A stretch of DNA of 46,955 nucleotides from a virus. Shown here one piece after another: positions 1 through 46,955 of the stretch. Both the position numbers and the translations under genes were made by a program. Location of the stretch: positions 1 through 46,955 of IMG/VR virus record IMGVR_UViG_3300036861_000180; one strand, 5' to 3'. The notes under the pieces are model-generated. The model saw only the letters and a list, made by a program, of their open reading frames with translations, was not told where the DNA came from and searched no databases. Numbering within the stretch: the stretch's first letter is position 1; the number at the start of each line of letters is the position of its first letter.

Positions 1-127
1 CATTCCGGGCATCCCCATTCGATTGGCCCCTCGATTCGCTCCATCGGCTCGTCGCATGCGGAGCAAATCTCAACGGGTAAAGCTCGCACTAGCACCGTGG
101 TGTAATGCTCCCGATCCGCGCGCTTCC
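1..127. repeat. Terminal direct repeat, left copy
   Basis: These 127 bases are identical to 46829-46955. An exact overlap of this length at both contig ends is what a short-read assembler leaves when it closes a circle, although a true short terminal repeat is also possible. The leftward zinc-ribbon gene reads in frame through the join, so the ends really are adjacent. Confidence 0.95.
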
Positions 128-293
128 ACTCATGGCGTGAGCAGTAATTCAAGACAAGCTCATGCCCGGAGTAATTCGAGCGACGGGTTACGCGAATGAT
201 GGCCTTACGTCCGCACCCATGCCAACCGCGCTTAGTGCTCCCGATTTCGGCATCGCATCGGGGAGCGTCCCCGCATGTCCTCTGAGTGGTCAT
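1..293 (-). CDS. Zinc-ribbon-like hypothetical protein (5' part; gene crosses the circular join)
   Basis: The start is ATG at 293, preceded by AGGAG eight bases upstream. The frame stays open to base 1 and continues through the terminal overlap to a TAA at 46801-46803, giving 106 residues in total. The protein is cysteine-rich: CGRK near the middle, then an EICSACDEP knuckle and an EWGCPECA knuckle near the C-terminus. These two CxxC pairs are typical of a small zinc-binding fold. It belongs to the run of small leftward genes; the upstream gene ends at 298 and a 17-residue ORF begins at its stop codon. Function unknown. The uninterrupted frame across the join supports circularity. Confidence 0.8.
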   Translation of the reverse strand, partial: MTTQRTCGDAPRCDAEIGSTKRGWHGCGRKAIIRVTRRSNYSGHELVLNYCSRHEWKRADREHYTTVLVRALPVEICSACDEPMERIEGPIEWGCPE

Positions 294-297
294 TGAC

Positions 298-612
298 TTA
301 GCTCCTATGCCCATGCTGCGGATCGCCCGCGAGCCACGCGCCGAGAATCTCGCTCAGCGGGTTGACCTCCGCCGCTTCGAGCGCTCCCGCGTCCGCTGAG
401 ACGAAGTAGCTAGCGCCACCGAAGTCAAACTCGATGCGATCCGCTGAGCGCGCAAACCCGCGCACCTTGCGCTGTGGACGCACACTCACGATTCGGACAG
501 GAGCGCCTACCCATGCGCCAGCCACTCCCGGGACGAGACGCGCCAGCGTCGCCCGATCACCAGCCTTGAAACCTTCGGGGTTCGTCTTGCTGACTCTCTT
601 CACATTCTCCAT
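298..612 (-). CDS. Hypothetical early protein, 104 aa
   Basis: The protein starts MENVKRVSKTNPEGF. The ATG at 612 was chosen over a longer open frame (to 819) because it has a clear AGGAGA ribosome site, and the longer version would overlap the zinc-finger gene upstream. The sequence GFKAGDRATLARL...GAWVGAPVRIVSVRPQRKVRGF suggests a small beta-barrel or KOW-like fold. This is inference only; no family was recognised. It lies in the leftward operon between two small zinc-binding proteins. Confidence 0.65.
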   Translation of the reverse strand: MENVKRVSKTNPEGFKAGDRATLARLVPGVAGAWVGAPVRIVSVRPQRKVRGFARSADRIEFDFGGASYFVSADAGALEAAEVNPLSEILGAWLAGDPQHGHRS

Positions 613-644
613 GATCTCTCTTCTCCTAGAGTAACTAGGTGCTA

Positions 645-926
645 CTATTTCCCGCTCGGCACGAACGGATGATCCATGTAAGTCTTCTCGTCTTCGGCCA
701 TGATCGCGTCGAAGGCTCGCTGCTCGCGTCCGAGACACTCTGCACAGCGGAAGCGCTTCGGGTAGAGCGTACCGTAAGCGCGAGCCTCCCCGTTGCTGGT
801 CGCACGTTCGCGGTAGCAAAGTACGCGCTCCCCTACCTTGAAGAGCTTACCGCAACCATGGCAGCCAGTCTTGCCGGCTTTTGTGATGGTCGCGTTCAGG
901 ATACGCGCCTTGACTTTGCTTGCCAT
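645..926 (-). CDS. Small zinc-finger-like protein, 93 aa
   Basis: The ATG at 926 carries GAGGAG at good spacing (7 bases). CHGCGKLF near residue 23 and RCAEC near residue 60 form two CxxC pairs separated by a basic beta-rich stretch (GERVLCYRERATS), as in small treble-clef or zinc-ribbon phage proteins. It starts four bases after the upstream gene ends, so the two are probably co-translated. The role is unknown; nucleic-acid binding is the usual guess for this class. Confidence 0.65.
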   Translation of the reverse strand: MASKVKARILNATITKAGKTGCHGCGKLFKVGERVLCYRERATSNGEARAYGTLYPKRFRCAECLGREQRAFDAIMAEDEKTYMDHPFVPSGK

Positions 927-930
927 GAGA

Positions 931-1182
931 TTAGCTCCTCGCCTGAAGCACAAAGACGTATCCGCGCTTGGTCGCGCCCTGGATCATGGAGTAGTCCCAC
1001 CCGAGCTTGGCGCAGAGGGTTTCGGCCGCGAGACGATGAGCCGAATCAGTGTCAAGCTCATGTGGATAGCCGATCCAGACCGTATTATCACCGTCGGTCG
1101 CCTTGATTCGCGCGCCGCGAACGTTGCCCGGTCCGTAGTACTTGGTTTCGATCGCTTTGAATGTGCTCGCCTTGCTATTCAT
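931..1182 (-). CDS. Hypothetical early protein, 83 aa
   Basis: ATG at 1182 with AGGGAG upstream. Reads MNSKASTFKAIETKYYGPGN and contains RGARIKATDGDNTVWIGYPHELD, then a helix LAAETLCAKLGWDYSMIQG and a terminal strand GYVFVLQA. This alpha/beta layout is common among small conserved phage proteins of unknown function that follow each other in early operons. No catalytic motif is visible. Confidence 0.65.
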   Translation of the reverse strand: MNSKASTFKAIETKYYGPGNVRGARIKATDGDNTVWIGYPHELDTDSAHRLAAETLCAKLGWDYSMIQGATKRGYVFVLQARS

Positions 1183-1192
1183 CCTGGGCTCC

Positions 1193-1498
1193 CTAGCTCT
1201 TGTGTGCGAAGTGTGCGGCTCGTGTCGCGCAGTGGACCGCGGATTCGATGGTCGTGTCGTGAGCGGAATTGACCCGTGCGGCTGCCGCCCCCCCGTAGAA
1301 CGTGGAGCGAACAGCCGCTTGACCCGCAGGCGTCACGTGATAGAAATATTCCCGCATGGAGACATGCCGGCGCGTGATGTAACCAGCCCGGAGCAATCGG
1401 AGAGCATAGCCGGACTCGCGCCCACGATTCGGGCCGCAAGTAGAAGGATCTTCGACCATGCGCCGCAGGTCGTCCAGGTCGCTCGGCTTGATCTTCAT
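1193..1498 (-). CDS. Winged-helix-like small protein, first gene of the leftward operon
   Basis: The start is ATG at 1498 (MKIKPSDLDDLRRM), chosen because GGAGG lies five bases upstream; the in-frame ATG at 1510 has no such site. The 101-residue product has helices followed by SGYALRLLRAGYITRRHVSMREYFYHVTPAGQAAV, which reads like a winged-helix motif: a recognition helix, then a beta hairpin ending in the common 'VTPAG' turn. It is the promoter-proximal gene of the leftward block, so a role as an early transcription regulator is plausible but unproven. Confidence 0.6.
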   Translation of the reverse strand: MKIKPSDLDDLRRMVEDPSTCGPNRGRESGYALRLLRAGYITRRHVSMREYFYHVTPAGQAAVRSTFYGGAAAARVNSAHDTTIESAVHCATRAAHFAHKS

Positions 1499-1516
1499 CG
1501 TGGCCTCCATGGTACG

Positions 1517-1544
1517 AATATACGCCTGGAGTACAGGAATACAA
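1517..1544 (-). promoter_or_regulatory. Candidate sigma70-type promoter for the leftward (early) operon
   Basis: On the minus strand TTGTAT (1544-1539) is followed after 16 bases by TATATT (1522-1517), close to TTGACA and TATAAT. The predicted start of transcription, near 1510, gives a short leader carrying the GGAGG of the first leftward gene. Its position in the 62-bp gap between divergent genes supports the call. Motif matching only. Confidence 0.45.
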
Positions 1545-1560
1545 GAGGAGAATTTCCCGA

Positions 1561-1923
1561 ATGAGAAATACTTGGTTGGGCATAGCCCTTGCACACTTGC
1601 AGAGCATGAAATGCACTATCTACACTTTGTTGGATTCTGAGTCTAAGCCCTTCTACGTTGGCTCTACCTCAACCACACTCAACGCCCGGCTCTACCAGCA
1701 CAAGCACGGCAAGAAAGGCTACAGTGGTCGCATCATGATCGCGCCTAAGCCCTACTCCAGGGCCGTAGTGCTAGAGCTTTGTCCGCCCGAGGACCGTGAG
1801 CGCCTAGAGACCGAATGGCTGGCTGTGCTCCGCTCCGTCTGGGGCGAGCGCATAGTCAACACCAAGCGAGTCAAGATCCCGATTCGGCATGTGTCCCCCA
1901 TCGAGGACAACTGTCCACTCTAG
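1561..1923 (+). CDS. GIY-YIG domain endonuclease-like protein
   Basis: The 120-residue product contains a GIY-YIG module: CTIYTLLDSESKPFYVGST gives the two strands (I-Y-T...F-Y-V-G-S-T), followed by LNARLYQHK with the catalytic-type Arg, and a C-terminal ETEWL segment supplying the acidic residue. The length is near that of a bare catalytic domain, with no obvious DNA-recognition extension. It could be a free-standing homing-type or repair nuclease. GAGGAG lies ten bases before the ATG at 1561; an internal ATG at 1606 begins just before the domain and cannot be excluded. It is the only gene on this strand left of the control region. Confidence 0.75.
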   Translation: MRNTWLGIALAHLQSMKCTIYTLLDSESKPFYVGSTSTTLNARLYQHKHGKKGYSGRIMIAPKPYSRAVVLELCPPEDRERLETEWLAVLRSVWGERIVNTKRVKIPIRHVSPIEDNCPL

Positions 1924-1961
1924 GTGAATCCTCACAACTAGCACTTGACATTGATGGTTAA

Positions 1962-1976
1962 GTCCGATATTCGGAC
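1962..1976. promoter_or_regulatory. Perfect dyad GTCCGATATTCGGAC, operator candidate
   Basis: Six-base arms flank TAT. The dyad lies 11 bases downstream of a TTGACA (1945-1950), where a -10 element would fall, so a protein bound here would block that promoter. Related GGACA and TCCGA half-sites recur at 1973, 1993, 2047 and 2053. No regulator can be assigned. Confidence 0.35.
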
Positions 1977-2094
1977 AGGCTACAAAAGTGTAGGACAGGG
2001 GATCATACAAAGTTGTAGCGAACTCCTCCTCATTGTCCACTTTTTAGGACAGTCCGATTAGTGGCCATGAGCGTGGCCGAATTCCTGCCACAGG

Positions 2095-2142
2095 TTACCG
2101 AGCGGTCGGGAGCATGGTCGAGTTTAGTTTACCGAACGGTCG
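2095..2142. repeat. Pair of direct repeats, iteron-like
   Basis: TTACCGAGCGGTCG (2095-2108) and TTACCGAACGGTCG (2129-2142) differ at one base and are 34 bp apart, about three helical turns. The second copy is extended into a perfect hairpin that reaches 2147. Such spacing suits paired protein-binding sites. Confidence 0.5.
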
Positions 2143-2439
2143 TTCGGGCACGTAAGTGCAGGCCCCACAAGGGCTTAGACCCCCTAGGCCCCCACCCGCA
2201 CCTGGCACACCTCTTGCTTACAGCGCGCGCCAAACACCTCGACTATGGTCAGATCACTATCCAACGCATTGGATTGTCCGAACTTCGGCCACACCGATTC
2301 GCCAAATGCCCTCGCCCGATTAACTCAATTGCCCACTGGGGAGAAGCCCGTGCATGGAACCAGTTGACCATTCGGCTAATGTCGATTTTGGAAAGCCTGC
2401 CGATCGGGAACCCGCGCCAGTTCTGATACGCGCGGAGTT

Positions 2440-2865
2440 TTACTTGAGGAATCCCACCACATCCACGATGACATGCACTTGTCCGCCGGGGACGTGGGCG
2501 AGAATCATGAGGTCGGCTAGGCCGGCGATGGGGTTGATGCGGGTAATCACACCATTCGCGATGGTCTGACCCGGGCCGAAGTTCAGGGAGGATGTGGGCG
2601 GGAGGACCGAAAAGCCGGGACGCCAGAGTCCGAGATGGCCGGAGACAGTAGCTTCGGTAACTGTGACGTTGAGGACTAGACCCTTTGCGCCTGGGGGCAC
2701 ATCACAGGATCCCTCCACGCTGTAAAGGCGAATCTCCTCATTCACGAAGGGTCCGGATTGGAAGCTCGCCGGCTGCTCGCGAGTGTCGAGGTAGCGGCAG
2801 GGCTCAGTTAGGTAGATTGATAGGGGGCCAGTATTCGCGGCTAGGATCAGGGCAAGTAGCATCAT
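2440..2865 (-). CDS. Small secreted protein with a bacterial surface-type domain
   Basis: ATG at 2865 follows GAGGAG by eight bases. The first 11 or so residues (MMLLALILAAN) form a short hydrophobic signal-like segment. The rest of the 141 residues match a domain common in secreted proteins of environmental bacteria: PCRYLDTRE, then GAKGLVLNVTVTEAT, then LNFGPGQTIANGVI, ending in GGQVHVIVDVVGFL. In bacteria this unit usually repeats within large extracellular proteins; here it stands alone. The gene is the only leftward gene in the left part of the late region, so it may be an independently expressed accessory (moron-like) gene. Its role at the host surface is inferred. Confidence 0.7.
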   Translation of the reverse strand: MMLLALILAANTGPLSIYLTEPCRYLDTREQPASFQSGPFVNEEIRLYSVEGSCDVPPGAKGLVLNVTVTEATVSGHLGLWRPGFSVLPPTSSLNFGPGQTIANGVITRINPIAGLADLMILAHVPGGQVHVIVDVVGFLK

Positions 2866-2958
2866 ATTCACAACTCCTCACTGAGCCATACGCTACCACA
2901 CTCCACAAGTTCCGGGAAATATTCCTGATAGACTAGTTTCTAGGAGGCGGATCTATCT

Positions 2959-4125
2959 ATGGCCGAAGGCGCAGGCGAGGACGTTGGGGGAGAACAAGTC
3001 GAATCGAGTGACATCCTAGCGCCGGGGGAGGCCGCAACTCCCGAGCCCAAAGCGCCCGTCAAGGTCTCACCCATCCCAGATTGGAAGTTCGCCAAGCCCG
3101 AGAAGAACATCCGGGATTTGGCGATCGACTCGGTTATCGAGGATTCCAAGTCCGAGACTCGGGTAGCCAGAAAGACCTCCGACGACTCCATCATCCCCAA
3201 TAAGCCCGGGGAAGGTGTCGAGCGTCCAAGAGATGAGTCGGGCAGATTCATCACGAGTGGGAAGGTTGAAGCAGATGCGAGTTTGGTCGAGACACCTACG
3301 CCCCAGGCTCCTAAGCCGCCCACCGATACCCCCAAGCAAGCGGCCCTCAAGTTCGCGGATCGTGAGTTCGAGGATCTCACCCAGGCTGAGAAGGCGTTTC
3401 GCGATATCGAATGGCATGCGAATCAAGCCGCAAAGTCCGCGCAGGAATGGAAAGCCTACGCCGAGTCATTGAAGGCAGGGGGGCAGGCTGCTCCGGCCCC
3501 TACGCCAGAACCGTCGAAGGGGAACACACTCCCCACCTTCGATGCGGAACAAGCAGCGATAGTCAAGGAACTTGCTATAGAGGCGGGGAAGCCTGAACTC
3601 TATGACAAGTGGGTTTTGGAAGAGCAAGAGAGGGTTTTCAACGCGAGGTTGGATGCGAGGCTGAATGAACTTCAGGCTCCAATCCAGCAACAGCAAGCAC
3701 AAGCTCAACTCCACTCTGCGATCACTAACACTTGGTCGAGTCTGAGGCAGTACACGAAGCCAGACGGCTCGCCAACCTTCCCAGAAGTCGGTAACGGTCA
3801 AGTCGAGCAGCAAATTGGCGAGTATTGGGTAGCGCTTGGGCTCCCTCCCGAAGCCATGCTCAACCCCGCATCCGCCATGGCTGCGATTGGATTGTATCGG
3901 CTTATGAGTGAAGGCCAGAACGCACCCACTCCAACCCCCCCTACACCATCTCTGCCGCCCCCGCCTACTGATGGAGAAAGTATCGTCGCCGGTAATGGGA
4001 GAAATTACCCACTCGGCGAGGAACACTCCGACCCGTCAGTAAGGTATCTGACTAACGCCCTCAATCGCTCAGGGTACAGGATCAAAGGCGCGAACGGGCA
4101 ATCCGTTCATCTCTTTGATCGCTAA
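2959..4125 (+). CDS. Scaffold-like protein upstream of the capsid gene
   Basis: The 388-residue product is acidic, low-complexity and Pro/Gln/Ala-rich, with helical stretches such as LTQAEKAFRDIEWHANQAAKSAQ and LEEQERVFNARLDARLNELQ. It ends in a short basic segment (RYLTNALNRSGYRIKGANGQSVHLFDR). Position 19 bp before the major capsid gene, the coiled-coil-like helices and the disordered proline linkers fit an assembly scaffold. No protease motif is visible. AGGAGG lies 11 bases before the ATG, slightly far. It opens the rightward block. The call rests on context more than on homology. Confidence 0.6.
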   Translation: MAEGAGEDVGGEQVESSDILAPGEAATPEPKAPVKVSPIPDWKFAKPEKNIRDLAIDSVIEDSKSETRVARKTSDDSIIPNKPGEGVERPRDESGRFITSGKVEADASLVETPTPQAPKPPTDTPKQAALKFADREFEDLTQAEKAFRDIEWHANQAAKSAQEWKAYAESLKAGGQAAPAPTPEPSKGNTLPTFDAEQAAIVKELAIEAGKPELYDKWVLEEQERVFNARLDARLNELQAPIQQQQAQAQLHSAITNTWSSLRQYTKPDGSPTFPEVGNGQVEQQIGEYWVALGLPPEAMLNPASAMAAIGLYRLMSEGQNAPTPTPPTPSLPPPPTDGESIVAGNGRNYPLGEEHSDPSVRYLTNALNRSGYRIKGANGQSVHLFDR

Positions 4126-4144
4126 TCCCGCATAGGAGCCAGTT

Positions 4145-5335
4145 TTGGCCGCTTTCAACCCAGCAGAACGTACCGCGCCCACCATGATTACCGGGCAGCG
4201 TGGACACGAGCAGCTTAATAGCGTTCGCGTCAAGCCCGAAGTAGCAGACAAGATCCTCATGTACGCGCCGGAGGCAACTCCGTTCCTCACCCTCACAGGG
4301 AGACTCCGGGACAAGATCACTGTGGAGAATCCTCTCTTCCAGTGGCTTGAGAAGGATCAGTACCCGAGGATGACGACTTCTTCGGCCCTCTACGATGATG
4401 ACGACACTTCAGTCGTGGTCGCAGCGGGTACGGGTAGCCGACTCCGCGCGAATGACATTATCCGCGTGGTTGACTCGGGTGAGACGTTCCGCGTCACGGT
4501 GGTCAGCACGGATACCCTGACCGTCACCCGCGCCTTCGGTGGAAACGCCGCCCCCATCGCACTGGGCGGGAAACTCGTCGTGGTCGGTAGCGCCTACGAA
4601 GACGGTGCAGGCATCGGAGCCCTGAAGTCCACTCAGGACTTCAACAAGTTCAACTACACGCAGATCTTCCGGTGGCCGTTCGGGTTCACGGGGCGGGACT
4701 TGCAGGTTGCCCTCTTCGGTGGACCGGATGAAGTGACTGAAACCAAGGCTGCCACCAACGAGCACAAGCGCAGCATTGAGTACGCGTTCTTCTTCGGGCG
4801 TCGGAACCTGGCGACGATTACTCACCAGGTCACTACCACGGGCGGACTCGACGAGTCCATTGTGACCAACGCTTGGAACGTTTCGGGCACCACCCTCAAC
4901 GAGCGCACGTTCAATGAGTTCCTTGAGCAGGCGATGCGGTGGGGCAATGGCGGGTATCTCGCTAAGGGTTCGGCCGTCAAGTTCCTCTTCCACTCGGCTC
5001 ACTGGGGCACTGAGATCAACGACTGGGCGGGTAAGAAGCTTCAGTATCGGATCCTCGATGACTCCATCGGGTTCGCGGCTGAAGAGTACAACTCACCCTT
5101 CGGTAAGGTGATGCTGGTTCACACGCCGATTCTGGACGAGTACTTCCCGGACAAGGCGTATCTGGTTGACCCGAATCACGTGAGTTACGTCGCCCTCAAG
5201 GGCCGCGACTCGAAGCTCTTGCGTGATCGTCAGGCTCCTGACATCGACGGTGTGAGCCATGAGTACCTCGCCGACGTGGGCATCAAGGTCTCCTTCGAGC
5301 ACGCTCACGCCTCCCTCTTCGGGCTCTCGGTTTAA
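4145..5335 (+). CDS. Major capsid protein, SU10-type (DUF5309-like)
   Basis: The 396-residue product resembles the SU10 major head protein family. Supporting features are the N-terminal NSVRVKPEVADKILMYAPEATPFLTL segment, a central DFNKFNYTQIFRWPFGFTGRD stretch, and EVTETKAATNEHKRSIEYAFFFGRR, the family's most recognisable region. An internal beta insertion (LRANDIIRVVDSGETFRVTVV) is probably a surface-exposed subdomain. The start is TTG at 4145 with AGGAG six bases upstream; no ATG fits. It lies directly after the scaffold-like gene and before a signal-peptide-bearing protein. HK97-fold capsid of a podovirus-like particle. Confidence 0.88.
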   Translation: MAAFNPAERTAPTMITGQRGHEQLNSVRVKPEVADKILMYAPEATPFLTLTGRLRDKITVENPLFQWLEKDQYPRMTTSSALYDDDDTSVVVAAGTGSRLRANDIIRVVDSGETFRVTVVSTDTLTVTRAFGGNAAPIALGGKLVVVGSAYEDGAGIGALKSTQDFNKFNYTQIFRWPFGFTGRDLQVALFGGPDEVTETKAATNEHKRSIEYAFFFGRRNLATITHQVTTTGGLDESIVTNAWNVSGTTLNERTFNEFLEQAMRWGNGGYLAKGSAVKFLFHSAHWGTEINDWAGKKLQYRILDDSIGFAAEEYNSPFGKVMLVHTPILDEYFPDKAYLVDPNHVSYVALKGRDSKLLRDRQAPDIDGVSHEYLADVGIKVSFEHAHASLFGLSV

Positions 5336-5359
5336 GTGCGAAAGGAATTGGAGAATAAC

Positions 5360-6268
5360 ATGCGTCGATTCATTCGCGCTTTGATTGGAGTTGGGCTCGT
5401 TGTGGCCAGCTACGCTTCCTCTGCCAATGCGCAGACGGGAGTCTTCCTCATTGATGGAGTCGGGGTGTCCGATGCCATCACTGCGGTCTCGACTGACGTC
5501 GGTCTCTACGTGAAGTACGTGGGGGCTGCGCAGACGGGTACTGCTACGGTTGCGGTTGACGCGGCTACTGGTGACATCGCGTTTGTCGTCAATGGCGCGG
5601 CGGATACCACGATTGGTTGCCCGACTGCGACCGGAACCATTGACACCTCTGATGCCGCCTGCAATACCGTGGTCGAAGTCGTCAACGTCATCAACAAGAC
5701 GGCCAACTGGCGCGCTCAGCCGGGCGCTATGATTGGCACCGACTCGACTAACAATACTCTCATCACTCTCGCGGCCACTGTGGCTAGCGGTCCGGATGGC
5801 GTCTCGCTACTCAAGGATACTGCAGTTGCGCTCAACGTCACTGCGGATCTCACCCCCAACTACTACTCGGGTGGGCGCACCATGAAGTTCTTCTTGCAGC
5901 CCACGGGTGGAGGCGCTCTCAAGCAGAACCTCAACATCAACCCCTTTGCCAATAAGGCGACGTGGTTCGCGTACGCGACGGAAACCATTACGAGTTCGGG
6001 CACAGTCGGGCAGTTCGCAGTCCTCGGGGTGACTCCTGTGCATACGGGTGTGCAGGGCACTGCGGCATATGCGTACTCCGAGACGGTTCGTACCCTCGTT
6101 GCTCAGGTTGGAGCGGCGACCACGGTCGAGAAGAATCTCGACTTCACTCACTTCCCGCTTCGCGGTAACCCGGGCGAGAAGATCCTCGTTCGCATCGCGT
6201 CGGGCACCGATCTCACCGTCCCCAAGGTCGGGGGCTATGGGATCATGCAGAACAACACTCAGAACTAG
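5360..6268 (+). CDS. Signal-peptide-bearing protein downstream of the capsid gene; head decoration or fibre candidate
   Basis: The start is ATG at 5360 (MRRFIRALIGVGLVVASYAS), with GGAG upstream. The first 27 residues are a textbook Sec signal: basic n-region, hydrophobic core and an ANA/Q cleavage site. The 275-residue mature part is beta-rich, Thr/Ala/Val-dominated and contains a possible disulfide pair (GCPTATG...AACNTVV). Genes in this position usually encode head decoration or stabilisation proteins, which are cytoplasmic, so an export signal here is surprising. No homologous family was recognised. Confidence 0.7.
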   Translation: MRRFIRALIGVGLVVASYASSANAQTGVFLIDGVGVSDAITAVSTDVGLYVKYVGAAQTGTATVAVDAATGDIAFVVNGAADTTIGCPTATGTIDTSDAACNTVVEVVNVINKTANWRAQPGAMIGTDSTNNTLITLAATVASGPDGVSLLKDTAVALNVTADLTPNYYSGGRTMKFFLQPTGGGALKQNLNINPFANKATWFAYATETITSSGTVGQFAVLGVTPVHTGVQGTAAYAYSETVRTLVAQVGAATTVEKNLDFTHFPLRGNPGEKILVRIASGTDLTVPKVGGYGIMQNNTQN

Positions 6269-6347
6269 GTATGACTCGGGCGGGTGGGGGAGCGATCTTC
6301 CATCCGCCCATTCCCAATTCGAGAAGGATCGTTCCCAAGGGAGGAAC

Positions 6348-6836
6348 ATGCCGAAAGCACCACAGATTTTGGAGGGCGCACGCGGGCCTCGTCAGGCTAG
6401 GGAGCAGTGGCTCAAGGCCAATCCTGGTACTGAGATCGAGGCTCCAGCGGGGGAAGGGACGTGTTACTTCTCCAAGTATGAGAAACTCCGCATTCAGTAC
6501 ACAAGTCCGGTTGAGCAGGTAGATAGGGAAGGGCGCAAGTATCGAGACAAGCCCATCGCCTGTCAGTTCGATGGTCATTTCTTCCGCAATGACCACAAGG
6601 ATCTCAAGGTTCGCGCCAAGATTGATGAGGCTCTGCAATCCGATCCCACCTTCGGCATCAACAAGGTCTTCTGGCTGAATGAGGATCGAGTCGCCTATGA
6701 CCGCAATAAGTACGTCGCCCAAGCCATGGCGCAGATCAAGCAAGACCCCCTCATCCTCGCCGAGATTGAGAAGCAGGTTGCGGCTCGCCTGAAGATTGGC
6801 GAATCCCAGGATCTCCCTACCCCCAAAGCTGACTAA
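6348..6836 (+). CDS. Hypothetical structural-block protein, 162 aa
   Basis: The ATG at 6348 follows GGGAGGAAC, an excellent ribosome site. The longer frame back to 6048 overlaps the previous gene and is rejected. The protein starts MPKAPQILEGARGPRQAREQ. It has a small beta domain (GTCYFSKYEKLRIQY...CQFDGHFFRNDHKDLKVR) followed by a charged helical C-terminus. Position between the capsid and adaptor genes suggests a head or neck accessory role. No family recognised. Confidence 0.65.
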   Translation: MPKAPQILEGARGPRQAREQWLKANPGTEIEAPAGEGTCYFSKYEKLRIQYTSPVEQVDREGRKYRDKPIACQFDGHFFRNDHKDLKVRAKIDEALQSDPTFGINKVFWLNEDRVAYDRNKYVAQAMAQIKQDPLILAEIEKQVAARLKIGESQDLPTPKAD

Positions 6837-6845
6837 GGAGTAATG

Positions 6846-7133
6846 ATGGCAACTGTCGAAGAGTTGGAAGCTCGATTGAACAAGGTCGCTCCCCCGGAGC
6901 CCGTGAAGTCCCCGCAGGATCAGATTTACTCCGACATCGCGGATCGAATCGACGCAGCGCAGGGGAATCCTGCGGCGTTGCTCGCACTAGCCCAGAACCT
7001 CCGCAATGGTGGAGATGTGGTGAAGCGGTTCGAGCAGAGTCCCACCCCTCAGCCCAAGTCTGATGCGATTGACTCCCCGGACGAGGCTACCAAGAAGGCG
7101 GACAAGAAGGCCAAGAAGCCTGAGAGCGAGTAA
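6846..7133 (+). CDS. Small charged helical protein, 95 aa
   Basis: Of two adjacent ATGs (6843, 6846) the second is better spaced from AAGGAG. The product begins MATVEELEARLNKVAPPEPV, has a helix SDIADRIDAAQGNPAALLALAQNL, and ends in a lysine/glutamate-rich tail (ATKKADKKAKKPESE). Its stop TAA overlaps the next start as TAATG, indicating coupled translation with the adaptor. Probably a head-neck accessory or chaperone-like protein, by position only. Confidence 0.6.
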   Translation: MATVEELEARLNKVAPPEPVKSPQDQIYSDIADRIDAAQGNPAALLALAQNLRNGGDVVKRFEQSPTPQPKSDAIDSPDEATKKADKKAKKPESE

Positions 7134-7852
7134 TGATCCGCTCGGCGCTGAGGGAGGTGCTTCGCCGACAGATCAATGAAGTCGCCGCGCAGGCGTGGAC
7201 CAATGCGGAGCTTGATGTCTATCTCGACATAGGAGTCCAAGCAATCGCCAAGGAGATCTACAAGATAGATCCCATGGCGTTTCGGAGCACTGAGCTAATC
7301 AATGTGGTGAGTGGCACCACTGATTACGCGCTCGCCACCACAGTTCAAGATCAGTCGGGCATCATGTTGGTTGAGCGCATGGGGCCAAGCTCCACCTCCT
7401 ATACTCAGCAAACCAAGATGGACTTGGACATCATTCGGAGTTACTTGCTGAGTGGGGTGCTGGTTGGCGTCCCCAATCTCCTCAATCACACGGATGGGGT
7501 ATATGCGGTTTCGGGTCTGGGTACTGTTGTCATTGCGCCTGCGCCTACCGCGAATGTCACCTCTGGGCTCCGAGTTACATACCGGCCCGTGTTTACCCTG
7601 GCGAGTGATTCGGATGCGCCTCCCTTCCCTGAACCATTCCACATTGGTGTAATCTACGCGGCCAAGCTCGCGGCACTGGGGGAAACCTGGAGTGAAACCG
7701 AGCGAGTAGAGAAGAGACTCAATGAACTCATCGCTGATCTCCCCTTCTACTTCTCCCGCGACGATGGCGAACCCGCCGCACTTCGACCGCAAGGGATCAC
7801 TGGTGGCAATTGGGCTACCATGCCGAGGAGCCTTGTAGGGCTGATTCGGTAG
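7133..7852 (+). CDS. Neck adaptor (head-tail connector) protein, SU10-adaptor-like
   Basis: The 239-residue product begins MIRSALREVLRRQINEVAAQ and continues with WTNAELDVYLDIGVQAIAKEIYKI, the helical N-terminal layout of podovirus adaptor proteins that bind the portal. A beta-rich middle (STELINVVSGTTDYAL...LRVTYRPVF) precedes a helix (IYAAKLAALGETWSETERVEKRLNEL). Size and location between the capsid and nozzle genes match an adaptor ring subunit. The start overlaps the previous stop by one base, and the next gene begins immediately after its stop. Confidence 0.7.
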   Translation: MIRSALREVLRRQINEVAAQAWTNAELDVYLDIGVQAIAKEIYKIDPMAFRSTELINVVSGTTDYALATTVQDQSGIMLVERMGPSSTSYTQQTKMDLDIIRSYLLSGVLVGVPNLLNHTDGVYAVSGLGTVVIAPAPTANVTSGLRVTYRPVFTLASDSDAPPFPEPFHIGVIYAAKLAALGETWSETERVEKRLNELIADLPFYFSRDDGEPAALRPQGITGGNWATMPRSLVGLIR

Positions 7853-10516
7853 ATGGCCCCGAACCGAGTCTTCTTCACTGATTTCTCGGGAGGTTGGGCT
7901 CCTAGCCGGAGTCCTACTAGCATTGCGCCTAATGAACTCCGCGACCTAAACAATTATTGTATTGGGCCGAAGGGTGAGTTGATGACTCGACCACCCTTGC
8001 TGCGGTCTAGTTCAGATGCTCACCCTGATGAGATATGGCATCTGAATATCAACAATGGCGAGCAAATTACCGATCCATGGGGGTTGCTCGTCGGGAATGA
8101 TGGGTCGGGTGCGTCTTACTTTGGGTTTGATAGTTCGTCAACACTAATTACGCTCACCGATCTCTTGGCTAACCCGTCGCTCGATCCCGCCCCTAATACA
8201 AAGTCCGTCATCTATAAAGACATCTTCTATGTCTTCTCGGATGGAATCGCAGGAGCCTTTGGGCCAGTAGCGGTTCCAATTCGTGTAGATATCTTGGATG
8301 ATCTAACATTTGACCACCCTGGCATAACCGCTCCGGGTGCGCCCACGGTCACTCCATTGGCGGGCGGTAGTCTTCCTGCGGCGGTCTATCAGTGTGTGGT
8401 GACTTTCTTCAACCCCCGCACAGGAACAGAATCGACCATTGGCACCTCTGCGTCGGTTACAACTGCGGCGGGTAATCTTCAGATCGCATGGAGTGGGATC
8501 CCGACCGCGAGCACAAGCACAAGCGGGCAAGCACAAGTCCAATACCGCCGACTCTGGCGCACCCTTCCGAACCAAGTCAATGAGTACTACCTAGTTGGCA
8601 CTCTCGTCGATAACACCACCACGGTCTTCACGGATAACGTGGCGGTTGCCTCGATGGGATCTCGCGCATCAATCGACAGATTTGAGGGCGAATTCTCTAT
8701 TACCTGGACGGGCGGGTTTGCGCTCTGGCGGGAGAGACTCTGGTCTACCACATTCCTCAGTAATTCGCTCATCGGGACTACCCAAGACTCGATTATCTAT
8801 AGTCGAATCGGATTAGTCGAGAATTACAATGGAGATGCCCTACTCCCCGTTGGGATGAATGATAACTCTCCGTTGATTAGTCTTGAGGCGGCAGATGACT
8901 ATCTACTTGCATTCAAGGCTCTGAATGTCTACCGCATCACAGGCACGGGGCCGAGTAATTTCCGAGTAGATCGCCTCCGCTCCCCTACTGGAATCTGGGA
9001 TACCTACGCGGTTGCGAGTGGGCCTCCGGGGACATTCTTCCTCGGCAGTGATGGTTACTTCTACTTCACCGCAGGGAACCAAGTCCAGAATATCTCCGAG
9101 AGACTCGGAAAGCTAGACCTCCACGCGGGTGTGAATCCTCCTCAAATCCAGTCCATTGTCTGGCCAGGTAAGAATTGGTTTATGACGGTGGTCTACCAGG
9201 AAGCGGATGTTGATTGCTTCGGGTCGGTGACAGGCATTATCGGCGATGGCTCGGGCGAAGCGGCGGGTGCGGTAGGGTCTTTTGGTTGGGCGACGGTATG
9301 TGACTCAGAGGGGACTGGGCAGCAAGTTCAAGCGGATGTGAATGGGGTGTTCATAATCGAGAATGTGCCATGCGGGGACTATAGCCTTATTCTCGCCGAT
9401 GATGCGGCCACTGCTTATCGCGAGGAGGCTGGCCCATTCACGGTTGAAGACGGAATAGAGACTGACGTGGGGACATTCCAGTTAGACACTCTCGGACCGG
9501 CCCCAGAATGCACAGGAACCCCCACAGGCGACCCGGCAAGTGCTACCGCTACCATCTACGTCTATGACTACGTGAAGAATGCATGGATGTATTGGAGTTT
9601 CTTGACGGGGACGACTCGCCCTAAGCCGAGATGCTTGAGCGTCGGGTACAATGCTGATACCCGAGGACCACGCCTCTACGTCGGGGGCCAGACTGATGCT
9701 AACGCCTTCGTGAATTACTTCGATGATGATCTGTTCAACTCTACTGCGAACACCACCGATGTCCTCAGTGTAGTTGGAGAGACCATCACCGATACTGATT
9801 CTTCCCCCGCTCGCTCGATTCGCACCAAGGATTTCGATGCGAAGGACTTCGGGTTCCCTGCTGGGAGCGCGTTCATCGTTCGCCAGGTACTCATGCGGGT
9901 CGCATGGCCGGTGAGTATCACGGATCAAGATACCCCCGATGGGAATTGGGACTTGGAGTTTGAGTTCAACTTATGGGGGGATACCAATACGGGGGTAGTT
10001 AACCCCGAACTCCTCGCGACCAACACCGCAGTATGGTCTACTGAAGATCGCGCTAATGAGCAGTGGCACGCACTAGGGCTTAGTTCGCAGGAGAATGCGA
10101 CTACTAGCATCGGACTCGAAATCATCAGCGAGGAGGGACTTGCCCCCCGTCGCCACTCCATTACGGGGATTGCATTCGATGTAGTGCCCGTGAATCGTGA
10201 TTTCGTCCAACCCAATACAATGTTGGTGAGCAACATCACCGGGTCAATCAGCGGGGTTGTAACTGGTGGAGCGGGCGGCACTGCCTATCTCTGCCCCGAG
10301 GACACTACGGTTCCCAATGATTCGATGGTAATGGACGGGAGCGGTAACTACTCGTTCACAGGACTCCCCCCTGGAGACTACCTCCTCATAGTCACCGATT
10401 CGGGTAACACTGCATCGGCGGTTGACTCGGTGACTCTCACGCTAGGTGAAGCGCTCGTCCACAACTTCGCCTCCCTCGACATCCCCGAACCCGCAGTCGG
10501 GTGCCCAATAGCATGA
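7853..10516 (+). CDS. Tail nozzle protein carrying two carboxypeptidase-regulatory-like beta domains
   Basis: 887 residues. The N-terminus (FFTDFSGGWAPSRSPTSI...ELRDLNNYCIGPKGELMTRPP) and the central repeats (DDYLLAFKALNVYRITGTG; GTFFLGSDGYFYFTAGN) are typical of podovirus nozzle or tail-tubular-B-like proteins, which form the hub below the adaptor. Two inserted modules near residues 457-545 and 793-885 read as Ig-like, carboxypeptidase-regulatory or Cna-B-type domains: a SVTGII/SISGVV opening strand, then NGVFIIENVPCGDYSLIL and GNYSFTGLPPGDYLLIV. Such modules usually mediate surface binding. The ATG abuts the previous stop with no clear ribosome site, so translation is probably coupled. Confidence 0.75.
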   Translation: MAPNRVFFTDFSGGWAPSRSPTSIAPNELRDLNNYCIGPKGELMTRPPLLRSSSDAHPDEIWHLNINNGEQITDPWGLLVGNDGSGASYFGFDSSSTLITLTDLLANPSLDPAPNTKSVIYKDIFYVFSDGIAGAFGPVAVPIRVDILDDLTFDHPGITAPGAPTVTPLAGGSLPAAVYQCVVTFFNPRTGTESTIGTSASVTTAAGNLQIAWSGIPTASTSTSGQAQVQYRRLWRTLPNQVNEYYLVGTLVDNTTTVFTDNVAVASMGSRASIDRFEGEFSITWTGGFALWRERLWSTTFLSNSLIGTTQDSIIYSRIGLVENYNGDALLPVGMNDNSPLISLEAADDYLLAFKALNVYRITGTGPSNFRVDRLRSPTGIWDTYAVASGPPGTFFLGSDGYFYFTAGNQVQNISERLGKLDLHAGVNPPQIQSIVWPGKNWFMTVVYQEADVDCFGSVTGIIGDGSGEAAGAVGSFGWATVCDSEGTGQQVQADVNGVFIIENVPCGDYSLILADDAATAYREEAGPFTVEDGIETDVGTFQLDTLGPAPECTGTPTGDPASATATIYVYDYVKNAWMYWSFLTGTTRPKPRCLSVGYNADTRGPRLYVGGQTDANAFVNYFDDDLFNSTANTTDVLSVVGETITDTDSSPARSIRTKDFDAKDFGFPAGSAFIVRQVLMRVAWPVSITDQDTPDGNWDLEFEFNLWGDTNTGVVNPELLATNTAVWSTEDRANEQWHALGLSSQENATTSIGLEIISEEGLAPRRHSITGIAFDVVPVNRDFVQPNTMLVSNITGSISGVVTGGAGGTAYLCPEDTTVPNDSMVMDGSGNYSFTGLPPGDYLLIVTDSGNTASAVDSVTLTLGEALVHNFASLDIPEPAVGCPIA

Positions 10517-11019
10517 GCGATCAACCGGGCTCGCGCACTGTCGAGGAAGTCACCACTGGTCATGTGCCCGACTTGTTGACTGAAGTGGAGACTGAGGGGA
10601 GCACTCCGCTCATTGAAACTAAAGTTGACATCCTGATGAGGCAAGTGAAATTCCTCGTGGACGCAGTGAATGGGCGGATGTCATTCGGGGACGGGAAGCA
10701 GTCGAGTCGAGTGGGGAACCTCGATGGAGTCAACGTCCAATACACATTCAATGCGGTCGCGGTAGTTGAGGCGATCCCACATAACCTAGGCCGCAAGCCA
10801 GTTGGTTACGTGGTGGCGGATACTCAGTGGGCGGCGATAGGGACGAATCCTCCACCGATTATTCTTTCGTGCGGGAGTAATGGTGATCCCCTCTATGGTG
10901 GTGGAGATAACCGAATCACCAATGTGCCCACGGATTGGGATAATAGGCTAGTGTACTTTAGGCTTGCTGGCGCGAATACAAATTGGTTGCCTGCACTTTT
11001 CCGCATCTGGTTGTTCTAA
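10513..11019 (+). CDS. Small tail-associated protein, 168 aa
   Basis: Starts MSDQPGSRTVEEVTTGHVPD; its ATG overlaps the nozzle stop (ATGA). The N-terminal half is helical (ETKVDILMRQVKFLVDAVNGRM). The C-terminal half has the motif AIPHNLGRKPVGYVVADTQW followed by strands ending in LPALFRIWLF. This 'HNLGR-P-GY' pattern is widespread in small phage proteins encoded beside tail-fibre or nozzle genes. A structural tail role is likely; the exact part is unknown. Confidence 0.6.
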   Translation: MSDQPGSRTVEEVTTGHVPDLLTEVETEGSTPLIETKVDILMRQVKFLVDAVNGRMSFGDGKQSSRVGNLDGVNVQYTFNAVAVVEAIPHNLGRKPVGYVVADTQWAAIGTNPPPIILSCGSNGDPLYGGGDNRITNVPTDWDNRLVYFRLAGANTNWLPALFRIWLF

Positions 11020-11028
11020 GGAGTTGTG

Positions 11029-11343
11029 ATGCCTGTTGACCCGACTAAGCCGCAGATGAACTACCCCGCTCCTCCGATGCCCCCCACGGGAGCACCACAG
11101 GGAGCCGCTCTCCCTCCCCCGCAGTCCATGGGACCGAGCCAAGGCAATCAGACGTATGGTGGCGTACTCAGTCAGCCGCAGAGCATGCTCCCGACTAGTC
11201 TTGCTCCCGCTCCTGTGCAGCCCGGACCGGTTCCGCAAGGGACTACGCCTCAAGACATGCTCAAGATGCTCATGAGCGGTGGGGTGGGTCAAGGCCAAGT
11301 TCCGCCCGCCATGAGTGGTCCGCCCGGATTGCGTCAGATATAG
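11029..11343 (+). CDS. Proline-rich, probably disordered protein, 104 aa
   Basis: ATG at 11029 with AAGGAG seven bases upstream. About a quarter of the residues are proline, with frequent Gln, Gly and Met (NYPAPPMPPTGAPQGAALPP). Only one short helix is likely (PQDMLKMLMSG). It opens a run of three Pro/Gly-rich proteins between the nozzle and the glycine-zipper protein, where podoviruses usually encode internal virion (ejection) proteins. No family recognised. Confidence 0.55.
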   Translation: MPVDPTKPQMNYPAPPMPPTGAPQGAALPPPQSMGPSQGNQTYGGVLSQPQSMLPTSLAPAPVQPGPVPQGTTPQDMLKMLMSGGVGQGQVPPAMSGPPGLRQI

Positions 11344-11352
11344 GAGCGAGTG

Positions 11353-12063
11353 ATGCCGACCCCTCTGTACGATCAACTCTTGACTCAAGCCGGAGGGCGA
11401 ACCTCGGGTAGCCCAGTAGCCCGCATTGGTGGCGGTGGACGCACCATGCAGCCGAGTATCCCCTCTTACCCTTCCCCCCCTTCGTCTACAGCGGGAGCAA
11501 CTGGCCGTCCCTCCTCCCGGCCAGTCGTCCCTGTTGGTGTACAAGCCCCAACCGCTCCCGCTGCGCCGGTCTCCTCCCCGGCAGGGCCTACACCGGCAGG
11601 GACACCTTTGAATCCAAGGGGGCCAATTGGGGGTGGCGGGCCTGAAGGAGTGAGAGAGCCTCCTCCGCAAGTTCCACAACCTGCTCAGCCTCCCCCGCCT
11701 CCTCAGATGCGATATGGGCCAGCGGGGGGAACGCCTACGGCCGCACTAGGCAACACTACTCCCGCGCAACCCACATTGAATCTCAACCGAGTCCCATCGA
11801 GGCGCGATTATGTTGGCCTTCTCCCTGGTACTGCTATTGGTACTCCTTACGGCGCTGCGTCTGTGGGATCGGACGGGCACCCAGTAATCCAATTCTCCAC
11901 CCCGGAGCATGAGGCAAGGTATCGCCAAGACGAGACCCAGTATCGGAATCGGTTCGGACCGACTCCTCTAAGTGCGTTCCCGGGAGCACCACAGCCAATT
12001 GTTCAACTTGGCCGACCCGCCTGGAATCCCTTCACCGGGGCCTGGACGGTTCCACAGCAATGA
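11353..12063 (+). CDS. Proline-rich structural-block protein, 236 aa
   Basis: ATG at 11353 with AGGAG six bases upstream. After MPTPLYDQLLTQAGGRTSG comes a long Pro/Ala/Gly/Ser linker (roughly residues 30-130). A more ordered C-terminus follows (NRVPSRRDYVGLLPGTAIGT...HPVIQFSTPEHEARYRQDETQYRNRF). The composition matches its neighbours. Role unknown; an internal virion protein or flexible tail component is the contextual guess. Confidence 0.55.
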   Translation: MPTPLYDQLLTQAGGRTSGSPVARIGGGGRTMQPSIPSYPSPPSSTAGATGRPSSRPVVPVGVQAPTAPAAPVSSPAGPTPAGTPLNPRGPIGGGGPEGVREPPPQVPQPAQPPPPPQMRYGPAGGTPTAALGNTTPAQPTLNLNRVPSRRDYVGLLPGTAIGTPYGAASVGSDGHPVIQFSTPEHEARYRQDETQYRNRFGPTPLSAFPGAPQPIVQLGRPAWNPFTGAWTVPQQ

Positions 12064-12100
12064 CTCATAAGTCCAGTAAACTCTAGAGTAAGGGGCGACT

Positions 12101-13348
12101 GTGGTTCTACTGCAAGACGCATTCAAGAAGAAGAGTGGGCTAACTCTTGTCACGGGTGAGCCCCTTAACTACCCGCCCCCACCGCAGGTATCGAACTCCG
12201 CTGCACCTACCCCTCAGCCACCACAGTTCGCCCCTCCGCCCCCTGCGGCGGGTACTAACTATGGGGTGAGTGGTCCGCCTAGTTCGCATATTGGCACCAC
12301 CACTCCTCCGACCGGCCCCACCCCCTACGCGGCTACAGGAACCAAAGGCGCTCCCGGCCAAGTCAACATGTACACGACTTCGGGCTCGCCTGATGTCACG
12401 GGGCAGCCAACCGGGCAGCCTGCACCTACGCCGGGGAGTGGGAGCGGGAGTATCTTCAGTGGGTCCGAAGAGGACAAACTCAACTACATCACCTCTCATC
12501 CCTCCGACTTCGATACCTCAATCTCCCGTGAGCAGTGGAGAGCGTGGCTACCCGACCTTGATCGCGGCTGCCCGAGTAACAAGCCGTTCAAGACTTCCCG
12601 CCCCGGCCCCGGAGGCCCCATCTCTGGCCCCGAGAGGTGTGTCGTCAAGCCCGATGATTGCCCCGATGGGATGCGAGTTATCGGCAATGATCGTAGTGGA
12701 ACCGCGAAGTGCTTGCCACAGAATGATGCCGCATTCGGTGGAGGTAGTGGCGGGGGCTACCCGGGTGGTGGTGGAGGCCCGGGTGGTGGATACCCTGGTG
12801 GTGGAGGTGGTGGAATAGGCGGCTCCGGTGGTGGAGGATTCGGCAACCCCGCGACAATGGGCTTCGGTGGGCTCTCCGATCAACTCCAGCAACTCATACA
12901 GGGGAACCTGAGTGGTCAACCTTCGCGCTATACCCCCGAGGCGATTGCTACACTCCTTAGTCAGACGAAAGCAACCGCAGAGGATCAAAGTGAGCAGATG
13001 CGCAACGCAATCAACGAAGATGCGGCTGCGCGAGGAGTACTTGGGGCGGGTAGCACGGGAACCGCCCTCGCTAACGCTCGAATCGCTGCCAACCGTACCG
13101 TTGCCGGGGAACAAGGGTCCATCGCACGGGAGAAAATCACTGCGGACTATCAGGATAAGCAACAGGCAATACAGAATGCCCAAACGTTCCTCGATCAAGC
13201 CCGAGACTGGGCGTACAAGCAGCAAATGACGCAGATGCAGAGAGAGCAGTTTAATGCGAATCTCGCTCTCGCCTATGCGCGTATGCAGCAAGAATGGGAT
13301 CAACTCGAATACCAGTTCGGTACTGGTCTAATCGGCGGGGGCATCTAA
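12101..13348 (+). CDS. Candidate ejection protein: Pro/Gly-rich N-half, helical C-half
   Basis: GTG at 12101 with AAGGGG upstream. The 415 residues divide into a proline-rich N-terminal part, a cysteine-containing segment near residues 155-205 (DRGCPSNKP, ERCVVKPDDCPDG, AKCLPQ), a poly-glycine stretch near residues 210-250 (GGGSGGGYPGGGGG), and a long helical C-terminal region (PEAIATLLSQTKATAEDQSEQ...ARMQQEWDQLEYQFGTGLI). Long alanine/glutamine-rich helices beside a glycine-zipper gene fit internal virion proteins released during DNA ejection. Its stop overlaps the next start (TAATG). Confidence 0.55.
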   Translation: MVLLQDAFKKKSGLTLVTGEPLNYPPPPQVSNSAAPTPQPPQFAPPPPAAGTNYGVSGPPSSHIGTTTPPTGPTPYAATGTKGAPGQVNMYTTSGSPDVTGQPTGQPAPTPGSGSGSIFSGSEEDKLNYITSHPSDFDTSISREQWRAWLPDLDRGCPSNKPFKTSRPGPGGPISGPERCVVKPDDCPDGMRVIGNDRSGTAKCLPQNDAAFGGGSGGGYPGGGGGPGGGYPGGGGGGIGGSGGGGFGNPATMGFGGLSDQLQQLIQGNLSGQPSRYTPEAIATLLSQTKATAEDQSEQMRNAINEDAAARGVLGAGSTGTALANARIAANRTVAGEQGSIAREKITADYQDKQQAIQNAQTFLDQARDWAYKQQMTQMQREQFNANLALAYARMQQEWDQLEYQFGTGLIGGGI

Positions 13349-13845
13349 TGGGACTGTTTGGCAGCATAGGCAAAGGAGCAGCGGCGGGTTCGATTGGCGG
13401 CCCCTGGGGCTCGATAATCGGTGGCGGATTGGGTCTCCTCGGTGGACTCTTCGGGCACAAGGCCAAACAGAAGCAGGAGAAGGAGCAGAGGCGAGCACAG
13501 ATCGGTGCGGCTACTCTCGGTCAGAATATGTCCGAGGACAAACGCCTTGCTCGCCTGAAGCTCGGCCAATCCATCCTCGCTGGCCTTCACCCCGGGGCTG
13601 CATACGGTGGTCGTGTGAATTTCAACACCGCGATTGACCCTGCGATTCTGGCGGAACTTTCCAAGCGTAGGGAGTATGACTTCTCCCAGGGGATTCCCGA
13701 TCAGACGGTGGGGGCGGGGACAGGGCTACTCGGCGGGCTATTCAGTGGGGCGGGGAACTTGCTAGGAGAAGCGGATTTGCAGCGACGACTTCGACGGCAG
13801 CAACAGGAACCCATTACCTCTTTCACTGATCCTAGCGCGCTCTAA
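13348..13845 (+). CDS. Glycine-zipper candidate membrane-active ejection protein
   Basis: Starts MGLFGSIGKGAAAGSIGGPW at the TAATG overlap. Residues 2-38 form GxxxG repeats (IGKGAAAGSIGGPWG...GGGLGLLGGLFG) able to insert in membranes, followed by a basic helix (HKAKQKQEKEQRRAQ). A second glycine-rich hydrophobic stretch sits near residues 128-145 (GAGTGLLGGLFSGAGNLLG). Such proteins are frequent in podovirus ejection gene sets, where they may help form a channel across the host envelope. 165 residues. Confidence 0.6.
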   Translation: MGLFGSIGKGAAAGSIGGPWGSIIGGGLGLLGGLFGHKAKQKQEKEQRRAQIGAATLGQNMSEDKRLARLKLGQSILAGLHPGAAYGGRVNFNTAIDPAILAELSKRREYDFSQGIPDQTVGAGTGLLGGLFSGAGNLLGEADLQRRLRRQQQEPITSFTDPSAL

Positions 13846-14897
13846 TGAGTGTCCTCGACGACATCGCCGCCGCTCTTCGCGCGAGGACTAAAACTCGTGT
13901 GTATGGGACTCCATTCGCGGACGAGAAGCTTGCGCAGTTGGCAACTGAGCAGCAAGCGCGGGATGTGGGGCTCAAGCAGGCTCAGTTCAACCTTGATGAA
14001 GATCAGCAAATGGCCCCGATTCGCAGGGAGGTTCAACAGTCTCTTGTCCATCAACGCGGGGCGACAACTGAGAATACCCAAGAGCGCACAAAGGGACTTG
14101 AGTTCAATAACTCGCCTGAGATGCAGGATCTCAAGAGGAGACAAGCCGAGATCACGCTTGATATCGTGACGAACAAGGATAAGCGTGCAGCGGAAAAGCA
14201 CAAGCCAGAACTTGATCTGATACAGGCGAGGATTGCGCATCTGAATCGTCCTTCTACTGCGGGTTCGCCTAAGCCTCCTTCCTATACGTTTAAGGAGGGT
14301 GCAGATGGTAATCTCTATGCGTTCAATCCGAAGGACCCCAGTGCTGCCCCGATATTGGCTGGAGCGGGTTCCACGGCCGCCCCGCCTACCACACCCGGAG
14401 CTGCTCCGGTTGCCGGTCCCACTACTCCACAAGGATTCCAACCCAAGAAGTCTAGCGCCGAACTCAACGAGACTGCTCCGCTCAAGGCGCTCATCGCTGA
14501 TATGAATAGGCTAGAACAACTCGCGGCCGATCCGAAGGTCAACAGCTATTTCGGAGTTGGTGTTGGTCAACTCACCAAGGCAACCCGTGGATACCGCGAC
14601 CTTGATCCAAAGGTACAAGAGGCATTCAGACTCGCGCAGAGCGCCCTTGTCACTAAGCTGCGTCAGATTTCAGGAGGTGCGGTTACTCCTTCCGAAGCAG
14701 CGAGACTTGAACCTTTGCTCCCCAATCCCGGTGACTCGGCGTCTAAGTTTGCATCTGATCTCAAGGCGTTTAGGCGTGAGTTGAGTAACTCAGTTGCGTC
14801 TAGGAGGGGTCAACCATTACAGGGCGCAGTACAAGAGCCCGGCTCCGCTGAGCAATGGATTAGAGACCCCGCTACCGGAAAGCTTCGGCGGAAGTAA
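13845..14897 (+). CDS. Candidate internal virion (DNA ejection) protein
   Basis: 350 residues, largely helical and charged in the first 150 (DEKLAQLATEQQARDVGLKQ; NSPEMQDLKRRQAEITLDIV), with a Pro/Ala linker near 160-200. The C-terminal domain contains LKALIADMNRLEQLAADPKV and the segment ISGGAVTPSEAARLEPLLPNPGD. The 'GG-VT-SE--R---LP' pattern recurs in phage DNA-injection-type proteins. TAATG overlaps at both ends mark tight coupling with both neighbours. Confidence 0.6.
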   Translation: MSVLDDIAAALRARTKTRVYGTPFADEKLAQLATEQQARDVGLKQAQFNLDEDQQMAPIRREVQQSLVHQRGATTENTQERTKGLEFNNSPEMQDLKRRQAEITLDIVTNKDKRAAEKHKPELDLIQARIAHLNRPSTAGSPKPPSYTFKEGADGNLYAFNPKDPSAAPILAGAGSTAAPPTTPGAAPVAGPTTPQGFQPKKSSAELNETAPLKALIADMNRLEQLAADPKVNSYFGVGVGQLTKATRGYRDLDPKVQEAFRLAQSALVTKLRQISGGAVTPSEAARLEPLLPNPGDSASKFASDLKAFRRELSNSVASRRGQPLQGAVQEPGSAEQWIRDPATGKLRRK

Positions 14898-15826
14898 TGG
14901 CTGATAGGATAGTCCAATTCGGCGGCAAGGCTCATACCTTCCCCGGTGATGCCACCGATGATGAGATTGCAGAAGCATTGCAGTCTTCGGGTACCACGCT
15001 CCCTTCCGATGAGCAGATTCAAGATTTCGTGAGACCCCAAGCACAGGCGGGTGGGCATCCTCTCGCCCAAATCGGCCAAGGGATAGAAGACGCCACGGCT
15101 CGATGGGCGGTCAATGCACACGATCTCCACGCCAAGGCCGCGAGCATGCTTCCCCAGAGTCTCCAAGGCATCGCGAGCCCTCCTCCCCTCCCCGATGGAT
15201 TGACCAGTGACGCACTTAAACAGCAGTTGACCGCGCAGACTCCACTCCAGGCGGTTGGACAGACCGCTCCATCTCTTGCTCTAGCGGCAGCAGTCCCCGG
15301 CGCGGGTGGACTCGCGGGGGTGGGTCTCAATGCGGCCACAAGTGCGGGCATCACAGCCCTAGATACTGGCAATCCCATGGCCGCACTAGAGGCGGGTGGA
15401 GGGAGTGCAGTACTCGGAGGAGCAGGCGCGGCGCTCTCTAAACTCAGTGCCCCCGCTAAGTGGGGATTGGTTAACACACTTGCCAAGGCGGTTAAGATGG
15501 GTGGTCTTGGAGCACTCGCCGGAGCCTTCGCGGGCCGGAATGGCGGACCACAAGAGATGGTAATGAATGCCGCAATCGGGGCATTGATTACGAGAACTAG
15601 CGGCGATAAGGCGGTTGAGAGTCAGTTGAAGAGAGCGGTTAAGTCCGACTCTGATGCTTCAATCTCTCGTCTCCTCTGGAGACTCCTCCCACCCGCAGTA
15701 GCACACGGTTTGGGAGCGGGAGAGCCCTCATACGACACCACCGACAAACTCATGAATGCAGACTCGCCGGCTGCGCTCGCCGACATAGCCAAGCGTCGGC
15801 AGCAAGCTCAAAGCGTACTGAGGTAG
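14897..15826 (+). CDS. Candidate ejection protein with hydrophobic Ala/Gly-rich core
   Basis: 309 residues. The opening MADRIVQFGGKAHTFPGDAT followed by DDEIAEAL is a short module seen at the N-termini of several podovirus internal proteins. Residues 110-220 are Ala/Gly-rich and hydrophobic (APSLALAAAVPGAGGLAGVG; MGGLGALAGAFAGRNGG), suggesting membrane-interacting helices. Fourth and last in the run of ejection candidates, coupled to the previous gene by TAATG. Confidence 0.6.
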   Translation: MADRIVQFGGKAHTFPGDATDDEIAEALQSSGTTLPSDEQIQDFVRPQAQAGGHPLAQIGQGIEDATARWAVNAHDLHAKAASMLPQSLQGIASPPPLPDGLTSDALKQQLTAQTPLQAVGQTAPSLALAAAVPGAGGLAGVGLNAATSAGITALDTGNPMAALEAGGGSAVLGGAGAALSKLSAPAKWGLVNTLAKAVKMGGLGALAGAFAGRNGGPQEMVMNAAIGALITRTSGDKAVESQLKRAVKSDSDASISRLLWRLLPPAVAHGLGAGEPSYDTTDKLMNADSPAALADIAKRRQQAQSVLR

Positions 15827-15834
15827 GAGGAACG

Positions 15835-16236
15835 ATGGAACTAATTTGCGAGGAAGACAAGTTCCCCATAGTGAAGTTCTCTTATGGGAAGAGCCCAAGC
15901 CCACGAGGTGACTACTTTGTTTCTGGAGGTGTACGACTTGGCCCATTTCGTCCACCAGAAGGGCCGATTGAAGACGGGCAGCGTATGCCTCCAATGGTCA
16001 AAGGGCCTAAAGATTGGGACGGGGGTCTAAAGAAGAGAATTGTGTGTTGGAGACTTCGGAACAAGCGGCACTCGTGGGGAATTTATGATCTCCTCGCGCA
16101 GAAGTACCACAACCGCCGTTTCGGAACATTTCGGTTCAAGAAGGACGCAACCGAGTGTGATCTAGACGCAGACTTGTCGAAAATAATGGTTGATGTCGGC
16201 AAGTGGGCGGTAGGATTCCGCTTCGGCAGATTCTAA
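15835..16236 (+). CDS. Hypothetical protein, 133 aa
   Basis: A strong AGGAGGAACG ribosome site precedes the ATG. The protein starts MELICEEDKFPIVKFSYGK; it is basic and aromatic-rich (KKRIVCWRLRNKRHSWGIYD; KYHNRRFGTFRFKKDATEC) and predicted to be mostly beta. It lies between the ejection group and the first of four consecutive signal-peptide genes. No family recognised. Confidence 0.6.
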   Translation: MELICEEDKFPIVKFSYGKSPSPRGDYFVSGGVRLGPFRPPEGPIEDGQRMPPMVKGPKDWDGGLKKRIVCWRLRNKRHSWGIYDLLAQKYHNRRFGTFRFKKDATECDLDADLSKIMVDVGKWAVGFRFGRF

Positions 16237-16247
16237 GGGAGAGATAG

Positions 16248-17027
16248 ATGATTCGGAAAGCACTCGTCGGACTACTCGGACTCGCTCTCCTCTCTCCCGG
16301 TCTATTCGCGGGCATAGAGAGGACTGCGGCAGTAACTCTGCTCGCCAATTACAACGTGGCAGCAACTAGCTACACTTATGGCTTCTTCAGGGGTCCGGAT
16401 ACCCTGAATGCCGATCCCCTCGGCGCAGGGGTGAAGTGGGTCAGCAAGGTGAAGACAGTTGCGGGTGGGGGAACCACTATCACCGCTTTCACTGCCGCGA
16501 CTGAAGAGCCCTTCATCGGGCTAGTTGCAGGGGATCTCCTCATGTTCCCCAATGCGCCTACTCAGATTAACTCGGGCGCATCCGCAGTCAATGTGCAGGG
16601 CATCACTCAGAAGCAAGAGAGAGTTATCACTACCGCCACCGATGACGATAACGCGGTAGTGAATGCGGCCATTGATCTCTCGCAGGACTCTACGGGGTAC
16701 GTCTTCTACCGCAAGGAGTTTCACACCGGAGCGGAGACTACTGATGGGTGGTTCTCAGTCGCTCCCTACTCGGGGTTCAAGATTGTTGAGCAGGTAACTA
16801 CGATTACCGCAACGTCGCTCGACTTCTCGCTTGAGTGTCGCCATACGGGGCTACCCCTCTACACCTCGGAGACGGTTGACGCATATTCCTTCACCGCAGC
16901 GGGGACTCACACGGTTTACATGAACCTTCCTTTTGACCAATGCCGACTCGGCATCAAGGTAACTGGCGACGGTGGGACACAAGCCACATGGGCTTACTTC
17001 GTGGGAGAAAAAGCTGATGGGCGGTAA
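16248..17027 (+). CDS. Signal-peptide-bearing beta-rich protein, fibre or decoration candidate
   Basis: ATG at 16248 with GGGAGAG upstream. The N-terminus MIRKALVGLLGLALLSPGLF then AG has a basic start, a leucine-rich core and a likely LFA/G cleavage site. The mature 238 residues are Thr/Ala-rich beta sequence ending in a compact domain (DFSLECRHTGLPLY...AAGTHTVYMNLPFDQCRLGIKV) that reads like a small jelly-roll unit with one cysteine pair. It overlaps the next gene by 11 bases. First of four adjacent exported proteins in the fibre region. Confidence 0.65.
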   Translation: MIRKALVGLLGLALLSPGLFAGIERTAAVTLLANYNVAATSYTYGFFRGPDTLNADPLGAGVKWVSKVKTVAGGGTTITAFTAATEEPFIGLVAGDLLMFPNAPTQINSGASAVNVQGITQKQERVITTATDDDNAVVNAAIDLSQDSTGYVFYRKEFHTGAETTDGWFSVAPYSGFKIVEQVTTITATSLDFSLECRHTGLPLYTSETVDAYSFTAAGTHTVYMNLPFDQCRLGIKVTGDGGTQATWAYFVGEKADGR

Positions 17028-17538
17028 GAAACTAGCTCTCCTCGCGGTATTCCTCGCACTCCCAGTCCTCGCGGATGTGGTGGTCGTTGGTCCACAAGGC
17101 CCCGGGGTCTCTACCTCAGTCGCCTACAAGACCAAAGCCCTCACTGCGGGCGCGGCTACGGGTATCTTCGAAGTCCCCATTGCGGCAGGACAGGGCACGG
17201 GCGGGCGCATCTTCTATACCGTGTTCGCCACTGATGGCACCGATCATCAAGTGCGGAGTGGGGTTGTCTCCTTCGCGGTAGTGAACAAGGGCGCGACTGA
17301 GACATGCGTGGTCAATGGCTCCAACGATGCGGCCACCGTGAACCCCGCGCAGACTCAGGACAATAGCGCAGTGGGGGCGATTAGTTCGGGGACTCTCACC
17401 TATACCTGGGGGGTGAGTACCACGCCCGCCAATGCGTGTGACCTACAACTCAACGCTGCCTCCTCCCTTACCGAAACAGTTCTAGAGATCCGCTGGACGG
17501 TTCAACTCTACGGGCCGAGCACCATAGTCGTCCTCTAA
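17017..17538 (+). CDS. Signal peptide plus a single beta domain shared with the next gene's C-terminus
   Basis: ATG at 17017 (MGGKKLALLAVFLALPVLAD). GGAG lies nine bases upstream, and the start overlaps the previous gene. Cleavage is likely after VLA. The 150-residue mature domain closely resembles the last ~140 residues of the following 640-aa protein: RIFYTVFATDGTDHQVR beside LKYTVFASDGTGQQAR, and GTLTYTWGVST beside GTLTYAWTVTA, both ending near LYGP/LVGP. Both copies have a cysteine pair (ETCVV, ACDL). A tandem duplication of a fibre-tip-like domain is inferred. Confidence 0.7.
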   Translation: MGGKKLALLAVFLALPVLADVVVVGPQGPGVSTSVAYKTKALTAGAATGIFEVPIAAGQGTGGRIFYTVFATDGTDHQVRSGVVSFAVVNKGATETCVVNGSNDAATVNPAQTQDNSAVGAISSGTLTYTWGVSTTPANACDLQLNAASSLTETVLEIRWTVQLYGPSTIVVL

Positions 17539-17548
17539 GGAGAGTGAG

Positions 17549-19471
17549 TTGAGGAAACTACTTCTAGGACTCATTCTCCTCTTCGCAGGGGGCATCGCGT
17601 CCGCTCAGCCGATTGGGGTCAATGTGCGACGAGACTCCAATGGGGTGATAGTCGTCCGCTCTAGTGACGGGGACTGGATTGAGTCATACGGGAATGGGGT
17701 TCCTACCTTTAGCACATTCCTAGGTGAGAGCATCCCCGCATTCGCTCTCTATACCAACCTCGCTACTGGTATTCCCTACTACCGCTCTAGTGGGTCTTGG
17801 ACCGCTCTGAGCACTGGTGGAGTTACCGGGCTCACTTGCACCGCTGGCGACTTCTTTAGTTCTGTGACTTCTGGGGGCGTGTTCACTTGCACTACCCCAG
17901 CGGCTACTTCAGTCCTCCCGTTGGTGCTCGACAACACGGGCGCGGGGGATGGCGTCTTCACATTCCGCAAGACAGTCACCGACTCCGGGACAAGCAACTT
18001 CCTGACCTTAACCGGGACGATGCTTGCAGCTCCTAGTCAGTCCATGAATGGGCTCGCCTTTACAATTACCTCTGCTGGATCAGCCGCGCAGACGAATAGG
18101 GGTATGCTCTTGACCTATGGCGCTGGCTACACTGGCAGTGGGGCGACCGTAGGTATCGCCGTAACGAACTCAGCCGCAGGGACAGGCACTCTATTCAATG
18201 GCACGAATAATCGTGGTATGTCCGGGGTCACGAATCCGACCACAACAGGGACAAACGTTGGAGTCAACGGCTCAGCTTCGAATGGTGACATCTCCATAGG
18301 AGTTGCGGGCGCTGCGGTCACGGCCAAGAATAATGCCACCAACTATGGCGCTGTTTTCCTAGCAGCCAATACAGGCACAACCCCCAAGTTCGTCGGAACC
18401 TATATCGGGTTGAGTTCGAGTACCACGCCGCCAACCCCAGTGAGTTCTGTTCTCCAACTCGACAATTATGCGTTAGCGGTTCCAATCGCAGTGTTTCAAG
18501 ATAACGGCGTCACTCAATCCCAAATCTCAGACGGTGGTGGGTTCGATGCCATGGTCACAGGCAAAGACCTCGGCACCACCACTAACCCTTGGCGCAACAT
18601 CGTGCTCCACATGAGCGGAACCTATGGGACGGGTTCATGGACATTCGCGGGGACTCCTACGGGGAATCGAGTGCTCACCATCCCAGGAGATGCGAGCATT
18701 ACCCTAGCCGCCAAGGGTATCAACAATGCCTTCTCCACGGGGCAGAGTGTGACCGGGAATATCGATGTAGGGAGCAACGTGGATAAGGGCCTCCTCTTCG
18801 GCGCGGCTGCGGCTCCGGCGATCTACATGTCCGCGTCCGCCCAGGCACCCGATGCTCCGTATCTGGCTACTGCCGAAGCAGTCGCGAATGCTTGGCACCT
18901 CGGCGAGAACGCGGACGAGGGGGCCAATCTTGGAAATGGTGCGTGCGGATCGTCTGTTTGTACCGATCCATCTCTAGTCATTCATAGTCACAACCAGGAT
19001 ACGACGCAGTTTGTGACCTATGCGTCTTACGGCCTCGCCGGGCAAATGCTCAAGACTCTTACCGAGTCAAGTGCTACTGCGGTAGTCGCGATCCCAGTGG
19101 CGAGTGATGCGGCCACGGGAGGCTCTCTCAAGTACACTGTGTTTGCGTCGGATGGTACTGGGCAGCAAGCAAGGTTCGGAGAGGTTCGGTTCTCGCAGGT
19201 AGCCGAGGGGACAACCTCCACATGTACGGTTCTCGGCGTGGATCAAGGCCCGGCCGGAATCGGTGGGCCTACCGCTAACCCGGATCAGACCGAGGATGGA
19301 TCAGGAGTGGGGGCACTCACAACCGGGACTCTCACCTACGCTTGGACTGTGACCGCAGGGACTAACCTCTGCACCTACAACCTGAATGCAGTCTCCTCGC
19401 TTACTCAAACCACACTTCAAATCAAGTACCGCGTGGACCTTGTAGGCCCCGGTCAGCCGAGTCCTCAGTAA
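17549..19471 (+). CDS. Large signal-peptide-bearing tail-fibre-like protein
   Basis: 640 residues, TTG start at 17549 with AAGGAGAG upstream. The signal peptide MRKLLLGLILLFAGGIASAQ has a clear ASA/Q site. Next comes a fibre-type N-region (GVNVRRDSNGVIVVRSSDGD) and a long Gly/Thr/Asn-rich repetitive beta shaft (LTCTAGDFFSSVT; GTGTLFNGTNNRGMSGVTNP). A segment resembling predicted virion fibre modules follows (DLGTTTNPWRNIVLHMSGTY), and the C-terminal domain is shared with the preceding gene. The shaft-plus-terminal-domain order fits a receptor-binding fibre; the Sec signal is atypical for one. Confidence 0.7.
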   Translation: MRKLLLGLILLFAGGIASAQPIGVNVRRDSNGVIVVRSSDGDWIESYGNGVPTFSTFLGESIPAFALYTNLATGIPYYRSSGSWTALSTGGVTGLTCTAGDFFSSVTSGGVFTCTTPAATSVLPLVLDNTGAGDGVFTFRKTVTDSGTSNFLTLTGTMLAAPSQSMNGLAFTITSAGSAAQTNRGMLLTYGAGYTGSGATVGIAVTNSAAGTGTLFNGTNNRGMSGVTNPTTTGTNVGVNGSASNGDISIGVAGAAVTAKNNATNYGAVFLAANTGTTPKFVGTYIGLSSSTTPPTPVSSVLQLDNYALAVPIAVFQDNGVTQSQISDGGGFDAMVTGKDLGTTTNPWRNIVLHMSGTYGTGSWTFAGTPTGNRVLTIPGDASITLAAKGINNAFSTGQSVTGNIDVGSNVDKGLLFGAAAAPAIYMSASAQAPDAPYLATAEAVANAWHLGENADEGANLGNGACGSSVCTDPSLVIHSHNQDTTQFVTYASYGLAGQMLKTLTESSATAVVAIPVASDAATGGSLKYTVFASDGTGQQARFGEVRFSQVAEGTTSTCTVLGVDQGPAGIGGPTANPDQTEDGSGVGALTTGTLTYAWTVTAGTNLCTYNLNAVSSLTQTTLQIKYRVDLVGPGQPSPQ

Positions 19472-20134
19472 ATGAAGAGATGTATCCTAATCGCGGCACT
19501 CTTACTCGCGCGCGAGGCGAGTGCGAATACCTATAGGCAGGATACCACTCCATCAACTTGCAATGTGGGTGATGTGTGGGTCCATACGGCCGCATTTAAG
19601 CGCATCTACGAATGCCTAGCCACGAATACTTGGACGTGGAATCAGGCGTTTACAGTTCCAGCCGGTATCATCGTGTTGAGCCTCACTACTTGCCCGGTTG
19701 GGTTCACTGAGGAGACGAGCCTGAATGGAAAGTTCGTGCTTGGGACTCTGAATGCGAATGGGAATGTGACTGGAACGGGTGGGGTGGATAGTGTAACCCC
19801 TACGGGCACAGTTGCCGCTCCGGTAATCTCCTGGCCCGCAGGGGTGCCGACGTACACGGGGACACCGTTCTCAGGAGTCATCAATCACACGCACACTGTT
19901 ACGAGTGTCGGCAGTTCTGCTTCAGGAGGTGCCACAAATTTAACTGGTGCGTCAGATACATCTTCGACGACTGCCACGGCTGCTAATCCTGCTGGCGGTG
20001 TTGCATCCATTACTCCTGCGGGAACAGTCGCCTGGCCTGCTGGAGTTCCTACGAACACCGCGCCCGCCTTCACGGGGGCCAGCCAAGAGAACCGCCCCGC
20101 ATTCGTCCGCGTCATCTTCTGCAAGGCGAATTAG
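19472..20134 (+). CDS. Tail-collar-like fibre protein with signal peptide
   Basis: 220 residues. The N-terminal MKRCILIAALLLAREASANT forms a signal peptide (ASA/N). GIIVLSLTTCPVGFTEETSL then NGKFVLGT, an internal NHTHTV and the ending ENRPAFVRVIFCKAN are hallmarks of the phage tail-collar family (short-fibre or microcystin-dependent-like). Ser/Thr/Gly repeats fill the middle, including two copies of TPAGTVAWPAGVPT-like sequence. The ATG directly follows the previous stop. Likely a distal fibre or receptor-contact protein. Confidence 0.75.
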   Translation: MKRCILIAALLLAREASANTYRQDTTPSTCNVGDVWVHTAAFKRIYECLATNTWTWNQAFTVPAGIIVLSLTTCPVGFTEETSLNGKFVLGTLNANGNVTGTGGVDSVTPTGTVAAPVISWPAGVPTYTGTPFSGVINHTHTVTSVGSSASGGATNLTGASDTSSTTATAANPAGGVASITPAGTVAWPAGVPTNTAPAFTGASQENRPAFVRVIFCKAN

Positions 20135-20532
20135 TGGACCTGCAACTAGCAATCCAGGTTGGCACACTGGTGGGCATGGTCCTCGGCCCCTATGGGGTTT
20201 GGGTGGTTATGCAGAAGAGAGTATCCGACTTGGAAATCGCGAGGGATAAGCGCGAGAAGATTGACGAGGCGCTCAAACTCGAATGTGAGCGCCAGCAAAA
20301 GGCATGGTGGGATGAACTAGACTCCCAAGGCAAACTCATCGCCGAACTAGACAAGACGTGCTCAAACGCGACTACTGAGATTCGTACATCCATGAAAGAC
20401 CTCAAGGAGAGGGTGGACCTCCACTCGGCTTCGAATGTGACCAACCTCGCGGGGGTGGTTCGTAACTACAATGACATGCTTGTGCAGACCCTTGACAGCA
20501 TGCGCGAGTACATTCGAGAGAGTAGGAAGTAA
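20134..20532 (+). CDS. Membrane-anchored coiled-coil protein, 132 aa
   Basis: GTG start at 20134 overlapping the collar stop by one base. Residues 5-25 (LAIQVGTLVGMVLGPYGVWV) form a single membrane segment; the rest is a charged coiled coil (KREKIDEALKLECERQQKAW... MREYIRESRK). The arrangement resembles holin- or spanin-like phage membrane proteins, and it lies five genes before the lysozyme. A lysis role is possible but not shown. Coupled to the next gene by TAATG. Confidence 0.6.
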   Translation: MDLQLAIQVGTLVGMVLGPYGVWVVMQKRVSDLEIARDKREKIDEALKLECERQQKAWWDELDSQGKLIAELDKTCSNATTEIRTSMKDLKERVDLHSASNVTNLAGVVRNYNDMLVQTLDSMREYIRESRK

Positions 20533-20762
20533 TGGCGCACAAGCCCCAGGCGAAAGATGAGACCCCCGATCTTCTAGAAGCGGTCATTCACCTCACTAGT
20601 GAAGTCGTATCTATCCGAGAGGAGTTGAATAAGCTCCCTGAGCGCACGGCCGCGAAAGCGGTGCAACTCCTCTTCGACCAACTCAAAGACTTGGATGAGG
20701 CGGGGTTCTATAAACTCAAGGTCGCCTCTCATATCTTCGCTGATGGGAGGAAGATAAGCTAA
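20532..20762 (+). CDS. Small helical protein, 76 aa
   Basis: Starts MAHKPQAKDETPDLLEAVIH at a TAATG overlap and ends in another. Predicted helical with a coiled-coil-like stretch (SEVVSIREELNKLPERTAAK). No motif recognised; its place between a membrane coiled-coil protein and a DUF3008-like protein gives no clear function. Confidence 0.55.
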   Translation: MAHKPQAKDETPDLLEAVIHLTSEVVSIREELNKLPERTAAKAVQLLFDQLKDLDEAGFYKLKVASHIFADGRKIS

Positions 20763-20929
20763 TGCCTGCGGTATCTGAGAAGCAACGGAGGTTCATGGGC
20801 GCGGAACTCGCCAGGGAGAGGGCCGGTCAAGAGACCAAGACTCACATGAGCGAATCCCAACTCTCCGAGTTCGCCTCCAAATCCAAGAAGAAGGCCAAGG
20901 CGAAGAAGTACATTAAGGAGAATAGCTAG
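20762..20929 (+). CDS. DUF3008-like small basic protein, 55 aa
   Basis: Reads MPAVSEKQRRFMGAELARER, then SESQLSEFASKSKKKAKAKK. The 'P--S--Q-RFMG-ELAR-R-G' start and 'MSE-QL-EFAS' middle match a small basic protein family common in phages and bacteria (DUF3008-like). Its ATG overlaps the previous stop, and the next GTG follows immediately, so it fills the gap exactly. Function unknown. Confidence 0.7.
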   Translation: MPAVSEKQRRFMGAELARERAGQETKTHMSESQLSEFASKSKKKAKAKKYIKENS

Positions 20930-21235
20930 GTGGCGGAAACCATTCAGGAGATGATCGCTCGCAAGAGACGGGAGAGGGATGAGGGCAAGAAGCCCGAAGC
21001 CTACGACAATAAGGCCGCGCTCAAGAACCTTCACACCGAAGTCTCCACTGCGAAATATGGGACTGAGGCAGTGGGCAACAATCGCCAAGCTCTCATGGAG
21101 AATCGGAAGACGATAGATATGCAGAGTAATGCTACCAAGACCGGCCCAGAAGTAGACGAGCCTGGACTAGGGCAGAAACTCCTCGAAGAGCGCCGCAAGC
21201 GAGCCAAGGCTAAGGCGTACATCGAGTCTAACTAG
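20930..21235 (+). CDS. Small basic protein, 101 aa
   Basis: GTG at 20930 follows the previous TAG directly. Reads MAETIQEMIARKRRERDEGK; highly charged and helical throughout, ending EERRKRAKAKAYIESN. Likely a structural or DNA-associated accessory protein; no family recognised. Its stop overlaps the lysozyme GTG. Confidence 0.55.
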   Translation: MAETIQEMIARKRRERDEGKKPEAYDNKAALKNLHTEVSTAKYGTEAVGNNRQALMENRKTIDMQSNATKTGPEVDEPGLGQKLLEERRKRAKAKAYIESN

Positions 21236-21648
21236 TGGACGAGAGTAAGCTCGTTGAGCAGTTGATTGACTTCGAAGGGGAGAGGCTATTCCCCTATCTG
21301 GATTCGGTCAAGAAACTCACCATAGGAGTGGGGCGGAACCTCACCGATAAGGGTATCAGCAAAGAAGAGTCCCGCATCCTCCTCCACAATGACATCAAGG
21401 AAGTGGTGGCGGAACTCGATGCTAATCTCCCTTGGTGGTACACGATGAGCGAGGCGAGACAGAGAGTACTTGCGGATATGTGCTTCAACATGGGGATCGT
21501 TTCCTTGTTGGGCTTCAGAAATACACTCAAGGCAATGGAAGAGGGTAGATACAAGGATGCCGCAGAAGGCATGCTCGCATCCCTCTGGGCCGAACAAGTG
21601 GGGCAACGCGCCAAGACTCTAGCCGCAACCATGAAGAGGGGCATTTAG
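21235..21648 (+). CDS. Endolysin, T4-type lysozyme (glycoside hydrolase family 24)
   Basis: 137 residues; hydrolyses peptidoglycan during lysis. The catalytic triad pattern of T4 lysozyme is visible: Glu14 in LIDFEGERLFPYLD, Asp23, and Thr29 in KLTIGVGRNL. Conserved ARQRVLADMCFNMG and LGFRNTLKAMEEGRY segments follow. There is no signal peptide or SAR anchor, so it needs a holin to reach the wall. That contrasts with the exported structural proteins nearby. GTG start overlapping the previous TAG. The portal GTG overlaps its own stop. Confidence 0.9.
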   Translation: MDESKLVEQLIDFEGERLFPYLDSVKKLTIGVGRNLTDKGISKEESRILLHNDIKEVVAELDANLPWWYTMSEARQRVLADMCFNMGIVSLLGFRNTLKAMEEGRYKDAAEGMLASLWAEQVGQRAKTLAATMKRGI

Positions 21649-23633
21649 TGGCCGAGAAGAAGAAGGCAACTCGACTCGGTTCGCCTGAGTCTACTGAGAT
21701 GCATGCATTCGTGCGCGATATTGAGGAGCGCTATAACTGGTATCGCGGCCAGATGCAGGACGTGTATGAGGCGTCTAATCGGTGGTGGAGGCTCTATCTC
21801 AACAAGCGGGCCGATCCTCGCTCGCGGGATGAGGACTGGCGCGCTAACATCTTCGTGCCCAAGCCGTTCACCAACGTAGAGGCTATGACTGCGGCGGCAG
21901 TGAGTACTCTCACTAGCGCGGATCCCATCTGGCAACCCGAGGCAGTACACGATCAAGACATCGAGCGGGCGAAGAGTGTCGAGAAGCTCCTTGACTACAC
22001 CGCTCGCAAGAACTCATACACTAAGTTCCTAACCAAACTCAGCCGAGAGAAATACGTCTCGGGTACATCGTTCTTTAAAACCACATGGGTGGAGGAAGCG
22101 CATGAGGTCAACATTGTTCCTCGTCCGGGTGCAATTGATGGGCTACTCTCTGCTATCGAGGATGCTAAGCTCGCTGGCGCGGTAGATCCTCCCGATTGGC
22201 AGCAGTATCAGCAGGAGTTCATGCAGTGGAGGGAGCTCGTCAACAAGTCGGGTAAGGCTAAGATCCCTGAGCCTCCCTATGGTGGGCCTACGCGGGTAGT
22301 CCGCTACCGAGGCCCCAAGTTCACTCGCCTCTCCATCTACGATGTGATACTCGACCCCCTCGTGGATGAAATCGACGATCAGAATTTCATCGTCCACCGC
22401 ATCGTGAAACCTCGCGCATGGGTGGAGGAGCGGGCATCCAAGGGCTTCTACAACAAGGAAGCAGTGGGGGCGAGTCTCAACCAGTGGGATGGTCGCCGCA
22501 TGTCCGAGTGGGAGGCGCAACTAGCGCAGGACCGTGGCATCCTCGGCGGGGGTGAGACTTCCTCGGATCCCCAGTTCCGTGACTCCTGCGAACTCCTTGA
22601 AGTCTGGCAACCCGATGGTGAAGTGCCATTCGCCATCGTAATGAATCGGAAGGCAGTCATTAACAAGAATCCTTACTCGATGCCATTCGAGCATGGGATG
22701 TGCGCGATTAGTGCGGTTAGGAACATCGTCATCCCCGGGCAGTTCTTCGGACAGAGTGCGTTGCAGGCACCCGAGTCGCTATTCGATGAGCTTAACAAGC
22801 TCAGGAATCTCCGCTCGGATGGCGCAACCCTCAACGTCCTCCCCATCTTCACGAAGCTCAAGGAAGTGGGGCTCCCGGACGCACTCCGCAAGATTCGACC
22901 GGGTTCCATCATCCCCATGAGCCGTCCTGATGGGATTCAAGCACTCGTCAAGGCCCCGATGCCCCCCGAGGCTTACCGTGAGCCTGAAGAAATCAACCGC
23001 GAAATCGACGATGCCATGCAAGTCTACGACTCCACCCGAGGAGCGCCTGCTACCGTTGGGCGAGTGACCGGCACTGAGTTCTCCGGACGAGCAGCACAGG
23101 CGGGCCTCAGAGGTAAGCTAGACATCCAGTTCCAAGAGGAGGATATGCTCCCCTCCTTGCATCAAGCCATCTCCCTTTGGGCTCAGATGAGCGACGAGCC
23201 TATCAGGGTGAAGGCGAGTGGGGAGCCTAGCCCATTCAAGGATCTGAGTAAGGCGGATTTGGTTGAGTCTCTTGATATGCAGTTCCGATTCAGGGGAGTC
23301 ACCAAGGCACTCAATCGTGACATGCAGATTCAGCAACTCACCCTCTTCGCGGATAAGTTTGGAGCCAACTTGCTGCCCCAAGAGATGCGGCTTCTCATGC
23401 GCCTCATCCTCGAAGACGCGGACCTCCGTGGAGCCTCTCGCGTCATCTCCGCTGAAGGCACCATGCAGAAGACTCAGGATTACGAGATGCAGAGGAATGC
23501 GGCACTCGGGCAATTGCAAGCCCAGACCGATCAGCAACAGGCCGCAGCGTCGAACCCGCCGGGGGGACAGGCACCCCCCGCACCACCGCAACCACCCCAG
23601 GGGGGGGGAACAAGTGGACCACCGCAGGGATAG
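21648..23633 (+). CDS. Portal protein
   Basis: 661 residues; the dodecameric portal forms the DNA entry and exit ring. Recognisable features are the N-terminal RWWRLYLNKRADPRSRDEDW, the YVSGTSFFKTTW strand, RLSIYDVILDPLVDEIDDQN, and the stem region SLFDELNKLRNLRSDGATLN followed by PGSIIPMSRPDG. The C-terminal crown region (EINREIDDAMQVYDSTRGAP) leads to a Gln/Pro/Gly-rich tail. GTG start. The portal lies near the 3' end of the late block, far from the capsid gene; in most podoviruses it precedes the scaffold. Confidence 0.88.
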   Translation: MAEKKKATRLGSPESTEMHAFVRDIEERYNWYRGQMQDVYEASNRWWRLYLNKRADPRSRDEDWRANIFVPKPFTNVEAMTAAAVSTLTSADPIWQPEAVHDQDIERAKSVEKLLDYTARKNSYTKFLTKLSREKYVSGTSFFKTTWVEEAHEVNIVPRPGAIDGLLSAIEDAKLAGAVDPPDWQQYQQEFMQWRELVNKSGKAKIPEPPYGGPTRVVRYRGPKFTRLSIYDVILDPLVDEIDDQNFIVHRIVKPRAWVEERASKGFYNKEAVGASLNQWDGRRMSEWEAQLAQDRGILGGGETSSDPQFRDSCELLEVWQPDGEVPFAIVMNRKAVINKNPYSMPFEHGMCAISAVRNIVIPGQFFGQSALQAPESLFDELNKLRNLRSDGATLNVLPIFTKLKEVGLPDALRKIRPGSIIPMSRPDGIQALVKAPMPPEAYREPEEINREIDDAMQVYDSTRGAPATVGRVTGTEFSGRAAQAGLRGKLDIQFQEEDMLPSLHQAISLWAQMSDEPIRVKASGEPSPFKDLSKADLVESLDMQFRFRGVTKALNRDMQIQQLTLFADKFGANLLPQEMRLLMRLILEDADLRGASRVISAEGTMQKTQDYEMQRNAALGQLQAQTDQQQAAASNPPGGQAPPAPPQPPQGGGTSGPPQG

Positions 23634-23958
23634 GCTATTCACCGATGACGTCACCGAGGAGCGTATACTAGAGATAGCGGGCTCTCTCGGCACTCTAGTA
23701 GTCCAACCGGGATGGAGTGTTTGGGAGTCACTCGTTAGGGAGTCGAGGGAAGCGGCACTCGAAGATCTAGTCATCGCTCCCCCAGAGAAGATCCTCTTCT
23801 GGCAGGGCTACTCAGCAGCCCTCCGCCACGTGATTGAAGCTCCCGATCAACTCCTCGAAATGGCTAAGGGTATCCAAGAAGAGCAGCAAGAGCGTACGGG
23901 GGATATTTCGGATCGTGTCCGAGTAGGCCCCTATGATTCAGCGGACCCAAGTGTGTGA
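23614..23958 (+). CDS. Small protein following the portal, 114 aa
   Basis: GTG at 23614, with a G-rich ribosome site, overlaps the portal end by 20 bases; the longer frame from 23263 is a portal shadow. Reads VDHRRDRLFTDDVTEERILE, then APPEKILFWQGYSAALRHVIEAPDQLLEMAKG. A similar 'FWQGY--ALR-V---P--LL' helix is frequent in small proteins encoded right after portals. Possible virion accessory; function unknown. Confidence 0.65.
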   Translation: MDHRRDRLFTDDVTEERILEIAGSLGTLVVQPGWSVWESLVRESREAALEDLVIAPPEKILFWQGYSAALRHVIEAPDQLLEMAKGIQEEQQERTGDISDRVRVGPYDSADPSV

Positions 23959-24015
23959 AGCTAAGATATCTGAAGGTTGAGTATCAGTTATTTCGAGCAT
24001 GGGGTAATTCTCCCC

Positions 24016-24044
24016 TTGAGTCGATTTGTAAGGCACTCTATATG
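24016..24044 (+). promoter_or_regulatory. Candidate promoter ahead of the pectate-lyase-like gene
   Basis: TTGAGT (24016-24021) and TATATG (24039-24044) are separated by 17 bases, in a 140-bp gap within an otherwise tightly packed block. It could give the secreted enzyme its own expression. Motif matching only. Confidence 0.4.
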
Positions 24045-24098
24045 TGTACGGGTAGAAATCGGCGAGTTCTTATCTACCCGAAGCGCATTAGGGAGACA

Positions 24099-25397
24099 AT
24101 GAAGGTTCTAACTCTAGTCGGATTACTAATCGCAAGTCCAGCGTTCGCGCAGTTGGAGGGGTACGGGACTACTGCAACGGGTGGAGCGGGTGGGCAGACT
24201 TGCCTCGTGAATAATCTCCTCCCCACTGGGCCGAATAGCTTCTCGGACTGTGCGCGGAGAGGTAATGTCATAGTCCAGTTTGACTCCCCCGGGCCTTACG
24301 CGGTGGACGGAGAGAATACCTACCTGAAGTCCAATACCACCATTGATGGTTGCGCCAATGGGCAAAATGGGGTCACACTCAACCAAGCCGCAGTCATCAA
24401 TGGAGTGGGGAAGCACAGGGCGATAGTGGTGGAGGGGCCGGCGTCCAACTTCATCTTCAAGTGTCTGAGGCTACAGGGAGGCTCGAAGATAGACGCCTCT
24501 AGCATCGAGTTCGACAATCTAGGACTCGACGGTACGGGTGGAGCGATCTCAAAAGTGATGATTGATCGAGTGACTTCCATCCAAGCAACCGATGGCGCAC
24601 TCGACATGACGGGGGACGTGAGTGATATGACTGTGCAGCGGTCGCTCTTCTACGCCAACCCCATCACCATGCTCATCAAGTATGGGGCGAGGAAGCGAAT
24701 CAGCATCCATCACAATGTGCTGACTGGGAATTGTGAGCGCAACCCCCAGATCAGAGGCGACATGGATGGGTTCGACTTCGTGAGCAATGTGGTTGGGCCA
24801 CAGGCGAACCCGCCTCTAGTAGACGGTGAGAATGGTCGAGCATGGACCGACTGCTACGGGCTTCGTCTCCATGCCTCCACTACAGACTCCATCGGCAACC
24901 CCAAGGGTAACGCGGTCAACAATGCATTCTTTGGGCAGGAGCCTATTCAACTCATCGTGGACTCGGGGGCCACTCTCGCGGGCGTCTACCTCCACGACAA
25001 TCAGTACTTGGGTGCTCCATGGCCGGGTTACACTTGGCCGGGGAATCTAGGTGCATTGGCGTATCAGATCCCGGGCTATGCGGTGGTGACTCATACCACT
25101 GTGGAGAACCTCAAGGCGACTCTGCCAGGCGTGGGGTCTCCGAATAGGACTCCTGGCGATCAGGCGAAGATAGATGCGGTTGCGGCGGCTCTCCCCGGGC
25201 CGAATCCTGAGCCTACTCCAACCCCGACTCCTACTCCGACTCCCGCCCCGACTCCAACCCCTTGCCCTATCTGCCAACAGGTCCAAGTTATCTCTAGTTC
25301 CTGTGGGGGCAGGGTCACTTACACTCGTCTCTCAGACGGCTCCCTTCGCATCACCCTAAGACAGGGTGGGGCGACTTGTAGCGTGGTGGTGAAATGA
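24099..25397 (+). CDS. Secreted pectate-lyase-like (PL1-type) beta-helix enzyme
   Basis: ATG at 24099 (MKVLTLVGLLIASPAFAQLE) with GGGAG; the longer frame from 23955 lacks a good start. Signal peptide with AFA/Q cleavage. The 432-residue product has PL1-type beta-helix features: YLKSNTTIDG, KVMIDRVTSIQATDGALDM, then SIHHNVLTGNCERNPQIRG, carrying the family's H-N and R-x-P-x-x-R pattern that includes the catalytic arginine. A PTPTPTP linker near residue 370 leads to a 40-residue Cys-containing tail. It probably cleaves an acidic polysaccharide. Being secreted, it need not be virion-bound. Confidence 0.75.
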   Translation: MKVLTLVGLLIASPAFAQLEGYGTTATGGAGGQTCLVNNLLPTGPNSFSDCARRGNVIVQFDSPGPYAVDGENTYLKSNTTIDGCANGQNGVTLNQAAVINGVGKHRAIVVEGPASNFIFKCLRLQGGSKIDASSIEFDNLGLDGTGGAISKVMIDRVTSIQATDGALDMTGDVSDMTVQRSLFYANPITMLIKYGARKRISIHHNVLTGNCERNPQIRGDMDGFDFVSNVVGPQANPPLVDGENGRAWTDCYGLRLHASTTDSIGNPKGNAVNNAFFGQEPIQLIVDSGATLAGVYLHDNQYLGAPWPGYTWPGNLGALAYQIPGYAVVTHTTVENLKATLPGVGSPNRTPGDQAKIDAVAAALPGPNPEPTPTPTPTPTPAPTPTPCPICQQVQVISSSCGGRVTYTRLSDGSLRITLRQGGATCSVVVK

Positions 25398-25543
25398 GTA
25401 CTGCTTTGATCGTTTGCGTCGTCGGCGGACTCGTGTATCTAGCGGTCAAGAACATGGAGAAGCCATACAAGGGACTAGACGAACTCGGGCGATTGTCCTT
25501 CGGCATCGGGCTCTTCGTCTACTTGTTCCGGTTGGCTGCCTAA
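25394..25543 (+). CDS. Two-helix small membrane protein, 49 aa; holin candidate
   Basis: Starts MSTALIVCVVGGLVYLAVKN, with its ATG overlapping the lyase stop (ATGA). Two hydrophobic segments (about residues 3-18 and 35-47) flank a short charged loop (KNMEKPYKGLDELGR). Size and topology fit a small holin or holin partner, and the next gene is also a membrane protein. Not linked to the lysozyme position, so the function is inferred. Confidence 0.6.
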   Translation: MSTALIVCVVGGLVYLAVKNMEKPYKGLDELGRLSFGIGLFVYLFRLAA

Positions 25544-25546
25544 CCC

Positions 25547-26293
25547 ATGGGCCTCGGAGCTATCAAAGATAAACTCATTCATAAGTTAGCCCTCAGATGG
25601 CTCCGGGGCAAACTCAGCAATATCCGCGAATCTAAGGAGGAGAGTACTTTGAGTAAGCTATTGAAATTCTGCGATGGTTGGAAGTTCATCATTGGTGGAG
25701 CTACCCTCCTCGTGGTGAAGGTCTGGGATGGGATGCACGGGACTCATTACGGGGACTTCACGGGGAGTCTCCTCGCAGCCTTCGGGTGGGACTCGGAGGG
25801 TGGAGGATTCGCGGCCGAGGCTGCCGGGCCTACCATAGTGCTGATTGGAATCGTCCACCAGTTCATCAAGGCGGGTAAGCAGGCTCACGCGGGAGCGCCC
25901 ATCGCCTCCCTCCTCAGTTCCGAGGGCTATGTCATCAAGCATGAAGTAGACCTAGCTGAGGGTAAGCCATCCGCCGAGAAGACTGCCGACAAGGCGATTG
26001 AAGCGGTACTCAAGAAGGAAGACGACATGGAACTCGAATGGAAGACGGTTGGGAAGGTGCCTGAAGTCAAGGTACTTCCCAAACTGGAGATTCCAGTGCA
26101 GGAACTCAAGCCCGAGCCTGCTCCCGCGCCCGCCCCCGAATCCACCACCCCCCGCCTTGTGGATATGCGGAGTAAGGTCGGGCTGGCGATTGGGGCTAAG
26201 GTTCCTCTCCCTGGCGGCAAGTGGGGAGTGGTGATCTCTTCTAAGGAGCAGTCCTCGACCGGCTATACCTACCTCGTGTCGGAGATCCAGTAA
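25547..26293 (+). CDS. Holin-like membrane protein with a possible second start
   Basis: 248 residues from ATG 25547, or 214 from TTG 25649. After an amphipathic N-terminus come two hydrophobic segments, WKFIIGGATLLVVKVW and GPTIVLIGIVHQFIKAG. A charged helical region, a Pro/Ala linker (PEPAPAPAPE) and a small C-terminal domain (VGLAIGAKVPLPGGKWGVVI) follow. The ATG has no visible ribosome site, whereas the in-frame TTG at residue 35 is preceded by an ideal AAGGAGGAGA. Two products may be made from one gene. Holin is the best guess, from topology and place. Confidence 0.55.
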   Translation: MGLGAIKDKLIHKLALRWLRGKLSNIRESKEESTLSKLLKFCDGWKFIIGGATLLVVKVWDGMHGTHYGDFTGSLLAAFGWDSEGGGFAAEAAGPTIVLIGIVHQFIKAGKQAHAGAPIASLLSSEGYVIKHEVDLAEGKPSAEKTADKAIEAVLKKEDDMELEWKTVGKVPEVKVLPKLEIPVQELKPEPAPAPAPESTTPRLVDMRSKVGLAIGAKVPLPGGKWGVVISSKEQSSTGYTYLVSEIQ

Positions 26294-26442
26294 TGGCGAG
26301 TTGGGGTTGGGTGCTGAAACTCCGTGGCCTGATGACTGGGCTCACTGATCTACTCCTGAAGGGCAGGCAGGCGGGTCTCTGGCAGGAGGGATCTGGTTAC
26401 ATCCCCCCCGAGAAGCCTCTTGACTATACCCGAAAGCACTAA
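26293..26442 (+). CDS. Small protein, 49 aa, before the terminase nuclease gene
   Basis: Starts MASWGWVLKLRGLMTGLTDL at a TAATG overlap and ends DYTRKH. Amphipathic helix followed by a polar tail. It overlaps the start of the terminase nuclease frame by 23 bases, suggesting coupled translation. No family recognised. Confidence 0.5.
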   Translation: MASWGWVLKLRGLMTGLTDLLLKGRQAGLWQEGSGYIPPEKPLDYTRKH

Positions 26443-27502
26443 TTTCCTAGACCCCTCAGAGGAACAATCGGGAGATTTTCCCGACTCAGGCTGCACCGTC
26501 CGAACCACGATGTCCGGGTGGCGAGTCATAGACCTCTCGTATTGGGCCATCCCCGAGCGCCGTAAACCCTCGTGGCGGGCTGACAAAGAGCGCCTGATGG
26601 GCAAGAGGCGCTTTGCTCGCGAGTTCCTGCGTGATTGGGACACTGCGGCGGGAGACCCCTACTACCCCGAGTTCCAAGAGTTCGGGCGAGAGAAATACGT
26701 CCACTCCCTAGACTCCCTTCCCAAGGGCGTCACACTATTCCGTGGGTTCGACTTCGGCATTCGTCGGCCATCTTGTGTATGGGGGGCTTACTCCTACCCC
26801 CAAGACCGTCTCTGGATCCTCCGCGAGTTCATCCCCCAGAACAAGAGCGCGGCGGACGGGCTAGGGACTCATCACTTCCGAGATACAGTCCTCTTCCTAT
26901 CGGGAGAAATTCCCTATGAGCAGCTATCCGAGCGGGCTCAGTACTGGGTGGATTGGTACGCGGAGAACGGGTATCCGGAGGGGCCGTGGTTCGAGCCCTC
27001 CATCCTCTGGGAGAACTTCGCAGGGCCGGAGTGCATGAGAACTGAGGCGAATGCAGCTAGAGACCCCAGGGACGCGACCGCTGCGGCGATATTCGAGTCG
27101 GGGGGTATCCCTCTCACCTACCAAGCGGGCCAAGTCAAAGCTCGCCATGAGATATTCCGGCGATTCCTAGGACTTCGCCCCGATGGCTTCCCGGGGGTGC
27201 TCTTCGATCCCTCGTGTCAAGAGCTTCTCCGCGCTATGGGAGGAGCCTTCACATTCGCGAAGGAGACCGCAGGGAATCCAGTCCCCGACCGTCCTCGCAA
27301 GGATGGGCATTACGATAACATCATTGATGCACTTACCTACGCGGTGTGCGCGCTAGTCCCCTCGGACTCCATGCCATTGGCGCGTAGAGCCCCGACCGGC
27401 GAGTATGCTCCCAAGGCGATGGGCTCTGAGGAGTCTGTAGGCTGGTATGAGACCACGGGGAAGATCAATCCCGAGAGTAGACCCCTAGTCGTCGCCCCCT
27501 GA
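26420..27502 (+). CDS. Large terminase, nuclease half (RNase H-like domain)
   Basis: 360 residues from TTG 26420 (ATG 26510 is an alternative, without a ribosome site). It has the linker typical of large terminases (SGWRVIDLSYWAIPERRKPS...RRFAREFLRDWDTAAG) and then the headful or end-cutting nuclease fold. Asp111 lies in LFRGFDFGIRRPSCVWG, a glutamate in LWILREF, and Asp299/Asp303 in HYDNIIDALTYAV, the metal-binding acidic residues. No Walker motifs are present. The matching ATPase half is on the opposite strand at 27830-28678. The C-terminus overlaps the next, convergent gene by 18 bases. Confidence 0.8.
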   Translation: MTIPESTNFLDPSEEQSGDFPDSGCTVRTTMSGWRVIDLSYWAIPERRKPSWRADKERLMGKRRFAREFLRDWDTAAGDPYYPEFQEFGREKYVHSLDSLPKGVTLFRGFDFGIRRPSCVWGAYSYPQDRLWILREFIPQNKSAADGLGTHHFRDTVLFLSGEIPYEQLSERAQYWVDWYAENGYPEGPWFEPSILWENFAGPECMRTEANAARDPRDATAAAIFESGGIPLTYQAGQVKARHEIFRRFLGLRPDGFPGVLFDPSCQELLRAMGGAFTFAKETAGNPVPDRPRKDGHYDNIIDALTYAVCALVPSDSMPLARRAPTGEYAPKAMGSEESVGWYETTGKINPESRPLVVAP

Positions 27503-27811
27503 GACTTCCATGTCTAAGCGGTAAAGCTCCACCGTCGCTCCCTGCTTGAGCCTCACCTCGAAGTGATGCGCTCCCGGCCCGAGTACCCGCTCAAACCTCT
27601 CCGACCAATAGTAGTGCTCGGGGAGATCCTCGAAGGGCTCGCAGTCAGACTCCCGGAAGGATCGAGTTCCATCCGACCAAGTGAGTTCCACACTAGGACA
27701 GTACCAGGACTCGCTAGGCTTCTCAATCGCCGCTCTAATGGCTATGCGAACTGGGGCAATACCGAGACGGGGGGAGAGGGTGACGAGAGTGGCGAGTAAC
27801 AGGGAGAGCAT
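27485..27811 (-). CDS. Small putative secreted protein between the two terminase halves
   Basis: 108 residues with a hydrophobic N-terminus (MLSLLLATLVTLSPRLGIAP) that may be a signal peptide or anchor. The rest includes SVELTWSDGTRSFRESDCEP then GPGAHHFEVRLKQGATVELY, a PKD/Ig-like 'W-DG...DC-P...GPG-H-F-V-L' pattern of exported beta domains. No ribosome site is obvious at the ATG. It is the last gene of the leftward block and overlaps the terminase nuclease tail. Function unknown. Confidence 0.55.
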   Translation of the reverse strand: MLSLLLATLVTLSPRLGIAPVRIAIRAAIEKPSESWYCPSVELTWSDGTRSFRESDCEPFEDLPEHYYWSERFERVLGPGAHHFEVRLKQGATVELYRLDMEVSGGDD

Positions 27812-27829
27812 GTATACGAGTATGACATA

Positions 27830-28678
27830 CTACCTCTGATCCCACCCCTCGGCCATGTTGGGCATCCTCTCCTCCTCCTCTACCCTCTCCGCAGCTAGAT
27901 ACCTACTCGCATCGCCATCATTGAGGATGGCGCGGCACTCGGCAGCCCCGGGGTTCCCCACATTCGGGGTAGTCAAGACCCAGAGGCGGGACGCACTCGC
28001 GTGTGCCGCTTGGAGCATGGCTGCGAAGGTCTCTTGGAATGCTGCCTCGTCAATAAGTACGATACTAGGTGTCGGCCCTCTAAATGCCGCAACTGCCGCA
28101 TTCTGTCCCACTGCCGTGATATCGCTATCAGTTCGGAGGAAATCAGCCCTGTGGACTGGCTCAGATGATAGAGGATAGGCATGTTGGAACCACGGGGGAG
28201 TGCGTCCATGCACATGCCGAATCTTGTCTCTAAGGAGATCACTAGCCTCCTCCTCCTTATGCTTTGATATGAAGTGCTTGCGCCCATGCTTGAATAGCGC
28301 ATCCCAATACAGCCCCAGGTTAGCACACCATGTAGCCATCACCTGCCTCGGCTTGTTCACGAAGATGTGTTGATGGGGGCCGAAAAACTCATGGGCGAGG
28401 ATACGCAAGTAAGGGCGATCTTGGGGGAACGGCTTGTATGGATGCTTCTCGTCTGACTCATCTTTGGTGAGGATGACTGGGGGATTGCCTGGAGTGGTGG
28501 GGTCTGTCGCGGTTAGGAATGTCCAGAAGTCAGAGCCCCAGAGGTCAACGAGTGCCTGCCTCTCAGGAGTCAATTCCCCTGAGTCCGCAGAGGAGAAGAG
28601 GGAGCCTAGACCCTTCCCCGCCTTCTTCTTCTTGAGTCTCCCTGTTGAATCGGTCTGGCCTATGAGACGCTTAGGCAT
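27830..28678 (-). CDS. Large terminase, ATPase half
   Basis: 282 residues. Motor-domain motifs are in order: the adenine-side region PYKPFPQDRPYLRILAHEFF; a deviant Walker A, VNKPRQVMATW (residues 107-117), as seen in terminases whose P-loop lysine lies early; Walker B SIVLIDEAAF (205-214) with its catalytic glutamate; and the coupling motif VLTTPN (234-239). The sequence ends about 43 residues later with no nuclease domain. That domain is on the opposite strand at 26420-27502. Full-length large terminases usually have 450-600 residues; the two halves together have 642. The ATG overlaps the previous stop by 8 bases. Confidence 0.8.
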   Translation of the reverse strand: MPKRLIGQTDSTGRLKKKKAGKGLGSLFSSADSGELTPERQALVDLWGSDFWTFLTATDPTTPGNPPVILTKDESDEKHPYKPFPQDRPYLRILAHEFFGPHQHIFVNKPRQVMATWCANLGLYWDALFKHGRKHFISKHKEEEASDLLRDKIRHVHGRTPPWFQHAYPLSSEPVHRADFLRTDSDITAVGQNAAVAAFRGPTPSIVLIDEAAFQETFAAMLQAAHASASRLWVLTTPNVGNPGAAECRAILNDGDASRYLAAERVEEEERMPNMAEGWDQR

Positions 28679-28886
28679 AATAGTAGATGTCTACCTCAAA
28701 GGGTCCAAACTGGTACATCTTCCTGCCTTCCCAGTCGTTCAACCATCGGATTTGCCACGCGCTGAAGATTAACCAAAAGCAGAACTCTATTCGCCAATCC
28801 TTGTTCTTCAAGCCCGCATCGAACCCCACGTTTGCATAATCTCGGCAGAGGAGCGTGCTCAATGACCAACTACGACGCTTAGGCAA
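28671..28886 (-). CDS. Aromatic-rich small protein, 71 aa
   Basis: TTG at 28886 overlaps the stop of the gene before it by 8 bases (TTGCCTAA), exactly as the terminase ATPase ATG overlaps this gene's stop (ATGCCTAA). Both products begin M-P-K-R. Tryptophan- and phenylalanine-rich (KDWRIEFCFWLIFSAWQIRW), possibly membrane-associated. The regular junctions support it as a real gene. No family recognised. Confidence 0.55.
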   Translation of the reverse strand: MPKRRSWSLSTLLCRDYANVGFDAGLKNKDWRIEFCFWLIFSAWQIRWLNDWEGRKMYQFGPFEVDIYYYA

Positions 28887-29022
28887 CTCGACGCCCGAAC
28901 CACAAAAGGAACTCTACGTCATTTCGATGCTGGATGACTTCGGGCAACCACCTTAATTGATTCCATGTGTATCCTCGCACCCGCCTCCAGTGCCTTCGGC
29001 GTCTATCGTGATAAGGAATCAT
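28879..29022 (-). CDS. Arg/Trp-rich small protein, 47 aa
   Basis: ATG at 29022 overlaps the preceding stop (ATGA). Reads MIPYHDRRRRHWRRVRGYTW, ending LLWFGRRVA. Very basic, so nucleic-acid binding is plausible. It fills exactly the gap between two better-supported genes, and both junctions are stop/start overlaps. Confidence 0.5.
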   Translation of the reverse strand: MIPYHDRRRRHWRRVRGYTWNQLRWLPEVIQHRNDVEFLLWFGRRVA

Positions 29023-29375
29023 TCCTCTCCCCCGAGCTTACCCGCCACATCCGCAAACCGCTTCCTAGCCGCTGCTGCCTCCCTATCCTCCCCTTGCCCG
29101 AGTGCTGCATCCTTGAGTGCATGCTGGATGAGGGTGAGCCGCAGGAAGTCGTCTAGGCTCTTCTTATTCCCGAGGAGGGTCAGGGCCTCATGCTGGCTAG
29201 CTGCTTGGATGGTCTCCTCACTGGGGATTGGCTTCTCATGCTCCATCATGACTTTCGAGAGTAGATCGGTAGTGACCACCCCCACCTTGACGCAAGAATT
29301 GAGATGGAGGCTCCCCGGCGCAGTCTTGCAGTGGCGGCAGGGATGGCGACCATGGTGCTTGAGGGATGCTCTCAT
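29019..29375 (-). CDS. Hypothetical protein with Cys pairs, small-terminase candidate by position
   Basis: 118 residues; ATG 29375 overlaps the previous stop (ATGA). N-terminus with HPCRHCKTAPGSLHLNSC, a likely metal site, then helices (VVTTDLLSKVMMEHEKP; SLDDFLRLTLIQHALKDAAL; REAAAARKRFADVAGKLG). The helical C-half and its position three genes upstream of the terminase ATPase make a small-terminase or terminase-partner role possible. No helix-turn-helix was identified, so this is weak. Confidence 0.55.
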   Translation of the reverse strand: MRASLKHHGRHPCRHCKTAPGSLHLNSCVKVGVVTTDLLSKVMMEHEKPIPSEETIQAASQHEALTLLGNKKSLDDFLRLTLIQHALKDAALGQGEDREAAAARKRFADVAGKLGGEE

Positions 29376-29530
29376 GCATACCACCAATCATCTCTTAGGT
29401 TAGCCCACACCTCGATTAGATCATCATCCTCGATATACTCAAGCAAGATGTTTTCGGCCACCTTGTGTGCGGTCCGAGCTGTAAGTTTGGTTGTGTTACT
29501 AAGTCTCCGGAATAACTCCTCCCGAGTCAA
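29372..29530 (-). CDS. Small acidic protein, 52 aa
   Basis: TTG at 29530 overlaps the previous TGA, and its own TGA overlaps the next ATG. Reads MTREELFRRLSNTTKLTART, then ILLEYIEDDDLIEVWANLRD, ending WWYA. Helical and acidic at the C-terminus. No family recognised; both junctions support translation. Confidence 0.55.
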   Translation of the reverse strand: MTREELFRRLSNTTKLTARTAHKVAENILLEYIEDDDLIEVWANLRDDWWYA

Positions 29531-30060
29531 GGTCTCATCCCCTCCTCCTCCGCAAAAAGCTCCAGTATAGCATAGTTGATCTCATCCAGTAAAGTATCCT
29601 TGCGAGACTCCGCCACACACGCATCCCCCTTCTTGAGGAGGTTGACATCTCGGACTGCCTTGTCGCACTTCCTAACTGCAATCCCCGTGAGTCCACCAAT
29701 CCTAAAGTTGAGTAGAGGATCTTCCTCGGTTGCGTAATCGGCATTCTTCCTCTTCATGATTTCGAGGGCTTCGGCGCAGAGGCGAGCATGAGATTCAAAT
29801 AGTCGCTCGCGGGGCGTCTTGGGAACTATGGTCGCCCCCGGCCCCTGCTTATAGCCGGCCAGTAGACTGGGCTTCAGTGCCTCCAAATCCTTCTTCCCCA
29901 CTAGCGTCTCCAGCACCTCAACCGTCTTCTCGGCCGCCTTGAGTGGCGAGTTGGGCGCAGGCTCTCTCAATTCCACACTGCGGGCTTTCTCTAGATAACG
30001 AGCGTAATCCACTTCCTCTTTCGGAACCCCCTCACCAGTAACCATCCTAGAGTCTGTCAT
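29527..30060 (-). CDS. DUF1599 (nucleotide-modification-associated domain 1) protein
   Basis: ATG 30060 with GGAGG; 177 residues. The C-terminal half matches the DUF1599 / Nmad1 pattern: EIMKRKNADYATEEDPLLNF, GLTGIAVRKCDKAVRDVNLL, and SRKDTLLDEINYAILELF (Arg, Asp-Lys and Asp-Thr-Leu-Asp-Glu metal-type residues). The family is found in phages near enzymes that make or process modified nucleotides and resembles MazG-type all-alpha NTP hydrolases. The N-terminal 80 residues are linker-like. Here it lies a few genes downstream of the UDG-polymerase fusion, which hints at nucleotide or DNA modification. Confidence 0.7.
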   Translation of the reverse strand: MTDSRMVTGEGVPKEEVDYARYLEKARSVELREPAPNSPLKAAEKTVEVLETLVGKKDLEALKPSLLAGYKQGPGATIVPKTPRERLFESHARLCAEALEIMKRKNADYATEEDPLLNFRIGGLTGIAVRKCDKAVRDVNLLKKGDACVAESRKDTLLDEINYAILELFAEEEGMRP

Positions 30061-30269
30061 TCCTCCACCCCCTTGTTTGACTGATGTTGAATGCGAAACC
30101 GGTGTCCTAAACCCCTCCGGAGGATCGCCTCTATACGGCGGGGCCAATTGGATCGACAATCCGTACAAATCCAACTCCTGCAACGAGCGCACCACGTCGC
30201 ATCCTCCTTGATTGCAAGGTCGCCGTCTACCAAGCTGCATACGTCGCAGCCATGAGGATCGCTAGTCAA
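30057..30269 (-). CDS. Zinc-ribbon small protein, 70 aa
   Basis: TTG 30269 overlaps the previous stop by 8 bases (TTGACTAG). Contains GCDVCSLVDGDLAIKEDATW followed by CARCRSWICTDC, three CxxC knuckles suggesting two zinc sites, then a basic C-terminus (RRIEAILRRGLGHRFR). The longer frame to 30374 would overlap the upstream gene deeply and is rejected. Function unknown. Confidence 0.55.
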   Translation of the reverse strand: MTSDPHGCDVCSLVDGDLAIKEDATWCARCRSWICTDCRSNWPRRIEAILRRGLGHRFRIQHQSNKGVEE

Positions 30270-30483
30270 GCTCAACTCTCGGGGCCTCCACCCCCTTCCA
30301 ATCCTCCTCCTTCGCGGGGACATAGAGTTCAACCGTCCCGTCCGGCCACCATAGGGACACTTGGCCTTCATCATGTCGCCTCAAGATGGGAGTTTGACCC
30401 TCCCTGTTCATGTGTAGTCCGGCAGGGAAGATGAGGGGAGTTACCTCTCTCTTCTCTGTCTTCGCTCTCGCTTCCCGTCCCAT
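30262..30483 (-). CDS. Hypothetical protein, 73 aa
   Basis: ATG 30483 has GGAGG seven bases upstream and shares a base with the previous stop (TGATG). Basic N-terminus (GREARAKTEKREVTPLIFPA), then GQVSLWWPDGTVELYVPAKE, a short beta hairpin. No family recognised. Confidence 0.55.
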   Translation of the reverse strand: MGREARAKTEKREVTPLIFPAGLHMNREGQTPILRRHDEGQVSLWWPDGTVELYVPAKEEDWKGVEAPRVELD

Positions 30484-30764
30484 CAATCATCCTCCCTAAG
30501 TTCCGCCGCAGTTTGACCCATGGCGGTCTCCAACTCCCTCACCTTGTAGTCTAGCCAATGGTTGTAGTCAGTCATGGCGTGGTGGAGTTCATGGCCGAGC
30601 GTGCGCCATTGCCTCGCCCTATCCGCCCTCTTGTTGATCTTGATTAGTCCCAATGCTGCCTCTATGGAGTAATCCCAACTCCCCCATTCGCCAGACAAGC
30701 GGCAGAGCTTTACCTCGATGATGAAGCCTCCTGGGAGTCGGATGATGCGCGGGAGCCTCCTCAT
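30483..30764 (-). CDS. HExxH small zinc-metallopeptidase-like protein
   Basis: 93 residues; ATG overlaps the previous stop (ATGA). The core reads LGLIKINKRADRARQWRTLG then HELHHAMTDYNHWL: a zincin-type HExxH helix with two histidine ligands and the catalytic glutamate. A preceding 'G-I-I' strand and hydrophobic helix are as in minimal zincins. The third ligand is not certain (candidates are the Asp/His just downstream). It could be a peptidase or an inactive scaffold; the substrate is unknown. Confidence 0.6.
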   Translation of the reverse strand: MRRLPRIIRLPGGFIIEVKLCRLSGEWGSWDYSIEAALGLIKINKRADRARQWRTLGHELHHAMTDYNHWLDYKVRELETAMGQTAAELREDD

Positions 30765-31267
30765 GCAAGTTTCTCTCTAGCCACCTCATGGGGGCAACGG
30801 CCATACTTGCCAATGGCGAAATTGCAGTTCATGCAGAGGAGTTGATATTCATCCTTCGGGAAACCAGAGTCTCTCAGCCACCGATAGAATGAATACGATC
30901 CACCCAGAGCCTCGCGGTGCTTGTTGCCACCACCGCTCTTGTGGTCGATTGAGAGAAACTCCCAACCAGTCTCCCAACAGCACTCACACCGACCGCCGTA
31001 AGCCGCGATAACGAGCGTCTTCAGATTACGTCGTATCTGCTTTAGCTTTACCGATTTCTTGTCTCGGCTACGCCTCTGGTACTGTTTGTGCCACTCGTTG
31101 ATCTCCTCTCCCTTAGTCTCCCTCCGGAGTCGAGCGCGGGCTTTAGCACAAGTGATGCAGTCTCTCTGTAGACCGTTCTTCCGGAGATGGCAGTAGTGTG
31201 GCGACGGGCCGCATTTCCCGCATGAGTAGGGTTGCGCCTCACATTGAGCGACATGCCCTAGCGCCAT
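30761..31267 (-). CDS. HNH-family endonuclease-like protein
   Basis: 168 residues. N-terminal zinc knuckles (YSCGKCGPSPHYCHLRKNG...RDCITCAKARARLRRE), then a basic helix region and an HNH core: GGRCECCWETGWEFLSIDHK (CxxC and the DH catalytic pair), SFYRWLRDSGFPKDEYQLLC, then MNCNFAIGKYGRCPH (the N and second Cys pair). This arrangement is typical of free-standing phage HNH nucleases, often homing-type. Overlaps the previous gene by 10 bases. Confidence 0.8.
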   Translation of the reverse strand: MALGHVAQCEAQPYSCGKCGPSPHYCHLRKNGLQRDCITCAKARARLRRETKGEEINEWHKQYQRRSRDKKSVKLKQIRRNLKTLVIAAYGGRCECCWETGWEFLSIDHKSGGGNKHREALGGSYSFYRWLRDSGFPKDEYQLLCMNCNFAIGKYGRCPHEVAREKLA

Positions 31268-32019
31268 GCTGAGCCATTATTGTCAATCATCCCCACGTCT
31301 CCGATGATCCGAGCGGAGATCCTGTTGAGGATTATCACGTCCGACTGGCATCGCTCCACAAGGAGTTTCCAGCACGCCTCATCATCGTTGAGTAGCGCGT
31401 CTCTCCAGACGTTTTCCCCTAGTGGCATCTTCTGGCCTAGGCTAAGAAAGTTGGCGACCGTTTGAAGAGAGTTGTTGCTTAGCGCATACTTCTTCCAAGC
31501 GATGGCACAGGGATCCACGAGTTTCTTCTCGCGCCAGTTGAACCCGTATTTCATCGCTAGAGTTCTCATCCAGGGAATATCAAAGCGGTTGGAGTTATGC
31601 CCATACAAAACGTGGCACTCGTCCAATTTAGTCGCAATGATCTTGGCGAGTTCACCATCATCACCGCGTCGGGTAGGCCAATCAGGAGAGTGATCGCGGA
31701 GGGTATAGGTGTGCATCTCTGGCTTACTCCCCCCTCTGTGAATCATGATGCAGCCTACCATGAGGACTCCCCAGTTACGGTGGAGGGAGAAGGTTTCTAG
31801 GTCGAAGACACCCTGCACTATCGGGGGGAGGAGATCGCTACCCGCCGAGTTGTTAACAGTGGGAGGAAGATCAACTCCCGCCCCTACTAGTTCCGAGTCA
31901 ATATCTCGACACTGAGCACACCTAGTCTGCCCCTGCGCGTATGTACCCTTGTTGCGGCTTGGGCGGAGTGGGACGAACTCATTACCACAGACACTACAAT
32001 TGCGGCGCGCATAGGGCAT
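31258..32019 (-). CDS. DnaQ/RNase H-like 3'-5' exonuclease with N-terminal zinc ribbon
   Basis: 253 residues. Residues 1-40 hold two CxxC pairs (CSVCGNEF, CAQCRD). The exonuclease fold follows: VFDLETFSLHRNWGVLMVG (DxE motif I), HVLYGHNSNRFDIPWMRTLA (motif II with N and D), then KLVDPCAIAWK and SLQTVANFL, ending with RCQSDVIILNRI (motif III Asp). Similar to YprB-like DEDD exonucleases. The polymerase nearby also has its own exonuclease domain, so this may serve repair or recombination. Confidence 0.75.
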   Translation of the reverse strand: MPYARRNCSVCGNEFVPLRPSRNKGTYAQGQTRCAQCRDIDSELVGAGVDLPPTVNNSAGSDLLPPIVQGVFDLETFSLHRNWGVLMVGCIMIHRGGSKPEMHTYTLRDHSPDWPTRRGDDGELAKIIATKLDECHVLYGHNSNRFDIPWMRTLAMKYGFNWREKKLVDPCAIAWKKYALSNNSLQTVANFLSLGQKMPLGENVWRDALLNDDEACWKLLVERCQSDVIILNRISARIIGDVGMIDNNGSAWR

Positions 32020-32217
32020 CTATTTACCTCGTTCCCGCAACTCGTCTGCGGCCATGTTTAGGGCGATGGCTAGGGTGCGGAGTTGGGCTTCACTTAGATA
32101 TAGTCTGGCGTACTGAGCCTCGTCATCATCATAAATCTCTATCTTGGCTTGTGCGTCGCTGGTGGTCACGGTGAGATGAGATCCGTATGACTTGACCATA
32201 AACTCAAATTGGTTCAT
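32020..32217 (-). CDS. Hypothetical protein, 65 aa
   Basis: ATG 32217 with GGGGAG, overlapping the polymerase stop (ATGA). Reads MNQFEFMVKSYGSHLTVTTS then ARLYLSEAQLRTLAIALNMA; a beta strand pair and one helix. Lies between the polymerase and an exonuclease; role unknown. Confidence 0.6.
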   Translation of the reverse strand: MNQFEFMVKSYGSHLTVTTSDAQAKIEIYDDDEAQYARLYLSEAQLRTLAIALNMAADELRERGK

Positions 32218-34766
32218 TTCAGGCTCCCCCAATTCTTCCCCACCACCATCTTAGACTCAATAGGTATCCCGAACCTCTCCGAGTCGGCGCACATAGCCTC
32301 CATGATGATCCACTTAGCATCCTCGAATACCCCCTCTGGACCCATGAAGACTAGCTCATCGTGGTATTGGAGGAGCGGAAGCACGCCCGCAAGCCGTGGT
32401 CTCTCTCCCCCCCGGCCCGTAATTGCCGCCCACACCCGCACCATCGCTCGCTTGATGACTTCCTGCGCGGTCCCCGAGATGACATGCGCGAACCCTTGTC
32501 TGACAGCTTCTTCGCGTAGATAGTCGAGTCTATCGCCATGCAGATAAATCGCAGGGAGGTAGCGACGGCGACCAAGCTCTGTGCGAGCATATCCAGTTGA
32601 TCGGATAAAGTCTGTGGTGCGGTCGATGAGGGCTCGGACTCCTGGGTAGGTATCGAACCATCCGGAAATGATGTCCCCACATTGTGTCTTGGAGAACTTG
32701 GGCGATCTATCTTCATTAACTATCCCCTCCTGAATGAGCCCCTCGAAGAGCGACTTTGCTCCCCCACCGTAGAGCATTCTGAAGTTGACTATCTTGGCGG
32801 CATGGCGGGCATCCTTGGCTCCCCCGAAGACTCCATCAACTGTCTCTTGGTGCAGATCCCTCGCCTCTCGATACGCTGAGAGCATGGTGGGATCTTGACT
32901 CAGAGCCGCAGTAATGCGCAACTCAATCTGAGAAAGGTCAAAGCTAGCCATCTCGTAACCCGGCGGGGCCACGAAGCACGAGCGGACTCTCCTACCAAGC
33001 TCCGTTCGACTTGGGAAAGTAAGAATCCATTCGGCAGCCCTTCCTGTCTCCACTCCTTTGAGCCGCCAGTCTGGATGATATCTAACATCTCCTCCAAGCA
33101 TAGAGGGAAGCTTATCCACGTAGGACGACTTGAGTTTGGCAAGGGTTCGGTACTCAAGAATACTCGATATAAGTGGGTGTTCTCCGATGAGTCCACTTAG
33201 AGCCTTCTTGTCGGTGGAGTCTTCTCCCCCGTCTGTCTTGCGGTAGAGTTTGCATCTCCCGGATCGCTTATACTCTGCACGGCACCAGAGGGCCACTTGA
33301 TCCGAAGAGCCGGGGTTGAAATCTGAAACCCCAGAGAGGTTGCGACAAGTTCCCAAGAGCCTTCCCGACTCTTCCTGAACGAAATGTCGAAGTTGCTCAT
33401 ATCTCCCCTCATCAAAAGGCAGCCCCACCCTGCTCATCTCCGCGAACATGGGGACTACTGCGTTGTCAAGCTCCTCAACTGGCCCGAGTCCCTGCCCGTC
33501 AATTCGGGGGGTGAATCGCGAGTAGATTCGCAGCGTGGCATCAGGATCGCGTGCCGAGTACCTCTCCACCTCCTCCCTCGGGACAATCGCAAGAGACGGT
33601 TCTTCCAAGGCGAGGAGGTAAGTGAGCGCGGGGATATCGCGCTTCTTGAGTGCCGATGCAATTTCCTTCGTCCTCTTGTCGGCATAGGTTACCTTCTCTT
33701 TCCTTGGCTTCTTGAAGGGCTTGCCCGTCTTAAGGCTGTGGGTTTGACTAGGAGTAATACTGCTATGGGCGGCCACATGACTAGCAGCACTAGCAAGAGC
33801 AGGCGGGTCATAATGTCGAGCAACAAGGCTAGCATAGTCCTCCATCTTGAGGCTTAGATGGCGTTCGGCTAGATCCTTGAGGCCAAGAGGCTCATGGCGC
33901 AGGAGGTAAGCCTGCTCCATGGTATCACGCCAGGGGATGCCCCACCCGTCTATGTCGATCCCCATGCGCTTGAGGGGCGGGAGGTCGGCTAGGGCATTGT
34001 GGAAGATGATGAGGGGCTTCTTGATCCTAATCCACTCCCCGAGTAACTGCATCTCTCGTGTCTGGTGCGGCCATACTACAATCGCCTTACCGGGTTGGGC
34101 CGACACCGACCAGCAAATGGGCTCCCCGGTCAGGGGGTAGTATTCGGTATCAACCGCGATCTCAGTAACGTCATCGTGGTTATCTATGTGGGTTACGATC
34201 TCTGTCTCCTCCGGCCCTTCATCTCCCCCTTCCCTCTCCCCCCTCCACCACTTCCCCGCTTGGGCTAGATCGAAAGCAGTCAGACTTAGGGAGTTTGAGT
34301 CTCCGTGGAGGATGCCGGCGGGATGGAAGACTGGGAAGATGGTAACGCCATCCACCCCCAAATGAGGGAGACCGTGTGCCGTGTGAAGTGCAACTTCGCC
34401 GAGTAGAGCACGTGTGGTGTATGCACCAACCGCAAGAACCATCTTTGGCTGTAGACGCGCAATTCGAGCGAGGAGACTTTCTCTCCAATAGTTGAACTCG
34501 GCCGCATCCAATTTAGGCTTATCTTTGGGAAGCTTATCATCTAGTCGCCTTTGGCAGAAGTTGTCCACATAGCAAGACCCCCGGTCTATCCACGCATACT
34601 TGTTGAGTAGAGTCCAGAAGATATCACCGCTAGGCCCCACCAGAGGAGTCTTGAGTCTAACCTCAGTAGCTCCGGGAGCCTCCCCAATGACCGCAATCTG
34701 AGCAGTGGACTCCCCGTCGCCAGGAACTTCGATCTGGAACGGCCGGGGTGTCCACGCTTTGGGCAC
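32214..34766 (-). CDS. Family A DNA polymerase fused to a UDG-like domain (SPO1-polymerase-like)
   Basis: 850 residues, GTG start. Residues 20-155 are a family-4 uracil-DNA-glycosylase-like domain: IAVIGEAPGATEVRLKTPLVG (motif A) and FPVFHPAGILH (motif B). The N-terminal cysteine pair that helps bind Fe-S in that family is absent. Residues ~200-440 form a 3'-5' exonuclease (EIAVDTEYY, IIFHNALADL, YSARDPDA). Residues ~450-850 are the PolA catalytic region: SFDLSQIELR (motif A), RHAAKIVNFRMLYGGG (motif B), YHDELVF (motif C). The same order occurs in the SPO1 polymerase group. Likely the replicative polymerase; no primase was recognised. Confidence 0.9.
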   Translation of the reverse strand: MPKAWTPRPFQIEVPGDGESTAQIAVIGEAPGATEVRLKTPLVGPSGDIFWTLLNKYAWIDRGSCYVDNFCQRRLDDKLPKDKPKLDAAEFNYWRESLLARIARLQPKMVLAVGAYTTRALLGEVALHTAHGLPHLGVDGVTIFPVFHPAGILHGDSNSLSLTAFDLAQAGKWWRGEREGGDEGPEETEIVTHIDNHDDVTEIAVDTEYYPLTGEPICWSVSAQPGKAIVVWPHQTREMQLLGEWIRIKKPLIIFHNALADLPPLKRMGIDIDGWGIPWRDTMEQAYLLRHEPLGLKDLAERHLSLKMEDYASLVARHYDPPALASAASHVAAHSSITPSQTHSLKTGKPFKKPRKEKVTYADKRTKEIASALKKRDIPALTYLLALEEPSLAIVPREEVERYSARDPDATLRIYSRFTPRIDGQGLGPVEELDNAVVPMFAEMSRVGLPFDEGRYEQLRHFVQEESGRLLGTCRNLSGVSDFNPGSSDQVALWCRAEYKRSGRCKLYRKTDGGEDSTDKKALSGLIGEHPLISSILEYRTLAKLKSSYVDKLPSMLGGDVRYHPDWRLKGVETGRAAEWILTFPSRTELGRRVRSCFVAPPGYEMASFDLSQIELRITAALSQDPTMLSAYREARDLHQETVDGVFGGAKDARHAAKIVNFRMLYGGGAKSLFEGLIQEGIVNEDRSPKFSKTQCGDIISGWFDTYPGVRALIDRTTDFIRSTGYARTELGRRRYLPAIYLHGDRLDYLREEAVRQGFAHVISGTAQEVIKRAMVRVWAAITGRGGERPRLAGVLPLLQYHDELVFMGPEGVFEDAKWIIMEAMCADSERFGIPIESKMVVGKNWGSLK

Positions 34767-35000
34767 TCAACTCCACCTTATCTCTCGGCAGTGCGTACAA
34801 TACGAGAATACGAAGCAGGCGGGCATTCCGTTCGGTTGAATCGGCCCATCCCAGTCATGATCCCTAGCCCTCTTGCACTCCCGCCGCTTGCTCCTGAGTC
34901 TCGCTTTACGCATGTACTCTACACGGTCGCCCTGAATGCGATGCTGATGGAATTCTGCCCTGTGAATGGACTCGGGGGTAGAACGGGCGGGGAGGATCAT
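34767..35000 (-). CDS. Small basic protein with a CxxC pair, 77 aa
   Basis: ATG 35000 overlaps the stop of the preceding gene (ATGA). This was preferred to a TTG at 35072, which would overlap that gene by 76 bases. Reads MILPARSTPESIHRAEFHQH; very basic middle (MRKARLRSKRRECKRARDHD) and FSYCTHCREIRW at the end. Probably nucleic-acid-binding. Its stop abuts the polymerase start. Confidence 0.6.
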   Translation of the reverse strand: MILPARSTPESIHRAEFHQHRIQGDRVEYMRKARLRSKRRECKRARDHDWDGPIQPNGMPACFVFSYCTHCREIRWS

Positions 35001-35176
35001 TTGATCCCCAGTGCGGTACATCGCGCTTTCATCTCGATTAGCCAACGCTCCTTCTCCTCGGGGGTACGACAATCGTGATAGGAGAATGGTGGGATCTCTA
35101 CTCCACAGTCAGGACAAGGAAAGTGCCAACCGAGGCCTAGTCTTGTGATCTCTCCGGTACCAGTGATGCAGGCCAT
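34997..35176 (-). CDS. Zinc-ribbon-like small protein, 59 aa
   Basis: ATG 35176 follows the previous TAG directly. Reads MACITGTGEITRLGLGWHFP, CPDCGVEIPPFSYHDC, then a helix TPEEKERWLIEMKARC. One clear CxxC plus two more cysteines. Both ends join neighbours by stop/start contact. Function unknown. Confidence 0.6.
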   Translation of the reverse strand: MACITGTGEITRLGLGWHFPCPDCGVEIPPFSYHDCRTPEEKERWLIEMKARCTALGIK

Positions 35177-36190
35177 CTAGGGCAATGCGACCGAAGCGCA
35201 GACGTGATTACCCCCACACACACTCGCCTTACTCCCCACTGCATGGCTCCTGACCACGATCTGCAATGGGTTATCATTGTTGAAGAAATCCCCCCCATCC
35301 ACCAACCACGTGTAGGGTCCGGCGAGGGTTTCGCACTTAGGGCGAGACTCACTCCCCTCCGCTCCCATCGGGCAATTGTTCCTACCCGCGAATCCATTCG
35401 CATCACACCACGCCTTATCCGAAGTCTGGGGGGTGGCGTCTACCAAGAGCCTAGCTCCCTGTCTAACCGTGAGTACGATGCGGCCGAGAGTGGGGCAAGG
35501 AGAGACCGGGCATTGGCAAACAGTCTTGAGGTGAAGACCCCCCGTGGTAGTACTGCAAATCTGTTCCTCGGGTGGGCACGGGAGTGGAGTGGGGGTTGGG
35601 GTAGATACCGGAGTCGGCTGAGGCCCCGGTAGCGCCAGATGCCAAGTATCCCTCGCACTCCCAGGTGCCCACCCGACTGTCCCATGGATCGCATCCCGCC
35701 CATCGGTGTAGATGTGGAATCCTTGGCAACTCTTCCCATCCGCGAGCAGCACGCAGACTTCATCAGAAGTCGCCTGAATACCCGCACATCCTCCATTGCT
35801 CTTGATACGCTCCACGACACTCAGGCGGAACTCGATACTAGTAGGCCCGAAGACAGTACAGCGGGACACCGGGGGACCATCGCAGGGGGCGAGCCCACTA
35901 ACCACATTCCACGCAGCCGCATTGATGGCCTTAGTCGCGGCTTCATCCGCTGGGGGGCGAGGAACTAGGAACGTTGCTCCCGGCCCATCGGGGATCACGC
36001 AGGCTTTAGGTGTGGGGATGGGAGTCGGAGTCGGGGTAGACACCGGCGTCGGCGTGGGAGTGGGATTCGGCGCAGGCAGTTTGAAATCACACCCAATGAA
36101 AGGAATGCAGATCAGGATCGCAAGTGCTATGCCGATCAGTAGGTCCGCCAATACTCGAACTGCTATATCAAGTGGATCTCTCTCTTCCAT
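35177..36190 (-). CDS. Membrane- or lipid-anchored exported protein with Pro-Thr linkers
   Basis: 337 residues from ATG 36190 with GGAGGA. Residues 10-34 are hydrophobic (IAVRVLADLLIGIALAILIC then IPFIGC), ending in a possible lipobox-like FIGC; otherwise a transmembrane anchor. Two PTPTP linkers (residues ~42-62 and ~195-215) separate two cysteine-rich domains: CTVFGPTSIEFRLSVVERIK...CVLLADGKSCQGFHIY and CQCPVSPCPTLGRIVLTVRQ...SVCGGNHVCASVAL. The linkers resemble that of the phage's lyase. An envelope protein inside the replication operon suggests early surface modification such as exclusion; this is inferred. Confidence 0.65.
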   Translation of the reverse strand: MEERDPLDIAVRVLADLLIGIALAILICIPFIGCDFKLPAPNPTPTPTPVSTPTPTPIPTPKACVIPDGPGATFLVPRPPADEAATKAINAAAWNVVSGLAPCDGPPVSRCTVFGPTSIEFRLSVVERIKSNGGCAGIQATSDEVCVLLADGKSCQGFHIYTDGRDAIHGTVGWAPGSARDTWHLALPGPQPTPVSTPTPTPLPCPPEEQICSTTTGGLHLKTVCQCPVSPCPTLGRIVLTVRQGARLLVDATPQTSDKAWCDANGFAGRNNCPMGAEGSESRPKCETLAGPYTWLVDGGDFFNNDNPLQIVVRSHAVGSKASVCGGNHVCASVALP

Positions 36191-36282
36191 CACTTCCTCC
36201 TCTCGTGATAAGCATTAACGATTAAAGCCCCCAGAACGCCGCCAATCGTTGAAGCGATAATCCAGGCCAACGTTTCAAACAT
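36190..36282 (-). CDS. Single-helix membrane peptide, 30 aa
   Basis: Reads MFETLAWIIASTIGGVLGAL then IVNAYHERRK: one membrane helix with a basic end, inside-positive by the usual rule. The stop shares a base with the start of the exported protein (TGATG), and the ATG begins four bases after the nuclease stop. It may partner the anchored protein downstream. Confidence 0.5.
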   Translation of the reverse strand: MFETLAWIIASTIGGVLGALIVNAYHERRK

Positions 36283-36285
36283 TAT

Positions 36286-37002
36286 TCACTCCCCCCTAAT
36301 AGCCTTCCATACCTTCTCACTAGTCTTCGGCCCTAATCCTGCCGCTCTCCATTGCTCTCTAGTAGCTTCTGCAAGTTCAAGAGGTGTCTTGAAGCTTCCA
36401 CAAACCTCACCAGATCGCTTCGGTCCGACCCCAGGTAAGCTCGCGGCCCATCTCTCAACCAAGCCTGTCTCAGTCCACGTACCCTCAAGAGCAGGCTTCG
36501 CGTGATGGCGGTGCGCGTCATGATCTTCCCAGGCTTTGGACGTCCACCATGAGTAACTCGCCTTGATCCAGAAGGCCGACTCTTGTTTACTCCCTGTTCT
36601 AGCAATGTGAATCCCCCCCTTCATTTCGATGGTGCTCAACCACTTCACTATGTCCGAGTACATCCAGACTTTGCGGCCCCAAGATGGTAGGTGCGAACCA
36701 TGGAGGACTAGTTTACCCTCCTCATTAGGCTTCCAGAGTCCCTCGATGAGCAACCATGCATGCTCGTAGAGCTTGACTAGACCGGGGAGTTGCACGTCAG
36801 AGAAGCGAGCGGAGGTGATGCAACTCATGAGGTCGCCTATGGTCTTATACTCGACTCCGATTGGGCACGGGCGGTCGCCTTCTCCCCTCCCCTGCCATGC
36901 GAAGTCCCCGGCTACTAGGAGTTCTTCTTGGAGTGGGACTCCAATGGATTGGAGAATCGGTACGAGCAATCTACTCCCCGCTCGTGGATCGGCGCTCAGC
37001 AA
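36286..37002 (-). CDS. ERCC4-type (XPF/Mus81-like) nuclease with helix-hairpin-helix domain
   Basis: 238 residues. TTG 37002 overlaps the previous stop by 7 bases (TTGCTGA). The nuclease core has DPRAGSRLLVPILQSIGV, LLVAGDFAW, and VEYKTIGDLMSCITSARFSD, matching the ERCC4 GD...ERKxxxDL pattern with Arg replaced by Tyr. It continues with VQLPGLVKLYEHAWLLIEG. The C-terminus has helix-hairpin-helix elements (SLPGVGPKRSGEVCGSF; GLGPKTSEKVWKAI). Such proteins cut branched or flap DNA; with Sak4-like and PD-(D/E)XK neighbours it forms a recombination set. Confidence 0.8.
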   Translation of the reverse strand: MLSADPRAGSRLLVPILQSIGVPLQEELLVAGDFAWQGRGEGDRPCPIGVEYKTIGDLMSCITSARFSDVQLPGLVKLYEHAWLLIEGLWKPNEEGKLVLHGSHLPSWGRKVWMYSDIVKWLSTIEMKGGIHIARTGSKQESAFWIKASYSWWTSKAWEDHDAHRHHAKPALEGTWTETGLVERWAASLPGVGPKRSGEVCGSFKTPLELAEATREQWRAAGLGPKTSEKVWKAIRGE

Positions 37003-37112
37003 CCGGGCTTCCTACACCGCACACAGTACCGATACCATGCGGGCCTCTTGAACTTCTCTACCACCATCCACTCAGACCACTTGTGGACGCCTAGGAAGCA
37101 GAGGAGTCTCAC
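36996..37112 (-). CDS. Small CxxC protein, 38 aa
   Basis: GTG 37112 overlaps the stop of the Sak4-like gene (GTGA), and its own TGA overlaps the nuclease TTG. Reads MRLLCFLGVHKWSEWMVVEK then YRYCVRCRKPGC. The 'C-LG-HKW-----R-C-RC' pattern is a common tiny phage and bacterial zinc-binding protein. Function unknown. Confidence 0.65.
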   Translation of the reverse strand: MRLLCFLGVHKWSEWMVVEKFKRPAWYRYCVRCRKPGC

Positions 37113-37903
37113 TCCCAAGCCTCATAATCGACATCTGGCTTGAGCAGATTGCACACCTGAGCGAATTCAGGCGAGTCGAGCACCATCCCATTAGCACTCT
37201 TGTTAGTCTTGGCGTCCACGATGCGGACCTTGAATTCCCGCCCGTCCACAAGAGTCTCGATCCACGCATCAACCGCGTGACTCGTGGCGACGTTACTCGA
37301 CTTCACCATGCGGCCAGTAGCCTCCGAGCCCTTCTTCCCATTGGGGAGGGTGACGGGGCGGTATTCCTCCTTCATGCGGGTGATGAGTACCACCACCATC
37401 TCCGCTTGGCGGGCAGTGTGGATAATCTTCGCCGTCTCCGCGTTGATCTCCCCATAGGCGAGTTGGGAGTTGGATTCGAGTTTGCCGAAGCGAGAGATGA
37501 CTTGGGCTTGCTTCATGAGATCAAGAGTGTCGATTACGATACTACGCACCCCGTTCTCCACCGCGAACTCAAAGTCCTCAAGGAAGGGAATCAGCACTTC
37601 CTTCCGCATCTGCTCACTCGCCACGTCATCGGCTTCCCTCTTGCGGTCGCGCGGGGAGAGGGGATAGGTGCGGGTGACTACCCTGGCCATCTTCTCGGCA
37701 TAGGCGGAGGTAAGCCTACTCGCCGCCCTTCTCGCCCCATGGTAATCAAACCCGAAGTGGATCACGGGGCCGGGGGCTCGGAGTGCGAGATCAGTCTTAC
37801 CCGTCCCGGGGAGTCCGGTAATCTCGATCACCACTCCCGGAGAGGTATCCTTCTCGACTGGCTTGAAGCGAGCCGCTAGGGCCGCACTCAGATCAATACT
37901 CAT
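37109..37903 (-). CDS. Sak4-like RecA-fold ATPase (recombinase)
   Basis: 264 residues from ATG 37903 (MSIDLSAALAARFKPVEKDT). P-loop GLPGTGKT at residues 30-37, a Walker B strand SIVIDTLDLMKQAQVISRFG, and a motif region EMVVVLITRMKEEYRP, as in phage Sak4 / AAA_24-type proteins. These single-domain RecA relatives act in strand annealing or exchange and are usually encoded beside a ssDNA-binding protein and a PD-(D/E)XK exonuclease, as here. It overlaps the coiled-coil gene by 11 bases. Confidence 0.75.
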   Translation of the reverse strand: MSIDLSAALAARFKPVEKDTSPGVVIEITGLPGTGKTDLALRAPGPVIHFGFDYHGARRAASRLTSAYAEKMARVVTRTYPLSPRDRKREADDVASEQMRKEVLIPFLEDFEFAVENGVRSIVIDTLDLMKQAQVISRFGKLESNSQLAYGEINAETAKIIHTARQAEMVVVLITRMKEEYRPVTLPNGKKGSEATGRMVKSSNVATSHAVDAWIETLVDGREFKVRIVDAKTNKSANGMVLDSPEFAQVCNLLKPDVDYEAWE

Positions 37904-38195
37904 CCGCCTCCCCCTCCGTATCCTCAATGACCTCTCTCAGTAAGTCGAGTATCTCCCTCACCCCCTGCCCAACCGCATCTGGCCTACTCTCCAACTCCTC
38001 TCGCATCTCGGCTAGGGTCTCCTCCATGTCCGACTTGCACTCTAGGGAGCCTCTGAGGTCGCGCTCAGCCTCCTCCAGCCTGCTACTCAGGGAGTCAACC
38101 AAGTCCGCATGGGAATCACATCGCTCTAGGATCGCGTCCCTCTGGTCTAGGAGGCGTCTGCACTCGGTGAGGAGAGAGTCAAGGGGGATACTCAT
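37893..38195 (-). CDS. Coiled-coil protein, 100 aa
   Basis: Reads MSIPLDSLLTECRRLLDQRD, then a long heptad-like helix (DSLSSRLEEAERDLRGSLEC; MEETLAEMREELESR) and an acidic end (VIEDTEGEADEY). Probably dimeric. It lies between the exonuclease and the Sak4-like gene, so a partner of either is possible. No family recognised. Confidence 0.6.
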   Translation of the reverse strand: MSIPLDSLLTECRRLLDQRDAILERCDSHADLVDSLSSRLEEAERDLRGSLECKSDMEETLAEMREELESRPDAVGQGVREILDLLREVIEDTEGEADEY

Positions 38196-38201
38196 GATGT
38201 G

Positions 38202-38918
38202 TTATACGGGTTCCCCCGCTCCTTTGTTCTCCATCTTCATCTTCATGCGGGAGATTTCAGCCCAGATGGCGTCAAGGTCGCGGTCGGTGAACTTCGCCTC
38301 GTAGATCCGCACTTGCTTTGCGTGGTTATCCATCGAGCAATTAGGGGGACATTTGGCGTCGCAATTCCACTTGTAATCCCCCCTCGCCCAGAAGACTAGC
38401 CAGTGAACCTGCTCGACTTCATATCCCGCTGCTCTAGCCGCGACTGAATACCCACCCTCTTGGAGGATCCAATGCCTGAAATGCTCATGGAAGGATTCAA
38501 CACTTGACCCCTTCCGCATACTCTGGGAGGTGAGCTTATAGGACTCCAGGGTCTTAGTAGCGGGATCATACCCATCGGGAGTCATATGAATCCCCTGGTA
38601 CTCGAACTTGATCTGCTTGGCTATGCCCGCGCGGGCCTGGAGCATATAGCGCTTGAAGGCGATGTCCATGGCTGGGTCAATTGCCATGCCCCCCGCGACT
38701 AGCTCTAGAGCCTTCTCCCAGAGGAAACCCTCTTGAGCCCTAATCCACTTAGGTTCCCCCTCGAACCCCGGCCCATACGTCTTACCCTCCTCCTTGCGAA
38801 TCTCTGAGATGATCTGACCTAGGTGGAGGCCCGGCTCCCTACCTTCCCCAACCTTAGTGCCATCCTCGCGGAGGGTATGGGCATCGGAGTCCCATCGCCC
38901 TAGATCCCTAAACTCCAA
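38202..38918 (-). CDS. PD-(D/E)XK exonuclease-like protein
   Basis: 238 residues, TTG at 38918 directly after the previous stop. Features: LHLGQIISEIRKEEGKTYGP, then RAQEGFLWEKALEL (early glutamate), and GIHMTPDGYDPATKTLESYK, where TPD and ExK supply the catalytic Asp, Glu and Lys of the RecB/Cas4-like nuclease fold. A CDAKCPPNC segment near the C-terminus could bind a metal cluster, as in Cas4-type enzymes (inference). With the Sak4-like ATPase it probably processes DNA ends for annealing recombination. Confidence 0.7.
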   Translation of the reverse strand: MEFRDLGRWDSDAHTLREDGTKVGEGREPGLHLGQIISEIRKEEGKTYGPGFEGEPKWIRAQEGFLWEKALELVAGGMAIDPAMDIAFKRYMLQARAGIAKQIKFEYQGIHMTPDGYDPATKTLESYKLTSQSMRKGSSVESFHEHFRHWILQEGGYSVAARAAGYEVEQVHWLVFWARGDYKWNCDAKCPPNCSMDNHAKQVRIYEAKFTDRDLDAIWAEISRMKMKMENKGAGEPV

Positions 38919-39197
38919 TCAGAATCTCTTCAGCCACTTCGCCACTCCTCCCCTCCACCTCGCATTAATCGGCCATGCCCGCTTCCCATACACACTCACC
39001 GCATGCATCTCCAGTAACTCTAGTTGCTCAGCCACCCACTGCGAATCATTCTCCCATCCGTCCTCGCGGGAGTCTGGGTCGCTCTCCCTGTCATCCTCCC
39101 ATTTGGTTCCGAGCCTCCGAAGTGTCTCGTGTACTACTCTCTCCTGCTCAACAGTAAGGGGCGGTTGCCCGCCCCCAGGAACCTTGGGTTTTGACAT
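38919..39197 (-). CDS. Hypothetical protein, 92 aa
   Basis: Reads MSKPKVPGGGQPPLTVEQER; helical, acidic middle (KWEDDRESDPDSREDGWEND) and a basic aromatic end (INARWRGGVAKWLKRF). The next gene begins at its stop. An AGGGG lies close to the ATG. No family recognised. Confidence 0.55.
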   Translation of the reverse strand: MSKPKVPGGGQPPLTVEQERVVHETLRRLGTKWEDDRESDPDSREDGWENDSQWVAEQLELLEMHAVSVYGKRAWPINARWRGGVAKWLKRF

Positions 39198-39228
39198 CCC
39201 CTGACTATGGGGGGTTAGAGATTGAGAG

Positions 39229-39411
39229 TCAACTGAGAATGGTCTTACTGGTCGCGGTCTTGACCGTAACCAATTTATACTCCGCGACCTTGGTTGGGCC
39301 GGACTCCTCTATCACATCATCAGGAGTCAACCCGGAGATGATGTAGTCGTTATCCCCGTCTCTCTCCAAACGGATCCAAATACTCTTAGGGAAGTTCTTG
39401 ATCTTCGGCAT
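39229..39411 (-). CDS. Small beta-rich protein, 60 aa
   Basis: ATG 39411 shares a base with the previous stop (TGATG). Reads MPKIKNFPKSIWIRLERDGD, then NDYIISGLTPDDVIEESGPT and VAEYKLVTVKTA: a compact beta fold. It follows the ssDNA-binding-like gene; role unknown. Confidence 0.6.
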   Translation of the reverse strand: MPKIKNFPKSIWIRLERDGDNDYIISGLTPDDVIEESGPTKVAEYKLVTVKTATSKTILS

Positions 39412-40190
39412 CAGAGACTCAGCGTCAACCCATCGAACTTAAACGCCTCCCCCGACGCCTTCAAGAACTTCTTATCCGCGACCTTAGCGAGAATGCCCGC
39501 CTTGTCGGGATCGCCGTTGATGAGCTTGGAGACAGTTCGGCTCGTATCCGCGATGGCGAGCTTCCCACCCGGAGCCTCGGCGATTGCCTTCACGATGTAC
39601 TCGCGGGCCTTGGCTTCAATGACGTCTGACGCCCCTGCCGCGACTCCCCCCGGGTAGCTCACCACGCTCACAGGGAGCGCAATGGTCTTATCCGCAGTAC
39701 CCTTCTGCCCCGCCTTCGGGTGTCCATCCTTGTAGGTGAACGTCCTCTGCTTCGGCTTCCCCTTCTTGTCTCCCTGCACGTAGTACTGGGTGACTTCCTT
39801 GAAGTGGAGACGATGGCCGATGAGCTTGGAGAGATCCCTCGCAATCGCACCCAAGTTCTTGATCTTCGCGTCGAAGAGAGCGGTACCGAATTGCCCTACT
39901 TCGCTGATCTTGGTGGGGGTGAAGGTATTGCCATGCTCGTCGAGGAAGGCAGTACCCGTGTCATTCGCCTTCGCTTTGTTACCCGCGTCATACCACTTGG
40001 TCCAGGGCTTATCTTCCCCATCGGCTTGGAGAGTGAGGATCAACTGCCCCCCATACTGCCCGTCTTCGCAGCGAGCATCCAACACCGTCGCGGTCCGATC
40101 ATCCAACCCAATCGACATCCCACCGGCCATGTTCTCCGGGTCAAAGGGGTTGTAATTGGGGTCGTTCACGTCGAGTTTCTTGTCGCTCAA
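39411..40190 (-). CDS. ssDNA-binding-protein-like early protein
   Basis: 259 residues; TTG 40190 with an ideal AGGAGGAACC. It begins MSDKKLDVNDPNYNPFDPEN; an OB-like region follows: RTATVLDARCEDGQYGGQLI then LTLQADGEDKPWTKWYDAGN. The C-terminal half has mixed helices. Proteins of this layout accompany Sak4-like ATPases in many phages and act as single-strand binders; OB fold and binding are inferred from pattern and context. The gene is preceded by a long structured leader (40216-40455), which may control its translation. Confidence 0.6.
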   Translation of the reverse strand: MSDKKLDVNDPNYNPFDPENMAGGMSIGLDDRTATVLDARCEDGQYGGQLILTLQADGEDKPWTKWYDAGNKAKANDTGTAFLDEHGNTFTPTKISEVGQFGTALFDAKIKNLGAIARDLSKLIGHRLHFKEVTQYYVQGDKKGKPKQRTFTYKDGHPKAGQKGTADKTIALPVSVVSYPGGVAAGASDVIEAKAREYIVKAIAEAPGGKLAIADTSRTVSKLINGDPDKAGILAKVADKKFLKASGEAFKFDGLTLSL

Positions 40191-40215
40191 GGTTCCTCCT
40201 AGTTATGAGTGAAAG

Positions 40216-40358
40216 GGGAGCATGAAGGGTGGAGTGGGTCGGGTCGGTACCATTCCGGGTCTATCTCAACCGGGTCCGATGAGATCGGGGTCACGAGCTT
40301 CCCGAGCTAGCCCAAAGCCACTCACAGGCTGCTCTCGACCACCTTCCTTCATGCTCCC
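40216..40358 (-). ncRNA. Stem-closed structured leader RNA upstream of the ssDNA-binding-like gene
   Basis: A perfect 13-bp stem (GGGAGCATGAAGG at 40216-40228 with CCTTCATGCTCCC at 40346-40358) closes 117 bases. Inside are smaller hairpins on the minus strand (CCGAT/ATCGG; AGCC/GGCT) and five GACCC copies. There is no ORF. It abuts the tRNA-like element exactly at 40358/40359 and ends 14 bases before the gene's ribosome site. It could be a leader regulating that gene or an independent RNA. Confidence 0.5.
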
Positions 40359-40363
40359 GAAGA

Positions 40364-40449
40364 ACTGGCGGCAGGGAGTTGAACCCTACACTGTGGAGGA
40401 TCATCCACGTTAGCGCGCCTAACTGCGTGTCCATTCCACGCCGCGCCAG
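40364..40449 (-). tRNA. tRNA-like class II cloverleaf with abnormal anticodon loop
   Basis: 86 nt. Acceptor CTGGCGC/CCGCCAG pairs at six of seven positions. D arm CGTG-GAATGGA-CACG; long variable arm GTGGA-TGATCC-TCCAC; T arm TAGGG-TTCAACT-CCCTG with a canonical TTCAACT loop. The anticodon arm AGTTA-GGCGCGC-TAACG pairs in four of five positions but lacks T33, so no reliable anticodon can be read. There is no encoded CCA. The acceptor stem extends outward to 12 bp (40359-40370 with 40444-40455). It is a degenerate tRNA (Leu/Ser-type shape) or a tRNA mimic. Confidence 0.5.
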
Positions 40450-40466
40450 TTCTTCCGAAGCACGAA

Positions 40467-40754
40467 TCAATGAACCCCCTCACATCTCTCATCTCGATGG
40501 GCGACTATGGGACTCGTCTCCTTGAACCCATTCGAGAAGCTCATGTACCCCTCATAACACCAAGCATAGTATATCCCCTTCTCCTCCCCCGTAGGTCCCA
40601 TATGCGGGGCATCTACGGTAATCGCTGCCCCGTACACATGACTCAATGGCCGCGTAGTGAGTACAAGTTGGGGTCGCTTGGGAAGCGTAGTGATGAGGTA
40701 TCCGAGGAACACGCCGAGGAGAAGAGTAACCGCAAATCCCGTCATCCTCCTCAC
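40467..40754 (-). CDS. Membrane-anchored small protein, 95 aa
   Basis: GTG 40754 overlaps the previous stop (GTGA); an ATG at 40745 sits too close to the [26 protein letters not shown] gives one membrane segment or an uncleaved signal. The remaining 70 residues (LSHVYGAAITVDAPHMGPTG; YYAWCYEGYMSFSNGFKETS) would lie outside, with two cysteines. No family recognised. Confidence 0.55.
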   Translation of the reverse strand: MRRMTGFAVTLLLGVFLGYLITTLPKRPQLVLTTRPLSHVYGAAITVDAPHMGPTGEEKGIYYAWCYEGYMSFSNGFKETSPIVAHRDERCEGVH

Positions 40755-41419
40755 AGGAGGCTAACCCCAGGCGCGCCCATCTCCTTAAACACTTCCAAAG
40801 CCAGATTAGCGGATAGGATGAGGTATTCGTCGGTGGGGGTGGGTTGTGCAGCCCTCGCAGCCCAAGTCCTCGCAGCCTCCGCAGCCTCCGCAGCCCTCGC
40901 AGCCCCCGCAGCCCTCGCAGCCTCCGCAGCCCCCGCAGCCCCCGCAGCCCACGCAGCCCCCGCAGCCCTCGCAGCCCACGCAGCCCCCGCAGCCTCCGCA
41001 GCCCTCGCAGCCCCTCCTTCCCGCTCACAAGCATCTGCCGCCGCTAAGCAACCGGGGTATTCGGAGAGCACTTCGCGGAAGAGTTTGGGGATGAGAACCC
41101 GAATGGTCTTCTCTCGGAGTCTCTTGCAGAACTCGTTCTCATTTATCTGGTCACTCCCGAGTTGGGCGACGGCGAGATCACGCAGGCCTTTGGCTCGCGC
41201 TTCGGGAGAGGACCATTGGGAGTCATTGAGCCTAATTTTGAATTCCCGCACCTGCCGCGATACACACTTCGGGTCATCGCCATGAGGGAGATCAAGAGCC
41301 TCACAAATCGCAGCCTCTACGCACACTTGCTTACCGCGAGTACCGACTCCCTCGCTCAATCCCCGCGCAAGTATCGCGTCAATCTTCGGGACAATCGCCC
41401 TAAACCGCTCCATATCCAT
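40751..41419 (-). CDS. Protein with Ala-rich tripeptide repeats, 222 aa
   Basis: ATG 41419 with AGGAGA. The N-terminal ~125 residues form an ordered domain ([60 protein letters not shown]) of a type I recognise from many phage and metagenomic proteins of unknown function. Residues ~135-190 repeat the tripeptide Ala-Ala-X ([20 protein letters not shown]) about 18 times. The end is a short helix ([14 protein letters not shown]). The repeat is encoded by a 9-bp tandem array and is probably length-variable. Confidence 0.65.
40871..41014. repeat. 9-bp tandem repeat CGCAGCCNN, 16 units
   Basis: Sixteen uninterrupted 9-mers beginning CGCAGCC, with variation only in the last two bases (TC, CT, CC, CA). 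Another degenerate unit lies at 40856. On the minus strand it encodes Ala-Ala-X repeats. Not CRISPR: there are no spacers. Confidence 0.9.
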
Positions 41420-41445
41420 GGTTGTTCTCCTCTCGGCTTATTACG

Positions 41446-42972
41446 CTAGTCTGCGCTTAAAGGTTCCGGAATATCTACCTGACTGCGGTATGCTGCTCTA
41501 AACCACTGAGGGAATAGGTACTTATGGCGATTGTAGAGATCCACCACATTGTCATCAATGACTATCGTCTCACCCCAATCCAAGGGTCCCCTCACTATCC
41601 TCCCACTCATCTGCACTAGTGTCGTCGCCGCCTGCCTCCTCGCCCAGTCGGGATCCTCTTGCGCGCGGGCTGCGGCGAGTCCAAAGCGGGTGTCTGAGTA
41701 GGGGACTTTGACGATGATTTGGTATCTGGCGAGATCGGCGGGGAAGTCGTGTCCTGTGTGGACGGAGGGGGAGACAAGGATACCACCCGCGCTATCTCTC
41801 CTAAAACGCTCGACCACTCCAGGTGAAGATGCTCCAGCCTCCGCAATAGACATTCGCGTAGCAAAGCGGGAGCGTAAGGAGAGTTGGCGCGCTCGATCAT
41901 AACTGACCGTGTGGATAATCCCCTTGCGATCTTGTCGAGTTTCGAGGATTTGGTCAACGCGCTCGATCCATCTCTCCCTCGCGATGTCTGACATCTTGTG
42001 GTTGACTCGACTCGTCTTGACATGGACTATCGGTCTCCTTTCGGGAGGATAGGGAGAAGGAGTCTCGAAGAACTCATAGGACTCATCCTTGAGCCCAAGC
42101 TCCTCCTCCGCAGTTACCGGCCGCAGCGTCGCGCTAAGGAGGACGATCTTTTCCATATCGCCCCATAACCATTCGGAGGTATATCCCCTTGCCCAGACGG
42201 GTTCGAATGCCCATCCTTCGGAGTATCTGGAATCGGGTCGCCAGTCATCTCCTGCCTCTGATAACTTAGCCAATCGAGTAATGAGGCTCCTGAGATTCTT
42301 CCTATCACGGTGGGTTCGGAGTGACTTGGGATCCACGTCAAGAAGTGGTGATAGACAGTCTCCGGCCCATGCTCTCCACCCATCAATGCCAAAGTCAGCC
42401 GCATGAAGGGGGAATCGAACTTCTCTCGGGCTAAGACTAACTCCAACATAGGATCCCAGTCGGGCTGCTGCATCGTGGGCTTCGTCACAAATCAGTAGCT
42501 CCCGGGGGCCGAGTTTATGTAGTAGCCCCGCGTCTCTCAACGTGTAATACATCGAGTAGTTGGTGAGCACTACTCTAGCCCCCGCCGCACCTTCGACTTG
42601 ATCGTAGTAAGCGCATCCCCCTGCGCGATACACGCACTCCTCTCCGTCATGACAAGGTCCGAGATCACAAGTAGAATCACGAGAGCCACGATCCAGAAGG
42701 AGAGCGCAAGGATAGTTCCGGAGTCCTCGGAGGTCGTGGAGGTCGGGGAATTCCTTGGAGTACTGATCTTGAAGTGCTCTAGTACTCGTGAGTACCACGG
42801 TTCGGAGCCCGCTAAGTTTCGCATATCCCATTCCTATTAGAGACTTTCCCACACCTACCGGAGCGCCCACGAGGTTGAATCTCCTATTCGAATTGAGTAA
42901 CCTATTCAAGCACTCCAGTTGACCCCCACGCCATGTATCACCGAATCCCTCGAATAGGTCGCTTGGCTTCAC
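41446..42972 (-). CDS. DinG/XPD-like superfamily 2 DNA helicase with Fe-S-type cysteines
   Basis: 508 residues from GTG 42972 (overlapping the previous stop, GTGA); the longer frame to 43149 lies inside the upstream gene. Walker A GAPVGVGKS, TVVLTSTRALQDQY (motif Ia), and four cysteines between motifs I and II (NYPCALLL, STCDLGPCHDGEECVYRAGG then C) as in Rad3/DinG Fe-S helicases. DEAH box in LLICDEAHDAA; IVLLSATLRPVT (motif III); C-terminal LVQMSGRIVRGPLDWGETIV (motif VI, Q-x-x-GR). It unwinds 5'-to-3' in characterised relatives. Likely the phage's replication or recombination helicase. Confidence 0.85.
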   Translation of the reverse strand: MKPSDLFEGFGDTWRGGQLECLNRLLNSNRRFNLVGAPVGVGKSLIGMGYAKLSGLRTVVLTSTRALQDQYSKEFPDLHDLRGLRNYPCALLLDRGSRDSTCDLGPCHDGEECVYRAGGCAYYDQVEGAAGARVVLTNYSMYYTLRDAGLLHKLGPRELLICDEAHDAAARLGSYVGVSLSPREVRFPLHAADFGIDGWRAWAGDCLSPLLDVDPKSLRTHRDRKNLRSLITRLAKLSEAGDDWRPDSRYSEGWAFEPVWARGYTSEWLWGDMEKIVLLSATLRPVTAEEELGLKDESYEFFETPSPYPPERRPIVHVKTSRVNHKMSDIARERWIERVDQILETRQDRKGIIHTVSYDRARQLSLRSRFATRMSIAEAGASSPGVVERFRRDSAGGILVSPSVHTGHDFPADLARYQIIVKVPYSDTRFGLAAARAQEDPDWARRQAATTLVQMSGRIVRGPLDWGETIVIDDNVVDLYNRHKYLFPQWFRAAYRSQVDIPEPLSAD

Positions 42973-43799
42973 GCCTTCGGCTCTCGGGGGGTCTCGGGGG
43001 CGGGAGGGTGGCAACTCTCGCAGTCCTCCATCGTATTCATGTGGTAGGTGCAGGGGATGAAACCGATTCCCGCCCCCTCCTCTTGCGCCTTCTCGGGGAG
43101 CAGCGAGCGGAGCACCTCGGCAAGCATCGCCCCGGCCGCATTCGGCCAAGTCGATACGACGAACTTCGCGGCTTCACCGATCCCCACCCTTCTGCCTCGG
43201 GCTTCGGCTTGGGCCACCTCCCAGATACGCTTCCCGAGGGCGGCCTCTGACTCGGTCATGCGAACGACCGCAAGCGACTCCGACGCGGTGAGCGTGAGCC
43301 GCTCCTTCTCCAGCTCCGCAACCTTCTCCCGCAGGTCTGCAATGGTGCATTCTTCTACCTCTTTGTGGCTGCGGAGTTTATTTTCTAACTCGGCTACCTT
43401 CGCCTTGAGATATATAACGCCCTCACGAAGTGTCTCTACCTCACCCTCACGATCAAGCACCTTCGCGTCCGCGGCTTCATCGAGGGCCTCCTTGCAGATA
43501 CGGGCGATCTCGCGGACGCGATTCCACTTCAACCCCGGAGGTGGATCTTGGGCGTTGGCCGCGATCTTCTCCAGTGCCTCCCGCGCCTTGGTGAGGGTGG
43601 CCTCGGCTTCGAGTCGCTTGTCTACGGCTGTGTTCCAGCGCTGGTTGCAGTACTCGGCGCGCTCCTCTGCTTCCCTCGTATGCGCGTCGATGGCGCGGGC
43701 GAGAGCCTCTTCAGCGAATGTTGGACGCTGCGCATAAGCGTAGATGGCGTCTAGGTACTCCTTCGCGATCCTCAACGCCCCCCCACTAGGCTCACTCAT
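42969..43799 (-). CDS. Long coiled-coil protein, 276 aa
   Basis: ATG 43799 overlaps the previous stop by 8 bases (ATGAGTGA). Mostly helical with heptads (AKVAELENKLRSHKEVEECT; LREKVAELEKERLTLTASES). The tail holds a His/Cys cluster (PCTYHMNTMEDCESCHPPAP). Coupled to the helicase gene. Similar coiled-coil proteins are common in phage early regions; the function is unknown. Confidence 0.6.
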   Translation of the reverse strand: MSEPSGGALRIAKEYLDAIYAYAQRPTFAEEALARAIDAHTREAEERAEYCNQRWNTAVDKRLEAEATLTKAREALEKIAANAQDPPPGLKWNRVREIARICKEALDEAADAKVLDREGEVETLREGVIYLKAKVAELENKLRSHKEVEECTIADLREKVAELEKERLTLTASESLAVVRMTESEAALGKRIWEVAQAEARGRRVGIGEAAKFVVSTWPNAAGAMLAEVLRSLLPEKAQEEGAGIGFIPCTYHMNTMEDCESCHPPAPETPREPKA

Positions 43800-44376
43800 T
43801 CACCACCTCCACAGGCTCCAAGTACCTACCCCTCTCCTTCTCCCGATACGCCTTGAATGCCTCTCCGAAGATGGGGTGAGAGTTGCACTTCTCAAGTAGT
43901 CCCTCTTGGCGATCATTGTTGATAGTCCCAGTGATATACGCATCGAGGAGTTCAAAGGTTTCGTCCTTCTCCCCCTGGAACTTGGCACGCATGAAGAGTC
44001 TCTCCGCCCCGTCGATCATCTTTTGGTCATCGTTACTCTGCTCCACTTCGGCCAAGAGCCGCCACATAGCTGCCTTTGATTGTGCTCTCTTGACCGACCC
44101 CCCCGACATAGCAGGAGCGATAATCTTGACAACAAAGTGCACTATCGCCGCCCGCATTACGTCGGGGACCGTCTTATACCGATCCCCAAACCGATCAAGA
44201 TAGTCGCGGATCAGTTTGTCATAGCAGTCCTCAACCACGCATCCAGGTAGTTTCTTCCCCTGCTTGCGTTCGGATGGGGGGACGTAGTAATCGTTGGGCT
44301 CCTCGGCAAAGTTCCCTACCCAGTCCACGGGCTTGACGATGCCAGCCTTCTCCAAGTACTCATCGAGTAGGGTCAT
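43792..44376 (-). CDS. Hypothetical protein, 194 aa
   Basis: ATG 44376; overlaps the previous gene by 17 bases. Begins MTLLDEYLEKAGIVKPVDWV and is mostly helical. VVEDCYDKLIRDYLDRFGDR then YKTVPDVMRAAIVHFVVKII has the rhythm of a ribbon-helix-helix or similar DNA-binding helix pair, but no consensus is clear. No family recognised. Confidence 0.55.
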   Translation of the reverse strand: MTLLDEYLEKAGIVKPVDWVGNFAEEPNDYYVPPSERKQGKKLPGCVVEDCYDKLIRDYLDRFGDRYKTVPDVMRAAIVHFVVKIIAPAMSGGSVKRAQSKAAMWRLLAEVEQSNDDQKMIDGAERLFMRAKFQGEKDETFELLDAYITGTINNDRQEGLLEKCNSHPIFGEAFKAYREKERGRYLEPVEVVNE

Positions 44377-44788
44377 GAGTCTCCTTCATATCATTGACGT
44401 GGGCGATTAAGTCGGGGCGGAAGATGGATGCTTTGACCATCGTGCGGAACTCTAGATACCTATCAGGCGGCAAGAGTTCAACCATTTCTTTGAGGTCATG
44501 TGCTCCCGAGATAAGGATTCTGTGCCCGCTTGTTGGCTCCACGTGGCCGAATATCTCCATCAGCCGATCGTGGATCATGTATCTAGCTACCGTGGCCCGC
44601 CGACTCCCTGCAAGCCTTACCACGAGCCCAAAGATCGAATCAAGCTCAGGCGAGAGTGAGGTTGCTAGGGTCCTCCACACGACTTCGTATTTCCTCCATG
44701 GTGGTTCAGATTTCTGCTTTTTGGTGAGTTGATCGAAAATGGTTTCTTCCATAGAGAGGGGTACGAAGTTGCTCGGCCAAAGGTTCAT
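44360..44788 (-). CDS. Hypothetical protein, 142 aa
   Basis: ATG 44788 lies immediately after a long inverted repeat; no ribosome site is visible there or at the second ATG (44752). Helical protein with EVVWRTLATSLSPELDSIFG, then LAGSRRATVARYMIHDRLME and GHRILISGAHDLKEMVELLP. The RRATVARYMIHDRL helix may bind DNA. Possibly related in role to the next gene; unrecognised. Confidence 0.5.
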   Translation of the reverse strand: MNLWPSNFVPLSMEETIFDQLTKKQKSEPPWRKYEVVWRTLATSLSPELDSIFGLVVRLAGSRRATVARYMIHDRLMEIFGHVEPTSGHRILISGAHDLKEMVELLPPDRYLEFRTMVKASIFRPDLIAHVNDMKETHDPTR

Positions 44789-44848
44789 TCTAGTTACTAC
44801 GTCTGGTACTTTTCGTACAACAGACTGATCGCTTACGTAGGAACTAGA
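44789..44848 (-). promoter_or_regulatory. Long stem-loop ending at a start codon
   Basis: Arms 44789-44802 and 44835-44848 are complementary at 13 of 14 positions. An inner hairpin (CTG, GTAC / GTAC, CAG; 44803-44823) continues the stem, with an 11-base bulge on one side. The structure starts 8 bases after the ribbon-helix-helix-like gene's stop and ends one base before ATG 44788. It has no U-run, so it is not a normal terminator. Operator or translational control element. Confidence 0.5.
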
Positions 44849-44856
44849 GTGTGGTC

Positions 44857-45138
44857 TCAGAGCAAAGCCTCGAACTCCCCCTTGATTCGCATGATAAGCT
44901 CCTGAGTAGACTGAGGATCAAGCGATTTCACCCTCTCCAGAGCCTCACCCACCCCGACCCCCCTACCGAAGACTCGGGCGAGATGCGACTTGATGAGAGT
45001 GCGGATCACCGCTGTCCCCTTCACCTCGCATAGCATCGCGTAGACCTTGAGGAGTTCAATGGTGTCCGGGTGGAGCCTCACTTGAATCCTCGGCCAGGAG
45101 TAGGCAGGGCGGGGGTTGGGTTTGAGGGCCTTAATCAC
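44857..45138 (-). CDS. Ribbon-helix-helix-like DNA-binding protein, 93 aa
   Basis: GTG 45138 overlaps the previous stop (GTGA). Residues ~17-55 (RIQVRLHPDTIELLKVYAML then KGTAVIRTLIKSHLARVFG) read as a beta strand followed by two helices, like Arc/MetJ-type repressors. A helical tail follows (QSTQELIMRIKGEFEALL). It sits directly upstream of the 60-bp inverted repeat, which would be a natural operator for such a dimer; that link is inferred. Confidence 0.6.
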   Translation of the reverse strand: MIKALKPNPRPAYSWPRIQVRLHPDTIELLKVYAMLCEVKGTAVIRTLIKSHLARVFGRGVGVGEALERVKSLDPQSTQELIMRIKGEFEALL

Positions 45139-45242
45139 CTGCGCCCTCGGGGGTCACGGTCACGCACGCCAAACCAATAGCCTACCCAGAACCCCATGCT
45201 ATAGACCGTGAGCGCCAGGAACGTGAATAGAAGATAGATCAC
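45135..45242 (-). CDS. Single-helix membrane protein, 35 aa
   Basis: GTG 45242 overlaps the previous stop, and its TGA overlaps the next GTG. Reads MIYLLFTFLALTVYSMGFWV then GYWFGVRDRDPRGRR: one membrane helix with a basic tail. Probably co-expressed with the membrane protein just upstream. Confidence 0.5.
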   Translation of the reverse strand: MIYLLFTFLALTVYSMGFWVGYWFGVRDRDPRGRR

Positions 45243-45619
45243 TTCGCCCTCCCCGCCCGCACCATAGCATACCCGTAGAATGCCCCCGTGAGCACCCTTA
45301 GCCCCCACTGAGCGCGCTTGTGCTTCCTCAAGGCATAATCACCCCCCACCATGAGGAGCGCTCCCCCCAGCTTAGCCGGCCCAAACCCCACTCGCCTAAT
45401 CACTGGGTTAGCCTCGGAGTACCCCTTCCGCATGGCTTGGTGGGAGAGCACCCAATCTCCCCCCGACAGAGCCCCGTAGTACACCGCTGGTCCTAGAATT
45501 TGTGGCAAGACCCCCTTGGGCTCTCCAGCCTTCACCCAGGATGCCCCTAGAACGCTCAGAATGACACTCAGAGCAACGCAAACTACTTGCTTGCCCCTTT
45601 CCCTACCCTCTACCCTCAT
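45239..45619 (-). CDS. Membrane protein with signal-like N-terminus, 126 aa
   Basis: ATG 45619 with an ideal AGGAGG. Basic start, then VVCVALSVILSVLGASWVKA, followed by ALSGGDWVLSHQAMRKGYSE then ANPVIRRVGF. This 'D----H-----G--E-NP' pattern occurs in small bacterial membrane proteins of unknown function. Two further hydrophobic stretches follow (KLGGALLMVGGDYAL; LTGAFYGYAMVRAG). Looks host-derived; the role is unknown. Confidence 0.6.
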   Translation of the reverse strand: MRVEGRERGKQVVCVALSVILSVLGASWVKAGEPKGVLPQILGPAVYYGALSGGDWVLSHQAMRKGYSEANPVIRRVGFGPAKLGGALLMVGGDYALRKHKRAQWGLRVLTGAFYGYAMVRAGRAK

Positions 45620-45651
45620 GAACTCCTCCTAGAGTCTCTGAAGCCCTAAAA

Positions 45652-45665
45652 TCCCATAATTGGGA
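45652..45665. promoter_or_regulatory. Dyad TCCCATAATTGGGA in an intergenic gap
   Basis: A five-base inverted repeat around TAAT lies in the 81-bp gap ahead of the membrane-protein gene, the largest gap in this part of the operon. It may be an operator or a hairpin; no clear promoter was found beside it. Confidence 0.3.
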
Positions 45666-45700
45666 ATTCCGAAATGCCTTGAACTTCTGAATCCTAAAAA

Positions 45701-45904
45701 TCAGCCCAACTTTGAGTCTTCACCACTCACATCTCCGGGGGCCGATTCACTATTTGAGTATCCAGCCGGCCGGATCTTGGCCTTCGGGGGTTGGATTCGG
45801 TAGACTGAACGGACGATTGAGTCACTCCCGCAGGTTGAGCACTCCCCATGCTCGCCCAGCACGCGAGTACTCTCGCAGTCCAGGCAATGGGCGTAGTCAC
45901 TCAT
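45701..45904 (-). CDS. Zinc-ribbon small protein, 67 aa
   Basis: ATG 45904 shares a base with the previous stop (TAATG). Reads MSDYAHCLDCESTRVLGEHG then ECSTCGSDSIVRSVYRI: a standard four-cysteine zinc ribbon followed by a disordered polar tail. Function unknown. Confidence 0.65.
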   Translation of the reverse strand: MSDYAHCLDCESTRVLGEHGECSTCGSDSIVRSVYRIQPPKAKIRPAGYSNSESAPGDVSGEDSKLG

Positions 45905-46218
45905 TAGTCGCTCCCATCGCAGAAGCAATCCAAGCGAGTGCCGCAGATGGGGCAGGGCGTCTCATCCGAGGTAGCCTTGGGGTGGGGCGAGTTTGGCAGC
46001 ACGCAAGGGTCGGTATGTCCGAGCACTTTGGGGCAGCCAGGGAGATCATGGCCCCACCCAACCTCCCACCATCGGTAGCCTACCGGCTCTATGCTGTAGA
46101 CCTGCGGCAGGTCGTCCCACTGGTGGACTGGGCAGGGAAATAGCTCATCGTACCCGCATCTCTCCATGTCGTGTGACCACTCAGATGCACACTCTTTACA
46201 CTCATGACTATGGCTCAT
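45904..46218 (-). CDS. Cysteine-rich zinc-binding protein, 104 aa
   Basis: ATG 46218 with GAGAGGA; the upstream extension to 46257 lacks a ribosome site. Several metal-binding pairs: CKECASEW, then CGYDELFPCPVHQW, GCPKVLGHTDPCV and PCPICGTRLDCFCDG. Probably two or three zinc knuckles. A TATACT box at 46231-46236 lies just upstream but without a good -35. Confidence 0.6.
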   Translation of the reverse strand: MSHSHECKECASEWSHDMERCGYDELFPCPVHQWDDLPQVYSIEPVGYRWWEVGWGHDLPGCPKVLGHTDPCVLPNSPHPKATSDETPCPICGTRLDCFCDGSD

Positions 46219-46263
46219 AAAGTCCTCTCTAGTATACTCTTGTGTACTCGATTGCACTCGCGG

Positions 46264-46509
46264 TTACTCGCCTGCTTCTTGACCAAGCGCGACTAGATAA
46301 CCCGCTTCGAGCCCCTGCGCGAACGCCGAGTATGGCTCATGGTCCATCCGCATGATGCCCGCATTCACCGCATGCTCCTGGAGTGCTTGTTGGCGGGTGT
46401 AGGTGGCCCGGGTATCATCCCACTTCATGACTCTTGCCACATTCCCCGCTGCCCATCCGAACCCATCCAGGTACTGCCTAGTTGCTAATCTCATCTCACT
46501 CTCGCTCAT
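46264..46509 (-). CDS. Hypothetical protein, 81 aa
   Basis: ATG 46509 overlaps the previous stop (ATGA) and has GGAGGAAATTC upstream. Reads MSESEMRLATRQYLDGFGWA; helical, with EHAVNAGIMRMDHEPYSAFA then QGLEAGYLVALGQEAGE. No family recognised. Confidence 0.6.
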   Translation of the reverse strand: MSESEMRLATRQYLDGFGWAAGNVARVMKWDDTRATYTRQQALQEHAVNAGIMRMDHEPYSAFAQGLEAGYLVALGQEAGE

Positions 46510-46751
46510 TGAATTTCCTCCCTCCGGTTCATGAGTCTCGCCCACGAGTTACGCGGGCTAAGGCGCGCTCTCACTTCCGCTTGCAGATTGGCGATGGATG
46601 CGGCATCACATGGCTCGCCTACCTCACGCCAGATAATCTCCCAGCATGCCGGGCAAGTGACATGCTCGTGGGAAGATGAGCAGCGGACTACCGCTTTAGT
46701 GCGCCCGCATGTGGTCACGTGGTCTAGGCCGGAGTCGTGGTGGGTGATCAC
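46506..46751 (-). CDS. Zinc-knuckle small protein, 81 aa
   Basis: GTG 46751 overlaps the previous stop (GTGA). Reads MITHHDSGLDHVTTCGRTKA, then RCSSSHEHVTCPACWEIIWR: a His/Cys set able to bind one zinc, followed by a helix (SIANLQAEVRARLSPRNSWA). This pattern (H--H--CG...C--C) is frequent in tiny phage zinc-finger proteins. Confidence 0.6.
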   Translation of the reverse strand: MITHHDSGLDHVTTCGRTKAVVRCSSSHEHVTCPACWEIIWREVGEPCDAASIANLQAEVRARLSPRNSWARLMNRREEIQ

Positions 46752-46801
46752 TTTGCCTCCAGCGACTCAATCGCCTCATCAATGCGGCATCCGAGGGCCA
46801 T
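46748..46801 (-). CDS. 17-residue leader-like ORF
   Basis: Reads MALGCRIDEAIESLEAK. AGGAG lies eight bases upstream, the start shares a base with the previous stop (TAATG), and the stop overlaps the next GTG. Everything fits a translated coupling peptide; a functional product is uncertain. Confidence 0.4.
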   Translation of the reverse strand: MALGCRIDEAIESLEAK

Positions 46802-46955
46802 TAGCTATTCTCCTGCGCCAGCGTCGCGCATTCCGGGCATCCCCATTCGATTGGCCCCTCGATTCGCTCCATCGGCTCGTCGCATGCGGAGCAAATCTCA
46901 ACGGGTAAAGCTCGCACTAGCACCGTGGTGTAATGCTCCCGATCCGCGCGCTTCC
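46801..46955 (-). CDS. Zinc-ribbon-like hypothetical protein (3' part; gene starts at 293)
   Basis: This is the distal part of the gene entering across the join. It contains the EICSACDEP and EWGCPECATLAQENS knuckles and stops with TAA at 46801-46803. The last 127 bases are shared with the left end. Confidence 0.8.
   Translation of the reverse strand, partial: KRADREHYTTVLVRALPVEICSACDEPMERIEGPIEWGCPECATLAQENS
46829..46955. repeat. Terminal direct repeat, right copy
   Basis: Identical over 127 bases to 1-127. Removing one copy gives a unit genome of about 46,828 bp. Confidence 0.95.

What the first reader, a model, noticed from the sequence alone, without database searches (positions are those of the whole stretch)
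26420..28678. Large terminase split into two genes on opposite strands
The rightward gene at 26420-27502 has the terminase linker and RNase H-like nuclease residues (D111, D299, D303) but no Walker motifs. The leftward gene at 27830-28678 has a deviant Walker A, Walker B (SIVLIDE) and the TTPN coupling motif but no nuclease. No other terminase motor is present. The break falls between the two domains, and both halves look intact. Only a small exported-protein gene separates them. An inversion with a breakpoint in terL would explain it. The halves would then be made from different transcripts and must assemble in trans. I know of terminases interrupted by introns or insertions, but not of one divided between convergent operons.
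Basis: partly seen in the sequence, partly recalled or inferred. Interest (0 to 1): 0.85.

Follow-up and report, generated by a model that had tools for sequence, protein, structure and literature searches.

The report
Two-gene phage terminase on opposite strands
The motor that packs this phage's DNA is made as two separate proteins, an engine and a cutter, as in a large group of uncultured relatives, but here a small flip of DNA has moved the cutter gene to the opposite strand and facing operon, so the halves must be made from different transcripts and meet as finished proteins.

Summary
Leave-one-out profiles of relatives find the ATPase half (27830-28678, -) at E=5e-51 and the nuclease half (26420-27502, +) at E=2e-64, and no other terminase in this end-repeat (complete) genome. 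Predicted folds match T4 gp17 ATPase and D6E/SPP1 terminase.

The explanation needs changing. The gene was not cut by an inversion. The window's own family (L242-L247: 30-34% identity in the nuclease half, 29-35% in portal) already has terL split in two genes, always ATPase then nuclease on one strand. Of 86 non-redundant loci holding both halves, 79 are split, 7 fused, none on opposite strands. Split terminases are thus old and widespread; consecutive-gene splits are published for Arthrobacter cluster AY phages.

Special to this genome: relative G013 has the pair in the operon facing the portal operon, and complete relative G012 has a weak homologue of the small exported gene ending its facing operon, so one ~1.4-kb inversion of [nuclease, exported gene] at the convergent operon border gives the window's order. 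No repeat explains it; reads could not be checked. The nuclease now sits in the structural operon, the ATPase in the replication/recombination operon; any motor must assemble in trans.

The parts
26420..27502 (+). Nuclease half of the large terminase (linker/lid segment plus RNase H-like nuclease); last gene of the rightward structural operon; start TTG 26420 (ATG 26510 is too late: homology with kin begins before it)
27830..28678 (-). ATPase half of the large terminase (deviant Walker A around K109-R111, Walker B D210-E211, coupling motif TTPN); near the end of the leftward replication/recombination operon
27485..27811 (-). Small exported-protein gene (108 aa) between the halves; weak homologue is the last gene of the facing operon in complete relative G012 (15440-15955 -)
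26293..26442 (+). 49-aa ORF whose ATG overlaps the stop of 25547-26293 and whose end overlaps the nuclease start; inferred left inversion border lies about here
   Evidence: sequence
27811..27833 (.). Inferred right inversion border, between the exported gene's start and the ATPase stop; no inverted repeat shared with the left border
   Evidence: inference
25547..26293 (+). Holin-like membrane protein gene upstream of the nuclease (by sequence appearance; no family match)
21648..23633 (+). Portal (SU10 type), in the same operon as the nuclease half
   Evidence: (PF23899 6e-16)
4145..5335 (+). Major capsid protein (SU10 type), near the start of the structural operon
   Evidence: (PF17236 6e-37)
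31258..43149 (-). Replication/recombination genes of the operon that holds the ATPase half: DnaQ-like exonuclease, DNA polymerase, ERCC4 nuclease, Sak4-like ATPase, helicase
1..127 (+). Direct end repeat (also 46829-46955): contig closes into a circle

Best explanation
The phage makes a heteromeric large terminase from two genes. (1, shown by comparison) Its lineage inherited a terL already split just after the ATP-coupling motif into an ATPase gene and a linker-plus-nuclease gene on the same strand. (2, inferred from kin order) One inversion of about 1.4 kb, spanning the nuclease gene and the exported-protein gene at the border of two convergent operons, exchanged these two genes: the nuclease joined the end of the structural operon, the exported gene joined the end of the replication/recombination operon behind the ATPase. 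(3, inferred) The two proteins assemble after translation: ATPase subunits form the ring on the portal, and the nuclease half docks on them, contributing the linker/lid and the cutting activity. (4, speculative) The two halves now follow the timing of different operons.
For: Each half fits terminase profiles and folds while no other terminase is in the complete genome. Closest family L242-L247 (nuclease 30-34%, ATPase 28-35%, portal E 3e-5 to 8e-104) has ATPase and nuclease as separate same-strand genes in all six. 79 of 86 non-redundant loci are split, 7 fused, 0 opposite; two more genomes closed by end repeats carry the split (G002 and G008, 127 and 121 bp). ATPase tree groups the window with L242-L247 (SH-aLRT 97). 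G013: portal and capsid +, nuclease 33678-34874 - and ATPase 35376-36092 - with SSB, Erf and Cas4 neighbours, the window's order with the nuclease unflipped; fragment G011 likewise has the pair facing the portal. G012: ATPase> nuclease> ... <exported gene, from which inverting [nuclease, exported] gives the window's ATPase> exported> <nuclease. Both halves are as conserved relative to kin as portal and capsid, so neither is decaying.
Against: No reads, so the inversion is not proved to be in the virus rather than the assembly. The exported-gene homology is weak (36% over 59 aa, pairwise E=2e-7; 2.5e-4 over the kin contigs; 0.005 over all loci) and in one relative only; in G012 two further genes (SSB, exonuclease) lie between nuclease and exported gene and are not in the window's segment. 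Complex formation in trans is not shown by any computation here. The nuclease start codon (TTG) has no clear ribosome site.
Confidence: 0.8

Rival explanations
1. One reading: an inversion breakpoint cut a previously intact, fused terL in this lineage and both pieces survived.
For: Fused terL genes with both domain types exist (L014, L015: both halves match); an inversion is the simplest change of strand.
Against: All six closest relatives already have two genes with their own start and stop on one strand; 79 of 86 loci are split; the window's ATPase groups inside this family.
Confidence: 0.05
2. Assembly error: the 1.4-kb segment is inverted only in the contig; the real genome has ATPase and nuclease on the same strand like its kin.
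For: All 79 other split loci are same-strand; a single contig shows the flip; no reads available.
Against: No inverted repeat at the borders that would mislead an assembler (best 9 nt, shuffles mean 7.8, max 11); junctions are compact and gene-like (ATPase stop 18 nt from the exported gene's ATG, 18-nt convergent overlap at 27485-27502); contig closes into a circle.
Confidence: 0.12
3. A full-length terminase is rebuilt by trans-splicing introns or a split intein.
For: terL is a known target of group I introns in phages (PMC12363816); one relative of the split family (L299) has a LAGLIDADG insert in its ATPase half.
Against: No Rfam intron in the window or in seven kin and split loci; no extra domain in either window half; both proteins align with those of kin whose same-strand genes show no intron.
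Confidence: 0.02
4. The two halves are not partners: one is a decayed or repurposed leftover and packaging uses a terminase from elsewhere.
For: The Walker A is deviant; the nuclease scores weakly against public families.
Against: Both are conserved with kin at the level of portal and capsid, with motif residues invariant; no other terminase in the complete genome; the same deviant motif runs through the whole split family.
Confidence: 0.03

Closest known systems
Two-gene large terminase of Arthrobacter cluster AY phages (BillyTP; PMC11920828)
   Different: There the genes are consecutive; here they lie on opposite strands in facing operons. Sequence homology between the AY genes and these was not tested.
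Uncultured split-terL family found here (L242-L247; G010-G015)
   Same: Homologous ATPase and nuclease halves, same split point, homologous portal and capsid.
   Different: Halves on one strand, ATPase upstream of nuclease.
T4 gp17 / RM378 gp17 (phrog_2) and phage D6E TerL
   Same: ATPase half folds as the gp17 ATPase domain; nuclease half as the D6E/SPP1 nuclease with linker.
   Different: Single polypeptide in those phages.
terL interrupted by group I introns (Jug phages, PMC12363816)
   Same: terL coding region in pieces.
   Different: There pieces are on one transcript and spliced; here no intron and two strands.

Membership tests
Large terminase (TerL) | ATPase domain with Walker A, Walker B and coupling motif | tested here: met
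   Deviant Walker A K109/R111 and Walker B D210/E211 invariant in 51 relatives; T4 gp17 fold
Large terminase (TerL) | RNase H-like nuclease domain with acidic active-site residues | tested here: met
   D111 invariant in 44; D178 in all seven kin; D299/D303 positions mostly D/E; D6E/SPP1/P22 nuclease fold
Large terminase (TerL) | Both domains in one polypeptide | tested here: not met
   Two ORFs on opposite strands, no third ORF; hence filed as a split variant, not as an ordinary TerL
Large terminase (TerL) | ATP-driven packaging and DNA cutting | not testable with these tools
   Needs biochemistry
Split terminase (two genes, ATPase and linker-nuclease) | Homologous halves cut after the coupling motif | tested here: met
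   Alignments with L242-L247 and other split loci; 79 of 86 loci split
Split terminase (two genes, ATPase and linker-nuclease) | Genes on the same strand (a shared trait of all 79 other cases, not a requirement) | tested here: not met
   Window: - and +; 0 of 79 others opposite
Intron- or intein-interrupted terL | Group I intron or intein at the break | tested here: not met
   No Rfam match; no intein domain
Arthrobacter cluster AY split terminase | Sequence homology to the AY genes | not tested
   Record not fetched

The most novel reading that the evidence does not exclude
A DNA-packaging motor whose ATPase and nuclease are under separate operon control, replicative versus structural, so that subunit ratio and the timing of genome cutting can be set independently; with a widespread, apparently undescribed family of natural two-protein terminases behind it.
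Probability: 0.3. Interest if true: 0.8.

Novelty: new variant of a known kind. Interest (0 to 1): 0.62.

Why it matters
In textbook terminases the engine and the cutter are covalently joined, and how motor firing is coupled to cutting is argued from one-chain structures. A large natural family in which they are separate proteins, with fused, overlapping, gene-separated, order-reversed and opposite-strand forms, offers ready-made two-part motors to test that coupling and the stoichiometry of each part. It also warns annotators that a 'missing' or 'truncated' terminase in a complete phage genome may be two genes far apart, which affects terminase-based phage taxonomy and completeness calls.

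Tried and rejected
Single-protein scans of viral contigs with either half or the portal found nothing; only alignments seeded with distant fused terminases worked. Solved-structure sequence search found only noise. Pfam gave no significant match for either half. Genome-contig scan for the ATPase half found nothing and wider alignments gave no usable pattern. Group I introns rejected. Invertible switch rejected: no inverted repeats at the borders. A first nuclease tree placed the window as a long lone branch (two split rows, L122 and L129, were mislabelled fused there); in a second it joins the split group and one clade is not rejected (p-AU 0.70), and the ATPase tree with true kin groups it with them. 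Saffermanviridae, Mel-JY34 and CRP-810 share portal or capsid similarity but have one-gene terminases without detectable match to the halves. MW202803, a hit to a split ATPase, proved fused. Terminator and promoter patterns: none found near the border.

Full report
Observation. The ATPase half matches terminase family phrog_2 (E=9.6e-10) and aligns over residues 65-271 with RM378 gp17 (E=3e-11). The nuclease half is nearly invisible to public profiles (phrog_6672 E=0.046) but tblastn finds the nuclease part of fused terminases (E=8e-7). With profiles built from relatives and the window left out, the halves score E=5.4e-51 and 1.6e-64, and nothing else in the circularised genome comes close. 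AlphaFold models are confident (pLDDT 85.5 and 81.7) and Foldseek returns T4 gp17 ATPase (E=8.7e-11) and D6E, SPP1 and P22 terminases. The contig has an exact 127-bp end repeat, so it appears complete and there is no hidden third gene.

Where the cut is. The ATPase protein ends about 44 residues after the TTPN coupling motif; the nuclease protein begins with the segment that in RM378 follows that motif (nuclease residues 42-70 align with RM378 215-243, weak alone, E=0.29), and 268 columns of the nuclease model align with D6E terminase. So the linker/lid travels with the nuclease (inference from these alignments).

Relatives. Seeding alignments with distant fused terminases led to loci L013 and L023, where ATPase and nuclease are two genes on one strand with a small gene between, and to L014/L015, where both halves are one 514-aa protein. 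Further scans gave a large set. Among 86 non-redundant loci with both halves, 79 are split and 7 fused; of the split ones 48 have ATPase then nuclease within 500 nt, 11 further apart, 20 have the nuclease upstream of the ATPase by 1.2-2.1 kb; none has them on opposite strands. A few overlapping pairs could in principle be frameshifts in fused genes, but most cannot. In the nuclease-first loci whose right flank I read, the ATPase is the last gene before a convergent operon (L165, L174, L196, L216, L227).

The window's own family is L242-L247, on four contigs of 45-48 kb plus two fragments. They share the nuclease (30-34%) and ATPase (28-35%), and the four long contigs also portal (29-35%) and capsid (29-30%); the ATPase tree groups all seven (SH-aLRT 97). 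All six have ATPase then nuclease on one strand.

How the window's order arose. In G013 the capsid and portal run rightward while nuclease and ATPase run leftward in the facing operon, beside SSB, Erf and Cas4 genes (named by sequence appearance): the window's layout except for the nuclease strand. Fragment G011 also has the pair facing the portal. In the complete genome G012 the last gene of the facing operon is a weak homologue of the window's exported gene. Written along the ATPase strand, the ancestor reads ATPase> nuclease> <exported, and the window reads ATPase> exported> <nuclease, which one inversion of the last two genes produces. That step is inferred; SSB and exonuclease genes lying between in G012 are absent from the window's segment. 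No repeats mark the borders, which argues against both a programmed switch and a simple assembler flip, but only reads can decide.

Mechanism. Both proteins are conserved against kin as strongly as portal and capsid, with motif residues kept, so both are presumably used. Different strands mean different transcripts; with no intron or intein, the halves must meet as proteins. The likely picture is an ATPase ring on the portal with the nuclease half bound to it; this follows from how one-chain terminases work (general knowledge) and is not shown here. That the two operons differ in timing is inferred from gene content: DNA polymerase, helicase and a Sak4-like protein beside the ATPase, portal, capsid and lysozyme beside the nuclease.

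Known and new. Two consecutive terminase genes are reported for Arthrobacter cluster AY phages (PMC11920828). Intron-split terL is known (PMC12363816). My eight literature searches found no report of halves on opposite strands; most subscription papers are not in the library. I file this as a new variant of a known kind, inside an apparently undescribed, diverse family of split terminases.

Noticed in passing
L013:9677-10864, L023:3520-4701, L124, L125: In one branch of the split family the nuclease half starts with an endonuclease VII/HNH-type zinc ribbon (phrog_1035 E down to 4e-8), perhaps a remnant of a homing endonuclease that once sat between the halves.
   Followed up: partly
L299:2399-3976: ATPase half interrupted by about 270 aa with a LAGLIDADG domain, a probable intein in a split terminase.
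   Followed up: partly
L165, L174, L196, L216, L227: Large group with the nuclease gene upstream of the ATPase gene and other genes between; ATPase is last before a convergent operon.
   Followed up: partly
L109, L118: T4-like ATPase in a 282-aa ORF: another broken or intron-bearing terL.
   Followed up: no
window 23955-25397: Beta-helix, pectate-lyase-like protein between portal and the terminase nuclease.
   Followed up: no
window 40751-41419: Protein with alanine/arginine-rich low-complexity repeats in its C-terminal part, with a homologue in G012.
   Followed up: no
MW495066.1 (L011): Record named Microcystis phage MaAM05 (274 kb) carries lepA, proS, kimA and a tRNA and looks like bacterial chromosome with a prophage.
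   Followed up: no
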